Source: a virus
Strand: one strand, 5' to 3'
IMG/VR virus record: IMGVR_UViG_3300046516_000571
Span: 1 to 41,750 of that record
DNA length: 41,750 nt
The notes beneath the pieces were generated by a model. The model was not told where the DNA came from and did not search any database. It saw nothing but the letters and a program-made list of their open reading frames with translations. Made by a program: the position numbers and the translations under genes. Of this stretch, positions 1 to 41,750 are shown piece after piece (position 1 is the first letter of the stretch; each line of letters opens with the position of its first letter).

Positions 1-127
1 GGTTCCGCATTGGGATTGCGGCCCGCTTCGACGACCCGGACTCGATAGGTCGAACCGCCCGCTTGTTACGACCCGGCTACGGTCGGACACCCGCTAAGTT
101 CACCCGGCGACGGTTAGCCCCACTTCG
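1..127. repeat. Terminal direct repeat, left copy
   Basis: Identical to 41624-41750 over all 127 bases. The coat-protein start at 41616 and the scaffold stop at 183 become adjacent when the two copies are merged, which restores the usual scaffold-coat order. A length of exactly 127 equals a common assembler k-mer size, so this is probably an assembly overlap of a circular molecule and not a physical terminal repeat. Confidence 0.95.
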
Positions 128-175
128 ACGACCTGGGACTGGTCGAAACGCCCGATTGACCCCGGCTACGGGTTA
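21..175 (-). repeat. Five tandem stem-loop repeats between scaffold and coat genes
   Basis: Degenerate units of about 28-36 bp begin near 21, 57, 89, 117 and 150, each opening with a CCCGCTT-like block. Each holds an inverted repeat: TTCGAC/GTCGAA at 27-32 and 49-54, CGACC/GGTCG at 69-73 and 81-85, GCTAA/TTAGC at 93-97 and 114-118, TTCGAC/GTCGAA at 124-129 and 142-147, and ACCC/GGGT at 159-162 and 170-173. The loop CGGCTAC recurs in units 2 and 5. On the late (minus) transcript the array lies in the 189-base gap between the scaffold stop and the next coat start once the circle is closed. It may affect mRNA stability, termination or relative expression; this is inference. Confidence 0.75.
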
Positions 176-182
176 GGCACGG

Positions 183-1070
183 CTAGTAGCGCACTGAGCC
201 GCCGGCACCGTTCGGCCGCTTGCGGTTTTGGATCGGGTTGAGCACGTCCTCGAGGCTCGGCTCGCCGGACCATGCCCCCGCGGTGCGTCCTGCGACGCTG
301 CGTGCGGTGCCGAGGCTTGGCTGCATCCCGGCGGCGGGTGAGGGGAGGGGCGCCGGCTTGGCTTCCTGCTCCCACTGTGCGCGGCCCTCGGCCAGTATCT
401 TCTCGCGGTATGCGGCCGGATCGTCCCCGACATCGCGCACCAGGCGCAGCCGGTCGACCTCGCGCGTCAGCCACGCGTAGGGATGCGGCTGGCTGTAGAG
501 CTTGCCGAACAGCGTCGGGTCCGCGTTGGCAAGCGAGCGGAACTCCTGCACGTACTCGTTCAGCTTCTCCGCCCCGATCTTATCGCTCAACATCATTTCG
601 CTGTTGTTGAGCCGCTCGTTGAGCAGCGCCGCCTGCTGCTGCTGGACGACGTGCTGTGCCCACGCCTGCGGGTTGGTGGCCGGATCGGGCGGCGGCTGTG
701 GTGGCGCCTGTGGCTGTGGTGGCGGGGCGGTCGCGCGGCGCTGGGCGTCCTCGAACTGGCGCTGCAGCTCCTTGTGCTTGGTCTCGGCCTCGACCGCACG
801 CGCTTTCCAATCCTGGCGGCGCTGGCGCTCGCGTTCAAGCACTTGCTGCGGAATGTAGCTCTTGCCGTCCTGCTCAAGACGATCGGACGGCTCCGCATCG
901 GCCTCGTCCTCGGGCTCGGGCTTAGCTGTGGCGGGCTTGGCGGCCGGCTCGGGCTTTGCCTCGGGCTTAGGCGCCGGCGCCTCTGGCGCTGCCTGTGGGG
1001 CCTCCGGCGGGGCTTCGGTGACGGTCGCGGTTTCGCCCTTGAGGAACGACTCTAGCTGTTCGTTAGCCAT
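183..1070 (-). CDS. Putative capsid scaffolding protein
   Basis: A 295-residue, acidic and low-complexity protein. Residues 15-60 are a Pro/Ala/Glu/Lys-rich tract. Residues 70-115 form a charged coiled-coil region, then comes a Pro/Gln-rich linker, and the C-terminal half is helical and ends in a short basic tail. This composition is typical of phage scaffolds that fill the procapsid and are later released. Position supports the call: across the contig join the next gene downstream is the major coat protein, and the portal and terminase lie upstream in the same late operon. No protease motif is visible. The assignment rests on composition and order, not on a conserved motif. Confidence 0.7.
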   Translation of the reverse strand: MANEQLESFLKGETATVTEAPPEAPQAAPEAPAPKPEAKPEPAAKPATAKPEPEDEADAEPSDRLEQDGKSYIPQQVLERERQRRQDWKARAVEAETKHKELQRQFEDAQRRATAPPPQPQAPPQPPPDPATNPQAWAQHVVQQQQAALLNERLNNSEMMLSDKIGAEKLNEYVQEFRSLANADPTLFGKLYSQPHPYAWLTREVDRLRLVRDVGDDPAAYREKILAEGRAQWEQEAKPAPLPSPAAGMQPSLGTARSVAGRTAGAWSGEPSLEDVLNPIQNRKRPNGAGGSVRY

Positions 1071-1090
1071 GATGGTCCTATGGTGCGGTT

Positions 1091-1354
1091 ATGGATGATG
1101 ATCTGATCGAGAAACTGATTGAGGTGGCGTCTGACCACTTCCGGGGAACCAGCGCCGACGACGTGCAGGTTGAGTTGATGATCGCGGTAGCCTCAATCGC
1201 CGCTGCGTTAATCAGCGCTGATCCGAGCATGACCGCGTTGGGGTTCAAGACTGATCAGGAACTCGTTAATCGGAGGCGTGCTGCATTCGACGGACTGGTC
1301 ACCAAGGCGCTGGACAAATTCGTAAGCGATCGCCTGGACAAGATGGGTCACTGA
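1091..1354 (+). CDS. Hypothetical 87-residue protein, divergent from scaffold
   Basis: A short, mostly helical acidic protein opening with MDDDLIEKLIEVASDHF and an alanine-rich central helix. It is on the plus strand, starts only 20 bases from the scaffold start on the other strand, and its 3' end overlaps the GcrA-like gene by 7 bases. No family is recognised. It is one of several short plus-strand genes lying inside the minus-strand late operon and probably has its own promoter. A hairpin with a T-tract at 1701-1737 could end its transcript. Confidence 0.6.
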   Translation: MDDDLIEKLIEVASDHFRGTSADDVQVELMIAVASIAAALISADPSMTALGFKTDQELVNRRRAAFDGLVTKALDKFVSDRLDKMGH

Positions 1355-1647
1355 TCGGCCGTCAGTTCAGATGGCAGCGGCGGCAGCGTGCGGGCGCCTG
1401 GTGGCAGAGGCTTCGGCTGCGCCCGTGCCAGCACCACCCGGCCGGGAGGCGGCTCTGGCAGCCCCTGGAGGCCTCCACGCGGCCCTAGCTTCAGCGTCTC
1501 GATCTCGGAGCGGACGGAATACTTGGACCGCCCTAGCATGCGCCCGAGCAGCGTCACGCCCATGCCGTTCTCCCACATCTGGCGCAGCGTGGTGCGCTCC
1601 TCGTCGGTCCAGGGTACCGACACACTGTGTTTCATGCTGGCTGGCAT
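1348..1647 (-). CDS. GcrA-like HTH regulator
   Basis: A 99-residue protein. Residues 13-50 match the pattern of the GcrA N-terminal helix-turn-helix (WTDEER, then LLGRMLGRSKYSVRSEI); the rest is a Pro-rich tail ending near ELTADQ. GcrA is an alphaproteobacterial cell-cycle regulator that works with sigma70 at promoters carrying methylated DNA, and phages of this class often carry small homologues. A GGAGAG ribosome site lies 5 bases before the ATG at 1647. An internal ATG four codons in (1635) is possible. The C-terminal sigma-binding region of full GcrA is not evident, so it may act only as a DNA-binding protein. Confidence 0.6.
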   Translation of the reverse strand: MPASMKHSVSVPWTDEERTTLRQMWENGMGVTLLGRMLGRSKYSVRSEIETLKLGPRGGLQGLPEPPPGRVVLARAQPKPLPPGARTLPPLPSELTADQ

Positions 1648-1700
1648 GGCGGCTCTCCGCAGTGCTATGCTGGGTTCCGCGATAAGTCCGAGAACTCAGC

Positions 1701-1737
1701 GCCCCGTATCTCCCTGTGAGTGCGGGGCCTTTTCTTT
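1701..1737 (+). terminator. Hairpin with T-tract, plus direction
   Basis: GCCCCG (1701-1706) pairs with CGGGGC (1723-1728), followed by CTTTTCTTT. It lies in the 88-base gap between two minus-strand genes. As a plus-strand terminator it would stop transcripts from the 1091-1354 gene. The loop of 16 bases is long. Confidence 0.5.
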
Positions 1738-2359
1738 ATGCCGCGAACAGATCCTGCTGATGACGCGCCCGGTTGAGCATCGGGATGGTGCTGGCAAATC
1801 GGCTGCCGCTCGACCCGTCCACACTATCCGCGCCGGCAGCAACAGCCATCCAGATGCGCCGTTCGGTATTCACACGGGCAACGTGGTAGTAGACGCCCCG
1901 CTCGGCGCAGAACTCTCCCCAGTCAGCCATGGTGTCCAGCTTCCATTGCGTCGAGCCACCCAGGAACACACCGACATTGCGACCGACCAGCGGGGCCAAA
2001 TCCGATTGCCGCATCCCGTCCTGCACCGCGATCAGCACCAGGGGCGCGATCGCCAAGCACCGGTTCTGATACCGCAGCGACAACTCGAGGGATTTGAGGC
2101 CGCCCGCCACAATATCCGGCAACACGATCCACTGCGGTGCTACCGGTTGAGCGGCGAACCAGTCGAGGAACCGCTCGAATGCGTCCTCATCGAACCCGCG
2201 CCCAGCCTGGAAGTCAGCCCATGCGCCGTTGTCGCCCACCACATCCTCGAACCCCTCGGTGCGCCACTCGCCAGCTCGGCTGACCAGCAAGCCCCACCCG
2301 GCGTTGCGCATGGCATCGAGGTTCCGCTTGGTCCCCGTCCTCGACGCGTAGCATCTCAC
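1736..2359 (-). CDS. TGT/DpdA-like protein (possible DNA or tRNA base transglycosylase)
   Basis: A 207-residue protein. Near the N-terminus are RCYASRTGTKRNLDAMRNAG and a GDNGAW block; further on come WIVLPDIVAGG, VLIAVQDGM, VGVFLGGSTQWKL, HVARVNTERR and ADSVDGSSGSRF. From memory, this pattern marks a family of small phage proteins related to tRNA-guanine transglycosylases; phage DpdA members insert 7-deazaguanines into DNA. That link is a recollection of motif style and not a search result. The GTG at 2359 is chosen because it forms a GTGA overlap with the stop of the upstream HTH gene and matches the family's usual N-terminus; the open frame extends to 2641 but the extra residues look like a shadow of that HTH gene. 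No preQ0 synthesis genes are present. Confidence 0.5.
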   Translation of the reverse strand: MRCYASRTGTKRNLDAMRNAGWGLLVSRAGEWRTEGFEDVVGDNGAWADFQAGRGFDEDAFERFLDWFAAQPVAPQWIVLPDIVAGGLKSLELSLRYQNRCLAIAPLVLIAVQDGMRQSDLAPLVGRNVGVFLGGSTQWKLDTMADWGEFCAERGVYYHVARVNTERRIWMAVAAGADSVDGSSGSRFASTIPMLNRARHQQDLFAA

Positions 2360-2634
2360 TGGCGCGCACGACGCCACGCGGCACCGAAACGTGACGACCC
2401 GGACGGTGTCGGCGTCCAACCCCGACGGAAAGCCTCGTCCCAGGCGACGTGGGGCGTCACGCCGATAATCCGGCCGATCGCCCCCCAGCTTCTCCCGGCG
2501 GCAATGCCCTCGCGCAGCGCGGCGAGCATGTCGGCATCCCACGTCAGCCGGTGCGCCATGCTCTGCCGCGAACGGTATGCCGGATCGGCCCAGAGCCGAT
2601 GCAGAGGGGTGATTTCGGGTGTTAATTGTGGCAA
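2356..2634 (-). CDS. Small HTH (GcrA-like) DNA-binding protein
   Basis: Up to 92 residues. The core after MAHRLTWDADM (LREGIAAGRSWGAIGRIIG followed by TPHVAWDEAFRRG) is a helix-turn-helix of the short GcrA/Myb-like type common in alphaproteobacterial phages. The start is uncertain: a TTG at 2634 has AGGTG just upstream, while an ATG at 2559 gives a 67-residue protein beginning at the HTH. It is coupled by a GTGA overlap to the TGT-like gene and is divergent from the plus-strand cassette at 2690, so it may control that intergenic region. Confidence 0.6.
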   Translation of the reverse strand: MPQLTPEITPLHRLWADPAYRSRQSMAHRLTWDADMLAALREGIAAGRSWGAIGRIIGVTPHVAWDEAFRRGWTPTPSGSSRFGAAWRRARQ

Positions 2635-2676
2635 CTGGCACCTGACTGGGGGTAGCTATCGGAAAGGGGCATTTTG

Positions 2677-2692
2677 AAGAGTAGGAACCATG
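2677..2692 (+). promoter_or_regulatory. Repeated leader/ribosome site, copy 1
   Basis: The block AGAGTAGGAACC just before the ATG at 2690 recurs before the ATG at 2952 (copy at about 2939-2950). It contains TAGGA as the likely Shine-Dalgarno core. The conservation of 12 bases outside a coding region suggests duplication of a start cassette or shared translational control. Confidence 0.5.
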
Positions 2693-2893
2693 CCAGGAAA
2701 GCCGATCCGCGTGTTCTGGTCGCCGCTATCCCGCCGGTTCTACGCGACTAGGGCGTGGCGTGAGGTGCCTGGACACCCTGGGGTGGTCGAATGCACAGGC
2801 GAGCGGTTTGATGTGACGGACGATATCGCTGGCGTCATCGAGCGGGAGCAGATCGAGTTCCGACGCGCAGGCGAGGGGCAGGTTGATGAGTAG
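2690..2893 (+). CDS. Hypothetical 67-residue protein
   Basis: A small protein beginning MPGKPIRVFWSPLSRRFYAT and ending GQVDE. No family is recognised. It is the first of four plus-strand genes (2690-3545). Its last codons (GQVDE followed by TAG) match the end of the third gene in the cassette at both protein and DNA level, which suggests a duplicated junction. A clear TAGGA ribosome site precedes the ATG. Confidence 0.6.
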   Translation: MPGKPIRVFWSPLSRRFYATRAWREVPGHPGVVECTGERFDVTDDIAGVIEREQIEFRRAGEGQVDE

Positions 2894-2951
2894 GACCGCG
2901 TCCCAGGAATAAGATCGGAATAATTGGCGCGGCTTTTAAGAGTAGGAACCC

Positions 2952-3161
2952 ATGACGGACACCAACGAGGACGGTGATCACGAGCTAGGCCGCAAGCTGA
3001 CCGAGGCCGGCATCTCGTGGTTCGTCTGCCCGCTGTGCTCCACGATCAGCGTCAATCCAAACGATGTCCGGGAGCGCTATTGCGGCCGATGCCACCGGTT
3101 CGTGGATGATCCGCCGCCCCTGCCGATGGGGCCATACTGGCACCCCGGAGATGAGGCATGA
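2952..3161 (+). CDS. Small zinc-ribbon protein
   Basis: A 69-residue protein with CPLC near residue 25 and YCGRC near residue 44, a four-cysteine zinc ribbon. The segment NPNDVRERYCGRCHRF is typical of short zinc-ribbon proteins seen in many alphaproteobacterial phages. Function is unknown; binding of nucleic acid or of a host protein is plausible. It has the same leader as the 2690 gene and overlaps the next gene by ATGA. Confidence 0.7.
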   Translation: MTDTNEDGDHELGRKLTEAGISWFVCPLCSTISVNPNDVRERYCGRCHRFVDDPPPLPMGPYWHPGDEA

Positions 3162-3331
3162 GCCAGGACCTGACCGACATCGTGACCATGATGCTGAAGG
3201 TCGACGCCAACCACGACCCGTCGGAGGCGAACGAACTGCTGTCGGCCGGGGCGCGGGAGATCAAGCGGCTTCGCGCGGCACTCGCCGATGTAGCAGAGAT
3301 CAGGAGAAACCAGGGGCAGGTTGATGAGTAG
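3158..3331 (+). CDS. Hypothetical 57-residue protein
   Basis: Starts at an ATGA overlap with the zinc-ribbon gene. The product (MSQDLTDIVTMMLKVDANHD at the start, then a charged helix with EIKRLRAALADV) is a probable coiled-coil protein. It ends in NQGQVDE, like the first gene of the cassette. No known family. Tight coupling to both neighbours is the main support. Confidence 0.55.
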   Translation: MSQDLTDIVTMMLKVDANHDPSEANELLSAGAREIKRLRAALADVAEIRRNQGQVDE

Positions 3332-3545
3332 GAGGCGGGCGACAGTCCCCCTCGCAGCCGTGCGCGCCATGCTCGATGCGATGGCGGCGTATGTGCCGCC
3401 CACCCATCAGCACGCGGCGCGGGCTCATGCGCTGGCGGTGGGCATCGGCTACGCCTACCCGGGGCCGTCCTTGCCCAGTCGCCACACCCGGTCGTCCGCC
3501 GTGCCGCCCGAGGTCAGCATCGCACCATCCACCAGCCCCCGATGA
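3324..3545 (+). CDS. Hypothetical 73-residue protein, last of the plus cassette
   Basis: The ATG at 3324 overlaps the stop of the previous gene by 8 bases, and AGTAGGAGG lies just inside. The first half (residues 1-45, MSRRRATVPLAAVRAMLDAM then a His/Ala segment) looks coding; the second half overlaps the opposite-strand wHTH gene (3455-3646) and is Ser/Pro/Arg-rich, as shadows often are. Either the tail is poorly conserved or one of the two genes is shorter than drawn. Confidence 0.45.
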   Translation: MSRRRATVPLAAVRAMLDAMAAYVPPTHQHAARAHALAVGIGYAYPGPSLPSRHTRSSAVPPEVSIAPSTSPR

Positions 3546-3646
3546 TACAGCCACTGCAATAGCCGGAACGTCGTCCGCAGCTCGCTCTCACGGTGCCAGC
3601 CGCCATCCGCCAGCAACTCGAGGACGCGCTGCTCAGCTTGGGTCAT
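3455..3646 (-). CDS. Winged-helix-like small protein
   Basis: A 63-residue protein. MTQAEQRVLELLADGGWHRESEL followed by LLQWLYHRGLV and RVWRLGKDG fits a winged helix of the MarR/ArsR size class: helix, recognition helix, then a beta-wing. The ATG at 3646 is preferred because it forms ATGA with the stop of the upstream TM gene. It may be a regulator or a structural adaptor. Its 3' end runs opposite the last gene of the plus cassette over about 90 bases. Confidence 0.6.
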   Translation of the reverse strand: MTQAEQRVLELLADGGWHRESELRTTFRLLQWLYHRGLVDGAMLTSGGTADDRVWRLGKDGPG

Positions 3647-3843
3647 GGCCGCAGCAGGCACTTTTCCACGATCCGGTTGAGCAACTCAGCGCGGGCCATG
3701 GTGTTGTGATCGTAGATCCACCAGAACATGAACATGAACATCGCGTTCAAGATCAACAGCAAAATGAACGCTGGCGGTAGGACCCGAATCAGTTTTTCCG
3801 AGATCCCCGCCAGCAGCCCGTTGGTGCGCTCCTGCTCAGTCAC
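3643..3843 (-). CDS. Small single-span membrane protein
   Basis: A 66-residue protein: an amphipathic N-terminal 22 residues, a hydrophobic helix at about 23-42 (PPAFILLLILNAMFMFMFWW), and a polar C-terminal tail ending CLLRP. Proteins of this shape (short, one span, tail with RAELLNRI) are common in alphaproteobacterial phages and have no known role. A holin-like or lysis-related job is possible because no clear holin is found elsewhere, but nothing in the sequence proves it. Confidence 0.6.
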   Translation of the reverse strand: MTEQERTNGLLAGISEKLIRVLPPAFILLLILNAMFMFMFWWIYDHNTMARAELLNRIVEKCLLRP

Positions 3844-3852
3844 ACCATCTCG

Positions 3853-4347
3853 CTATTTCGGCTGTGCGTGTGGCGGCAGCGGCATGCCAGGACGCAGCGA
3901 TGGATCCACGGCAATGAACCGCCATCCCAGCGCCGGGCAGTAGCACAGCATCCAGTACGTCTTGCTGGGCAGCGCGTTGTCGATCTGCCCGCCCTGTCCC
4001 CCTGGCAGTGTGTTGTCGGGTCGCTCGCCGCCAGGCATCGGCCCACCGCCAGGATGCCCGGGCTGCACCGGTAGCCCCGCATCGATGTGCGGCGGACGGC
4101 CAGGACTGGGCCAGATCGTCCCTGGCGCAACTGGCAACGTGTTGTCGATGATCGGCGCAATGGGATTGCCGATGGTCGGCGGCGGCCAGATACCAGGCGG
4201 CGGCTCAGGTAACGAATTGTCGATCCCAGGCTGCAAACCTGGCAGCGAATTGTCGATCTGCCCACCCCCAGGCAACTCATTGCTCGGGTAATTGCTCCCG
4301 ACGCTATCGAGCGTCAGAGCCCCGCCAGTGACTTTGAATGTCGGCAT
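3853..4347 (-). CDS. Pro/Gly-rich repeat protein with IDNxLP motifs
   Basis: A 164-residue protein. It starts MPTFKVTGGALTLDSV, then carries five copies of (I/P)DN(S/T/A)LP separated by Pro/Gly-rich linkers with PGIWPPP and PGTIWPSP, and ends in a compact Cys/Trp-containing block (YWMLCYCPALGWRFIAVDP) with a Pro tail. Similar low-complexity proteins with D-N-x-L-P repeats occur in alphaproteobacterial phages; no function is known. The start is set by GGAGACATCTG just before the ATG, a leader shared with the next gene upstream. Confidence 0.65.
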   Translation of the reverse strand: MPTFKVTGGALTLDSVGSNYPSNELPGGGQIDNSLPGLQPGIDNSLPEPPPGIWPPPTIGNPIAPIIDNTLPVAPGTIWPSPGRPPHIDAGLPVQPGHPGGGPMPGGERPDNTLPGGQGGQIDNALPSKTYWMLCYCPALGWRFIAVDPSLRPGMPLPPHAQPK

Positions 4348-4379
4348 CAGATGTCTCCGTGTGTTGATGCGTATGATGT

Positions 4380-4601
4380 TCAGACGCGCGGCGAACCATC
4401 CGGGTTGCGGGTAATGGCGATGTTCGCCCACATCGCGCAGTCCCGTAGTTGTCGCATCGCGTAGGTCTTGTCCGGCCCATCCGGAATATGTGCGTCGATG
4501 GCGGCGGCGAACTCAGCAAAGGCGCCGCGCACGTAGCTCATCGCGTCCAGTTGCTCTTCGCTAGGTTTCAGATATTCAAACGCGGACGTGTGCAGCGTCA
4601 T
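4380..4601 (-). CDS. Acb2/Tad1-hairpin-like protein (candidate cyclic-nucleotide sponge)
   Basis: A 73-residue, almost fully helical protein with two long helices. The core EEQLDAMSYVRGAFAEFAAA, then IPDGPDKTYAMRQLRD and CAMWANIAITRN matches, as I recall it, the Acb2/Tad1 hairpin family. Members bind cyclic di- and trinucleotides and gcADPR-type signals, blocking CBASS and Thoeris immunity. The RQLRxxAMWAN..ITR end is the most characteristic part. It sits in the late accessory block next to the PEP-CTERM gene and has a GGAGACATCTG leader. The family call is strong by eye; ligand and defence target are inference. Confidence 0.65.
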   Translation of the reverse strand: MTLHTSAFEYLKPSEEQLDAMSYVRGAFAEFAAAIDAHIPDGPDKTYAMRQLRDCAMWANIAITRNPDGSPRV

Positions 4602-4672
4602 CAGATGTCTCCATGTGTCCGCGTTGCGTACGGATGTCATGCTCGGTCTCTCGCGTTGTTTGCGTTACGTGC

Positions 4673-5323
4673 TTACGTATGGCGCCTCCGCTGCGCGACC
4701 ATGCCGAGCCCCAGCAACCCCACCCCGAGCAGCGCCAGCGTGGCCGGCTCCGGCACGGCCTCCGTGGTCGCGCTGGCCACGCCCGAATACGAGGCGGTGA
4801 AGCTGGCAAGGGTAGCGTTGTCGAGGCTGAGCGCCGGGAGGACGTTGGACAGCGACAGGGTGAACGAGGAAGGCGCCACCAGATCGGCCGCCGCAATCAC
4901 ACCCGAGGTGAGCGCGAGGGTGTCGGGCGGCGACGCGACGTTGATGGACAGTTGCTCACCAGTCGCCAATCCAAACGCCGCATCCGAGAAGGTGCCCGAG
5001 AGGAAGTTGGTGCCGAGACCGCCCGCGAGGCTGGTGATCGCGAATGTCCCGCTGTAGTGCTGGAGCAAAGCCGGCCCGACACCCACCGCCGCGTCAATCG
5101 AGGATGCGTTGAGGTCGAGGAAGCCCGACGTGGGCGCGTTCCCGAACAGTTGCGTGATGCTGATCGCCGTATCGGTGCTGAGCGCCGTTGCAGTGCCGGC
5201 GCCGTTGGCGGTGGCCGTCAGCGTATTGGAGCCGGATACCTGGCCGAACGCGATAATTTGCGTGGCGTGAGCAGAGAACGAGAGGCAGATCGAGGCGATA
5301 CCGGCGAGCAGTGCGGTGCGCAT
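4673..5323 (-). CDS. Secreted protein with PEP-CTERM sorting signal
   Basis: A 216-residue protein. It begins with a Sec signal peptide (MRTALLAGIASICLSFSAHA, probable cleavage after AHA), has a Ser/Thr/Ala-rich beta-strand body, and ends at residues 190-216 with VPEPATLALLG, a hydrophobic helix and an RRR cluster. This is the tripartite PEP-CTERM signal that host exosortase recognises and cleaves in exopolysaccharide-producing bacteria. The phage has no exosortase, so the host must supply it. It lies between a beta-helix gene and the Acb2-like gene in the late strand. Its role is unknown; it could alter the infected or lysogenic cell surface. Confidence 0.85.
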   Translation of the reverse strand: MRTALLAGIASICLSFSAHATQIIAFGQVSGSNTLTATANGAGTATALSTDTAISITQLFGNAPTSGFLDLNASSIDAAVGVGPALLQHYSGTFAITSLAGGLGTNFLSGTFSDAAFGLATGEQLSINVASPPDTLALTSGVIAAADLVAPSSFTLSLSNVLPALSLDNATLASFTASYSGVASATTEAVPEPATLALLGVGLLGLGMVAQRRRHT

Positions 5324-5341
5324 GGCGTGAAGCTTCCCTGG

Positions 5342-6451
5342 TTACGTTGGTTGTGGCGTCCATAGATCGCCTGGGACGTGCGTCAGGATGGTGGTGCTGG
5401 TGACCTCGGTGATGATCGCCGTCAGCGCCGTCGGGCTGCTCCACACCTGCGGGTGGCCTGCCGCGTAGCCCTGGAAGTCCGTCACCTCCATCGCGTGATA
5501 CTGGTCGAGCGTCAGTGCAGGAGGCGGCGGTGGGGGCGTTGGTGGTGGTGCTGGCGGTGTGATCGTGCCGGGGTTCGCGAACGTCATGGCGCTGGTGTCG
5601 AGGCTCGGCCGGCTGGCCAGCAGCACAGTGTCACCGGTCGCGGGCAGCCCCCACACGCTGTTGCCGCTCAGCGCCGGCTGCGTTGCGGAGTCGAGCAGGA
5701 AGCGGCCGGACGGATCGTCGTTGACCACGGTGTTGCCGGTGATCGCGAAGTCGGTGCCGGCGTTGCTGGCGCCCTCCTCGCCGTAGGCCACGATGAACGG
5801 GTTCTGGGTGTTCGGCCCCTGCTCTATCGTGTTGCCGCTGATCGTGGCGTTGCCGCCGTTGGGCAGGTCGATCGAGTAGCTGGCGCTGCCGTTGTTGTCG
5901 AAGATGCGGTTGCCGGTGATGGTGTTGCTGGCGGCGCGGCTCTTTACTTCGTGTCCGACGATCGCGTCGTGGATGTAGGAGTTCGTGAGGCTAAAATTCG
6001 CAATCGCGCCGAGGTAGATGTTATGTGTCGAGCCGCTGCCATCGCCATTGGCAGCAAACTCCGAGTGGTCAATGCCGATTGAACCGTTTGGGTCTGCCGC
6101 GCCGAGCAGTCCTTCCTGGTTGTCGTGGAAGTAGTCGTCCTTGAGCGAGAGGCTGCCGCCCTCGTAGCGGATCGCAGCGCCATTTCGATCCGGTACAGCC
6201 ACCCCGCTAATGTCGAACCCATTGATCGCGACATTGGCGCCACTCTCCGTGATCATCGCCTTGCCGTCGGGCGGGCTGATGGTCTCCCGCAGCAGCACCT
6301 CGCCGCCCACCGCCTGCAGCGTGATCGAGGTGCCAATGCTCAGGAACTGGTCGACGTATGTCCCCGCCTGCACGTCAATCGTGTCACCGGATGCCGCGGC
6401 GTTGATCGCGTCCTGAATGCTCTGGCCGACGCCGACGGTGACAGTTGCCAT
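5342..6451 (-). CDS. Parallel beta-helix protein (NosD/pectate-lyase-like repeats)
   Basis: A 369-residue protein. The start (VGQSIQDAINAAASGDTIDV then AGTY) is the classical opening of right-handed beta-helix proteins, followed by coils with GFDISG, NTITGNRIFDNN, ATISGNTIEQG and FAITGNTVVNDD. A Pro-rich hinge (residues ~296-312) leads to a C-terminal domain with LDQYHAMEVTDFQGYAAGHP. There is no signal peptide. It may be a capsid decoration, an extra receptor-binding or depolymerase part, or an accessory enzyme; a catalytic site cannot be assigned by eye. It lies far from the two tail-spike genes. A GAGG ribosome site precedes the ATG. Confidence 0.75.
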   Translation of the reverse strand: MATVTVGVGQSIQDAINAAASGDTIDVQAGTYVDQFLSIGTSITLQAVGGEVLLRETISPPDGKAMITESGANVAINGFDISGVAVPDRNGAAIRYEGGSLSLKDDYFHDNQEGLLGAADPNGSIGIDHSEFAANGDGSGSTHNIYLGAIANFSLTNSYIHDAIVGHEVKSRAASNTITGNRIFDNNGSASYSIDLPNGGNATISGNTIEQGPNTQNPFIVAYGEEGASNAGTDFAITGNTVVNDDPSGRFLLDSATQPALSGNSVWGLPATGDTVLLASRPSLDTSAMTFANPGTITPPAPPPTPPPPPPALTLDQYHAMEVTDFQGYAAGHPQVWSSPTALTAIITEVTSTTILTHVPGDLWTPQPT

Positions 6452-6537
6452 TGGACCTCAGTCCTGTCGTTGCGGGTTGGACTCGAACGTGCTGTGGTGC
6501 CGCACCGCGTCCGTGCAAGGCTCGCGGGAGAGTAGCG

Positions 6538-6550
6538 GGCGGTAACCGCC
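6538..6550. promoter_or_regulatory. GC-rich palindrome in intergenic gap
   Basis: GGCGG-TAA-CCGCC is a perfect inverted repeat in the 118-base gap between the 23-residue membrane gene and the beta-helix gene. Its core CGGTA recurs in the hairpin at 11549-11564, also intergenic. It could be a protein-binding or RNA pause element. Nothing else is recognised in this gap. Confidence 0.3.
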
Positions 6551-6569
6551 AGAAGCCGCCCCTACTCGC

Positions 6570-6641
6570 TCAGGTGACAGCCGTGATCAGCAGCACGACC
6601 AGCGCCAGCACCATGATCCCAAGCAGCGCCCCGTGGCTCAC
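6570..6641 (-). CDS. 23-residue membrane peptide
   Basis: A very short gene starting at a GTG that forms a GTGA overlap with the methyltransferase stop. The product is a short polar N-terminus (SHGALLG) and one hydrophobic helix (IMVLALVVLLITAVT) up to the stop. The exact translational coupling and a transmembrane helix of realistic length make it credible. Role unknown; it could be a small lysis or membrane-stress peptide. Confidence 0.5.
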   Translation of the reverse strand: MSHGALLGIMVLALVVLLITAVT

Positions 6642-7945
6642 TCCGCAGCCTCCGGTATCCCGCGCGGCATGAAACCGCGCCCATTGTTCTCGTTCCAACG
6701 GTTCCCGTCGTGCCGCGGCGTCGTCTGCGCCTTGGACAGCCGCTGGTATTCGTCCCCCGCGAATAGGTCAGCCATACGCTCGTCCTCAGGATCACCGGCG
6801 GGCGGCAGGTCAGCGAACAGCGGCGCATCGTCCCGGCAGCGCTGCATAGCCATCTCCGTGTAGGCGGTGTTCAGCTCGATCCCGATCGCATCACGTTGCA
6901 GCCGGTCCGCCACGAGGAGCGTGGTGCCAGCGCCAGCGAAAGGGTCGAGGACCGTGCAGGGCACCACATCGGCATTGTGGTCGCAGCCTGCGCGCCCGCC
7001 GGTGGTAGTGACTGTCGGAGAACGGTTGCCGTCGTGGCTGTTGCCGCCACCGATCGCCTGCAAGCTGGCGGCTTGTCGTGCAATCTCACCAGGTGTCAGC
7101 GCCATCGATAACCCAAGCCGCTCGCGTTTCTCCCTGACAGTCTCAGTTTCCGTCACCCGCACCCACGGCTTGCCGCACCGGCTGCAACAGCCGCGCTCCG
7201 ACGTGCCAGCCTTGATGCAGCGCTCGGCCAGCGCAGGCGGGAACGTTGCGAAGTGCGCCTCGCTGTACGGCGCCGTGGCGATCGTCCAGACATTGCGTAA
7301 GTTGCGCGTGCCGTTCGTCTCCCGAAATCCGCGAGGAGCCTGCAACGACAGCTTCCCGCTATTTGGCGCATCACCTGTGAAAGCGTAGTTGTAGCGGCTC
7401 GCACTCTCGGGAACGCCGTCCTCCCGCACCGCATCGGCATCGTAATAATACCGCGCGCTCTTGGTGAGCAGGAACACATGCTCATGGGCTGACGTGGGAC
7501 GGTCGGTGATGCTCTCCGGCATCGGGTTCGGCTTGTGCCAAATAATGTCCGACCGCAGCCACCACCCATCCGCCTGCAACGCCAAGGCAAGGCGCGCCGG
7601 CATCATCAGCAGTTGCTTGGGCGCCAAACCGCCATTGCCTACCTTGGGCGATGCGTGTCCGTTATGCCCTCGGGTCGGTGTCCAGCCGCTGCCTTGGTTG
7701 GCGTTGTAGCTATCCCCCATATTGACCCAGCACGTCCCATCGGGGCGCAGCACGCGCTTCACCTCACGAAACACCGCAACCATCGTGGCCAGATACTCGT
7801 CGGGCGTCGGCTCCAGCCCGATCTGCCCAGCGCAGCCGTAATCCCGCAGCCCGTAATACGGAGGCGAGGTCACCACGCACTGGACGCTGTCGGCCGGCAA
7901 CGTGGCGAGGACATCACGGCAATCACCCGCCAACAGCCGGATCAC
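6638..7945 (-). CDS. DNA N4/N6 methyltransferase (beta-type order)
   Basis: A 435-residue site-specific DNA methyltransferase. The catalytic motif IV TSPPYYGLRDYG is near residue 28 and the AdoMet motif I DPFAGAGTT is near residue 335, so the order is catalytic first, as in the beta class. Between them is a target-recognition region with a CSRCGKPW zinc-like knuckle. A long C-terminal extension (~60 residues) follows the last motif. SPPY is compatible with N4-cytosine or N6-adenine methylation. GTG at 7945 forms GTGA with the upstream stop; GTG at 7948 is one codon earlier. It may protect phage DNA from restriction or alter GcrA-type promoter control. No partner endonuclease is adjacent. Confidence 0.9.
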   Translation of the reverse strand: MIRLLAGDCRDVLATLPADSVQCVVTSPPYYGLRDYGCAGQIGLEPTPDEYLATMVAVFREVKRVLRPDGTCWVNMGDSYNANQGSGWTPTRGHNGHASPKVGNGGLAPKQLLMMPARLALALQADGWWLRSDIIWHKPNPMPESITDRPTSAHEHVFLLTKSARYYYDADAVREDGVPESASRYNYAFTGDAPNSGKLSLQAPRGFRETNGTRNLRNVWTIATAPYSEAHFATFPPALAERCIKAGTSERGCCSRCGKPWVRVTETETVREKRERLGLSMALTPGEIARQAASLQAIGGGNSHDGNRSPTVTTTGGRAGCDHNADVVPCTVLDPFAGAGTTLLVADRLQRDAIGIELNTAYTEMAMQRCRDDAPLFADLPPAGDPEDERMADLFAGDEYQRLSKAQTTPRHDGNRWNENNGRGFMPRGIPEAAE

Positions 7946-8124
7946 CACGGTCCCCGCCAGCCGCCGATGCCCGAGAACAGCAGCAGCACGATCAGCAGGA
8001 TGACCACCAGCCCGACGCCGCCATACATGCCGGGGCCGTAGTAGCCGCCGCGGTAGCCGTAGTAGCCGCCGCCCAGACCTCCGAACAGGATCAGCACGAC
8101 GAGGATGATCAGCACGAGGCTCAT
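7942..8124 (-). CDS. Small two-span Gly/Tyr-rich membrane protein
   Basis: A 60-residue protein: hydrophobic helix (MSLVLIILVVLILFGG), a Gly/Tyr/Arg loop (GGGYYGYRGGYYGPGMYGG), and a second helix (VGLVVILLIVLLLFSG). This resembles DUF3309-type small proteins found in alphaproteobacteria and their phages, which lack a known role. It is coupled by ATGA to the portal stop and by GTGA to the methyltransferase. It could contribute to membrane permeabilisation, though the loop is unlike known holins. Confidence 0.7.
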   Translation of the reverse strand: MSLVLIILVVLILFGGLGGGYYGYRGGYYGPGMYGGVGLVVILLIVLLLFSGIGGWRGPW

Positions 8125-10340
8125 GGCGCGCTCCCCGGCGGTTGTGGCTGTGGAATCGGCGTGCGGAGCAATCTGTTCGTGGTGATGGCCGTCTGGTGCG
8201 TCTGGTGCGCGGTGTGCAGCGTTTGCTGTGCGGCTTGCGGTATCTTGGCCGCGGTCAGCAGCGTATCAGCGCGCGTCTTGCTGATGTCGGCGGCCTTCTT
8301 CTGCAGATCGGCCATGTGGTGAGCCATCGCCATCTCGGGCGTCATCTGCTCAGGGTCCAACGGCTGCTGCATCGGCTGTGACGCGCCAGGCGGGTTGTCG
8401 GGAGCCACATGCGGCTGCCCGTAGGGTGGGGCGCTGAACTCGCCATGCACGGAATGCACATTGGCCGCGGCGTTGACCTTGCGCTCCTGCGCCAGCGCCA
8501 TGTCCGCCTGCGCTTTCGCCTGTTTGCCCTGGATGTCCGCTTGCGCATGCTGCGTTGCGAGTTGCCCCGCCTGCTGCTGGGCCTGCTGCTGCTGCTGCTG
8601 GTGTTCCTTCATGCGCTCAAGGATCATGTCCTTGTCGCGCAGGCCGCTGGCCGCAATGAGCACGTCGCCCGGTATCAGCCCCGGCTGAACGCTGGCCAAC
8701 TGCACGAGGCTCTGGAACTCCTCGGCCTGCAGGCTTGGGATGTCGATGCCCTCCTCGATCGTGATGTCCACGTCGAGGTCGCTGATGTCGTTCTCGATGC
8801 CGATGACCTGCTGCAGCCGCGGATCACCAGGCTGTAGTGGCGGCTGCATCTGCTGCATCACCATGGCGCGGTGCTGTTCCGGCATATCCGCCAGCTTGTC
8901 CATCAGCCGCACCGGGCGATTGATCCCGACCCACCTCGTCTCGTTCATGTCGTCCGTCACTCTGACCCATTTGCCACCGCTCCAGAACTCCCGCGCCGCC
9001 ATCCAGCAGCTCTCGTAGACGCGCCTGCTCCAGAACCGCAGCGCGTCGGCCAATGGCTCATTCTGAGCTGCCCCACCCGCTTGCATCGCCAACACAGCGC
9101 GCCCGGACAGCTCGCGCGGATCAGTGCCGCTCATGGCCGCATTCGGGCCGGATAGCTGCATCTCGGCGGTGGCGTGCTGCAGCAACTGGAACTGGCCGGC
9201 GGCGAGGTCGGTGGTTTGCTGGATCTCGAACTTGAGGCCAGGCATCACTTCCACATATCCATCCGGCTTGGCCACCTCGCGCCTCGCCTTGTCCACATCC
9301 GGCACCGCGCCCTGCTCGGCGACCACTTGATGCACGTTGAGCAAGTGCATCGCCTTGGAACGGCGCTTGTTGATCTCGTCCTGCAGCGAGATCAGGCCCC
9401 TTACCATCCCGTAACGTTGATTTTCCCGGTTTATGTATGAGCTTTGCAGCAGCAGCCCTGAGCAGCTCTTGCCCTTACGGTCCTTGAACTTGGACTTCTG
9501 CGGCTTGGCCAACAGCCCGCTCTTGGTGTAGGTCGCGCGCCACCACATCCCACGCTCGGACCAGTCGCATTGGACAAGGCGCACACGCCGCCGGTTGTTA
9601 TCGGTCCAGAACGCGGTTTCCGGTCTGTCGTTGTAGTAGAAGTCGGTGCTACTGAAGCTGCTCTCGATCACATCGTCGGCGTCGGGGTACATCTCCTCGA
9701 GCGCATCGCGGTCGGTCCAGATAACCATGCCCTTGTAGCGCGCATCGCTGAAGTCCAGCGATCGGCTGTGCGGATCGTACCAGACGCGATCCCAGGGAAT
9801 GTGCGTCATCGTCACGTTGCAGCTTCCCTGGCCGTCATCCTCAAGGCCCAGGTCAACGCCACCGGCGCCTTCCGTCAGCATGTTCTCGAACACCAGACTG
9901 CGCAGTAGCGAGAACGAGTTGTCGTCTGCGATGTAGCGCAAGCACTGCGTCGCCGCATCGGCGCGGTCTTCCTCGGCCGGCGTGCGGGCAAATGCCTTGG
10001 GATCGGTGCGCGCCTTGCGCTCCATGCCGCAGAGCAGCTCCAGCTTATCCTTGATCTTGTTGATCGTAATGATCGGCTGGCCGCGCTCGTTCAGTATCTT
10101 GCGCTCATCCCTGGTGTATTGGTCGTGGTCAACGTAGTCGCGATCGCGCTGCGCCAGACTGATCTCGTCTTGGCGCGCCAGTTCGCTCTCCTCGAACCAG
10201 CGGATCAGGCGGGCGTGGAGGTCGTCCAGATCCTTCGGGTACGCATCGGGATCGCCGCCCGTCAGGTCACGGATCGCCGGCGGTGTATCGGGTCCGCGGT
10301 CGCCGGTATGGACGTGGAGATGGATTGCGGTATCGCTCAT
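8121..10340 (-). CDS. Portal protein, P22-like
   Basis: A 739-residue protein of P22 gp1 size. The N-terminal half has a helical start (RLIRWFEESELARQDE), then QPIITINKIKDKLELLCGMERKAR, the ITINKI stretch being a hallmark of the P22-type portal. The middle has IPWDRVWYDPHSR and YINRENQRYGMVRGLISLQD, where linked strands form the ring core. The C-terminal 170 residues are Gln/Ala-rich helices (QQQQQAQQQAG) that would form a long barrel entering the capsid. It forms the dodecameric DNA entry vertex and docks the terminase. Between terL and the portal lie five small genes and the ART-like gene. The start lacks a strong ribosome site. Confidence 0.92.
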   Translation of the reverse strand: MSDTAIHLHVHTGDRGPDTPPAIRDLTGGDPDAYPKDLDDLHARLIRWFEESELARQDEISLAQRDRDYVDHDQYTRDERKILNERGQPIITINKIKDKLELLCGMERKARTDPKAFARTPAEEDRADAATQCLRYIADDNSFSLLRSLVFENMLTEGAGGVDLGLEDDGQGSCNVTMTHIPWDRVWYDPHSRSLDFSDARYKGMVIWTDRDALEEMYPDADDVIESSFSSTDFYYNDRPETAFWTDNNRRRVRLVQCDWSERGMWWRATYTKSGLLAKPQKSKFKDRKGKSCSGLLLQSSYINRENQRYGMVRGLISLQDEINKRRSKAMHLLNVHQVVAEQGAVPDVDKARREVAKPDGYVEVMPGLKFEIQQTTDLAAGQFQLLQHATAEMQLSGPNAAMSGTDPRELSGRAVLAMQAGGAAQNEPLADALRFWSRRVYESCWMAAREFWSGGKWVRVTDDMNETRWVGINRPVRLMDKLADMPEQHRAMVMQQMQPPLQPGDPRLQQVIGIENDISDLDVDITIEEGIDIPSLQAEEFQSLVQLASVQPGLIPGDVLIAASGLRDKDMILERMKEHQQQQQQAQQQAGQLATQHAQADIQGKQAKAQADMALAQERKVNAAANVHSVHGEFSAPPYGQPHVAPDNPPGASQPMQQPLDPEQMTPEMAMAHHMADLQKKAADISKTRADTLLTAAKIPQAAQQTLHTAHQTHQTAITTNRLLRTPIPQPQPPGSAP

Positions 10341-10359
10341 GGAGCGTGAGGAGGTTCCG

Positions 10360-10554
10360 ATGGAAATTGCTCAGATCGTGCCAGGGGGCGTCCTACCGAA
10401 CGATCACTGGCATCGCGGCACGAATGACGGGACGTGTTCTCGGTGTCGCCGCGAGGTATCAGACGAGGATGTGCCGCTGATGCTCTGGAGCAAGAACGGT
10501 AAGAACATGCTGATCTACTGCGAGACGTGTCTGGGCGATCCTCTGGCCGAATAG
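10360..10554 (+). CDS. Small zinc-finger protein on the plus strand
   Basis: A 64-residue protein starting MEIAQIVPGGVLPNDHWHRG after a strong GAGGAGG site. It has CSRC near residue 27 and YCETC near residue 52, a four-cysteine zinc ribbon. It is divergent from the portal, 19 bases away, and stands alone. It resembles the other zinc-ribbon plus-strand gene (2952) in size and style. Role unknown; perhaps a host-interaction or regulatory protein. Confidence 0.65.
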   Translation: MEIAQIVPGGVLPNDHWHRGTNDGTCSRCRREVSDEDVPLMLWSKNGKNMLIYCETCLGDPLAE

Positions 10555-10567
10555 GCGATTGATGCCG

Positions 10568-10705
10568 TCAGTTCGCCTTGCGTGCGGCCTTGAGGCGCTG
10601 GAACTCGTCCCACTGGTGCAGGAACTCGGCCCAGGTAATGCGCGGGTTGACGCGGCGCGCCACGTCCCACCACTCCAGCCGGTTGAGCTCGTCGAGGCGC
10701 GTCAT
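10568..10705 (-). CDS. Hypothetical 45-residue protein
   Basis: The ATG at 10705 overlaps the stop of the ART-like gene (ATGA). The product MTRLDELNRLEWWDVARRVN, then PRITWAEFLHQWDEF and a basic tail is compact, amphipathic and Trp-rich, with the look of short conserved genes beside phage portals. No function is known. It could be a cofactor of the ART-like protein or an assembly factor. Confidence 0.6.
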   Translation of the reverse strand: MTRLDELNRLEWWDVARRVNPRITWAEFLHQWDEFQRLKAARKAN

Positions 10706-11481
10706 CGAGGCTTGGGTTTAACCGCCACTGATGGGTCGTGAAGAATGATCGTGTCGCCCATTGGCACCATTCGATCGCCTAGGCGATCCTTCAGATCTCC
10801 GAACGACACATGGACACCGGGAAACCCAGCCTTCTTCGCCTCGCTTAGCGCGTCTTTGTAGTAGTTGTCGGCGTCGAGCGCATCGTAAACGCTGCCGTCG
10901 TAATAGTCGTTAATATGCTGCTGGGCGTTGTCATAGCCTTGGTCTTTCGCCCACGCTTCCAACTCGGCCTTGGCGTCTTTCTGGAGCAATGGCGCATCTA
11001 TCTGGAACTCATGGACGTTGTCGCCATAGTGCGCTGCATGCTGGCGGTCGGTTGTCAGGTAGTATTCATCGGCATGCGACGTGCCTGGTGCCCACCGATC
11101 GGCCATAGCTCCTGAACCAACCTTGGCAGCATCGAAAGCGTCAAAGTCGTCCAGGCTGCCATGAAATGCCCGGATGCTGGGTGCTGTGCTGCCCATCAGC
11201 AGCGCACTACCATATTTCTGCGCTGCGTCCACCGCTCCAACCTGCGTCGGCAGGCCGGTGTCGGGATCGAGCAGACCCTGGCGCGTGCTCTCGGCGCGCT
11301 GGTCCTGCAGCCACTGCCACGCCTGCTGGCCCGCTGCTGCCACGCCTGCGCCCTGGCTCGTGTCGGGCGGCGGCGCGGCGTAGTTGAGCATCGGCGGGCC
11401 GAGGCCGTTGGGCTGGCCCACGGGGCTGTTGGGCTGCCACAGCCACGGCATGTTCGGTGGGGCTAAGCCGTTGTCGGGCAT
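10702..11481 (-). CDS. ADP-ribosyltransferase-like (ART-PolyVal type) virion-linked protein
   Basis: A 259-residue protein. Residues 1-100 are Pro/Gly/Gln-rich with no clear fold (WLWQPNSPVGQPNG). Residues 103-255 look like an ART fold of the polyvalent-protein type: IRAFHGS (H107), a DFDAFDAAKVGSG loop, YYLTTDRQHAAHYG, then VHVSFGDL and a final GDTIILHD strand. In known ARTs the His, a Ser/Tyr strand and a late Glu/Gln form the site; the third residue is not certain here. Phage ARTs such as T4 Alt are packaged and modify host RNA polymerase or other proteins on entry. Its place beside the portal suggests packaging. Target is inference. Confidence 0.6.
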   Translation of the reverse strand: MPDNGLAPPNMPWLWQPNSPVGQPNGLGPPMLNYAAPPPDTSQGAGVAAAGQQAWQWLQDQRAESTRQGLLDPDTGLPTQVGAVDAAQKYGSALLMGSTAPSIRAFHGSLDDFDAFDAAKVGSGAMADRWAPGTSHADEYYLTTDRQHAAHYGDNVHEFQIDAPLLQKDAKAELEAWAKDQGYDNAQQHINDYYDGSVYDALDADNYYKDALSEAKKAGFPGVHVSFGDLKDRLGDRMVPMGDTIILHDPSVAVKPKPR

Positions 11482-11548
11482 GGGGCTGTGATGCCGCTCC
11501 GCGTGGATCGTGGGCGATTAGGTTCGGGACATCGGTAGGTTTCAGCGA

Positions 11549-11571
11549 CGGTAGCGCGATACCGTTTTATT
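11549..11571 (+). terminator. Hairpin with T-tract in intergenic gap
   Basis: CGGTA (11549-11553) pairs with TACCG (11560-11564) across GCGCGA, followed by TTTTATT. In the plus direction it looks like a weak terminator. The gap 11482-11602 has no gene. The stem sequence GACGGTAGCGCG also resembles the RfaH ops element (10 of 12 bases) but on the plus strand; the minus strand reads about 8 of 12. Both readings are tentative. Confidence 0.35.
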
Positions 11572-11602
11572 ACGTACGATAATCGGGATGTTTTCGGACG
11601 GT

Positions 11603-11767
11603 TCACTCGGTCTCGTAGACCCTCATGGCTTTGATTTCGGCATAGACCCTGCGCATCTCGTCGAGCGTCGGGCGTTCTGGATCGCGGCAGTAGTTGGCCA
11701 TGAGCGCGCCGATCACCAGCTCCATTGCTGCGGCGCGGCCTGCGTGGTCGGGTGCCTCACTCGTCAT
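11603..11767 (-). CDS. Hypothetical 54-residue protein
   Basis: A small helical protein (MTSEAPDHAGRAAAMELVIG at the start, then PTLDEMRRVYAEIKAM). The ATG at 11767 overlaps the upstream gene by 11 bases. No family recognised. It is part of a run of four short genes between terL and the ART-like gene, all overlapped in the same style, suggesting co-translation. Confidence 0.55.
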   Translation of the reverse strand: MTSEAPDHAGRAAAMELVIGALMANYCRDPERPTLDEMRRVYAEIKAMRVYETE

Positions 11768-11996
11768 GCCGCGGCACCAGGCGAGCGGTAACGCGCCCCA
11801 CCTCCTCGGCCACGCGCACGTCGGCGTAATCGCGGAACCACTGTGCCAGGAATGCGACACGACCAGGGCCATCGAGGCTCTCACCGGAAGCGGCGGGAGA
11901 GCGCATCACGGCATAGCACGCCTCGGCCCACTTCTCCGGATCGGTCCCGACATGGCGCTGGAACTCGGCGCCGGTCATCGTGGTGGTGTCAGTCAT
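11757..11996 (-). CDS. Hypothetical 79-residue protein
   Basis: Starts MTDTTTMTGAEFQRHVGTDP and continues with a helix rich in Trp/Phe (WAEACYAVM, RVAFLAQWFRDYADV). The first codons share a 17-base identical DNA stretch with the start of the upstream gene (VTDTTTLSG), probably a duplicated start region. ATGA overlap with that gene. No function known. Confidence 0.6.
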   Translation of the reverse strand: MTDTTTMTGAEFQRHVGTDPEKWAEACYAVMRSPAASGESLDGPGRVAFLAQWFRDYADVRVAEEVGRVTARLVPRHDE

Positions 11997-12280
11997 CGCA
12001 TCCGTCCGTGAAGTATCAGCCTGACCTTATCCGCGCTGTGCATAAATCGGAGTTCCCCAGACGGGCCGTGATCAGACGCATCGATGCCGCACTGGCATTT
12101 CACGCTCCCGAGGTAGCCTCGCGGATTTTTCTCTGGGATCAATACAAACCACCGGGTTTTACAGCCGCTGCATTCAAGTTCGATTATGCGCGGATCGGCC
12201 TGACACTGGAACCGTGGGTCAACGCGATATGGGCGGTGCAGTATGCCAGGAGGGCCGCTCAGCGTGGTGGTGTCAGTCAC
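11993..12280 (-). CDS. Hypothetical zinc-ribbon-like 95-residue protein
   Basis: The GTG at 12280 forms GTGA with the upstream stop. The middle has ELECSGCKTRWFVLIPE and VKCQCGIDASDH, giving CxxC and CxC pairs likely to bind zinc. The ends are polar. No named family; possibly an adaptor to nucleic acid. The N-terminal TDTTT segment repeats that of the next gene. Confidence 0.6.
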   Translation of the reverse strand: MTDTTTLSGPPGILHRPYRVDPRFQCQADPRIIELECSGCKTRWFVLIPEKNPRGYLGSVKCQCGIDASDHGPSGELRFMHSADKVRLILHGRMR

Positions 12281-12555
12281 TTGCCGCCTCCGGTCGTGGC
12301 TACGTTCCAACGGCGTTGGTATTCCTCGTACATGCGGCGGTTGCGCTCCTCCTCTGCCGCTCGCTCAGGACTAGCCAACCATGCTTGGTGTTCCGCCCGG
12401 AGCCTCGCGCGGCGTGCGGCCATGGATGCCCTGCGTTTTGCAATGACCTCAGGTGCGGTCTTGGGATCGTAATGCCGCTTGGCCTCGGTCAGGCGTTGCG
12501 TGGCCGCCCTGTATGCCGCGAGCGCTGCCTCGTATTCCTGTCGCTCGGCGCCCAT
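12277..12555 (-). CDS. Basic coiled-coil 92-residue protein
   Basis: Begins MGAERQEYEAALAAYRAATQ at an ATG that shares a base with the terL stop (TGATG). It is a long, highly charged helix rich in Arg, Glu and Ala with many Arg residues (KRRASMAARRARLRAEH). It might bind DNA or act in head assembly. A longer frame to 12615 runs into terL and is not needed. Confidence 0.6.
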   Translation of the reverse strand: MGAERQEYEAALAAYRAATQRLTEAKRHYDPKTAPEVIAKRRASMAARRARLRAEHQAWLASPERAAEEERNRRMYEEYQRRWNVATTGGGK

Positions 12556-14006
12556 CAAGCTACGCGCCAGCTTTCCACTGTGCTCTGCGATGCGCGGGCG
12601 AAGGCGCGGTCCCACGAGTCCTCGGGCGGCTTCGACGCCAGCTCGCGCACGAACGGCCGCGACATACAGGCGTATCTACAACTGTCCGGGGCGTGGTCCT
12701 CCATGTCGCTATCCACGTCCTCTGGCCGCGCATCGTCGTGCTGCAGCGCCGGCAGCGTGCGGATCAGATCGCGGGATGTCGAGAACATCAGCATCATCGG
12801 CCTGCCATCGGCATCGCCATCGAGCCGTGCGCGCACCTGATCCCAGCCGCCCATAGCGCCACGGCCTGCGACGCGCTTGTTGTCCGCTGGCCGGAAGATG
12901 ACGCCGCCGCCCATCATGCGGTGCGCGATGCTCGGGCCGCCGTCCTCAGCGAACATCGCAGGATCAGCGACGCCGGCCATGGGCTGCGGGTCGTCGGCCT
13001 CGCGGCTCTTGATGCCGGCGGCGATGGCCTCGGCCGTCATGCGCAGTCCCACGTTGGGTTCGCCAGGTTTCATGCCGTACCATTCTCGGTAGTTGACGAG
13101 GCATCCTCGGGCGATGCTGGCGATACTACCATCCGATACGGCCCACCAGTGGCACGCAAACGGCCGTGCAGATCCCCAATCGAAGGAACGGAAGCGAGGC
13201 CAGTGATCGGGCAATGCGCGTGGTGCGATGACGTGTCGGGACATTTCGAACTCTGGGAAGAAGGCCCCAGAAACAACCGACCAATCCCCCTCAAGCCATG
13301 CTCGGACCAGTTCAGGTGACCCTGATGCCCGCAATCTCTGCACGTAATCTGGACCGAGATAGACGTTATCGCTAACTCGCGATGGTATGTAGATACGCTC
13401 GAGTCCGCTGCCATCAGTGAGCACCTGCCATCCCATTGGCGCTGGGTCAATGTAGCGAGCGCGCACCCACTGATGACCAGGACCACCTGGGTTGCCGGTG
13501 AGCCGCATTGCAACCGGAACACCAGCACCACTACGCAACGTTGCCATGAGCTTCATGATGGGAACAGGCGATGGGAAGTTGCCGCATTCCTCTATGTATA
13601 CACGAGTGTAGCTATGGCCCTGATATTGCTCTGCGTCTGCATCACGTTCGAGATATGCGAATGTAAGGCGTGCGCCGTTGGGCATCGTAGCGCGCATTGG
13701 GTTGTTGGTGAGTTGCGCTCCTAACTTTGTATATACGATGCGCGCACGTTCGAAAGTTTCCAGTAGTTCTATGCGAGTTCTGCGGATCATGAGGCCGATG
13801 GCGTCGGCGCGGTATTCATCTGCGTGCAGCGCCCAATCGCCCAACACCGCATCGGTTTTGCCACCACCGCGCGCACCACCGAAGAAGCATTCAAATATCG
13901 GGCAATCTATGAATGCTGACTGCGGCCCTTTTTGCGGTTCCCAGGCTATCAGTCGTCCGTCGTCAGTAGTCGCCTGCTGTCGGAGGGTGCGTGCATTTTG
14001 AGCCAT
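12555..14006 (-). CDS. terL: Terminase large subunit
   Basis: A 483-residue packaging motor. Walker A GGARGGGKT is at residues 43-51 and Walker B VYIEE at 136-140, with LTGNPGG (residues 169-175) as the likely coupling motif. The nuclease domain starts near FDWG (D276), with VADPAMF further on supplying another acidic residue. The organisation fits Terminase_6/Terminase_3-type phage motors. It cuts and pumps DNA into the procapsid through the portal. It overlaps the small subunit gene by 58 bases in another frame and couples to the next gene by TGATG. Packaging mode (headful or cos) cannot be read from the sequence. Confidence 0.95.
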   Translation of the reverse strand: MAQNARTLRQQATTDDGRLIAWEPQKGPQSAFIDCPIFECFFGGARGGGKTDAVLGDWALHADEYRADAIGLMIRRTRIELLETFERARIVYTKLGAQLTNNPMRATMPNGARLTFAYLERDADAEQYQGHSYTRVYIEECGNFPSPVPIMKLMATLRSGAGVPVAMRLTGNPGGPGHQWVRARYIDPAPMGWQVLTDGSGLERIYIPSRVSDNVYLGPDYVQRLRASGSPELVRAWLEGDWSVVSGAFFPEFEMSRHVIAPRALPDHWPRFRSFDWGSARPFACHWWAVSDGSIASIARGCLVNYREWYGMKPGEPNVGLRMTAEAIAAGIKSREADDPQPMAGVADPAMFAEDGGPSIAHRMMGGGVIFRPADNKRVAGRGAMGGWDQVRARLDGDADGRPMMLMFSTSRDLIRTLPALQHDDARPEDVDSDMEDHAPDSCRYACMSRPFVRELASKPPEDSWDRAFARASQSTVESWRVA

Positions 14007-14290
14007 TCATCAGCGCTCTCGGTGGGCGTTGGTGCGCGGAGCACGTAGCTGTGCATCATGTCGAGGGCGCCCTCAACAGTGACGGTTGGCTTGCCCCAGC
14101 CGCGATCGAGCAACGCAACAGCGGCGGCGACGCAGTGTTTGTCCGAGCGCATGGCATTGACGAGCGTGGCGATTGCCTCGGACGTGTGCTCACGAGCGAT
14201 TGCCTCGATGCCCTTGGCGCGTCCGGCGGGATTGCCGGATTGGCCTTTCTGGAACGGCCTGCCGACGACGCCATTAGGTCCGGCTGGCAT
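13949..14290 (-). CDS. terS: Terminase small subunit
   Basis: A 113-residue protein. The opening GRPFQKGQSGNPAGRAKG is the basic motif found at the start of many alphaproteobacterial phage small terminases or their DUF5681-like relatives. It is followed by a helical region (IAREHTSEAIATLVNAMRS) and an acidic C-terminus. It would recognise phage DNA and start packaging with the large subunit. It is the first gene of the late operon, just left of the divergent plus cassette; the 123-base gap holds a strong plus promoter but no convincing minus one. Confidence 0.75.
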   Translation of the reverse strand: MPAGPNGVVGRPFQKGQSGNPAGRAKGIEAIAREHTSEAIATLVNAMRSDKHCVAAAVALLDRGWGKPTVTVEGALDMMHSYVLRAPTPTESADEWLKMHAPSDSRRLLTTDD

Positions 14291-14349
14291 ACTGCATCCG
14301 CGCTGCTCTGAGCATCACGACAATTCCCATCCACACACGCAGATAGTTG

Positions 14350-14378
14350 TTGACGCCAATCCACACCTATGGTTATAT
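14350..14378 (+). promoter_or_regulatory. Sigma70-type promoter for the plus cassette
   Basis: TTGACG (14350-14355), a spacer of exactly 17 bases, then TTATAT (14373-14378). It is the best -35/-10 pair found in the window and drives the 14414-15224 genes. The CCACA...TGTGG inverted repeat (14361-14382) surrounds the -10 and could be an operator. Confidence 0.7.
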
Positions 14379-14413
14379 GTGGTCATCGAAACCGGCAACA
14401 AGGAGTTCCGCCG

Positions 14414-14641
14414 ATGTCCGCTTCCACCTTCACTCTCTCGATCGAGCCCACCAATGCCGCTGCTTTCCAGCACGGCTACCACCTCGGGACTGACGAGGCT
14501 GTTGCTCGCAGCATCGCCGTAGAGCGTTTCACCGGGCGCAACGCCTATGGCCTCCACACCCGCACGGTTGCGCTGATCCGCGACGGTCGCATCTTCGACG
14601 TGTTCGATGGGGCTTGGTCCTCCACCGTTGTGGGGGGCTGA
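14414..14641 (+). CDS. Hypothetical 75-residue protein
   Basis: Starts MSASTFTLSIEPTNAAAFQHG, with AAGGAG spaced 9 bases upstream. The body has EAVARSIAVERFTGRN and VALIRDGRIFDVFDG, a likely alpha/beta mini-domain. It is the first gene after the strong promoter at 14350 and should be expressed early or constitutively. No known family. Confidence 0.65.
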   Translation: MSASTFTLSIEPTNAAAFQHGYHLGTDEAVARSIAVERFTGRNAYGLHTRTVALIRDGRIFDVFDGAWSSTVVGG

Positions 14642-14644
14642 GCG

Positions 14645-14866
14645 ATGACCGACACTGAGAACGAGGCGTTCCGCGAACTGGTCTACATCGCGAAAGACAT
14701 ATGCCGCACAATGGCGTTGAACCCTGATCGGACGGCACGGCAGATCGCTGGCGACATCAACGATCCGGAGGATGAGTTGGCTCGGTTTGCTCGTGCGATC
14801 GAGGCGGCTGGCAAGCTGGTCTATCCGGCATGGGCCCATCGCCATGCTGACGAGGTGCAGTCGTGA
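14645..14866 (+). CDS. Hypothetical 73-residue helical protein
   Basis: A helical acidic protein (MTDTENEAFRELVYIAKDIC, then PRTARQIAG-like and DELARFARAIEAAGK segments). It follows 3 bases after the preceding stop and overlaps the next gene by GTGA. No function recognised. Confidence 0.65.
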   Translation: MTDTENEAFRELVYIAKDICRTMALNPDRTARQIAGDINDPEDELARFARAIEAAGKLVYPAWAHRHADEVQS

Positions 14867-15018
14867 GCGAGACGACGACCAATCCCCGCATCACGATCTA
14901 CATTCCGCCGCTACTCGACTCACGCATCAGGGTGGCTGCAGCGGCTGCTGGGCAGTCGCTGAGCGTGTGGCTGCAGCGAGCGGCTGAGGCGGCGCTGCGT
15001 GAGCAGGAGCGCGAGTGA
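14863..15018 (+). CDS. Ribbon-helix-helix (Arc-type) DNA-binding protein
   Basis: A 51-residue protein from GTG at 14863 (GTGA overlap). NPRITIYIPPLLDSRIRVAA followed by GQSLSVWLQRAAEAAL is a textbook ribbon-helix-helix: a beta strand with alternating residues, helix A, a G-x-S turn, helix B. Such dimers act as repressors or as antitoxins. It may regulate its own promoter at 14350 or the late start on the other side. No toxin-like partner is evident in the next gene. Confidence 0.75.
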   Translation: MSETTTNPRITIYIPPLLDSRIRVAAAAAGQSLSVWLQRAAEAALREQERE

Positions 15019-15224
15019 TGCCGGAACCGTCGCTGGCGCTGCTGCAGACGCTGATCGAGCGGCTGATCGTTGAGCAGCGTCAGGTGGTGGATCGGCTGGA
15101 GCGGGTAGAGCGCGCGCTGTTGGCGGGGCAGCGATTGTTGCTGGATAGGACGGAGACTGACACGGACATTCAGCATGCGCTGGATGCGATTACGCGCCGG
15201 GTTGAGGCGTTGGAGGCTGGGTAG
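15018..15224 (+). CDS. Coiled-coil 68-residue protein
   Basis: Starts at an ATG sharing a base with the RHH stop (TGATG). LLQTLIERLIVEQRQVVDRL and ERVERALLAGQRLLLDR show heptad spacing of Leu/Val, a coiled coil, with a second helix near the C-terminus. It ends 2 bases before the end of the NusG-like gene on the other strand. Function unknown. Confidence 0.65.
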   Translation: MPEPSLALLQTLIERLIVEQRQVVDRLERVERALLAGQRLLLDRTETDTDIQHALDAITRRVEALEAG

Positions 15225-15226
15225 CT

Positions 15227-15823
15227 TCATTCTCTCGCCACGAGATTTGCCACATCGACCGAGAGGCGTCTCAGGAACCCCTTGTCGCCCAACATTATGG
15301 CGAGGATGGCTCTTTTGCCCCTGATCTCGACGATGACCCCCTTAAGCCCGGCGAAATGCCATGATGCGGGGGCTGCGAGGTCACCTACGCGCCACGGAGC
15401 GTCTGGGGCGTCTCTCGGTGCGGCCAGAGCCTGTGCGGCCTCCAGCGCCTCCACAGCGCCCGCGTTGGCCCATTGGATCTGATCGCGGGTTTTCAGCACG
15501 GAGCGGACGCCTTGGGTCTCGTAGATGGGGCGCCAGCTATCGCGGCTGTCGTGGTGGACGAACAGGTATCCCGGCCAGAGTGGAGCGATGACGATGCGGG
15601 TGAGGGTTCGGAGGACTGGATCGCGCCGTTTCGTGGCGTAGCGTGGGAGGAAGACGCGATAGCCGCGGCGTTGCAGGTTGCTGTCGGCCCAGGTTTCGGC
15701 TTGTGGGTGGGTGACTGCGACGATCCAGCCGGAGCGCGGGGAATTGCAGTCGCACCGGTCGACAATCTGGTCCGATCGGCTGTCGGTATCTACGCGTGTG
15801 CTCACGGATGCGTCAAGCGGCAT
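15227..15823 (-). CDS. NusG/RfaH-like transcription elongation factor
   Basis: A 198-residue protein. After a polar 30-residue tail, SGWIVAVTHPQAETWADSNL starts the NGN domain (residues ~32-115), including RGYRVFLPRY and LWPGYLFVHH, the usual NGN core strands that bind RNA polymerase. A KOW-like domain follows (WRVGDLAAP, FAGLKGVIVEIRGKRAIL). Specialised NusG paralogues (RfaH, LoaP) suppress termination in particular operons. The gene is last in the early leftward operon and upstream of terS on the same strand, the position of lambda Q. A role as late-gene antiterminator is inference. The ATG at 15823 is chosen because it fits the 11-base overlap; longer frames run into the neighbour. Confidence 0.85.
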   Translation of the reverse strand: MPLDASVSTRVDTDSRSDQIVDRCDCNSPRSGWIVAVTHPQAETWADSNLQRRGYRVFLPRYATKRRDPVLRTLTRIVIAPLWPGYLFVHHDSRDSWRPIYETQGVRSVLKTRDQIQWANAGAVEALEAAQALAAPRDAPDAPWRVGDLAAPASWHFAGLKGVIVEIRGKRAILAIMLGDKGFLRRLSVDVANLVARE

Positions 15824-16070
15824 CGGGGCCGCCCCCGTAGGCGTCGGTGGGGAGTGGCGGGATTTCGGAGACGTATTGGCGCAGGTGAATGTGGGCGCCG
15901 GCGACCAGCCCATCGCGCTGGTGCAGCGGGAAGTGTCCGATGAATTCAGCGAGTGTTGCAATGAGTTCGGGGATGACGATGGCGTCGAGTTCGCCCTGGC
16001 AGGCGGCGGTGAGGCGGGCTGCGAGGGCGTCTGCTCGTTCGTCGTCCCAGACGGGGTGGGTGGCTGGCAT
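15813..16070 (-). CDS. Hypothetical 85-residue protein
   Basis: MPATHPVWDDERADALAARL, then ACQGELDAIVIPELIATLAE and a His-containing helix. Starts with a TGATG join to the preceding gene. Helical and acidic; no family. It lies between the replication genes and the NusG-like gene. Confidence 0.6.
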   Translation of the reverse strand: MPATHPVWDDERADALAARLTAACQGELDAIVIPELIATLAEFIGHFPLHQRDGLVAGAHIHLRQYVSEIPPLPTDAYGGGPDAA

Positions 16071-16282
16071 CAGTCGAGACTTTCGCGGACGGTGGCGAGG
16101 ACGTGGTCGGTCCATTCGGCGGCGAGCGGGATGCGGTCCTCGGGGGACCAGCAGCGCAGGGCGTTGGTAGCGATCCACTGGGCGACGCCGAGGGCATCGT
16201 TGGGGTGACAGCCGCGGAGGTCGTGGGAGACCTCGGCGACCAGGTTGGCGAGCTCGAAGCACTGGAGCGGGCGGGGGGTCAT
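16070..16282 (-). CDS. Hypothetical 70-residue protein
   Basis: MTPRPLQCFELANLVAEVSH, then GVAQWIATNALRCW and EWTDHVLATVRESLD: a small helical domain with conserved-looking Trp residues. ATGA overlap with the upstream gene. No function recognised. Confidence 0.6.
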   Translation of the reverse strand: MTPRPLQCFELANLVAEVSHDLRGCHPNDALGVAQWIATNALRCWSPEDRIPLAAEWTDHVLATVRESLD

Positions 16283-16800
16283 TCTGGTGGCCCCCGCTTG
16301 ACTTCGGCGTGGATGTCGGCGGCCGCAGCGCGGTATTGCGGCGCCACTTTCGGGCCTACCAAACCGGCTTGGCGATACATTTCGTCGAGCAGCTCACGGC
16401 TGAACTGCGGTAGCGGCCGGGTTACGTGCTGCGGCAATTGAGCCTCGCGCTGTCGGGTAACTTCGCTGAAGCCGGTGAGGATCTCGCGAACGCTACGGCT
16501 GACGGCGGCGCGCTCGAAGTCGTCGGGCGGCTGGCGTGGGCGAGGCGGTGGCGCGGGTAGTTCCACGAGCTTCGGGCCATACTGCCTGCTCCAGTCGGCG
16601 AGGGCCTTGCGCAACACGCCGTATGGGGGGGCCGGGCCGACCTTGGTTGCCACGGCCTGGAGGCTGGCCTCGCAGAACACGTCGTCGGGAAAGTCGCTGA
16701 GCATCGGGAGGTAGGCTGCGAAGGCCTGCGCAGCGGCGGTGCTTTCCATGGGCGCGGTGAGCTTGGCCAGCATGGCGACCCACTGTCGGCGATTTTTCAT
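16279..16800 (-). CDS. Replication-associated protein downstream of the initiator
   Basis: A 173-residue protein from ATG 16800 (ATGA with the initiator stop). MLAKLTAPMESTAAAQAFAA with FPDDVFCEASLQAVA forms a helical N-terminal domain; a Pro-rich hinge (PAPPPRPRQPP) leads to a helical C-terminus. In lambdoid order the gene after the initiator (O) is the helicase loader (P); here no Walker motif is seen, so it would be a P-like, non-ATPase loader or an adaptor at most. It is always next to an O-like gene in related phages as I recall. Function is inferred from position. Confidence 0.55.
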   Translation of the reverse strand: MKNRRQWVAMLAKLTAPMESTAAAQAFAAYLPMLSDFPDDVFCEASLQAVATKVGPAPPYGVLRKALADWSRQYGPKLVELPAPPPRPRQPPDDFERAAVSRSVREILTGFSEVTRQREAQLPQHVTRPLPQFSRELLDEMYRQAGLVGPKVAPQYRAAAADIHAEVKRGPPE

Positions 16801-17798
16801 TGCAGCAGTCCTCCTGGCGGCGCGTCGAGGAAGTCCTCTGGGCGAAGGCCGGCGGCGCGCAGGACGGGATCGAAGCTGTCCACCTCGTCGAGCCAGCGGT
16901 CGCCGCGCAGCCAGGTCGTGGGGTGGGGCTGGAACTGCGTGTCGGCGTGGAACGTGTAACCACGGAGGCCGGCGACGATCGCGGCCGGCTCGTTGCCCCG
17001 ATTGATGGCGGCAACGAACGCAGCAGCGGCGGTGCGCTTGCCGACCTTGCGGGGGTAGAGTTCCCAGAACGCATCGAACCACGGGGGGGTGATGGCGCCA
17101 CTCTCATTAACACGAGGGTTAGCGCCTACCGCTCTCGGGTTCTCCCCGAGCTTTCGCGGGTTGGTGCCCTCCGATCGAGGATTGGTCCCCTCGGCGCGAC
17201 TGACACCACCCCCCGCTTGCGGGGTAGGGGGTTCTTCCTTCCTTACTGGTGGATTCTTTACTGGTGGATAAGAGGTCCGATCATTTTGATGGGTCAACTC
17301 CGGACTTGACCGATCATCCTGATGGGTCAACGCGAGTCGGTGAGGTTGACTTGACCCATCATTTTGAGTGGTCAAGCTGGGGGTTGACCCATCGTTTTGA
17401 TGACTCAAGTCACCAGTTGACCCATCATTTTGGGTGGTCAACTCATGTTCAGCGCCGACTATTTCTGGCGTTTCGGCGGCACTTGACCAATCGTTTTGAT
17501 GGGTCAAGTCGCCAGTTTGTGGAGGGTACTGCCCGTTAGGCTTGCCGTAGTCCCGCAGCATGAAGAACACTGTCGGGCGACGCTTATGCCGCTCGGCCCG
17601 CACGATGTTGTCCGCCACCAGCGCTCGCACAGCACGCGCCACCGTGGCCACGCCAAGGCTCAACTCACGGGCAATAGCCTCCTCGCTCATCGGCCAGAAC
17701 CGCGCACCGTTGGCGTGGTTCTCCAGGCACTGCCAGACCAGACGCTCAGCCAATGGCCGCGGGCTCCGCATCGCCTCCAGAATACCAGCGACGCTCAT
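16797..17798 (-). CDS. Replication initiator (lambda O-like) with internal iterons
   Basis: A 333-residue protein. Residues ~10-80 form a winged helix (SEEAIARELSLGVATVARAVRAL, recognition helix near 50-60). Residues ~96-176 hold six degenerate LTxQNDxS repeats, and ~201-231 hold four GxNPR repeats; both are the protein reading of DNA repeats. Residues ~239-315 (WFDAFWELYPRKVGKR, then PHPTTWLRGDRW) match the C-terminal domain common in phage replication proteins that recruits the host machinery. The gene carries its own origin, as in lambda. ATGA overlaps on both sides. The phage encodes no polymerase or helicase, so this protein must call in the host replisome. Confidence 0.85.
   Translation of the reverse strand: MSVAGILEAMRSPRPLAERLVWQCLENHANGARFWPMSEEAIARELSLGVATVARAVRALVADNIVRAERHKRRPTVFFMLRDYGKPNGQYPPQTGDLTHQNDWSSAAETPEIVGAEHELTTQNDGSTGDLSHQNDGSTPSLTTQNDGSSQPHRLALTHQDDRSSPELTHQNDRTSYPPVKNPPVRKEEPPTPQAGGGVSRAEGTNPRSEGTNPRKLGENPRAVGANPRVNESGAITPPWFDAFWELYPRKVGKRTAAAAFVAAINRGNEPAAIVAGLRGYTFHADTQFQPHPTTWLRGDRWLDEVDSFDPVLRAAGLRPEDFLDAPPGGLLQ
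17113..17196 (-). repeat. Four 21-bp direct repeats in the initiator gene
   Basis: Units begin at 17113, 17134, 17155 and 17176, each like CGNGGGTTNG followed by a C-rich block. They encode the GxNPR repeats. Perfect 21-bp phasing (two helical turns) is what would be expected for a second set of initiator-binding sites or for strand-opening support beside the iterons. Confidence 0.65.
17243..17269. repeat. AT-richer direct repeat beside the iterons (possible unwinding element)
   Basis: TTACTGGTGGAT occurs at 17243-17254 and 17258-17269. It lies between the 21-bp repeats and the iterons in a locally A+T-richer stretch (17231-17273). It may be the duplex-unwinding element; it also codes for the repeated PPVKN/PPVRK. 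Confidence 0.4.
17273..17507. repeat. Six palindromic iterons, putative replication origin
   Basis: Six 25-bp units at 17273, 17306, 17351, 17384, 17417 and 17483. The consensus is TTGACCCATC-N5-GATGGGTCAA, a 10+5+10 inverted repeat. Unit 1 is degenerate on its left arm. Starts are 33, 45, 33, 33 and 66 apart, so most are about three helical turns from the next. They lie inside the initiator gene, as lambda ori lies in O. Initiator dimers probably bind each copy. Confidence 0.85.
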
Positions 17799-18055
17799 AC
17801 CTCAGCCCTCCCCACGGCCACGACGTAGGTCCGGCGATCGCGCCAGGCCCCCCGCGTCTCGGTTTGAATTCCCGCCTCGGCCAGCACCCGGCGCATGTGC
17901 CGCGCGCCCTCCCCGGCGCTGATGTGCAGGAACCGCCCCATCCACGCGGCCGATGGAATTCGGCACCCAGGCCGCAGCCGGGGCACGATCCAGCGCCGGA
18001 TCAGCGCCCGATGGCGCAGCCCCTCGGGTCGGTTGCGTGAATAGCTGATGGACAT
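17795..18055 (-). CDS. Hypothetical 86-residue basic protein
   Basis: MSISYSRNRPEGLRHRALIR, then AAWMGRFLHISAGEGARHMR and a short C-terminal beta segment (RRTYVVAVGR). The middle looks like a small helix-turn-helix. AAGGGAG precedes the ATG, and the gene overlaps the initiator start by ATGA. It could regulate or assist initiation. No family recognised. Confidence 0.6.
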   Translation of the reverse strand: MSISYSRNRPEGLRHRALIRRWIVPRLRPGCRIPSAAWMGRFLHISAGEGARHMRRVLAEAGIQTETRGAWRDRRTYVVAVGRAEV

Positions 18056-18093
18056 GGTACGCGCTCCCTTGCTCAGTCCCCGGATGCGCGTTA

Positions 18094-18118
18094 AAAGGGG
18101 GATGCAACTCGCCCCTTT
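18094..18118. promoter_or_regulatory. Bidirectional-looking hairpin in the 18056-18214 gap
   Basis: AAAGGGG (18094-18100) pairs with CCCCTTT (18112-18118). On the minus strand it is followed by TTTT, so it may attenuate the early operon just before the initiator pair of genes. The 159-base gap has no credible gene, and it is the only sizeable gap in the early leftward operon. Confidence 0.45.
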
Positions 18119-18156
18119 GTTCGCTCACCCGAGCAACAGTTAATCCAGTCACAGTT

Positions 18157-18187
18157 CGCCCCGTTTGCCGCGGGGCGTTTCTGTTTG
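18157..18187 (+). terminator. Strong GC hairpin with T-tract, plus direction
   Basis: CGCCCCG (18157-18163) and CGGGGCG (18171-18177) with a 7-base loop, followed by TTTCTGTTT. It lies in the same gap as the hairpin at 18094. In the plus direction it would stop transcripts running back from the 14414-15224 cassette; on the early strand it may be a pause or antitermination target. Confidence 0.5.
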
Positions 18188-18214
18188 TAGCGCGGAACGG
18201 CGTGAGTCGGAAGG

Positions 18215-18667
18215 TCATTGCGGCGGCTCCAACCTTAGATCGCACTCCTTGGCCAGCCACTCGACCGCCTGCATGAAGCCCACCCGCTCGGCCACCATCA
18301 GGAACTGGATGGCGTCCCCCGTCGCCCCGCAGGCGTAACAGTGGTACAGGTTGGTCGGATACACATAGAACGACTGGCTCAATTCGGCGTCCTCGTCGCA
18401 CCACGGACAATCGCCGGTGTAGATGCCATTGCGATCCAGCCGCAGCGACGGCACACGGGGGCGCGCCACCCGCAGGAGCAAGTCTGGGACAGTGCGCATC
18501 GGCAGCACGGACAGCCTGGTGCGGCGCATGTCAGCCCGCTCGGCCGCCTCCTGTTCGCACTCGAGATCGTGGATCTCGTTCATCAGGAGCTGATAGCAAT
18601 CCTCGCAGTGCGGCCACTCGCGGTCAGTGGCCGGCAGCTTGCCGCAGCGGATGCAAAGGTCGGTCAC
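18215..18667 (-). CDS. Primase zinc-binding (CHC2-like) protein
   Basis: A 150-residue protein. An N-terminal zinc knuckle (C5, C8, C21, C24) precedes a helical stretch. Residues 83-140 (TGDCPWC, YHCYACGATGDAIQFLM, then GFMQAVEWLAKE) are the zinc-binding domain of DnaG-type primases (C87, C90, H109/C110, C113). The TOPRIM catalytic core is missing, so it cannot make primers alone; it may recruit or modify host primase. GTG start with GTGA overlap. It is the only replication enzyme domain seen apart from the initiator. Confidence 0.8.
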   Translation of the reverse strand: MTDLCIRCGKLPATDREWPHCEDCYQLLMNEIHDLECEQEAAERADMRRTRLSVLPMRTVPDLLLRVARPRVPSLRLDRNGIYTGDCPWCDEDAELSQSFYVYPTNLYHCYACGATGDAIQFLMVAERVGFMQAVEWLAKECDLRLEPPQ

Positions 18668-19125
18668 GGCAGATCACGCACCAGCCGCTCAACCAGCGCC
18701 GCAACCCGTATCGTATCGGCAGCGTGAGAGCGTAGGTATTCGGCCGCCTCAGCCAATTCAGGCTTCGTAATCTCTCCGAACACTAATGGGACGTACTCAT
18801 CACGCGACGGCACGAATAGTGCGTCACGATCGATCTGCTCAATGATCGGGCGCACCTTGACCGGCCATTGCATGGTCAACTGCTCACCGACCGGCGACCT
18901 TTCGTCCGGTTCGGCTCTGGCCCGCTTCTTGATCCAACTCTCAGTGATCGGCAGAGCGCCATGCATCAGCAGGTACTGATGCAAATCTGGGTCCGCAATG
19001 ATATCATCCCGCATCTCAAGCGTCATGATGAGGGCGACAGACGGAGCGTGATTAGGACGCTGACACTTGGTTCTCGCTCTCTCGAACAGTTCGCGCGCCG
19101 TCGTCACCGCCCCCGATCCCGACAT
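18664..19125 (-). CDS. Hypothetical 153-residue protein
   Basis: MSGSGAVTTARELFERARTK, then APSVALIMTLEMRDD, a central mixed region and a helical end (ELAEAAEYLRSHAAD, ALVERLVRDLP). A GGAGG site lies just upstream of the ATG at 19125. It overlaps the preceding gene by 74 bases in another frame. No family recognised. Confidence 0.6.
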   Translation of the reverse strand: MSGSGAVTTARELFERARTKCQRPNHAPSVALIMTLEMRDDIIADPDLHQYLLMHGALPITESWIKKRARAEPDERSPVGEQLTMQWPVKVRPIIEQIDRDALFVPSRDEYVPLVFGEITKPELAEAAEYLRSHAADTIRVAALVERLVRDLP

Positions 19126-19825
19126 CCTTTTCCTCCATGAGTTCGATCCATTGCTGCAGCCGCAGCATGGCCTTTTCGGCATGCTCCAGATCACGCGACG
19201 GCGAGCACAGCGCGTGGTCGGCCAATGCCACGAGGTCAGCCTCTAGCGTGGCCAGCACAGTCACTGCGGCAGTCCAGTCGATGAACGCATTGGTGAGGTC
19301 TGATCGCTTGCGCTTGCGCGGGGCGCGCGCCGGCTTACCGAACCGGTCGGCCAGTGCGCGATCTACAATGCCGCTGAGTTGGCGCTGATTGGGGGTGGTG
19401 TTGGACGCGCGGCACTGCTGGAAATAAATCTCCGCAGTTTCCAGAGCAATGCCGAGCGCCTCGACCCCCGCCTCGTCGTCCAGGTCGCCGCGGGCGCCAG
19501 CAAGCGCCTCAGCACGATGCGCGGCACTCTTGCTTAGGCCGGAGGCTTCAATAGCCTTCCGCTTCCCAGGTAATATGTCCCTCTGGTGGGATGTATTCTT
19601 CCTTCCTGGCGTTGCCTTCTTCTCAGCCTTCGACAATTCGCCATAGCGCAGCGTGGCACGGCAGAAGATCTCGCCCATCCAACGATGCAGCTCGTGGTCT
19701 TTCTTCTGCTTCGCATAGGCGCGCAGCTTGTCGGCCTTGTTCCTTAGTTCGGCCGCCTCATCCACCCGCGCGCACTGGGCGACCTGCAACCGCATCGCAT
19801 CGTATTTCGCCAAAGTTAACGTCAT
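19052..19825 (-). CDS. Conserved phage protein, coiled-coil plus HTH-like middle
   Basis: A 257-residue protein. The N-terminus (VDEAAELRNKADKLRAYAKQ) is the start of a widespread phage/prophage family in which a charged coiled coil is followed by a short motif (ELSKAEKKATPGRKN) and an HTH-like segment (ASGLSKSAAHRAEALA). These genes are often near replication or ParB-like modules but have no proven role. A helical C-terminus follows. ATGA overlap with the 33-residue membrane gene. DNA binding is inferred from the HTH-like part. Confidence 0.65.
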   Translation of the reverse strand: MTLTLAKYDAMRLQVAQCARVDEAAELRNKADKLRAYAKQKKDHELHRWMGEIFCRATLRYGELSKAEKKATPGRKNTSHQRDILPGKRKAIEASGLSKSAAHRAEALAGARGDLDDEAGVEALGIALETAEIYFQQCRASNTTPNQRQLSGIVDRALADRFGKPARAPRKRKRSDLTNAFIDWTAAVTVLATLEADLVALADHALCSPSRDLEHAEKAMLRLQQWIELMEEKDVGIGGGDDGARTVRESENQVSAS

Positions 19826-19923
19826 CGCCCACCCTCACCCATCGCCGTCACCACCAGCCACGTAGCGCCCGCGCTCACCGCCCAGGCAACAGCCGTCAGG
19901 GCAAGGGCGCGGAGCAACGTCAT
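19822..19923 (-). CDS. 33-residue single-span membrane peptide
   Basis: From ATG 19923, MTLLRALALTAVAWAVSAGA, then TWLVVTAMGEGGR and stop. One hydrophobic helix with a positive N-end. It is coupled by ATGA both to the methyltransferase stop and to the following gene, which is the main support. Role unknown. Confidence 0.6.
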   Translation of the reverse strand: MTLLRALALTAVAWAVSAGATWLVVTAMGEGGR

Positions 19924-20675
19924 GCGGCCACCGCCACCGGCAGGAACGTCCGCGCGATGTGCGTGCTGAGCGGCAGCGGGATCTTGGCGATCAGGGCGCT
20001 TGCGGCTTTGCGGCCGGTCGATTTGGAACCGTGGCGCCGTTGCAGCGAGCAATCAGCGCCAGCGCCAAACCAGTCGTTGCCGTTCTTGATCGCGGTGCCT
20101 TCTTTACGACGCTCGTTCAGGGCATCGCGCCACCACGCCGCGCCGCTGCCTCCCTGCTTGACGCCTTCGTGTTCAGCGGGGTTGGTCCAGTGTCCAGCCG
20201 TGCGGTGCGGCACGCCTTTGAACTTCACGCCAACCGGCATCAGCGCAGGCACATCGCCCCACAAATAGAACGACCCAAAGTTCCACCGTGCGCGCCCGAC
20301 CCACTTCTGAGCACCGCGTACGTTTTCCACGATCAGCGGAATGTGCCTGCCAGCCGCCTCACACGCCTCGCGCTGAATGCGGAAGCACGCCTCGAACAGC
20401 GTATTATCCGGTGGCGGCAACGCCTTGGCACGCGACCACGGCATCGCCCGGTAGCTGTAACCCTGACACGGCGGCGAGGCCACGATCAGCGTCGCGTCCT
20501 TGAACTGCGAGCCGTGCAGCGTCAGCACGTCCTGGATGACGAGCTGCGCCGGGTAGCGGTGCTCGCCGTATGCGTGCCGCTCGATGTCGAAGCCGATCAC
20601 GTCGTAGCCCGCAGCGAGCAGGCCGTCCGACCAGCCTCCAAGGCCGCAGAACAGGTCGATGGCGAGCAGGCTCAT
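19920..20675 (-). CDS. C5-cytosine DNA methyltransferase
   Basis: A 251-residue enzyme from ATG 20675 (ATGA with the VRR-NUC stop). AdoMet motif I IDLFCGLGGWSDGLL is at residues 6-20; the catalytic Pro-Cys of motif IV is in SPPCQGYSYR (C70); the ENV of motif VI is at 117-119. The C-terminal third has no clear motif IX/X and is shorter than many free Dcm enzymes. It transfers methyl to C5 of cytosine in phage or host DNA, probably to evade restriction. No cognate endonuclease is adjacent unless the neighbouring VRR-NUC protein plays that role, which would be unusual. Confidence 0.9.
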   Translation of the reverse strand: MSLLAIDLFCGLGGWSDGLLAAGYDVIGFDIERHAYGEHRYPAQLVIQDVLTLHGSQFKDATLIVASPPCQGYSYRAMPWSRAKALPPPDNTLFEACFRIQREACEAAGRHIPLIVENVRGAQKWVGRARWNFGSFYLWGDVPALMPVGVKFKGVPHRTAGHWTNPAEHEGVKQGGSGAAWWRDALNERRKEGTAIKNGNDWFGAGADCSLQRRHGSKSTGRKAASALIAKIPLPLSTHIARTFLPVAVAA

Positions 20676-21136
20676 GCGGCCACCCTCACCCGGCGATTGC
20701 GCGGGATGCCCCATTCGTCGATTGCAGCCAGCAGTTCGTCAGCATCGCGCACCACAGCGTAATGCGAGCCTGACAGGACCAGCGCCGCGCACATGACGCG
20801 CTGATCGTCGGACAGCACACCACGGTCGGTCTTGATCTCGATCCAGTAGGCGCGGCCCTTCCAGATCAGGACCGTATCCGGCACGCCGGCACAGATACCG
20901 CGTGCAACGCGCGTGCCCGGCACCCCGGCGTAATGCGCCATGTCGATGCTGAACCAGCAGACCCCCTGCGGTGACACGTGGCCCTCCCGGCAGAACTCCA
21001 GCCGCATCACGTCGGTGACCTGGCGCTGTTGCTGGTGCTCGCTGGCGACCGGCGCCTGCAGCTTGAACCGGGCCGGCACCGACACGCGGACGCCTTGGAC
21101 GCCGCCGCCCACGCGCATCGGGAGATCACGCGACAT
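20672..21136 (-). CDS. VRR-NUC domain nuclease
   Basis: A 154-residue protein. The PD-(D/E)xK core is GVPDTVLIW (D87) then YWIEIKTDRG (E100, K102), with Q112 in the following helix; this order and spacing define the VRR-NUC family. A 40-residue N-terminal basic region precedes it. Phage members are Holliday-junction or flap-type nucleases used in replication or recombination. A GGAGACC site precedes the ATG. It is the first enzyme gene of the early operon. Confidence 0.8.
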   Translation of the reverse strand: MSRDLPMRVGGGVQGVRVSVPARFKLQAPVASEHQQQRQVTDVMRLEFCREGHVSPQGVCWFSIDMAHYAGVPGTRVARGICAGVPDTVLIWKGRAYWIEIKTDRGVLSDDQRVMCAALVLSGSHYAVVRDADELLAAIDEWGIPRNRRVRVAA

Positions 21137-21335
21137 GGCGCCAGGTCTCCCGATGAGCTACCCGGTGGATCGTGGTCTTGTGGACGCGGTAGGCCGCAGC
21201 GATTCCGACGCACGTCTCGCCCCGCGCCAGCCGACGGCGAATGGCCACGATGTCGGCCTCCCGCAGCACGGCACTGCCAGCCCGTGAGCCTCGTGCGGCG
21301 AGGCTAAGCCCCGTGGTGATCGCCGCGGCGGTCAC
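21126..21335 (-). CDS. Small HTH protein (resolvase/Hin-type HTH)
   Basis: A 69-residue protein from a GTG that forms GTGA with the Cro-like stop. LREADIVAIRRRLARGETCV followed by GIAAAYRVHKTTIHRVAHR is a helix-turn-helix of the type found at the C-end of serine recombinases and in transposase regulators. No catalytic part is present, so it is probably a regulator. The N-terminal 20 residues are Ala/Thr/Ser-rich. Confidence 0.7.
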   Translation of the reverse strand: MTAAAITTGLSLAARGSRAGSAVLREADIVAIRRRLARGETCVGIAAAYRVHKTTIHRVAHRETWRHVA

Positions 21336-21568
21336 TCAGCCGCCAGCCGCTGGCGCACCGGGAACAGATCCGGCCGCAGCCGCCGCTTCGAGATGCCGGT
21401 AATCCGCGCCACCACGGCAACGTGCCGCTCCGGCACCCGACGCCACTGGGAGACCGCCGCCCTGGACACGCCAAGGGCCTCGGCGATCTCGGTGACCGCC
21501 AGACGGGGGCTCAGAGCCAGCTCCAGAGCCGCGTCACGCTCCGGGCGAGGAGGGGGCCGGTATGCCAT
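21332..21568 (-). CDS. Cro-like repressor (YdaS/Cro HTH)
   Basis: A 78-residue HTH protein: LAVTEIAEALGVSRAAVSQW, then RRVPERHVAVVARITGISKRR and LRPDLFPVR. The VSRAAVSQWRRVPERH pattern with a following RPDLF is that of Cro/YdaS proteins. It is divergent from the larger repressor across a 123-base gap holding operators, and it heads the early leftward operon. It probably shuts off the repressor promoter. No clear ribosome site or leftward -35/-10 pair was found upstream of the ATG. Confidence 0.85.
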   Translation of the reverse strand: MAYRPPPRPERDAALELALSPRLAVTEIAEALGVSRAAVSQWRRVPERHVAVVARITGISKRRLRPDLFPVRQRLAAE

Positions 21569-21574
21569 GCGCCA

Positions 21575-21648
21575 GCTTACTTAACCCGCGCATGGCTTAC
21601 AAGGCTGCGATTGGGTTGCGAAGCGGGCCTTAACTCCGTTAAGCTTAC
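21575..21648. promoter_or_regulatory. Operator region of the switch
   Basis: GCTTAC half-sites lie at 21575-21580, 21595-21600 and 21643-21648, and an inverted repeat CTTAAC-TCC-GTTAAG is at 21629-21643. The inverted repeat overlaps the -35 of the putative repressor promoter. A related palindrome with GCTTAC occurs at 22174-22189. Together they fit binding sites for the Cro-like protein and the repressor. Confidence 0.6.
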
Positions 21649-21658
21649 GGCCTATCTA
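21630..21658 (+). promoter_or_regulatory. Putative repressor promoter
   Basis: TTAACT (21630-21635), a 17-base spacer, and TATCTA (21653-21658), followed 33 bases later by the repressor GTG. The -35 sits in the inverted repeat of the operator, so binding there would block transcription. Confidence 0.55.
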
Positions 21659-21691
21659 GCACGCTGCCCAGCACGACTCCGAGGTGGACCC

Positions 21692-22126
21692 GTGGAAAAA
21701 GACGTTGGCGATCGACTGCGAGAGTTGCGTGAGCGCCGGGGCCTGAAGCAAAGCGATCTGGCTGCCAAACTTGGCGTTCACGTCATGACCGTGACCTTAT
21801 GGGAGAACAAGAAGGCCCGCCGCAAGATCGGCACGAAGTACATACAGAAGATCGCAGAAGCTTTGAATATTCGAGTGTCCGAGCTGCTCGGGGAAGAGGG
21901 CACCCTGGAACAGACAACACGCGATCCCCTGCCGATCATGACCCAGAGTTCGGCCGAGGTTCAGTTGCTGCGGATGTTCCGGCTAATGTCGGAGAAACTC
22001 CAGTTGTGGCAACTCGCGCAGTTCATCGAGTGTGTGAACGGCGGCCAGCCAAGTTATGCGCCTGGCCATGAGCCGAGCATCGATAGTTCGGCCATGCAAA
22101 GCACCATTCTGGGCTTCGGCCGCTAA
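21692..22126 (+). CDS. CI-type transcriptional repressor (XRE family)
   Basis: A 144-residue protein from GTG 21692, which has GAGGTGG 5 bases upstream; an in-frame extension to 21422 runs back over the Cro-like gene and is rejected. Residues 4-65 are an XRE HTH (GDRLRELRERRGLKQSDLAA, then HVMTVTLWENKKAR, YIQKIAEALNI). The C-terminal part (SAEVQLLRMFRLMSEKLQLW) is helical and probably dimerises; there is no S24 self-cleavage domain, so induction would not follow the usual RecA route. It would hold the lysogenic or carrier state by blocking the leftward and rightward promoters. Confidence 0.85.
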   Translation: MEKDVGDRLRELRERRGLKQSDLAAKLGVHVMTVTLWENKKARRKIGTKYIQKIAEALNIRVSELLGEEGTLEQTTRDPLPIMTQSSAEVQLLRMFRLMSEKLQLWQLAQFIECVNGGQPSYAPGHEPSIDSSAMQSTILGFGR

Positions 22127-22162
22127 CTCGCGAACAATTTCACCGAGACTGTAAACTCCGTC

Positions 22163-22191
22163 TTGCAGGGATAGCTTACACGGTGTAAGGT
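22163..22191 (+). promoter_or_regulatory. Rightward promoter with internal operator
   Basis: TTGCAG (22163-22168), a 17-base spacer, TAAGGT (22186-22191). A perfect palindrome CTTACAC-G-GTGTAAG occupies 22175-22189, inside the spacer and into the -10. It carries the GCTTAC half-site seen at the repressor/Cro gap, so the same regulators probably act here. Confidence 0.6.
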
Positions 22192-22192
22192 T

Positions 22193-22211
22193 GCTTCCAG
22201 TTTGTGGAAGC
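22193..22211 (+). promoter_or_regulatory. Leader hairpin
   Basis: GCTTCCA, a 5-base loop, then TGGAAGC, directly after the -10 of the rightward promoter. It would be the very 5' end of the transcript and could stabilise it. Confidence 0.4.
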
Positions 22212-22486
22212 GCGAAATGCTTATTGTTTCCGAACGGCACGGCGACGGCCTCCTCCTCCGACATCGTCGGTGTCCCGTCCGAGGGGGCCGAACCGATAGC
22301 GCGTGTGGAACGTCCTGTGACGGCAATTCTGGCGAGATAGGCGCGCCCGAAACCAGTCTACGCCCGTCATGGGCGTGTCATGCAAGTGTTACGGCGGAAG
22401 CTTCCGCAACTGCACCGTGCGACAGCGATTGGCACACCAAATCACGCGCGAATGACGCCGCCTGCAACCTGTTCTCTTCACAGCAT

Positions 22487-22687
22487 TTGCTGCGCCAGCA
22501 GGCGCTCGATGAGCTGCTGAACGACCTGCGCGAATATCGCGCCGCCAGCCACCCAGCCCTGCGCGCGTTCTGGCGCACTCTGGCCCTGCACGACATCGCC
22601 CGGTTCCGCCGGGACCATTTGATCCCAGAGCGCGCCGCGTTCGAGGCCGCTGTGGCGCGGCAGCAATCCCGGAGGGCGGCGGCATGA
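22487..22687 (+). CDS. Hypothetical small helical protein, start uncertain
   Basis: The C-terminal coding part is clear: LLRQQALDELLNDLREYRAA, then PALRAFWRTLALHDIARFRRDHL and an Ala/Arg end. Codons there are GC3-rich like the rest of the operon. TTG at 22487 gives 66 residues; the frame stays open back to ATG 22217, but that part has Cys-rich, low-GC3 codons and looks non-coding. The stop overlaps the next start (ATGA). It is the first gene of the rightward operon. Confidence 0.45.
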   Translation: MLRQQALDELLNDLREYRAASHPALRAFWRTLALHDIARFRRDHLIPERAAFEAAVARQQSRRAAA

Positions 22688-22992
22688 TCTCCAAGGAAAC
22701 CGCGACGGACATCGCACTGGCCTACCGCGAGGCCGAGACCGCCGAGAAGATGCTGGCCGACATCAACGAGGCCATGGACCGGCGCGAGCAGCCGGACATC
22801 CGCGATGCCTTTGGGCGCCGCTGCGGTGGACTGCAACTCGGCGTCCCATCTGGCCGCGACGGCCACCGAATGTTCGACGTTCCATGGTCGTTGGCCAAGC
22901 CAGTAATCGAGGCGCAGATCGCTTACCAGCGCAGCAGGATTGCCGTGCTCAACGAGAAGGCCAGATTTGAGGCCAACGAGGCCGCGCCATGA
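22684..22992 (+). CDS. Hypothetical 102-residue protein
   Basis: MISKETATDIALAYREAETA, with a central FGRRCGGLQLGVPSGRDGHR region and a C-terminal helix (EAQIAYQRSRIAVLNEKARF). The helices flanking a short beta hairpin look like a conserved phage protein of unknown role. ATGA links at both ends. Confidence 0.7.
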   Translation: MISKETATDIALAYREAETAEKMLADINEAMDRREQPDIRDAFGRRCGGLQLGVPSGRDGHRMFDVPWSLAKPVIEAQIAYQRSRIAVLNEKARFEANEAAP

Positions 22993-23237
22993 ACGCCTGC
23001 CCCGATCTGCTCGCGGCGCTCCACCTCAGGATGAGGGACTTGGAGTTGGAGGCGTGCGACGTGAAAGCCCGCGTCTCTGAACTGCGCGACGTGATCGACC
23101 GGCTGGAGCGCCCGCAGCGCCGTGGCAGGCCCCGCAAGCTGGAGGCGGTTGAGCCGCCCCAGCACGTCCCAGGCGCCGCTCACCGGCCACCGGACGACGA
23201 CGAGCTGCCGTTCCAAGCAGACGCCCCCGGCGCGTGA
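22989..23237 (+). CDS. Hypothetical 82-residue coiled-coil protein
   Basis: MNACPDLLAALHLRMRDLEL, then a coiled coil (KARVSELRDVIDRLERPQ) and a basic/Pro tail with an AT-hook-like RRGRPRK. The AT-hook-like piece suggests contact with DNA. TGATG with the next gene. Confidence 0.65.
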   Translation: MNACPDLLAALHLRMRDLELEACDVKARVSELRDVIDRLERPQRRGRPRKLEAVEPPQHVPGAAHRPPDDDELPFQADAPGA

Positions 23238-23413
23238 TGACCCCGCTCGAACGCCTCGCCCGCGCAGTGCTGCTCTGGCATCGCGGCGACCGCTGGACCG
23301 GCACGGAGCGCAACGAGTGGGTGATGCTGACCGGCGAGGAAGAGGCGACTAGCACCGGCCAGACGCTATGCGAACTCGCGCGACGGCTGATGAAAGAGGA
23401 GACCACACCATGA
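23237..23413 (+). CDS. Hypothetical 58-residue protein
   Basis: MTPLERLARAVLLWHRGDRW, then TGTERNEWVMLTGEEEATS and a charged helical end. Its start shares bases with the upstream stop (TGATG) and its stop overlaps the next start (ATGA). A compact helical protein; function unknown. Confidence 0.65.
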   Translation: MTPLERLARAVLLWHRGDRWTGTERNEWVMLTGEEEATSTGQTLCELARRLMKEETTP

Positions 23414-23625
23414 TTTCCGACGACTACCAGAACCTGGCCGACCGCATCGCCGGATACGCCAACCGCCTGGAGCCCATCATGCCGAGCGTGGCAAAGCACA
23501 TCGCGGCGAACCTGCTCGATCTGGCCGATCGCGTGCGCCATCTGGAGGTCATCCCCATGAAGCTGGACTCCCCCGAGATCAGGCTGGGCTTCCACATGCG
23601 CCGGGAGCGCCACGATGCCGAGTGA
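23410..23625 (+). CDS. Hypothetical 71-residue protein
   Basis: MISDDYQNLADRIAGYANRL, then MPSVAKHIAANLLDLADRVR and a basic C-terminus. Helical, leucine-rich. Precise ATGA overlap with the preceding gene; overlaps the next gene by 11 bases. No family. Confidence 0.65.
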   Translation: MISDDYQNLADRIAGYANRLEPIMPSVAKHIAANLLDLADRVRHLEVIPMKLDSPEIRLGFHMRRERHDAE

Positions 23626-23932
23626 CCAGCTACCGCCGGCAGATGAGTTGTTCGACGTTCGGGATAAGATCAAGCAACTCACATCCCGCGAACGCGAACT
23701 CAAAGCCATCGTGATAGCCGACCCTTCGACCCGCACGGGAAATCACTACGCCGTCGAGGTCAAAGACGTGGCCACTGCGCGGATGGACGTGAAAGAGTTA
23801 CGCAACATGCATCCTGAAATCGCGGAGCAGTTCACCCACACCGTGTTCGACAAGCGTGTTGAGCTGCGCGGCATCAACGAGGACGGTGAGTTGACCAGCC
23901 TGCGCCGCAAACCCGAGAAGGCCACACAATGA
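23615..23932 (+). CDS. Hypothetical 105-residue protein next to RecT
   Basis: A helix (ELFDVRDKIKQLTSRERELK) followed by an alpha/beta part (NHYAVEVKDVATARMDVKEL, FTHTVFDKRVELRGIN). It overlaps the RecT-like gene by ATGA. In phages the gene just before RecT is often an exonuclease or partner; this one is too short for a nuclease and has no catalytic motif, so it may be an accessory. Confidence 0.65.
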   Translation: MPSDQLPPADELFDVRDKIKQLTSRERELKAIVIADPSTRTGNHYAVEVKDVATARMDVKELRNMHPEIAEQFTHTVFDKRVELRGINEDGELTSLRRKPEKATQ

Positions 23933-24852
23933 ATGCCATATCCACGATCGCGCAGCCGATGCCGTTGCAGGACATGCAGACACTCGCCGTCGCCATCGCC
24001 AAAAGCAACCTGTTCGGCATCAAGACGCCGGAGCAGGCGCTGGTCCTGATGGCGATCGCCCAGGCCGAGGGCCGTCACCCGGTCGAGGCAGCGCGCGACT
24101 ATGACATCATTAACGGCAGGCCCGCCAAGAAGGCCGAGGCGATGCTGCGCGATTTCATCCTCGCCGGCGGCAAGGTGGCGTGGCACGCGCTCACCGACGA
24201 ACTGGCGGACGCCACGTTCACCCATCCGCAGACTGGCGAGGTGCGCATCGACTGGGACATGAAGCGTGCGATGACTGCCTTCGGTAAGAAGGACATGTAC
24301 GCCAAATTCCCCAGGCAGATGTTGCGCAGCCGTGTGGTGTCCGAGGGCGTCCGCACGCTATGGCCGCTGGCCACGTCGGGCATGTATGTTCCGGAGGAGC
24401 AGGCCGACATACCGGCCAAGGAGACGCCGCACACAGGCTCCACGATCGAGGGGGAGCCGTCCTCCGACGCCCGCCAGGCCATGAATGATGCCATCCCCCT
24501 GAAGGCTGTCGCCGCCCGCACGCCGCCCCCCGAGCGCAAGGTGGCGCCCAAAGTCTACGACGCCGAGGCCGAGTTCACCCTGCTGGACGAGCCAGACGGG
24601 CGCCGGTGGCTCAAGAACCTAGACGTGGTCTTGGCCAATGCACAGACCCAGCAGGAGGTGGTGGACATCAGCGATCATGCTTCGGTGAAGCACGTCATCT
24701 CCGACGCCGGCACGCCTGCCGATGTAAAGCGCCGGGTGGACAAGCTGCTGGCCGACGCCTACGGGCGGTTTGTGGAGAAGCCTGAGGCCGAGCCAGGTGA
24801 CGACCTGGACGATGTCGCGATCAAAGGCGAGGAGCACCTCGCGGCAGGCTGA
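23929..24852 (+). CDS. RecT-like single-strand annealing protein
   Basis: A 307-residue protein. NLFGIKTPEQALVLMAIAQA, EGRHPVEAARDYDIINGRPA, then FPRQMLRSRVVSEGVRTLWP and GMYVPEE match a RecT-type family commonly found in proteobacterial phages. It pairs complementary single strands, giving recombination and repair of phage DNA, perhaps during replication from the iteron origin. A linker and an acidic C-terminal tail (EPGDDLDDVAIKGEEHL) resemble regulatory tails in ssDNA-binding proteins. The usual partner exonuclease is not next to it; the VRR-NUC protein on the other operon might serve. Confidence 0.8.
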   Translation: MNAISTIAQPMPLQDMQTLAVAIAKSNLFGIKTPEQALVLMAIAQAEGRHPVEAARDYDIINGRPAKKAEAMLRDFILAGGKVAWHALTDELADATFTHPQTGEVRIDWDMKRAMTAFGKKDMYAKFPRQMLRSRVVSEGVRTLWPLATSGMYVPEEQADIPAKETPHTGSTIEGEPSSDARQAMNDAIPLKAVAARTPPPERKVAPKVYDAEAEFTLLDEPDGRRWLKNLDVVLANAQTQQEVVDISDHASVKHVISDAGTPADVKRRVDKLLADAYGRFVEKPEAEPGDDLDDVAIKGEEHLAAG

Positions 24853-24869
24853 CGGCGCTGATATAAATC

Positions 24870-24905
24870 GGGCCGGGGCAGCACTCCCAATGCTGCACCC
24901 GGCCC
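24870..24905. promoter_or_regulatory. Strong intergenic hairpin after recT
   Basis: GGGCCGGG plus GCAGCA on the left pairs with TGCTGC plus CCCGGCCC on the right (one bulged A, 7-base loop). It has no T-tract on either side that would make it a standard terminator. It could protect the 3' end of the recT message or attenuate the last three genes. The gap 24853-24933 has no gene. Confidence 0.5.
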
Positions 24906-24933
24906 TGGAACACGCCGCAAGGAGAGTTGCGAC

Positions 24934-25149
24934 ATGAGTGACACAATTACCCTGGATTTCCTCGGGCGTCAGCTAGCGAAGCTGCTGGACGAGGTGGCCG
25001 AGTTCCGCGATCAGCTCACGGTGCTCACGGCGATCTCCATGCGCGTTGAAGCATCGGTGACCAGCCTGACGATCGAAGTGCGCGCGATGCATTCCCAGCA
25101 TTCCCGCCTGGAGCGCCGCGTTGAGAAGCTGGAGGGCGGGGCGTCATGA
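24934..25149 (+). CDS. Coiled-coil 71-residue protein
   Basis: MSDTITLDFLGRQLAKLLDE, then FRDQLTVLTAISMRVEASVT and HSRLERRVEKLEGG: heptad-like spacing through the full length. AAGGAGAG site before the ATG. Likely an oligomeric accessory protein. ATGA with the next gene. Confidence 0.65.
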   Translation: MSDTITLDFLGRQLAKLLDEVAEFRDQLTVLTAISMRVEASVTSLTIEVRAMHSQHSRLERRVEKLEGGAS

Positions 25150-25370
25150 GCGACCTGACCGAGGACGAACTCAAGGTGGCACTGATGAAAGCCGATCTGC
25201 TGTTGAAGACCCGACAGAGCAGATGGGAGGTTCCGCGCGCTCTGGCGATGATCCTGCTGGCTGCCGCCGCGATCTCAGCAGCCGGCGGTCTGTCCACCTG
25301 GCTGTGGCCCGCCAAGCCTCAGACGATCGTCGTGCAGTTCCAGCAGCCGCTTGCCGTTAAGGTGCAGTGA
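25146..25370 (+). CDS. Small membrane protein, one span
   Basis: A 74-residue protein: a charged cytosolic helix (DELKVALMKADLLLKTRQSRW), a hydrophobic span (ALAMILLAAAAISAAGGLSTWLW), then a short beta-like tail (IVVQFQQPLAVKVQ). It shares a base with the next start (TGATG). The topology resembles small phage membrane proteins at an operon's end; a holin or superinfection-exclusion job is possible. Confidence 0.6.
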   Translation: MSDLTEDELKVALMKADLLLKTRQSRWEVPRALAMILLAAAAISAAGGLSTWLWPAKPQTIVVQFQQPLAVKVQ

Positions 25371-25570
25371 TGCTGCATTTCCTGATCGGCCTGGCCCTTT
25401 GCATCTGGATCGCGGAGCGCGTTGCGCACTATTGGAGCGAGTGGCAGCATCGGAAGCTGGTTGCCAGGATGCTGAGCACAACATCACCCCCAGCGACCGA
25501 GCGTGGCCTACTCCTGCCTGGTGTGGCGGTCCTGGCCGCGTTGGCGGTGGTTCTTCTCTTCGCCCATTGA
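25370..25570 (+). CDS. Small membrane protein, two spans
   Basis: A 66-residue protein: span 1 MLHFLIGLALCIWIAERVAH, a polar middle (YWSEWQHRKLVARM), and span 2 LLLPGVAVLAALAVVLLFAH to the end. A two-span small protein beside a one-span one is a pairing seen in holin/antiholin pairs, but also in others. The gene ends 1 base before the end of the opposite late operon. Confidence 0.6.
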   Translation: MLHFLIGLALCIWIAERVAHYWSEWQHRKLVARMLSTTSPPATERGLLLPGVAVLAALAVVLLFAH

Positions 25571-25571
25571 T

Positions 25572-27692
25572 CTAAGGCCCGAGCTGATTCTGTGGTGTCG
25601 TGCCCAGCATCTGCTCCTTGGTCCGCGCAAGGTTCCTCGCTGCCGGCCCCCTGATGATACCTTGCACAAGCGGACGCGCAGCATTTTGATAAGCCACATT
25701 CCCCATGGGGCCGAACAATTTGAATGACGCCACATGCCCGGCAACGTCTGCCGCCCCCTGGATTGCCTGGCCTAGTGGTCCAGACTGCATCTTCGCCGCC
25801 GCCGTTGCACGCTGCACCGTTGGACTTCCGGCTGCATTGAATAGCCGGTCGCGCAAGTGCCATGCAGCCAACTCGTTGCGAACCGCAAGCAGTTTGTCGA
25901 GATCCGGCAGGTCGAACGACTTTGCATCGTTGGTGCCTGCACCCCTGCGTAGCTTCACCATCTTCTCGAGCAGGTTCTGCACCCCCTGGAACTGGATTTT
26001 GCCGTCCGTGCCACGCACATCGCCTGGCCCGAACATATGTTCCTGTAGGAAATTCATGCGATCGATCGGCTTGGATAGCGCGTGCCATTGCGTGAGGAAT
26101 GTGTCGAACAACGGAGATCCACTGTTGATGGCAGGGTCAACGTGGTTCTCCAGCGCGTCCGTCAGGAACTTGCGCGCTGCCTGCACTGACGCCTTGCGCG
26201 TCGACGTGCTGCTGTTAAGCCCCTCATTGAGGATGTCGGTGATGTTCTTGCGACCGCCATACAGCATCGACGGCACCGTCTCGGCGTTACCGTCCTTGTT
26301 AAGGAACCCATCACGAGCATCCTTCAGGATGCTGGCGACATTGCTGCGCTTGCCCTCCGGAGAGTCGAGCAGGCGATTGAAGTAATCCACGATGCCCTGG
26401 CCCTGCGGTGTGGGTTGCTCGTTCTCGAACACCCCGAGCTGATCGGGGCTATAAGCGTCGCGTGCCTTGATCGCCGCATCGACCGCGTTCTTGTCGCCGG
26501 CCTGCTTCTTGTAGTCATCGAAAATGGCGTCCTTGGCGTCGTTCTCGATCTTGACAGCGTTTGCGCCATATCCCTCCGGGTCGGTATCCTGCAGCACTCG
26601 ATCCACAACACTGTTGTTGGGGGAAAAGATGCGCGCAGATAGGGTCCGCTGTGCGTCTGGCACGTACGGCGTCTCATCTACCATGGTGCCGTTCGGACCA
26701 GGAACGGTGCGATGCTCTGCCGTCTGCAGCACCGATTTCTCGAACGCATCCTGCACCTGCGTAGGCGTCAGGGGCGGAATTGCGCCTTGCGTTATGTCAG
26801 CACCCGCCGCTGCTGGCTGGGCCGCCTGTGGTCCAGGCTGTGGCTGTGACGCCTCTGGCTGAGGAGCCAGCCTGTTGGCCGGGTTCGGCGGCTGCACGAT
26901 TGGCACCGGCTCCGTGGCCTCCCCCGGCATCGCTCCAGGCACCGGGACGGATGTTGTCGGCGGGATCTCCGCAGGGCGGTTCAGCGCTAGACGCTCATCG
27001 GCCGCCAGCAGTTCGTTGATGCGCGGAAGCGAGACAGGCGGCGGCGTGTCAGGTGGCACAAAGGAGGGAGCGGGAGGCGCTGGAGGAACCGCAGGCGTAG
27101 GCGCCGCGGGAGGCGCTGCAGGGGGCGGCGGTGGTTCGCCTGGCAACTGCTCGCCGTAATACTCCTGAACGAACCGCGGCGTGGGCGGCGCCTCGGGCGG
27201 TGCGAGTTTGTTGCGGATGTACCAGTCAGGCCGCATTGGTAGCGGTGGGGCTTCGGGCACCGCGCCAAAACGGCTTTCGGGATATGCAGCAACATCGCGT
27301 CCTAACTGTGGGCTGATAGGAGACAGCGCCTCGCTCACCAGTTCCTGGCCACCGCGAAATAGCGCATTACCAGCCTGGATCGGCCAGTTGGAAAACTGCA
27401 ACAGCGGGCTGGTGATCCAGTGCCCGAGCGTGGTCTTCTCGGCTTCATCAATGGCGTCCTTCGACACCTGTCCCGCACGCCACGCCTCGGCCGCTACCTG
27501 GCCAACATTGCCCCGGCTGTAGACCTGTCCCGACATGGACACGGGCGATGGCTGCCCACTGGTACGCTGTCCTGGAGTCGGGATCAGGTCAGCCGATGGT
27601 GAGCCAAAGGCTTCATCGTCTGAATAATAGCGTGGGCCTGAGGTATTGGCGTCGCCAAACGCCTGGGCGTCCGTGTAATATTGCTGAGCCAC
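25572..27692 (-). CDS. Large internal virion protein (ejection-type), last late gene
   Basis: A 706-residue protein from GTG 27692. The start MAQQYYTDAQAFGDANTSGP repeats the YY-D-AFG motif twice (RYYSDDEAFG). A long Pro/Ala-rich, low-complexity stretch follows (PPPPAAPPAAPTPAVPPAPP), and the rest is helical (ILNEGLNSSTSTRKASVQAA, ending LARTKEQMLG). Large, helical and Pro-rich proteins at the end of late operons are typical internal core or ejection proteins (like P22 gp16/gp20 or T7 gp15/16), released through the tail with the DNA. No enzyme domain is recognised. Confidence 0.6.
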   Translation of the reverse strand: MAQQYYTDAQAFGDANTSGPRYYSDDEAFGSPSADLIPTPGQRTSGQPSPVSMSGQVYSRGNVGQVAAEAWRAGQVSKDAIDEAEKTTLGHWITSPLLQFSNWPIQAGNALFRGGQELVSEALSPISPQLGRDVAAYPESRFGAVPEAPPLPMRPDWYIRNKLAPPEAPPTPRFVQEYYGEQLPGEPPPPPAAPPAAPTPAVPPAPPAPSFVPPDTPPPVSLPRINELLAADERLALNRPAEIPPTTSVPVPGAMPGEATEPVPIVQPPNPANRLAPQPEASQPQPGPQAAQPAAAGADITQGAIPPLTPTQVQDAFEKSVLQTAEHRTVPGPNGTMVDETPYVPDAQRTLSARIFSPNNSVVDRVLQDTDPEGYGANAVKIENDAKDAIFDDYKKQAGDKNAVDAAIKARDAYSPDQLGVFENEQPTPQGQGIVDYFNRLLDSPEGKRSNVASILKDARDGFLNKDGNAETVPSMLYGGRKNITDILNEGLNSSTSTRKASVQAARKFLTDALENHVDPAINSGSPLFDTFLTQWHALSKPIDRMNFLQEHMFGPGDVRGTDGKIQFQGVQNLLEKMVKLRRGAGTNDAKSFDLPDLDKLLAVRNELAAWHLRDRLFNAAGSPTVQRATAAAKMQSGPLGQAIQGAADVAGHVASFKLFGPMGNVAYQNAARPLVQGIIRGPAARNLARTKEQMLGTTPQNQLGP

Positions 27693-27693
27693 T

Positions 27694-29943
27694 TTATTGC
27701 GCCTTCAGCCAACCCTGCTCGGTCCAAGTCGCTGGTCCGAGATTCTTCGTGATGTAGATCGTGCCGATCTTGCGCTCTGCCGGGTTGATTGGGGCCGCGG
27801 ACAGGGTTGCTGGCGCCGTGCGACTTGGCGCCTGCCCTTCCGGCTGCTGCATCTCGCCGGTTCCTGGGTTGTAGATCGGCGCAAACCCGTGCTGATCGAA
27901 ATAATTCGCCTGCCAGCCTAGCGGCAGCGCACCGGAACTTTTCGCGTCCTTCATGCCCTGCGCCGCCATCTCCCGCTCATAAACGAATTGCGTTCGCGCC
28001 CAATTCAGAACACGTCCCAACGCATCAGGATCGGTTTCAATGCCGGGTTGCGCATGAATGAAATGCTGGATCTTGGCGTCCGTCACTTGGCTTTCTGGAC
28101 CGAGGATCTGATTGAGGATCGCGCCGGACACGACCGCCAGCGTCTTTGCAGCGGTTTGAGTGTTGCCGACGGCTGTAGGATCGATGCCAAGCAACTGAGC
28201 GCCGGTATCGCCTCCAATGGATTTGGCAATCGCGCCGATCGTTGACAGCCACGGCGCGAAATAGCCAGTGTTGATGCCCCCCGCTTTCGCCTTCTGAACC
28301 TGGCTCATGCCGTAATCGATGTTGCCGATCGCCTGCGCCGCAGTGCGCCCCTGATTGGCTAGATCAGCAACCTGCTTCACGCCAGCGGTGCCAAGTGCAG
28401 CGCCCGCCGTCTTTGCTGCCTCCTGCGTGGTAATGTCTGCCGGCGGCGTCTGGTAGACGACGGTTGCACCGCCTCCCGGCTTGGATTGCAGGATAGCGCC
28501 TCCTGGTGTTGCGGTGAGACGCGGCGACGGTGGCGTAACCGGCGGATGCACGCCCGTGGTGTCCACGTAGGCGCCCTGCTGTTCGTTCCATACGTAATGC
28601 GCGTTCGGCGCTGCTGCGTTCAGCCGCTCGCCGGTGAGTTGCTTGGTCTGGATGCCGGTGACCGGATCGACGCTCACGCTGTCGGCCTGCATGTAGAGCG
28701 CGGCCTTGGCGCGGAGTGACGCCGCCTCTGCCTTGGCGGCTGGCGAGAGTGGGAACTGCGTCTCCAGCACCTCGGCGCGGTGGTTCAGTTCGAGTGCGGC
28801 CTGGAACTGCGGCGAGTTCACCCCGGTGGGCGGCGTAGCTGTCGGCTGTGCGGTCGGCGCCGGGGCCGCGGTGGGCGCTGGCGCGGGTTGTGGCTGGCCT
28901 GGCTGTGCCGGGGCTGCGGTGGCCCCTGGAGGCTGCGTAGGCCCAGGAGGCGTATCTGTGGCGGCCGGTGGCAGTGTGGACGCCCCTGGCCCAGCGAACT
29001 GCGCCGGCGGGGCCGCTGTGGCCGTAGAAGTGCCGCCGGGTGCCCCGCCACTGAACTTGTTGTAATACGCCGCCAGCGACGTGCCGTTCGCGTCCGATGG
29101 GCTGAATGCGCCGCCCGAGGCCACGAACTTCTGCATTCCCTCGACGCCGCCCAGATGCGCCACCGCGCGCAGGCCGTTCGGATCGAAGCGGCTGGCGCCG
29201 GGCGTGGCAGCGATTGCCTGGTCGATGTTGCCAAGGTGCGTGGCAAACACCGCCTGCTGGGCTGCCGGATTAGCAGCGAATGACTGCTGATCGGTGACGT
29301 TGAACCCCGGCACTGAGACCTTCCCGGCCCAGGTGGCGTTGTTCTTCATGTCCTCGCCGGGAGCCGGCGTGTAATAGCCGAGGTCTGCGAGGCGCTGCTT
29401 GCCGAACTGATACGTCCCCGTATAGCCCTGCGGATTGATGACGCTCGATTTGCCACCGCTTTCGGACTGCGCCAGTTGTGCCCCGAAGCCGCCAGCCGCC
29501 GCACCGGTAGGTGTCGCGCCCCCATACCCAGGCTGTCCTGGCAGCGGCGCTCTCGCCGCGGCGAGCGCATCGGTCAGTCCCGGCGGGCTGATAATGCCCA
29601 TCTTGTACTGGTCCTGAACCGGCACGGTCTGGCTGACCAGCATCTGCAGCGACTGCTCGTCCGGCAGCGCCGGGGGCGCGTACTTCGCCAAGCCCTGCGA
29701 CTGCAGCACCCCGACCCCCTGCGCATACGCCTGCGCGCGCGCCGCCGGGTCTTTGATGTTCAGCAGCCCAGCCGCAAGCCGCCCGACCTGCTCATGGTCC
29801 GCCGCCGTCAGATCCATCTGCTGGCCCTGGATCGCCAGTTGGTTCTTTTGCAGTTCCTGGCCGGTCAGACCCGACGCCGAGTTGAACAGGATGTTCTGGT
29901 TCGGAAACGGGGAGACCATTGGGCTTCCGGTGAACTCGGCCAT
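27694..29943 (-). CDS. Internal virion protein with lytic (muramidase-like) domain
   Basis: A 749-residue protein. Residues ~155-300 hold a lysozyme-like domain: SESGGKSSVI with E161 as the likely catalytic acid, then PQGYTGTYQFGKQRLADLGY and LRAVAHLGGVEGMQKFV. The order fits peptidoglycan hydrolases carried by virions to open the wall on entry. The middle is Ala/Pro/Gly-rich. A C-terminal helical half (QVADLANQGRTAAQAIGN, IDPTAVGNTQTAAKTLAV) resembles ejection proteins. It joins the ejection gene upstream by TGATG. It is also the only cell-wall hydrolase seen. Confidence 0.75.
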   Translation of the reverse strand: MAEFTGSPMVSPFPNQNILFNSASGLTGQELQKNQLAIQGQQMDLTAADHEQVGRLAAGLLNIKDPAARAQAYAQGVGVLQSQGLAKYAPPALPDEQSLQMLVSQTVPVQDQYKMGIISPPGLTDALAAARAPLPGQPGYGGATPTGAAAGGFGAQLAQSESGGKSSVINPQGYTGTYQFGKQRLADLGYYTPAPGEDMKNNATWAGKVSVPGFNVTDQQSFAANPAAQQAVFATHLGNIDQAIAATPGASRFDPNGLRAVAHLGGVEGMQKFVASGGAFSPSDANGTSLAAYYNKFSGGAPGGTSTATAAPPAQFAGPGASTLPPAATDTPPGPTQPPGATAAPAQPGQPQPAPAPTAAPAPTAQPTATPPTGVNSPQFQAALELNHRAEVLETQFPLSPAAKAEAASLRAKAALYMQADSVSVDPVTGIQTKQLTGERLNAAAPNAHYVWNEQQGAYVDTTGVHPPVTPPSPRLTATPGGAILQSKPGGGATVVYQTPPADITTQEAAKTAGAALGTAGVKQVADLANQGRTAAQAIGNIDYGMSQVQKAKAGGINTGYFAPWLSTIGAIAKSIGGDTGAQLLGIDPTAVGNTQTAAKTLAVVSGAILNQILGPESQVTDAKIQHFIHAQPGIETDPDALGRVLNWARTQFVYEREMAAQGMKDAKSSGALPLGWQANYFDQHGFAPIYNPGTGEMQQPEGQAPSRTAPATLSAAPINPAERKIGTIYITKNLGPATWTEQGWLKAQ

Positions 29944-30614
29944 CAGTAAAGCCCGCCCATACCAGCGTTCGGTTGATAAATGCTGCCGCCACCACCGCCG
30001 CCACCGATACCTTTAAGGTAGCTCTGGAAGCCCTGGTTGTTCATGAGGCCATTGGCCGCCGTGCCGATGCTGCTCGCCTCGTTGCCGTAGATACTGGACT
30101 GCTGCTGCGCCGCGCTGGTGTCGGTCTGCGCTATGTTGGAAGCCCCACCCGTCGCCGCGGTCGCAATGCCCTTCGCCGCGTCCAACCCGCTCCCGCTGAG
30201 CTGCTGGAGCCGGTTCCAATAGTTGCCGAAGTCGCTGGACGCCAAGCCTTGCCCGAACGTCTGCTCTGCCTTCAGCGCCGCGCCAGATCGATCGAAGCCC
30301 TGAGCCGATGCACCCGCATCCACTGCGCGTAGACCCTGCCCGAGCTGGAATTGATAGCCGGGGCTACTCTGGAACTTCGCCATCGCCGCATCGGCAGCCG
30401 GTTGGCCGTTCAGCCCGAGCAGATCAGACTGGTCCGCGAGCGCCGGCTTACCCGCCGTCGTCCATGGGCTCAGCTGGTTGGTCGCAGTTGCGACGCCCTG
30501 CTGGATGGCCTGATTGGCCGCGTCCTGACCACCCTTGATGGCGTCCGACTGCATCTTGCTGCCGATAAGTCCGGCTCCGACCGATACAGCAGCGCCAGCC
30601 ACAGCAAATGGCAT
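29943..30614 (-). CDS. DNA ejection/pilot protein, P22 gp7-like
   Basis: A 223-residue protein. An N-terminal hydrophobic stretch (AVAGAAVSVGAGLIGSKMQS), then FQSSPGYQFQLGQGLRAVDA, GFDRSGAALKAEQTFGQGLA and NYWNRLQQLSGSGLDAAKGI. The SPGY-x-F-RxxQ...A and FGNYWNRLxxL patterns are typical of the gp7-like phage DNA-transfer proteins. It probably inserts in the host membrane and, with its two large neighbours, forms the channel for DNA entry. The C-terminus is Gly-rich. Confidence 0.8.
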   Translation of the reverse strand: MPFAVAGAAVSVGAGLIGSKMQSDAIKGGQDAANQAIQQGVATATNQLSPWTTAGKPALADQSDLLGLNGQPAADAAMAKFQSSPGYQFQLGQGLRAVDAGASAQGFDRSGAALKAEQTFGQGLASSDFGNYWNRLQQLSGSGLDAAKGIATAATGGASNIAQTDTSAAQQQSSIYGNEASSIGTAANGLMNNQGFQSYLKGIGGGGGGGSIYQPNAGMGGLY

Positions 30615-30617
30615 AGC

Positions 30618-30968
30618 TCAATCCTCCAGTTCAAGGTCGTGGTGCGCGGCAACCGCGGGCTCGTCCGCCTCGAGGTGGTCCGCGTTGTGGATGCATGCCA
30701 GTACAACGCCCGGCGTGAGCGTCAGGAAACTGTGCATGATGTGTGCTGGTATGCGGATCGTCGCCGGCGCGCAGTATTCGGTCGGCCCATCGTCATCGCC
30801 CTCTCGCCACAACCGAACGCGGCCTTGCAGCAGGGCCGTGAGATGAGGAAATGAATGTGCATGTTGGGGTAACAACGTGTCGGCGTCGGGGACGCGATAG
30901 ACTTTCATGTAGATGCCAGCGTAGATACTGACGCTGATCGTCTCGGGCTGGTTGGGCGCGCGCTTCAT
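30618..30968 (-). CDS. Cupin-fold protein
   Basis: A 116-residue single-domain cupin. LPQHAHSFPHLTALLQGRVR (H36, H38 and H42) forms the first metal-binding strand pair, and IRIPAHIMHSFLTLTPGVVL (H76 or H79) the second; spacing fits the two-motif cupin barrel. It may bind metal and a small ligand, or be a structural part. ATG at 30968 forms ATGA with the hydroxylase stop. Placed between the hydroxylase and the ejection genes, it may be virion-linked. Function unknown. Confidence 0.75.
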   Translation of the reverse strand: MKRAPNQPETISVSIYAGIYMKVYRVPDADTLLPQHAHSFPHLTALLQGRVRLWREGDDDGPTEYCAPATIRIPAHIMHSFLTLTPGVVLACIHNADHLEADEPAVAAHHDLELED

Positions 30969-31510
30969 TCGCATCTCATGCTCACGATGCAGATAATCCT
31001 GTCCACAGCGCCATCGTTGGTGATTGAGTGAATGCGCAGGTTGTCAAACGTCCAGATGGTCCCGGTGTCGAATCGCTGCACCGCTTCGCAGCAATGCACC
31101 AGCGCTGTGCCAGCCAACGTCAGATGCGCCTTGCAGTTGTAGTATTCCGGTGCCCAGCTTCCCGCGTCAGTATGCGGCAGGATATCAGCCCCCGGCGGCA
31201 ACTTAGTGAGCAGGATGCTGCCAAGCTCCACACAGGCCACACGGTTCATCAGCGCAAAGATCAGCGGTCGCAGCGATGGCAACTCATACCATGCAGGCCA
31301 GAACACGTTGCGATGCTCCAGCCGTCGCGCCTCGAGCCCGGTCAGGTGCGCCTCGGGCATGTAGCGCACGGTGATGTCGGTCATCGCCGCGTGGGGAGTT
31401 CCGGGATACAGCCGTCGCTCCGGATTACGATCCCAGAGGTGTGACGCGCGGTTCAGCTCCAGCAAAACCGGAACCGTGTCGACGCCAGAGGCCAATTGCA
31501 CGAACCGCAT
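30965..31510 (-). CDS. 2-oxoglutarate/Fe(II) oxygenase, Asp/Asn beta-hydroxylase-like
   Basis: A 181-residue protein. LTKLPPGADILPHTDAGSWA supplies the HxD pair (H113, D115) and LRIHSITNDGAVDRIICIVS the distal His (H161) and the Arg (R171) that would hold 2-oxoglutarate. This order is that of the aspartyl/asparaginyl beta-hydroxylase branch. It would hydroxylate a protein side chain or other substrate using oxygen and iron; substrate unknown. The ATG at 31510 joins the upstream stop as TGATG. It is embedded in tail and ejection genes, so a phage structural protein may be the target. Confidence 0.75.
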   Translation of the reverse strand: MRFVQLASGVDTVPVLLELNRASHLWDRNPERRLYPGTPHAAMTDITVRYMPEAHLTGLEARRLEHRNVFWPAWYELPSLRPLIFALMNRVACVELGSILLTKLPPGADILPHTDAGSWAPEYYNCKAHLTLAGTALVHCCEAVQRFDTGTIWTFDNLRIHSITNDGAVDRIICIVSMRCE

Positions 31511-32040
31511 CAGCGAACTCGCCTTGCCCGAATGGTCCCCGATGCCGTCACCGTGCCGCTGAAGCTCGCCAGCGCCACCAGCCACACGGTCACCGTCGCT
31601 GTCCCGTTATAGCGCCGTGTCGAGGTGGAGATGCCCTGCGTGATCGCCCCAGCCGGGAACGTGCCCATCGTCTGCGTGTCGAGGCTATCGATGCCCGCGG
31701 CGAACAGTGTGTGCGTACCGGCGCCGGCACTGAATGCCACATTGCCGGACACGTCAAAGTCACCCGCCGTGAGGTCGAGCGACACGATGTTGCTCGCCAC
31801 GTTGCTCGTCAGGCCAATGCCGCTGGCTGTCGCGGTGAGGTATTCCCCGATCTGACCTGCTGTCGCATCCGAACCGTCCGTCACGCCAGTGCGGACAGCC
31901 GCGCGCATGCCGTTGACCTGGTCCGCGACGCTCTGGTGATACTCGGTCCACGCCTGCGAATGCTGCTGACCCGAAGCAGCGTCAACGATCGGCTGATCAT
32001 AGAACGGCGGGTCTACGACCTTGGCTGTTGTTATCGCCAT
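31510..32040 (-). CDS. Putative structural protein with beta-rich C-terminus
   Basis: A 176-residue protein. The N-terminal part (DPPFYDQPIVDAASGQQHSQ) is followed by a helical linker and a beta-rich part (ASNIVSLDLTAGDFDVSGNV, RYNGTATVTVWLVALASF). The sequence SLDLTAGDFDVSGNVAF is a common motif in phage fibre and decoration proteins. It may sit on the tail or head. Between the gp10-like gene and the hydroxylase. Confidence 0.65.
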   Translation of the reverse strand: MAITTAKVVDPPFYDQPIVDAASGQQHSQAWTEYHQSVADQVNGMRAAVRTGVTDGSDATAGQIGEYLTATASGIGLTSNVASNIVSLDLTAGDFDVSGNVAFSAGAGTHTLFAAGIDSLDTQTMGTFPAGAITQGISTSTRRYNGTATVTVWLVALASFSGTVTASGTIRARRVR

Positions 32041-33542
32041 CAGTGGCTACCAGCCTGAATGTCGGCATCAAGAGCGTAGAACCTGGTAAGTCCGTGGGTG
32101 GACAGCCGGAAAACCCGCTGGCGAAAGCTGCCGAGCCGCGTTGTATAGACACGGTGCCTGGTATCTCCCGCCACGCCTGCCGACATGGTGCGGCTTGGCC
32201 CCCATGACCGGCCGCCATCGTCGGACCATTCCAGCGTCACGTCCCCCGGCGTCTGCGCCCCGCCCACCTCCATCTCGATCTCAGCGCGATGGCAGAACGC
32301 GCGCCGCGTGGCGGCCCACAGTGGCGGGAACGTCGCCTGGCGCAACACAGCCACACCAGCGTCTTCGGCCTGCATACCGAGGATGTAGAGCACGTTGCGC
32401 GCCCGATCTCCGAACACCTTGATCGAGTTGTCGTCCACTGCGCACACCGATGCCTGCCATGGCCCGTTTCCATCGGTGCTGGTCGAGCGCTCATGCCAGG
32501 CCCCGGTCGCCACGTCATAGGCCAGCGTGCGGTTGTCCAAGGTCGTCAGGCAGTAGAACCAGTGCCCACGATAGGGATGCGTCATCGCATACAGGCCATC
32601 CAGGCTGCTGCCGAGGATGGCCTCGATGGCGTGCGTCGAAACGCGCAGCGGCTTGTAGCCATTCGAGCGATAGACCAGGCCATCGGCCCCGAGCCACCAG
32701 ACCGACTGGTCAGCGCGACAGACCGACATGGGTGACACCGTGCCGATTGGCACCACGCCACCCGAGGCACGGCGGAACGGAAAGAACGAGAAGCCTGGTG
32801 TCGTCTCCAACCCGGACGAGCCTGCGTTGTACCAGACCTCAAGGCCAGCCTCGCCGATGGTCCAGACCTGTTCGCGATGGCTGAACACGCGGCGGATGAC
32901 GTTCGGCATGGCGTCGCTGAACGCAAAGTCGAGCGCGTCGTAGTCGGTCGGATCGAGCAGCCGCGAGATGAACCACTGCGAAGTGTTGCCGATCGCGCTG
33001 AACGCGAAATATCCATCCACGTAGCAGACACTGGTAGCGCCAGGGAACACGTCGCCACCGATCGGGTTGAGGATGTCGCCTGGATTGTGGCCACAGGTGT
33101 AGGCGCGCGGTGCGACACAGAACACAACGGCGGTCGGTCCTGCGGCAATCGTCACGAACGAGTTCCACGATCCGGTGCCGCTATCGGCTGTGCCGACATC
33201 GCCCAGGTAGTCCACCGACACGCCGCCAGCCAGCGGGAAATACAGCCGGAACGCCTGGTGGCCACTGACGACGTAGATACGGCCAGGCATATCGTCGTTC
33301 AGCGCCAGGATAGGACCGGCGCCGATCGGGCCGGGGCCTCCGGTCGTCGTGACCCACGCCACCAACCCCGGCGTCGAGGCCAGAAATGCCGGCGTGCGCG
33401 CGTCGTCAGGGGCTTTCTCAGCCATGAGGTTCAATAATTTCTTCGCTGACAGCGGCAGGCTTGGATGCTGGTAGCTTTCCAGCGGAAACGGAATGCGCTG
33501 CATACCGCCGGCCGCTTGCTGTGCTGGCGCGGTGCCCGACAT
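32040..33542 (-). CDS. Packaged-DNA stabilisation protein, P22 gp10-like
   Basis: A 500-residue tail hub/plug protein. RIPFPLESYQHPSLPLSAKK, then LLNLMAEKAPDDARTPAF and TPGLVAWVTTTGGPGPI make the N-terminal motif of the Phage_stabilise family. The body has repeated beta blades (QSVWWLGADGLVYRSNG, YKPLRVSTHAIEAIL, RGHWFYCLTTLDNRTLAYD). In P22, gp10 closes the portal below gp4 and carries the spike/needle. Its position after gp4-like and spike genes agrees with that role. ATG 33542. Confidence 0.85.
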   Translation of the reverse strand: MSGTAPAQQAAGGMQRIPFPLESYQHPSLPLSAKKLLNLMAEKAPDDARTPAFLASTPGLVAWVTTTGGPGPIGAGPILALNDDMPGRIYVVSGHQAFRLYFPLAGGVSVDYLGDVGTADSGTGSWNSFVTIAAGPTAVVFCVAPRAYTCGHNPGDILNPIGGDVFPGATSVCYVDGYFAFSAIGNTSQWFISRLLDPTDYDALDFAFSDAMPNVIRRVFSHREQVWTIGEAGLEVWYNAGSSGLETTPGFSFFPFRRASGGVVPIGTVSPMSVCRADQSVWWLGADGLVYRSNGYKPLRVSTHAIEAILGSSLDGLYAMTHPYRGHWFYCLTTLDNRTLAYDVATGAWHERSTSTDGNGPWQASVCAVDDNSIKVFGDRARNVLYILGMQAEDAGVAVLRQATFPPLWAATRRAFCHRAEIEMEVGGAQTPGDVTLEWSDDGGRSWGPSRTMSAGVAGDTRHRVYTTRLGSFRQRVFRLSTHGLTRFYALDADIQAGSH

Positions 33543-33545
33543 ACA

Positions 33546-35090
33546 TCAGCCTCCCAGCATATGAATTTCCCAAGCGACAGCCACGCCAGCACCAGGGGCC
33601 GCGTTGAATACGATCTGAAACGTGGTGGCGGTCGGGTTGGTGGCATAGTAGTAGGTGGCGGCGCCGGGAGCGCTGTTCAGCGTCAGCCTGACCTGGGCAA
33701 CGTTGGGCGTGTAGGCCAGGCCGTGATTGACGGTGAACGTCGAAGGCCCCGCCGTCGTCGTCAGCACACCGAAATTCCGCGTCTGGAAGCCGAGGTTGTC
33801 CCTGATCCAGTAGCTGACGCCAGGGTTGCCGCTCAGTGTGCCGAGGTTCATCGCTGCCGTGGTATTGCCGTTCATGATGTTGTCGGCAACGGTAAATTTG
33901 TCGCAGCCGTTGCCAATCGTCAGGCCGGTCGCGTTACCGACAAACTCACCGGATGCACCGATCCAGTTGCCGATGATCTGGAAGTTCAGCACGTTGGCTT
34001 GCACGATGATGCCGTCGACCGTGTTCGAGCCGAACGAACAGCCGAGCACGCGCGTATTGGCCACGCGAGAGTCGATAAACAGACCGTGCCCGGTGTTGTT
34101 CGATGAGATCGTGTTGAGGATGTCGCATTGCTGGATGACGCCTGTCCCCACGGTTGTCAGGGCAATGCCGCCCTGGGCGTTCGAGGCAATCCAACAGTTG
34201 TCGATCTTCAGCAACTGGATATTGGCCCCATCGGCAGCGGCGTTCGCATAGATGCCGTAACCTGAGCCGGTATCGAAGAAGCTGTTGTTGACCCACACCG
34301 CCTGCGTGATCCCGCTTGCACCCGGCGCGATCCTCACGCCGTTTCCGGCCCAGATGGTCTCGATGTGATCGACTGTGACATCGCCAAACGCGCCAACATT
34401 CACTCCGGCTGTCAGTTGCGTGCCGCCGGTATTGTTGCCCTCGATCAGCAGATCGCGCAGCACGGCCACGACACCGGCGTTGCACTGGATGCCGTAGCCG
34501 CTGGCAACCGCGGTGAACAGGCAGCCCCGCTCGACATAGATCGAGTTGCCGCCTGCGGTGCCACCGATGCCGATGACGACGCCGACAAACCACCCGGTCA
34601 TATAGAAATCGTGCAGCCTTACTTGCGAGCTGTTGCCAAGGTTGACGAACGCGCCCCCGGTGCGTGTGGTGGCTGCGCTGAAGCCGAGGTGGCCGATGTC
34701 GAGGTCGGTGCCGCTGACGGTCAGCACGTCGCCGGTCGGGGCGCTGGTGCGGATGATGGCGGACATCGCCCCGGCGCCATACAGCCGCTGCCCGCAGGCA
34801 GTGATCGTCAGCGGGCCTGTGACCAGGTAGGTGCCGGCCGGCCAATAGAGCGACTTTCCGGAGGCCAGCGCGGCGTTGAGTGTCGCGGTGTCGTCGGTGG
34901 TGCCGTCCCCTCTGGCGCCGAAGCTCTTGACGCTGAGCAGGTCGGAAAGGACATAGGAGCGGAATGCCGAAGCGTTGAAACGCCCGCTCCCAGCACGTTC
35001 GCCGACCACCGACGAGCTGTCATTGACCGCGCCGAGGTCGGGCATATCGGCAATGCGGACGCCGGGGAATGTGCCTGTCGTGACGCTCAT
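33546..35090 (-). CDS. Tail spike/fibre, beta-helix (second spike)
   Basis: A 514-residue protein. The N-terminus (MSVTTGTFPGVRIADMPDLG, residues 1-45) looks like a head/tail-binding cap. LSVKSFGARGDGTTDDTATL marks the start of a pectin-lyase-type right-handed beta helix; many NSIYVERG, VRDLLIEGN and TRVLGCSFGSN coils follow. The end (FTVNHGLAYTPNVAQVRLTL) is a trimerisation-type domain. It should bind or degrade a surface polysaccharide. It overlaps the 203-residue gene by ATGA. Confidence 0.85.
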   Translation of the reverse strand: MSVTTGTFPGVRIADMPDLGAVNDSSSVVGERAGSGRFNASAFRSYVLSDLLSVKSFGARGDGTTDDTATLNAALASGKSLYWPAGTYLVTGPLTITACGQRLYGAGAMSAIIRTSAPTGDVLTVSGTDLDIGHLGFSAATTRTGGAFVNLGNSSQVRLHDFYMTGWFVGVVIGIGGTAGGNSIYVERGCLFTAVASGYGIQCNAGVVAVLRDLLIEGNNTGGTQLTAGVNVGAFGDVTVDHIETIWAGNGVRIAPGASGITQAVWVNNSFFDTGSGYGIYANAAADGANIQLLKIDNCWIASNAQGGIALTTVGTGVIQQCDILNTISSNNTGHGLFIDSRVANTRVLGCSFGSNTVDGIIVQANVLNFQIIGNWIGASGEFVGNATGLTIGNGCDKFTVADNIMNGNTTAAMNLGTLSGNPGVSYWIRDNLGFQTRNFGVLTTTAGPSTFTVNHGLAYTPNVAQVRLTLNSAPGAATYYYATNPTATTFQIVFNAAPGAGVAVAWEIHMLGG

Positions 35091-35698
35091 GGCAATGGCC
35101 CTCCGGCGAGGAAGATGGCTTCGCCCGGATCGGTCAGCGTCGCCGGGTTCGGATCGGTCAGCATGATGACGGGATTGACCGTGCGCGGCACCGAGTGCCT
35201 GAGATGCAGCCGCCCCTCGGCCAGCAGATCCGTGCCGCCACCGCCGTCGTAGTCGAGCTGGAGCGCGTAGGCGCAGCGCCGCGGCCAGCCTGCCATGGTG
35301 GCTGTGGGGAACGATATGTCGAACGCGCCCAGCGCATCAGAGATCACGCCAGTGCCCACCCACAGCACGCTCTGCGGGCACTGCGGCCAGTGCCAGTAGG
35401 CGCCGTAGTCCCACGAGGAGCGGCCGTGCTGATCCGGCCAGACCAGCATTTGGAGGGCCGGACCGCCGATGCCGCCGGTCAGGTCGATCGCCTGCGCGCA
35501 GACGCTGTCGCTGTCCACCACGGTGACGCGCAGGAACATGCTGTCGGCGCGCCCGAGCACGAGGTCACGGCGCGGGATGTGCAGTGGCGACGTGCGTATA
35601 TACGGCAGCACCATCGCATAGGCCGGCGCTGTGGGCTGTGCCGGACGCGTGCCGCCGCCGAACGAGGGACCGCCGGGTATGCTCACACCGTCAGGCAT
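35087..35698 (-). CDS. Putative tail-associated protein
   Basis: A 203-residue, beta-rich protein: IPGGPSFGGGTRPAQPTAPA at the start, then YIRTSPLHIPRRDLVLGRAD, VTVVDSDSVCAQAID and DISFPTATMAGWP. Such strands-and-loops proteins between spike genes often form adaptors for receptor-binding proteins. No catalytic motif. Overlaps the 96-residue gene by 8 bases. Confidence 0.65.
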   Translation of the reverse strand: MPDGVSIPGGPSFGGGTRPAQPTAPAYAMVLPYIRTSPLHIPRRDLVLGRADSMFLRVTVVDSDSVCAQAIDLTGGIGGPALQMLVWPDQHGRSSWDYGAYWHWPQCPQSVLWVGTGVISDALGAFDISFPTATMAGWPRRCAYALQLDYDGGGGTDLLAEGRLHLRHSVPRTVNPVIMLTDPNPATLTDPGEAIFLAGGPLP

Positions 35699-35981
35699 TG
35701 TCTGCGTCCTCCTGTGTCATGCTCTGGACGGGTGGCGGCGTGCCCTGCTGCCCATATGACGCCAGCGGCGATGCGGGCTGTGACTGGCGCTGGAGCTGCG
35801 CCATGAGGCTGTCGATGATGGGGCGCACGATGCGATGCTGGCCCATGTCCAAATGCTGCATCACAGCGTTCCACTGCTCGGCGGTGAGCGTGGCGGAGAG
35901 CGGGCGCGATGGTTCGATCGGCTGCATGTCCATGTGCTGTGCCCTGTGTGGAATGCTGATGCCGCTGTCAGTGGCGCTCAT
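35691..35981 (-). CDS. Hypothetical 96-residue protein between spikes
   Basis: MSATDSGISIPHRAQHMDMQ, then LSATLTAEQWNAVMQHLDMG and a Gln/Pro-rich end. A helical segment flanked by disordered tails. The ATG at 35981 lies 2 bases from the large-spike stop. It may be a spike chaperone or an adaptor. No family. Confidence 0.6.
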   Translation of the reverse strand: MSATDSGISIPHRAQHMDMQPIEPSRPLSATLTAEQWNAVMQHLDMGQHRIVRPIIDSLMAQLQRQSQPASPLASYGQQGTPPPVQSMTQEDADNA

Positions 35982-35982
35982 G

Positions 35983-38900
35983 CTAGTTCGCCGCCATAAT
36001 CTGCCAGTTGCTGCCATCCGATGTCAGGATGCACCACTTACCAATCGTCGCTGGCAAGATTGCATTGGTTGGCGATCCACCTGCTAGCGGCACGATGTAA
36101 CTACCGCCCCCCGTCACCGCGAACGCAGCAATCAGCTTTAGGACCACCGTGCGCCCATTGTTGAACCCGCCCGCACCAGGCAGCGTCAGCACGAAGGCTC
36201 CGCTCGGGTTGAGGATCAGCGAATAATCCGCAGCCCCTAGCGTATAAGCGGTGCCAGTCTTTACCGTTGGAGGCGGCAACAGGAATGCAGCGCCGGATAC
36301 TGACAAACCTGATTGAACCGCCATAAAGCCATTAGCTCGATTGATGATGATAGGCGTCCCAAGATATATTCCGGCGTCATCATAGCGATCGAGCTGGAAG
36401 TTAGACCCCGTATTGCCGCCGCTTTGGGCGCTGTTGTCCGTATACAGCGACCAAACATCAAGCCCCGCCGTACGATAAGTTATCCTACGATACTGCCCTG
36501 CTGCTGTATCCAGCAACAGATAGAGCGCAGATGCCTGACTGTCTGATCCTAAAGCAAGAGTGGCGGCCTGGACAGTGCCACCGCTAGTCAGTCCATTCGC
36601 AAAGTAAGGCGTGCCAGCGAACCAAGGGGTGCCTGCGAAGTATGGATTGCCTACATCTATGTGATTACCGTAGCTATAAACCTGACTACTGCCTGTTGTG
36701 ACAGTGCCAATAAATTGACTATTCAGGTTCCATCTGGTGGACCCAGGTTGCATTACTGCATTACCCGTCACGGTCCACGCACCAGGATTATCGAACACCT
36801 TCGTCCAGCCACCCGCACCATCATTGATACGCAGCTCACATCCGCCCATAGCAACTGATGTGACGCTGCCGCCCAGCTTGAACACCGAGTTGGTGGCCTC
36901 GATGTAGTAGTCTTCGAAGCGCAACCCTTGAAGATCGACTGAGCCAGCATCCCCTGTCACTAGGATCGTGTCATGAATGGCGCTCGTCTCTGAGTGGACA
37001 TTAAGCTGGAGATTATAATTAGCGTTGCACCCCGACTTCTGGAACAGCACGATCGAGTTCGCGCCACCAGTCGAGAAGTAAGACTTGTCGAACTGTGCGC
37101 CAAGTGCTCCGGTTATCCAGAGCGGACTGCCCGCCGTGGTGTTTGTCGTCTGGATGATCGCTCCCACGAAGATGTTGTCGTTGAAGCTCTCCGACGTGTT
37201 GACTGGCAGCGTGATGGCCTGGAACGCCGAGGTGAGGTTGAAGTGATTGATCCCATCCATCCGTAGGCCATCGCCTGACGGATCAGCATTGTTGATCCGC
37301 AGCGCCACATGCACCGCACTCTCAGAAGCCAAACAGATCATCGCGGCCTGTGAGAAGCTGCCGGTGAGCGTCAAACCATTGGTGCGCCAATCAGCAGAGT
37401 TACCGACGCCAGTCGTATCCTTCCTGGCCATCTGCAAGCCGTATGTCGGCTTGTCTGTGGTATCCCCTCTAATTGTCAAACCGTTGATGTTGACGCACTG
37501 ACCCCAGGTTCCGTCCACCGCAGGCTTGCCGGTGGCGTGACTGTCGATGATTGCGCCCCAGGCATCTACAACCAGCGGCGCAACATTAAAACCACCTACG
37601 CCTGTCAGATTGATCGAGCCATTGCAGCGAAACTTCTTAGCAGGGAAATAGACGATGCCGCCCCATCCTGCGTTGACCAGATAGACGCATGCCGCAATGG
37701 CAGCATTGATCGCAGCGGTATCATCGGTGGCGCCATCGCCTTTGGCGCCATAGTCCATGACGTTGAACACCTCTGCGGCTCGGTCCTGTGCCGAGCGCGA
37801 TGTGGTGGTGCCGGTCGCGGTGTAGCCGCTGCCACTCCCTGCGCCGTCCGGCACGCCGTTGATCAGGTTGTTATAAGCCTGATTGGACGCCACGACAGCG
37901 GTGTATTGGACAAGTGGCACACCGGCCGGAAGCGTCGCGGTGTTGTCGGTCACGATCGTATTGACCGTCCCGTTCACATAGACCCCGGCAGTCTTAACGT
38001 TGTTGAAGAAGCTGCCGATGACCGTGCAGTTGCTGCCGCCAAGCAATTGCACGCCATATTCCTGCGGCGAGGTGGATGATGAACCAGCGCCATAGATCGT
38101 GCTGTTCGAGATTAGTCCCGGACTGAGGTTATGAAACTCAAACGCCGCCCACGCGTTCCCGCTATCCAGTGTCGGAACGCCAAAGTGCAGCACGTAGGTG
38201 TTGGTGATCTGGGGAGACATCGCAACGTCAGCGAACAGGCCGCGTGTTCCGGAATTGAAATGCGAGTTGCTGACGGCCAGCCAAAGATCAGCATCACCCG
38301 AGACGCCAGACCAAACGAGACCATAGTTGTTACCGATGAAGGCGCTCTGCGTCACGTAGACGCCTTGCACCCAGTCACCGATTTGCAGCCCTGCGGTACC
38401 GCCCTGCGTGTTGATGTCGTTCAGCTTGACTTCCGCCAGATACGACGAACCGCTGGCACCAGCGAGATAAATGCCGGTCCCGCCATCGGCCCCCGTGCCA
38501 GTCGCGTTCGGTGCGATATAGGAGATGTGATCGAGTGATGCGTTGCTGACGTTGAACACGTAGATACCGGTTGCCCAGAAGTGCGAGCTACCGATGAACG
38601 CCACATCCCGAACGCTGGCCACGCCGTAGCGAAGTGCCTGTGCAGCCGACGTGATGCTCAATCCGTTGTTGGCATAGGTCGCGCCGGTTGCCGCGCGTAT
38701 CAGTGTCAGTCCGGATACGTGGACGACGGTGTTCGATGCCAGTGAGAACGTCAAGCCGTCAGCAGCGGCGTTGAAATACAGCACCGTGGTTCCGCTGCCT
38801 GCGCCCTCGAACGTGACGGTGCCAGTGATCGCCTGAGACAGTGCTTGATTGATGTTGTAGCTACCGGCTGGCACAACGAGCCTGCCACCGCTAGCGACAT

Positions 38901-39201
38901 GAGCAAGCGCAGCAGCAAACGCTGAGCCGTCATCGCTGCCGTCACCCTTGGCACCGAAATCCTTGACGCTGATCGCTTCAACCGCGCGGTCCTGTGCAGC
39001 ACGGGAGGCAGTGCCCCCGGTCGCGGTGTAGTTAAGCGGCCCCGACACCGTGCCGCCGGTCAGCGGCAGGAACGGGCCGCCAGGAGGCATCGGGCCAGGC
39101 GGGCCAGGCGGCCCCGTAGGACCAGGCGGGCCTACCCATGCAGCCGGATCAGGCGGTCCCGTAGTCGTACTATAATCGGAATAATTGAGACGATATGCCA
39201 T
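35983..39201 (-). CDS. Large tail spike with two tandem beta-helix domains
   Basis: A 1072-residue protein. MAYRLNYSDYSTTTGPPDPA begins a short N-terminal cap and a collagen-like Gly-x-Pro stretch (GPPGPTGPPGPPGP). Two pectin-lyase openings follow: SVKDFGAKGDGSDDGSAFAA near residue 80 and NVMDYGAKGDGATDDTAAIN near residue 490. A shared tag (SRAAQDRAVEA / SRSAQDRAAEV) sits before each. The C-terminus (GAADYSLILNPSGAFVLTLP, GKWCILTSDGSNWQIM) is an oligomerisation domain. ATG 39201 has GAGGTG upstream; the frame runs on to 39402 but that part is a shadow of the gp4-like gene. It should recognise or degrade host exopolysaccharide. Confidence 0.9.
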   Translation of the reverse strand: MAYRLNYSDYSTTTGPPDPAAWVGPPGPTGPPGPPGPMPPGGPFLPLTGGTVSGPLNYTATGGTASRAAQDRAVEAISVKDFGAKGDGSDDGSAFAAALAHVASGGRLVVPAGSYNINQALSQAITGTVTFEGAGSGTTVLYFNAAADGLTFSLASNTVVHVSGLTLIRAATGATYANNGLSITSAAQALRYGVASVRDVAFIGSSHFWATGIYVFNVSNASLDHISYIAPNATGTGADGGTGIYLAGASGSSYLAEVKLNDINTQGGTAGLQIGDWVQGVYVTQSAFIGNNYGLVWSGVSGDADLWLAVSNSHFNSGTRGLFADVAMSPQITNTYVLHFGVPTLDSGNAWAAFEFHNLSPGLISNSTIYGAGSSSTSPQEYGVQLLGGSNCTVIGSFFNNVKTAGVYVNGTVNTIVTDNTATLPAGVPLVQYTAVVASNQAYNNLINGVPDGAGSGSGYTATGTTTSRSAQDRAAEVFNVMDYGAKGDGATDDTAAINAAIAACVYLVNAGWGGIVYFPAKKFRCNGSINLTGVGGFNVAPLVVDAWGAIIDSHATGKPAVDGTWGQCVNINGLTIRGDTTDKPTYGLQMARKDTTGVGNSADWRTNGLTLTGSFSQAAMICLASESAVHVALRINNADPSGDGLRMDGINHFNLTSAFQAITLPVNTSESFNDNIFVGAIIQTTNTTAGSPLWITGALGAQFDKSYFSTGGANSIVLFQKSGCNANYNLQLNVHSETSAIHDTILVTGDAGSVDLQGLRFEDYYIEATNSVFKLGGSVTSVAMGGCELRINDGAGGWTKVFDNPGAWTVTGNAVMQPGSTRWNLNSQFIGTVTTGSSQVYSYGNHIDVGNPYFAGTPWFAGTPYFANGLTSGGTVQAATLALGSDSQASALYLLLDTAAGQYRRITYRTAGLDVWSLYTDNSAQSGGNTGSNFQLDRYDDAGIYLGTPIIINRANGFMAVQSGLSVSGAAFLLPPPTVKTGTAYTLGAADYSLILNPSGAFVLTLPGAGGFNNGRTVVLKLIAAFAVTGGGSYIVPLAGGSPTNAILPATIGKWCILTSDGSNWQIMAAN

Positions 39202-39218
39202 CACGCACCTCGTGGGAT

Positions 39219-39863
39219 TTAGAAGTACGCCACCGACACCGTCTCGCCGCTGCTGGGCAGTGCGATGTAGCGGCAGATCGCCACCATCGCGTCCTGGGTA
39301 TCGCGTGGGTCGGTATCGCCACCGAACAGTGGCGCCAGCGCGTCGGCCGCCAGCGTGGCGTACGGGTCGGCGAGTGGGTCCGGTATGTCCAGCGATGTCC
39401 ACCGAGCGATGCCGCGCATAACGAGATCATCATGCACCGCCTGCACCGCCTGCTGCGCGTTGGTGTCGGCAGACAGCACCATGGCGCCCTTGCGCACGCG
39501 CGCCTCGAGCAGCGCCACCATCGCTGGATCAATAGCCTTGCCGAAGCTGCTGCCGGCGAAGGCGGCCGTGAGCTTGGTGTATTCCTCGGTGAACGCCCGC
39601 GGCACGGAGCCGACCGGCCACCACACCACGCCCTGCGCATCGAGCGCCGCGTGGACGCTCGCCACCTTGTCGAGCATCAGCGCCTGATCGGACGGGATCG
39701 GCGTTTCGTCCGAGGCGATGACGCCGAGTTCGACAAGGGCCGCAGTGGCAATCGTAGCTACGGGCACCATCTCGGTCAGTGTCGGAGAGTCATCGAGCGG
39801 TACGATGCGCACGCCAAGGCGACGGAGTGCCATCTGTGCGATCGTACCGACCGATGTCGTCAT
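39219..39863 (-). CDS. Head-tail adaptor, P22 gp4-like tail accessory factor
   Basis: A 214-residue protein. The N-terminal helix (VGTIAQMALRRLGVRIVPLD) and helical regions (EYTKLTAAFAGSSFGKAIDP, VALLEARVRKGAMVLSADT, DTQDAMVAICRYIALP) match the P22 gp4 family that forms the ring below the portal and, in P22, has a peptidoglycan hydrolase activity on infection; no such catalytic site can be named here. It follows the Ig-like gene and precedes the large spike. Confidence 0.7.
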   Translation of the reverse strand: MTTSVGTIAQMALRRLGVRIVPLDDSPTLTEMVPVATIATAALVELGVIASDETPIPSDQALMLDKVASVHAALDAQGVVWWPVGSVPRAFTEEYTKLTAAFAGSSFGKAIDPAMVALLEARVRKGAMVLSADTNAQQAVQAVHDDLVMRGIARWTSLDIPDPLADPYATLAADALAPLFGGDTDPRDTQDAMVAICRYIALPSSGETVSVAYF

Positions 39864-39864
39864 C

Positions 39865-40437
39865 TCAGGCCACCACGACGCCGGTTGACGGAGGCGCTGC
39901 CGCCGAGCCTGCCGCGTTCGTCGCAGTCACGGTGCATGTGGCGTTCTTGCCGACATCGCCAGCCTGCACGTCGTAGGTCGCAGCGTCGCTGCCGGCTGCC
40001 GCGTCGTCGAGCTTCCAGGCGTAGCTGTAGGACGTGGGCTCGCCCGACCATTCGCCCTGCGTGCAGGAGAGCGTCGTGCCGGCCTGGGTGACCGCTGGCA
40101 CGGTGGTGTTGGCAGGCGCTGTGGCCGTGCCGCCGTTGCCGCCGTTGCCGCCGTTTGGAGGCACATCGACCTCGGCGCCAGGGTCGGCCGGATCAACGCC
40201 AAGCTCCACGTATCCCGCATCGCGCAGCATCGTGTTGTGCTCAATGTTGTCGTAGACGCCGCGGGCGCCGGCCGATGCGGCGCTGTCGGGCGGCAGCACC
40301 ACCGTGGCGCCCTGGATGGCGGCGATCTGTTCGGGCGTGGGCGGCTCGAGGCCGGCCTCAGCCGCAGCCGCGGTGACGGACGCTGATACGGCTGGCAGCG
40401 GCCGACGTTCACGACGCGGCGTGTGTTGTTCTTCCAT
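39865..40437 (-). CDS. Head/decoration protein with Ig-like C-terminal domain
   Basis: A 190-residue protein. A polar start (MEEQHTPRRERRPLPAVSAS), a helical segment, a Gly/Asn-rich linker (PPNGGNGGNGGTATAP), and a C-terminal ~80 residues with an Ig-like beta sandwich (LSCTQGEWSGEPTSYSYAWK, TCTVTATNAAGSAA). Weak Ig-like domains on capsids bind bacterial or mucosal surface sugars. It comes right after the coat gene and the terminator. GGAGACATCC precedes the ATG, the same leader type as two accessory-block genes. It could be a decoration protein. Confidence 0.7.
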   Translation of the reverse strand: MEEQHTPRRERRPLPAVSASVTAAAAEAGLEPPTPEQIAAIQGATVVLPPDSAASAGARGVYDNIEHNTMLRDAGYVELGVDPADPGAEVDVPPNGGNGGNGGTATAPANTTVPAVTQAGTTLSCTQGEWSGEPTSYSYAWKLDDAAAGSDAATYDVQAGDVGKNATCTVTATNAAGSAAAPPSTGVVVA

Positions 40438-40454
40438 TGGATGTCTCCTGTGAG

Positions 40455-40484
40455 AAAAGCAGGAGGCCGGTTCGGCGCCTCCTG
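40455..40484 (-). terminator. Terminator downstream of the coat gene
   Basis: CAGGAGGC (40460-40467) and GCCTCCTG (40477-40484) form an 8-bp stem with a 9-base loop. In the coat transcript the stem is followed by CTTTT. It would let coat mRNA be made in excess of the downstream tail genes by partial termination. Confidence 0.65.
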
Positions 40485-40500
40485 TCGTAGCTACAAACAG

Positions 40501-41616
40501 CTATGCGTCAGCGACCGCTGCGCTCCACACCGTCATGACCCCATTGTCTACAGGTTTGGTCGTGTCCACCGTTGGATCGGTGCCGAAGCGCAGCTTGGCC
40601 ACGCCGCGGATTTCCTCAACGCCAACGCCGTTCATGAAGCCATAGTCACGAGTGTTGGTGATCACTTTGGTGCGCTGTGCCCAGGCGATACCGAGAGCCT
40701 GCGCGCCGCAGAGGTAGGACGCACCGCAGTCGATCGTGGAGCCGCCGGGATCACCGGTGTGCAGGACCGGCAACTCGGGGATTTCGCGGATGATGACCCC
40801 GTCATAAATCAGATCACCAGCCGTGAATAACGGATTGTCGCTGCCCCGGTTCCATGCGTATTGCAGTGCGTTGATGATGACCGGGTCTAGCATCAGGTCG
40901 CGGAACACGAGGGACGGTACGAAGAGCACGTACCACTCCTCGTCGTTGCTTATTCGGATGGGTCGGATCTTCGGCGTTGCGGTGCGTGCCAGCCGCTTTG
41001 CGAGGGTGATCTGCGCGGCGGTCATCTTGTCGGCCGCATTGTCGACGGTCGCCAATGCAGTTGCATATACACCGCTGACCGCGTTGGCCTTGCTGATCCC
41101 GAACAGCACCCGGTCGGCGTTGTTGACCAGCCAGGTATTGCGTTGGGCAGCGGAGGCTGCGGCGTAGGTGAGTTGCACATTGCCGTCTGCCGTGATCGCT
41201 CCGAGCGACGAGATGATGTCAGTCCTGAGCTTATTCGCCGCCCAGTTCTTCAGGACGCTCCTGCCAGCTTGCAGCAGATCGATGACGCTCTTCTGCTCGT
41301 CCCAGTCTGACACCGCCACGGCATGGCGAATGACGCTGACCACGACGTTAAGTGATCTGGCATTTAGTATTTCTTCATTGCCCTCTAGGACCGTGTTGCC
41401 GCTAACGCCGGCTCCGACCAGATTACGCACGGTGGGGAAGACAACAGTATCGCCTGGTTTGCGCGTAAGATCAGTCTGCAACTGTATCATGGCATCCATA
41501 GTGGTGCCGAAATACGGTGTGAACTGGTTTTCTCGGAGGAACTCTACCCAGAAGTCACTTTGCCATTGTATTGGGGTTAAGCCCGGTCTTGCCGGGGTGA
41601 GGATCATGTCAGCCAT
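40501..41616 (-). CDS. Major coat protein (N4-gp56 family)
   Basis: A 371-residue protein. VGAGVSGNTVLEGNEE (near residues 67-82) then SVIRHAVAVSDWDEQKSVID is the N4-gp56 family signature; LQAGRSVLKNWAANKLRTDI and RFGTDPTVDTTKPVDNG fill the HK97-fold core and the end. It forms the icosahedral shell around the scaffold. It is the next late gene after the scaffold once the circle is closed, with the hairpin array between. ATG 41616 lacks a clear ribosome site. Confidence 0.92.
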   Translation of the reverse strand: MADMILTPARPGLTPIQWQSDFWVEFLRENQFTPYFGTTMDAMIQLQTDLTRKPGDTVVFPTVRNLVGAGVSGNTVLEGNEEILNARSLNVVVSVIRHAVAVSDWDEQKSVIDLLQAGRSVLKNWAANKLRTDIISSLGAITADGNVQLTYAAASAAQRNTWLVNNADRVLFGISKANAVSGVYATALATVDNAADKMTAAQITLAKRLARTATPKIRPIRISNDEEWYVLFVPSLVFRDLMLDPVIINALQYAWNRGSDNPLFTAGDLIYDGVIIREIPELPVLHTGDPGGSTIDCGASYLCGAQALGIAWAQRTKVITNTRDYGFMNGVGVEEIRGVAKLRFGTDPTVDTTKPVDNGVMTVWSAAVADA

Positions 41617-41623
41617 TGTTTGG

Positions 41624-41750
41624 GGTTCCGCATTGGGATTGCGGCCCGCTTCGACGACCCGGACTCGATAGGTCGAACCGCCCGCTTGTTACGACCCGGC
41701 TACGGTCGGACACCCGCTAAGTTCACCCGGCGACGGTTAGCCCCACTTCG
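41624..41750. repeat. Terminal direct repeat, right copy
   Basis: Exact copy of bases 1-127. It begins 8 bases upstream of the coat-gene start on the minus strand and includes the first part of the hairpin array, so those hairpins are counted twice in this window. Confidence 0.95.

Follow-up and report, generated by a model that had tools for sequence, protein, structure and literature searches.

A phage gene with a PEP-CTERM sorting signal

PEP-CTERM proteins are exported by the Sec pathway, cleaved by an exosortase near the PEP motif and set free at the outer surface or in the EPS. The sorting system is said to go back to Haft (2006) and is represented by the profiles PF07589 and TIGR02595. 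Why should a phage encode such a protein? The question is raised by a gene for 216 amino acids at positions 4673–5323, on the minus strand, of an IMG/VR soil phage with a P22-like head module; the whole stretch of 41 750 nucleotides that was analysed is referred to here as the window. These coordinates agree exactly with the original prediction, which had named no strand; the plus strand of the same interval holds an unrelated Arg-rich open frame. The predicted product begins with a Sec signal peptide, followed by an all-beta mature domain and, at its end, a PEP-CTERM tail. As read from the sequence, the N-terminus (MRTALLAGIASICLSFSAHA, continuing with TQ) has a charged n-region, a hydrophobic h-region and an AHA cleavage box, with predicted cleavage near the AHA/T junction after residue 21 (signal peptide codons at 5261–5323, minus strand), and signal peptides align at this place in the homologues. 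The C-terminus, ending in EAVPEPATLALLGVGLLGLGMVAQRRRHT, carries VPEP, a hydrophobic helix (residues 193–214) and an RRR cluster (codons at 4685–4759, minus strand; 33.6 bits). In profile searches this tail scored above the curated cut-offs of both PF07589 (29.6 bits, cut-off 20.7) and TIGR02595 (22.8 bits, cut-off 16), and a genome-wide scan returned it as the single PEP-CTERM signal of the record (E 2.7e-9). The complete tripartite signal that had been proposed for this protein was thus confirmed. The ribosome-binding region, AGGGAAGCTTCACG at 5326–5339 (minus strand), is the counterpart of an invariant leader, AGGGGCTTCACGTC, in sibling phages.

An alignment-based AlphaFold model (pLDDT 79, pTM 0.70) placed the all-beta mature domain apart from the C-terminal helix 193–214. 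In fold searches neither PDB nor BFVD yielded a match to the mature domain at E 1e-3, so that nothing indicates receptor binding; the top PDB match, a dirigent-type barrel, was weak (probability 0.72) and was not used. In its signal peptide, PEP motif, hydrophobic helix, basic end and scores above cut-off the protein resembles known members of the exosortase sorting system, from which it differs in being phage-encoded, in having a mature domain that falls into no named PEP-CTERM subfamily at cut-off, and in having no exosortase or EPS operon adjoining its gene.

Genomic context

The first 127 bp of the window (1–127, plus strand) are a direct terminal repeat identical to 41624–41750, and the record therefore represents a closed circular, complete genome of ∼41.6 kb. 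It contains portal, TerL, coat and head-closure genes, and the PEP-CTERM gene lies between such hallmark genes, so that its original description as a genuine phage gene holds. The minus-strand order runs from a NusG-like antiterminator through the small and large terminase genes and an ART-like gene to a P22-like portal, then through a DNA methylase, a beta-helix protein, the PEP-CTERM protein and a Pro-rich protein to a scaffold-like protein, followed by coat, tail and ejection genes across the circle. The accessory interval that holds the PEP-CTERM gene is bordered upstream by the portal (8121–10340, minus strand; PF16510, 384.6 bits) and downstream by the scaffold-like gene (183–1070, minus strand), named by its position between the portal and the coat gene, which follows next across the circle at 40501–41616. 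Within this interval lie the methylase (N6_N4_Mtase; 6638–7948, minus strand) and two recurring cassette neighbours of the PEP-CTERM gene, neither with an evident signal peptide: a right-handed beta-helix protein of 369 amino acids (5342–6451, minus strand; PF05048 31.0 bits, PF13229 29.6 bits), and a Pro-rich protein (3853–4431, minus strand) with xDNSLPG/PDQGLPG repeats and a conserved C-terminal YWxLCY..GWR...VDPSLRPG motif. Of 87 complete PEP-CTERM genes, 44 have a Pro-rich gene within 5 kb, a figure partly limited by contig ends, and conversely 35 of 53 Pro-rich genes have a PEP-CTERM homologue within 3 kb; among the other 18, L005, L183 and L192 carry one farther off (L-numbers denote the IMG/VR loci or contigs of the homologue scans described below). 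On these counts the Pro-rich gene was rejected as an obligate partner. In L026 (6451–6527) and L030 (7207–7283) a tRNA-Met (cat) gene is placed between the Pro-rich and PEP-CTERM genes; neither Rfam nor tRNA scanning found anything in the window itself.

The gap to the beta-helix gene upstream is only 18 bp and no promoter-like site was found in the portal-to-scaffold stretch, which is a weak test; the PEP-CTERM gene is therefore likely to be transcribed together with the head genes. The NusG-family protein (15227–15961, minus strand; PF02357, 39.9 bits; phrog_6386 antiterminator), whose gene lies upstream of those for the terminase, may act as antiterminator on a late operon that includes the PEP-CTERM gene. 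An aspartyl/asparaginyl beta-hydroxylase domain protein (30965–31585, minus strand; PF05118, 32.4 bits) is encoded among the tail and ejection genes. A C1-like HTH is present, and integrase/recombinase profile searches of the window gave no PF00589 or PF00239 match. As a tyrosine integrase was not found in 17 of the 18 records checked, lysogenic conversion is little supported. The gene resembles prophage morons and other lysogenic-conversion surface genes in being an accessory, exchangeable gene within a structural module, and differs from them in that the window has no integrase match and in its position on the head-gene strand, where no separate promoter was detected for it.

A PEP-CTERM family in uncultivated phages

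Scanning IMG/VR with the protein as query yielded 19 loci (43–100% identity) and with an alignment as query 80 loci, while a scan with the leader AGGGGCTTCACGTCATGAAA yielded 34 loci, every one leading into a gene of the same family. Among 87 complete distinct homologues, which include a few weaker matches borne mainly by the tail, 86 end in a PEP-CTERM-like tail under a pattern that admits xEP (L016, for instance, has VFEP); only L254, with VPGR at its end, departs from it. E192-P193 is invariant across 27 aligned homologues and P191 is present in >90%. This conservation decides whether the tail could have arisen fortuitously. An ORF of at least 60 amino acids ending in a PEP-helix-basic tail turned up in 6 of 200 copies of the window drawn from a first-order Markov model (∼3%), and taken alone the tail is only mildly improbable by chance; a chance origin is ruled out because it is conserved in 86 of the 87 homologues.

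The phages that carry the family have terminases of phrog_2, 38, 979 and 9, in some cases with contractile-tail or baseplate genes, and range from 40 to 65% in GC content. No relative was found in GTDB species genomes, either with the portal profile or with a PEP-CTERM profile, in scanning that works through exact conserved stretches and therefore shows only reasonably close relatives. By tblastn the PEP-CTERM protein was unmatched in INPHARED (50 697 records) and PLSDB, as were the Pro-rich and beta-helix proteins in INPHARED, and PHROGs held no family matching the PEP-CTERM protein. Judged from these searches, the PEP-CTERM family seems to be specific to viruses and is widespread among unrelated uncultivated phages. 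The trait had been called rare for a phage; this applies to isolated phages, as the INPHARED and PHROGs results indicate, but not to uncultivated ones. Searches of open-access full text turned up no account of PEP-CTERM proteins encoded by phages, and no experiment on how such a phage protein is exported or cleaved came to light. Additional PEP-CTERM proteins with unrelated mature domains, among them a recurrent IPVNTxCPDCVINP family, lie beside the first in L005 (8003–8725), L230 (8486–9412), L259 (8595–9377), L237 (8785–9507), L206 (2594–3355) and L018 (649–1380 and 1451–2110), the last having three PEP-CTERM proteins in tandem.

No exosortase was detected in 16 virus records (the window and 15 related ones), and the host enzyme would therefore be required. 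The dependence on host exosortase in the original prediction stands to this extent; an exosortase in the host itself, and the suggested alteration of outer envelope or extracellular matrix, remain predictions.

Among contigs spanning portal and scaffold, counted by hand, the gene occupies this place in 14 of the 15 whose portals are at least 79% identical to that of the window and in none of the 26 with portals of 60–77% (Fisher p 4e-10). It is near-fixed in one phage clade. The sole clade contig without it, L036, indicates that the gene is dispensable, and in L131 (portal 65%) it is located elsewhere, between terminase and portal. Within its stretch 12175–15551, L036 carries a mini-CRISPR array before the scaffold gene, and its record (G015) encodes a serine recombinase (37116–37520) that none of the other checked records showed.

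Mosaic structure and purifying selection

Different parts of the gene have diverged to very different extents. L035 and L046 share 91% of signal peptide nucleotides and 53% in the mature domain, while the window and L003 show the reverse (mature domain 90%, signal peptide 40%); at least four mature types occur on one leader with similar signal peptides. On these comparisons the signal peptide with its leader, the mature domain and the tail are segments with separate histories, brought together by mosaic exchange. Since signal peptides, leaders and tails are common to differing mature domains, and one mature type occurs on different signal peptides, both sorting signals are kept as modules. The tail has low dN/dS in most within-clade pairs (0.02/0.29 for L022–L035, 0.04/0.66 for L022–L029) and the mature domain, within types, a ratio of ∼0.1, values that show purifying selection on the tripartite signal. 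In three near-identical phages (L041 at 15015–15794, L038 and L039) an insertion of ∼50 residues lies inside the signal peptide, and start or export may differ there.

Mini-CRISPR arrays in sibling phages

Ten mini-CRISPR units with type I-E-like repeats, a period of 60–62 bp and spacers of ∼32 nt were found in L003 (10400–10485 and 17986–18132), L004 (4904 and 16796), L009 (132 and 9786, the latter just upstream of the PEP-CTERM gene), L029 (7846, just downstream of the PEP-CTERM gene), L036 (15426) and L129 (7801); L274 is listed with units at 8327 and 9622–9830. A further repeat scan revealed one repeat variant in 12 contigs and a three-spacer array in one phage. Eight of these ten spacers find matches among sibling phages of the group, and an A[A/T]G PAM flanks 25 of 31 distinct protospacer contexts (at least 24 nt), the remainder having ATC or AAA. 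Two protospacers lie in the window: one in the NusG-like gene (15668–15700; L003 spacer, one mismatch, PAM AAG) and one at the start of the ART-like gene (11422–11449; L004 spacer, 28/28, PAM ATG). No mini-CRISPR repeat of the sibling type was found in the window itself. The type I-E-like character of the arrays implies that the hosts possess a type I-E system. Virus-borne mini-arrays are already known (PMC6858448, PMC11656645), and those of the sibling phages seem to be a new bacterial case, unusual in how far the targeting is mutual.

Proposed role of the phage PEP-CTERM protein

Retention of the PEP motif across divergent phages argues that it is in use. We lean, with reserve, towards a reading in which the host exports the protein, its exosortase cuts it and the outer envelope or matrix displays it, with, as a hypothesis, a role in competition between phages. 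The gene would probably be transcribed along with the head genes, its product exported by the host Sec pathway and cleaved by host exosortase at or near the PEP motif, and the infected cell would show the cleaved protein in its outer envelope or exopolysaccharide. There the small beta domain would most probably alter the surface such that rival phages adsorb poorly, as might the phage's own progeny on meeting infected cells or debris, either by superinfection exclusion or by masking of receptor or matrix. Such recoating of the surface in phage competition fits best for three reasons: siblings exchange the domain, the gene lies in an accessory interval and siblings carry mutual spacers; several of their mini-CRISPR arrays lie in or adjoin the portal–scaffold interval.

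A precedent is Llp of T5, a small exported phage lipoprotein that excludes superinfection (PMC9586334). Superinfection-exclusion proteins such as Llp keep phages from adsorbing to infected cells and to the fragments of lysed ones, and are typically made early (PMC9586334). The likeness, a small phage protein exported (here by prediction) to the outer envelope, concerns only how the two would work, for Llp is a periplasmic lipoprotein acting on FhuA whereas the phage PEP-CTERM protein is predicted to take the host exosortase route. Against exclusion, the gene lies in an apparent late operon, unlike typical early exclusion genes. A broader and more tentative extension of the recoating hypothesis is an exchangeable display system in diverse soil phages, in which conserved leader, signal peptide and exosortase signal would frame interchangeable beta domains and host exosortase would place a phage-specific shield against competitors, giving exosortase-dependent superinfection exclusion beside interviral mini-CRISPR arrays.

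The main rival is a matrix or flocculation role, possible though doubtful in our estimation, in which the sorted protein would bind host exopolysaccharide and change flocculation or biofilm, aiding progeny release or transmission, perhaps jointly with the beta-helix and Pro-rich proteins. PepA is tied to exopolysaccharide binding to cells in flocs and when overexpressed binds EPS to cells (PMC9850573). Its family, NF033554, is the top-scoring named family for the phage protein (47.9 bits over residues 20–214), but the score is far below the cut-off of 80, so that the protein is not a member by that test, and is probably borne mostly by the tail. The Pro-rich and beta-helix genes do recur beside the PEP-CTERM gene, yet their products lack an evident signal peptide and 18 of the 53 Pro-rich loci have no PEP-CTERM homologue within 3 kb.

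It is unlikely that the protein is a plain inner-membrane or periplasmic anchored phage protein whose C-terminal helix is only an anchor, exosortase being uninvolved. Any signal peptide with a C-terminal helix and basic end would enter the membrane, and an exosortase-bearing host is unproven; but a mere anchor needs no PEP motif, and 86 of 87 homologues have retained the motif despite divergence of the gene, with the invariant E192-P193 and near-invariant P191 noted above.

We consider very improbable a minor virion protein on progeny particles that uses the tail for assembly at the membrane: the location between portal and scaffold in a presumed late operon would suit it, but virions assemble in the cytoplasm, from which the signal peptide would remove the protein, and sister phages with portals of 60–77% identity have no such gene between portal and scaffold. 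Bacteria that bear exosortase have PEP-CTERM genes in abundance, but a captured host gene carried as passive cargo or assembly contamination, with no phage function, is hardly credible given purifying selection and the lack of a bacterial copy in GTDB species genomes, and host-derived contamination was rejected on the complete circular genome and the single slot shared by 14 of 15 clade contigs.

Biological implications

If a family is this widespread in phages and no copy of it is detected in the sequenced genomes of species, phages would be making use of the exosortase pathway of their hosts. The family links phage biology with exopolysaccharide and with floc proteins, offers a sequence marker by which phages of hosts with exosortase can be recognized, and opens to test the remodelling or shielding of the cell surface by phages via protein sorting. 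The presence in phages of an address label for the bacterial outer surface or slime layer suggests that infected cells are recoated by the sorting enzyme of their own host.
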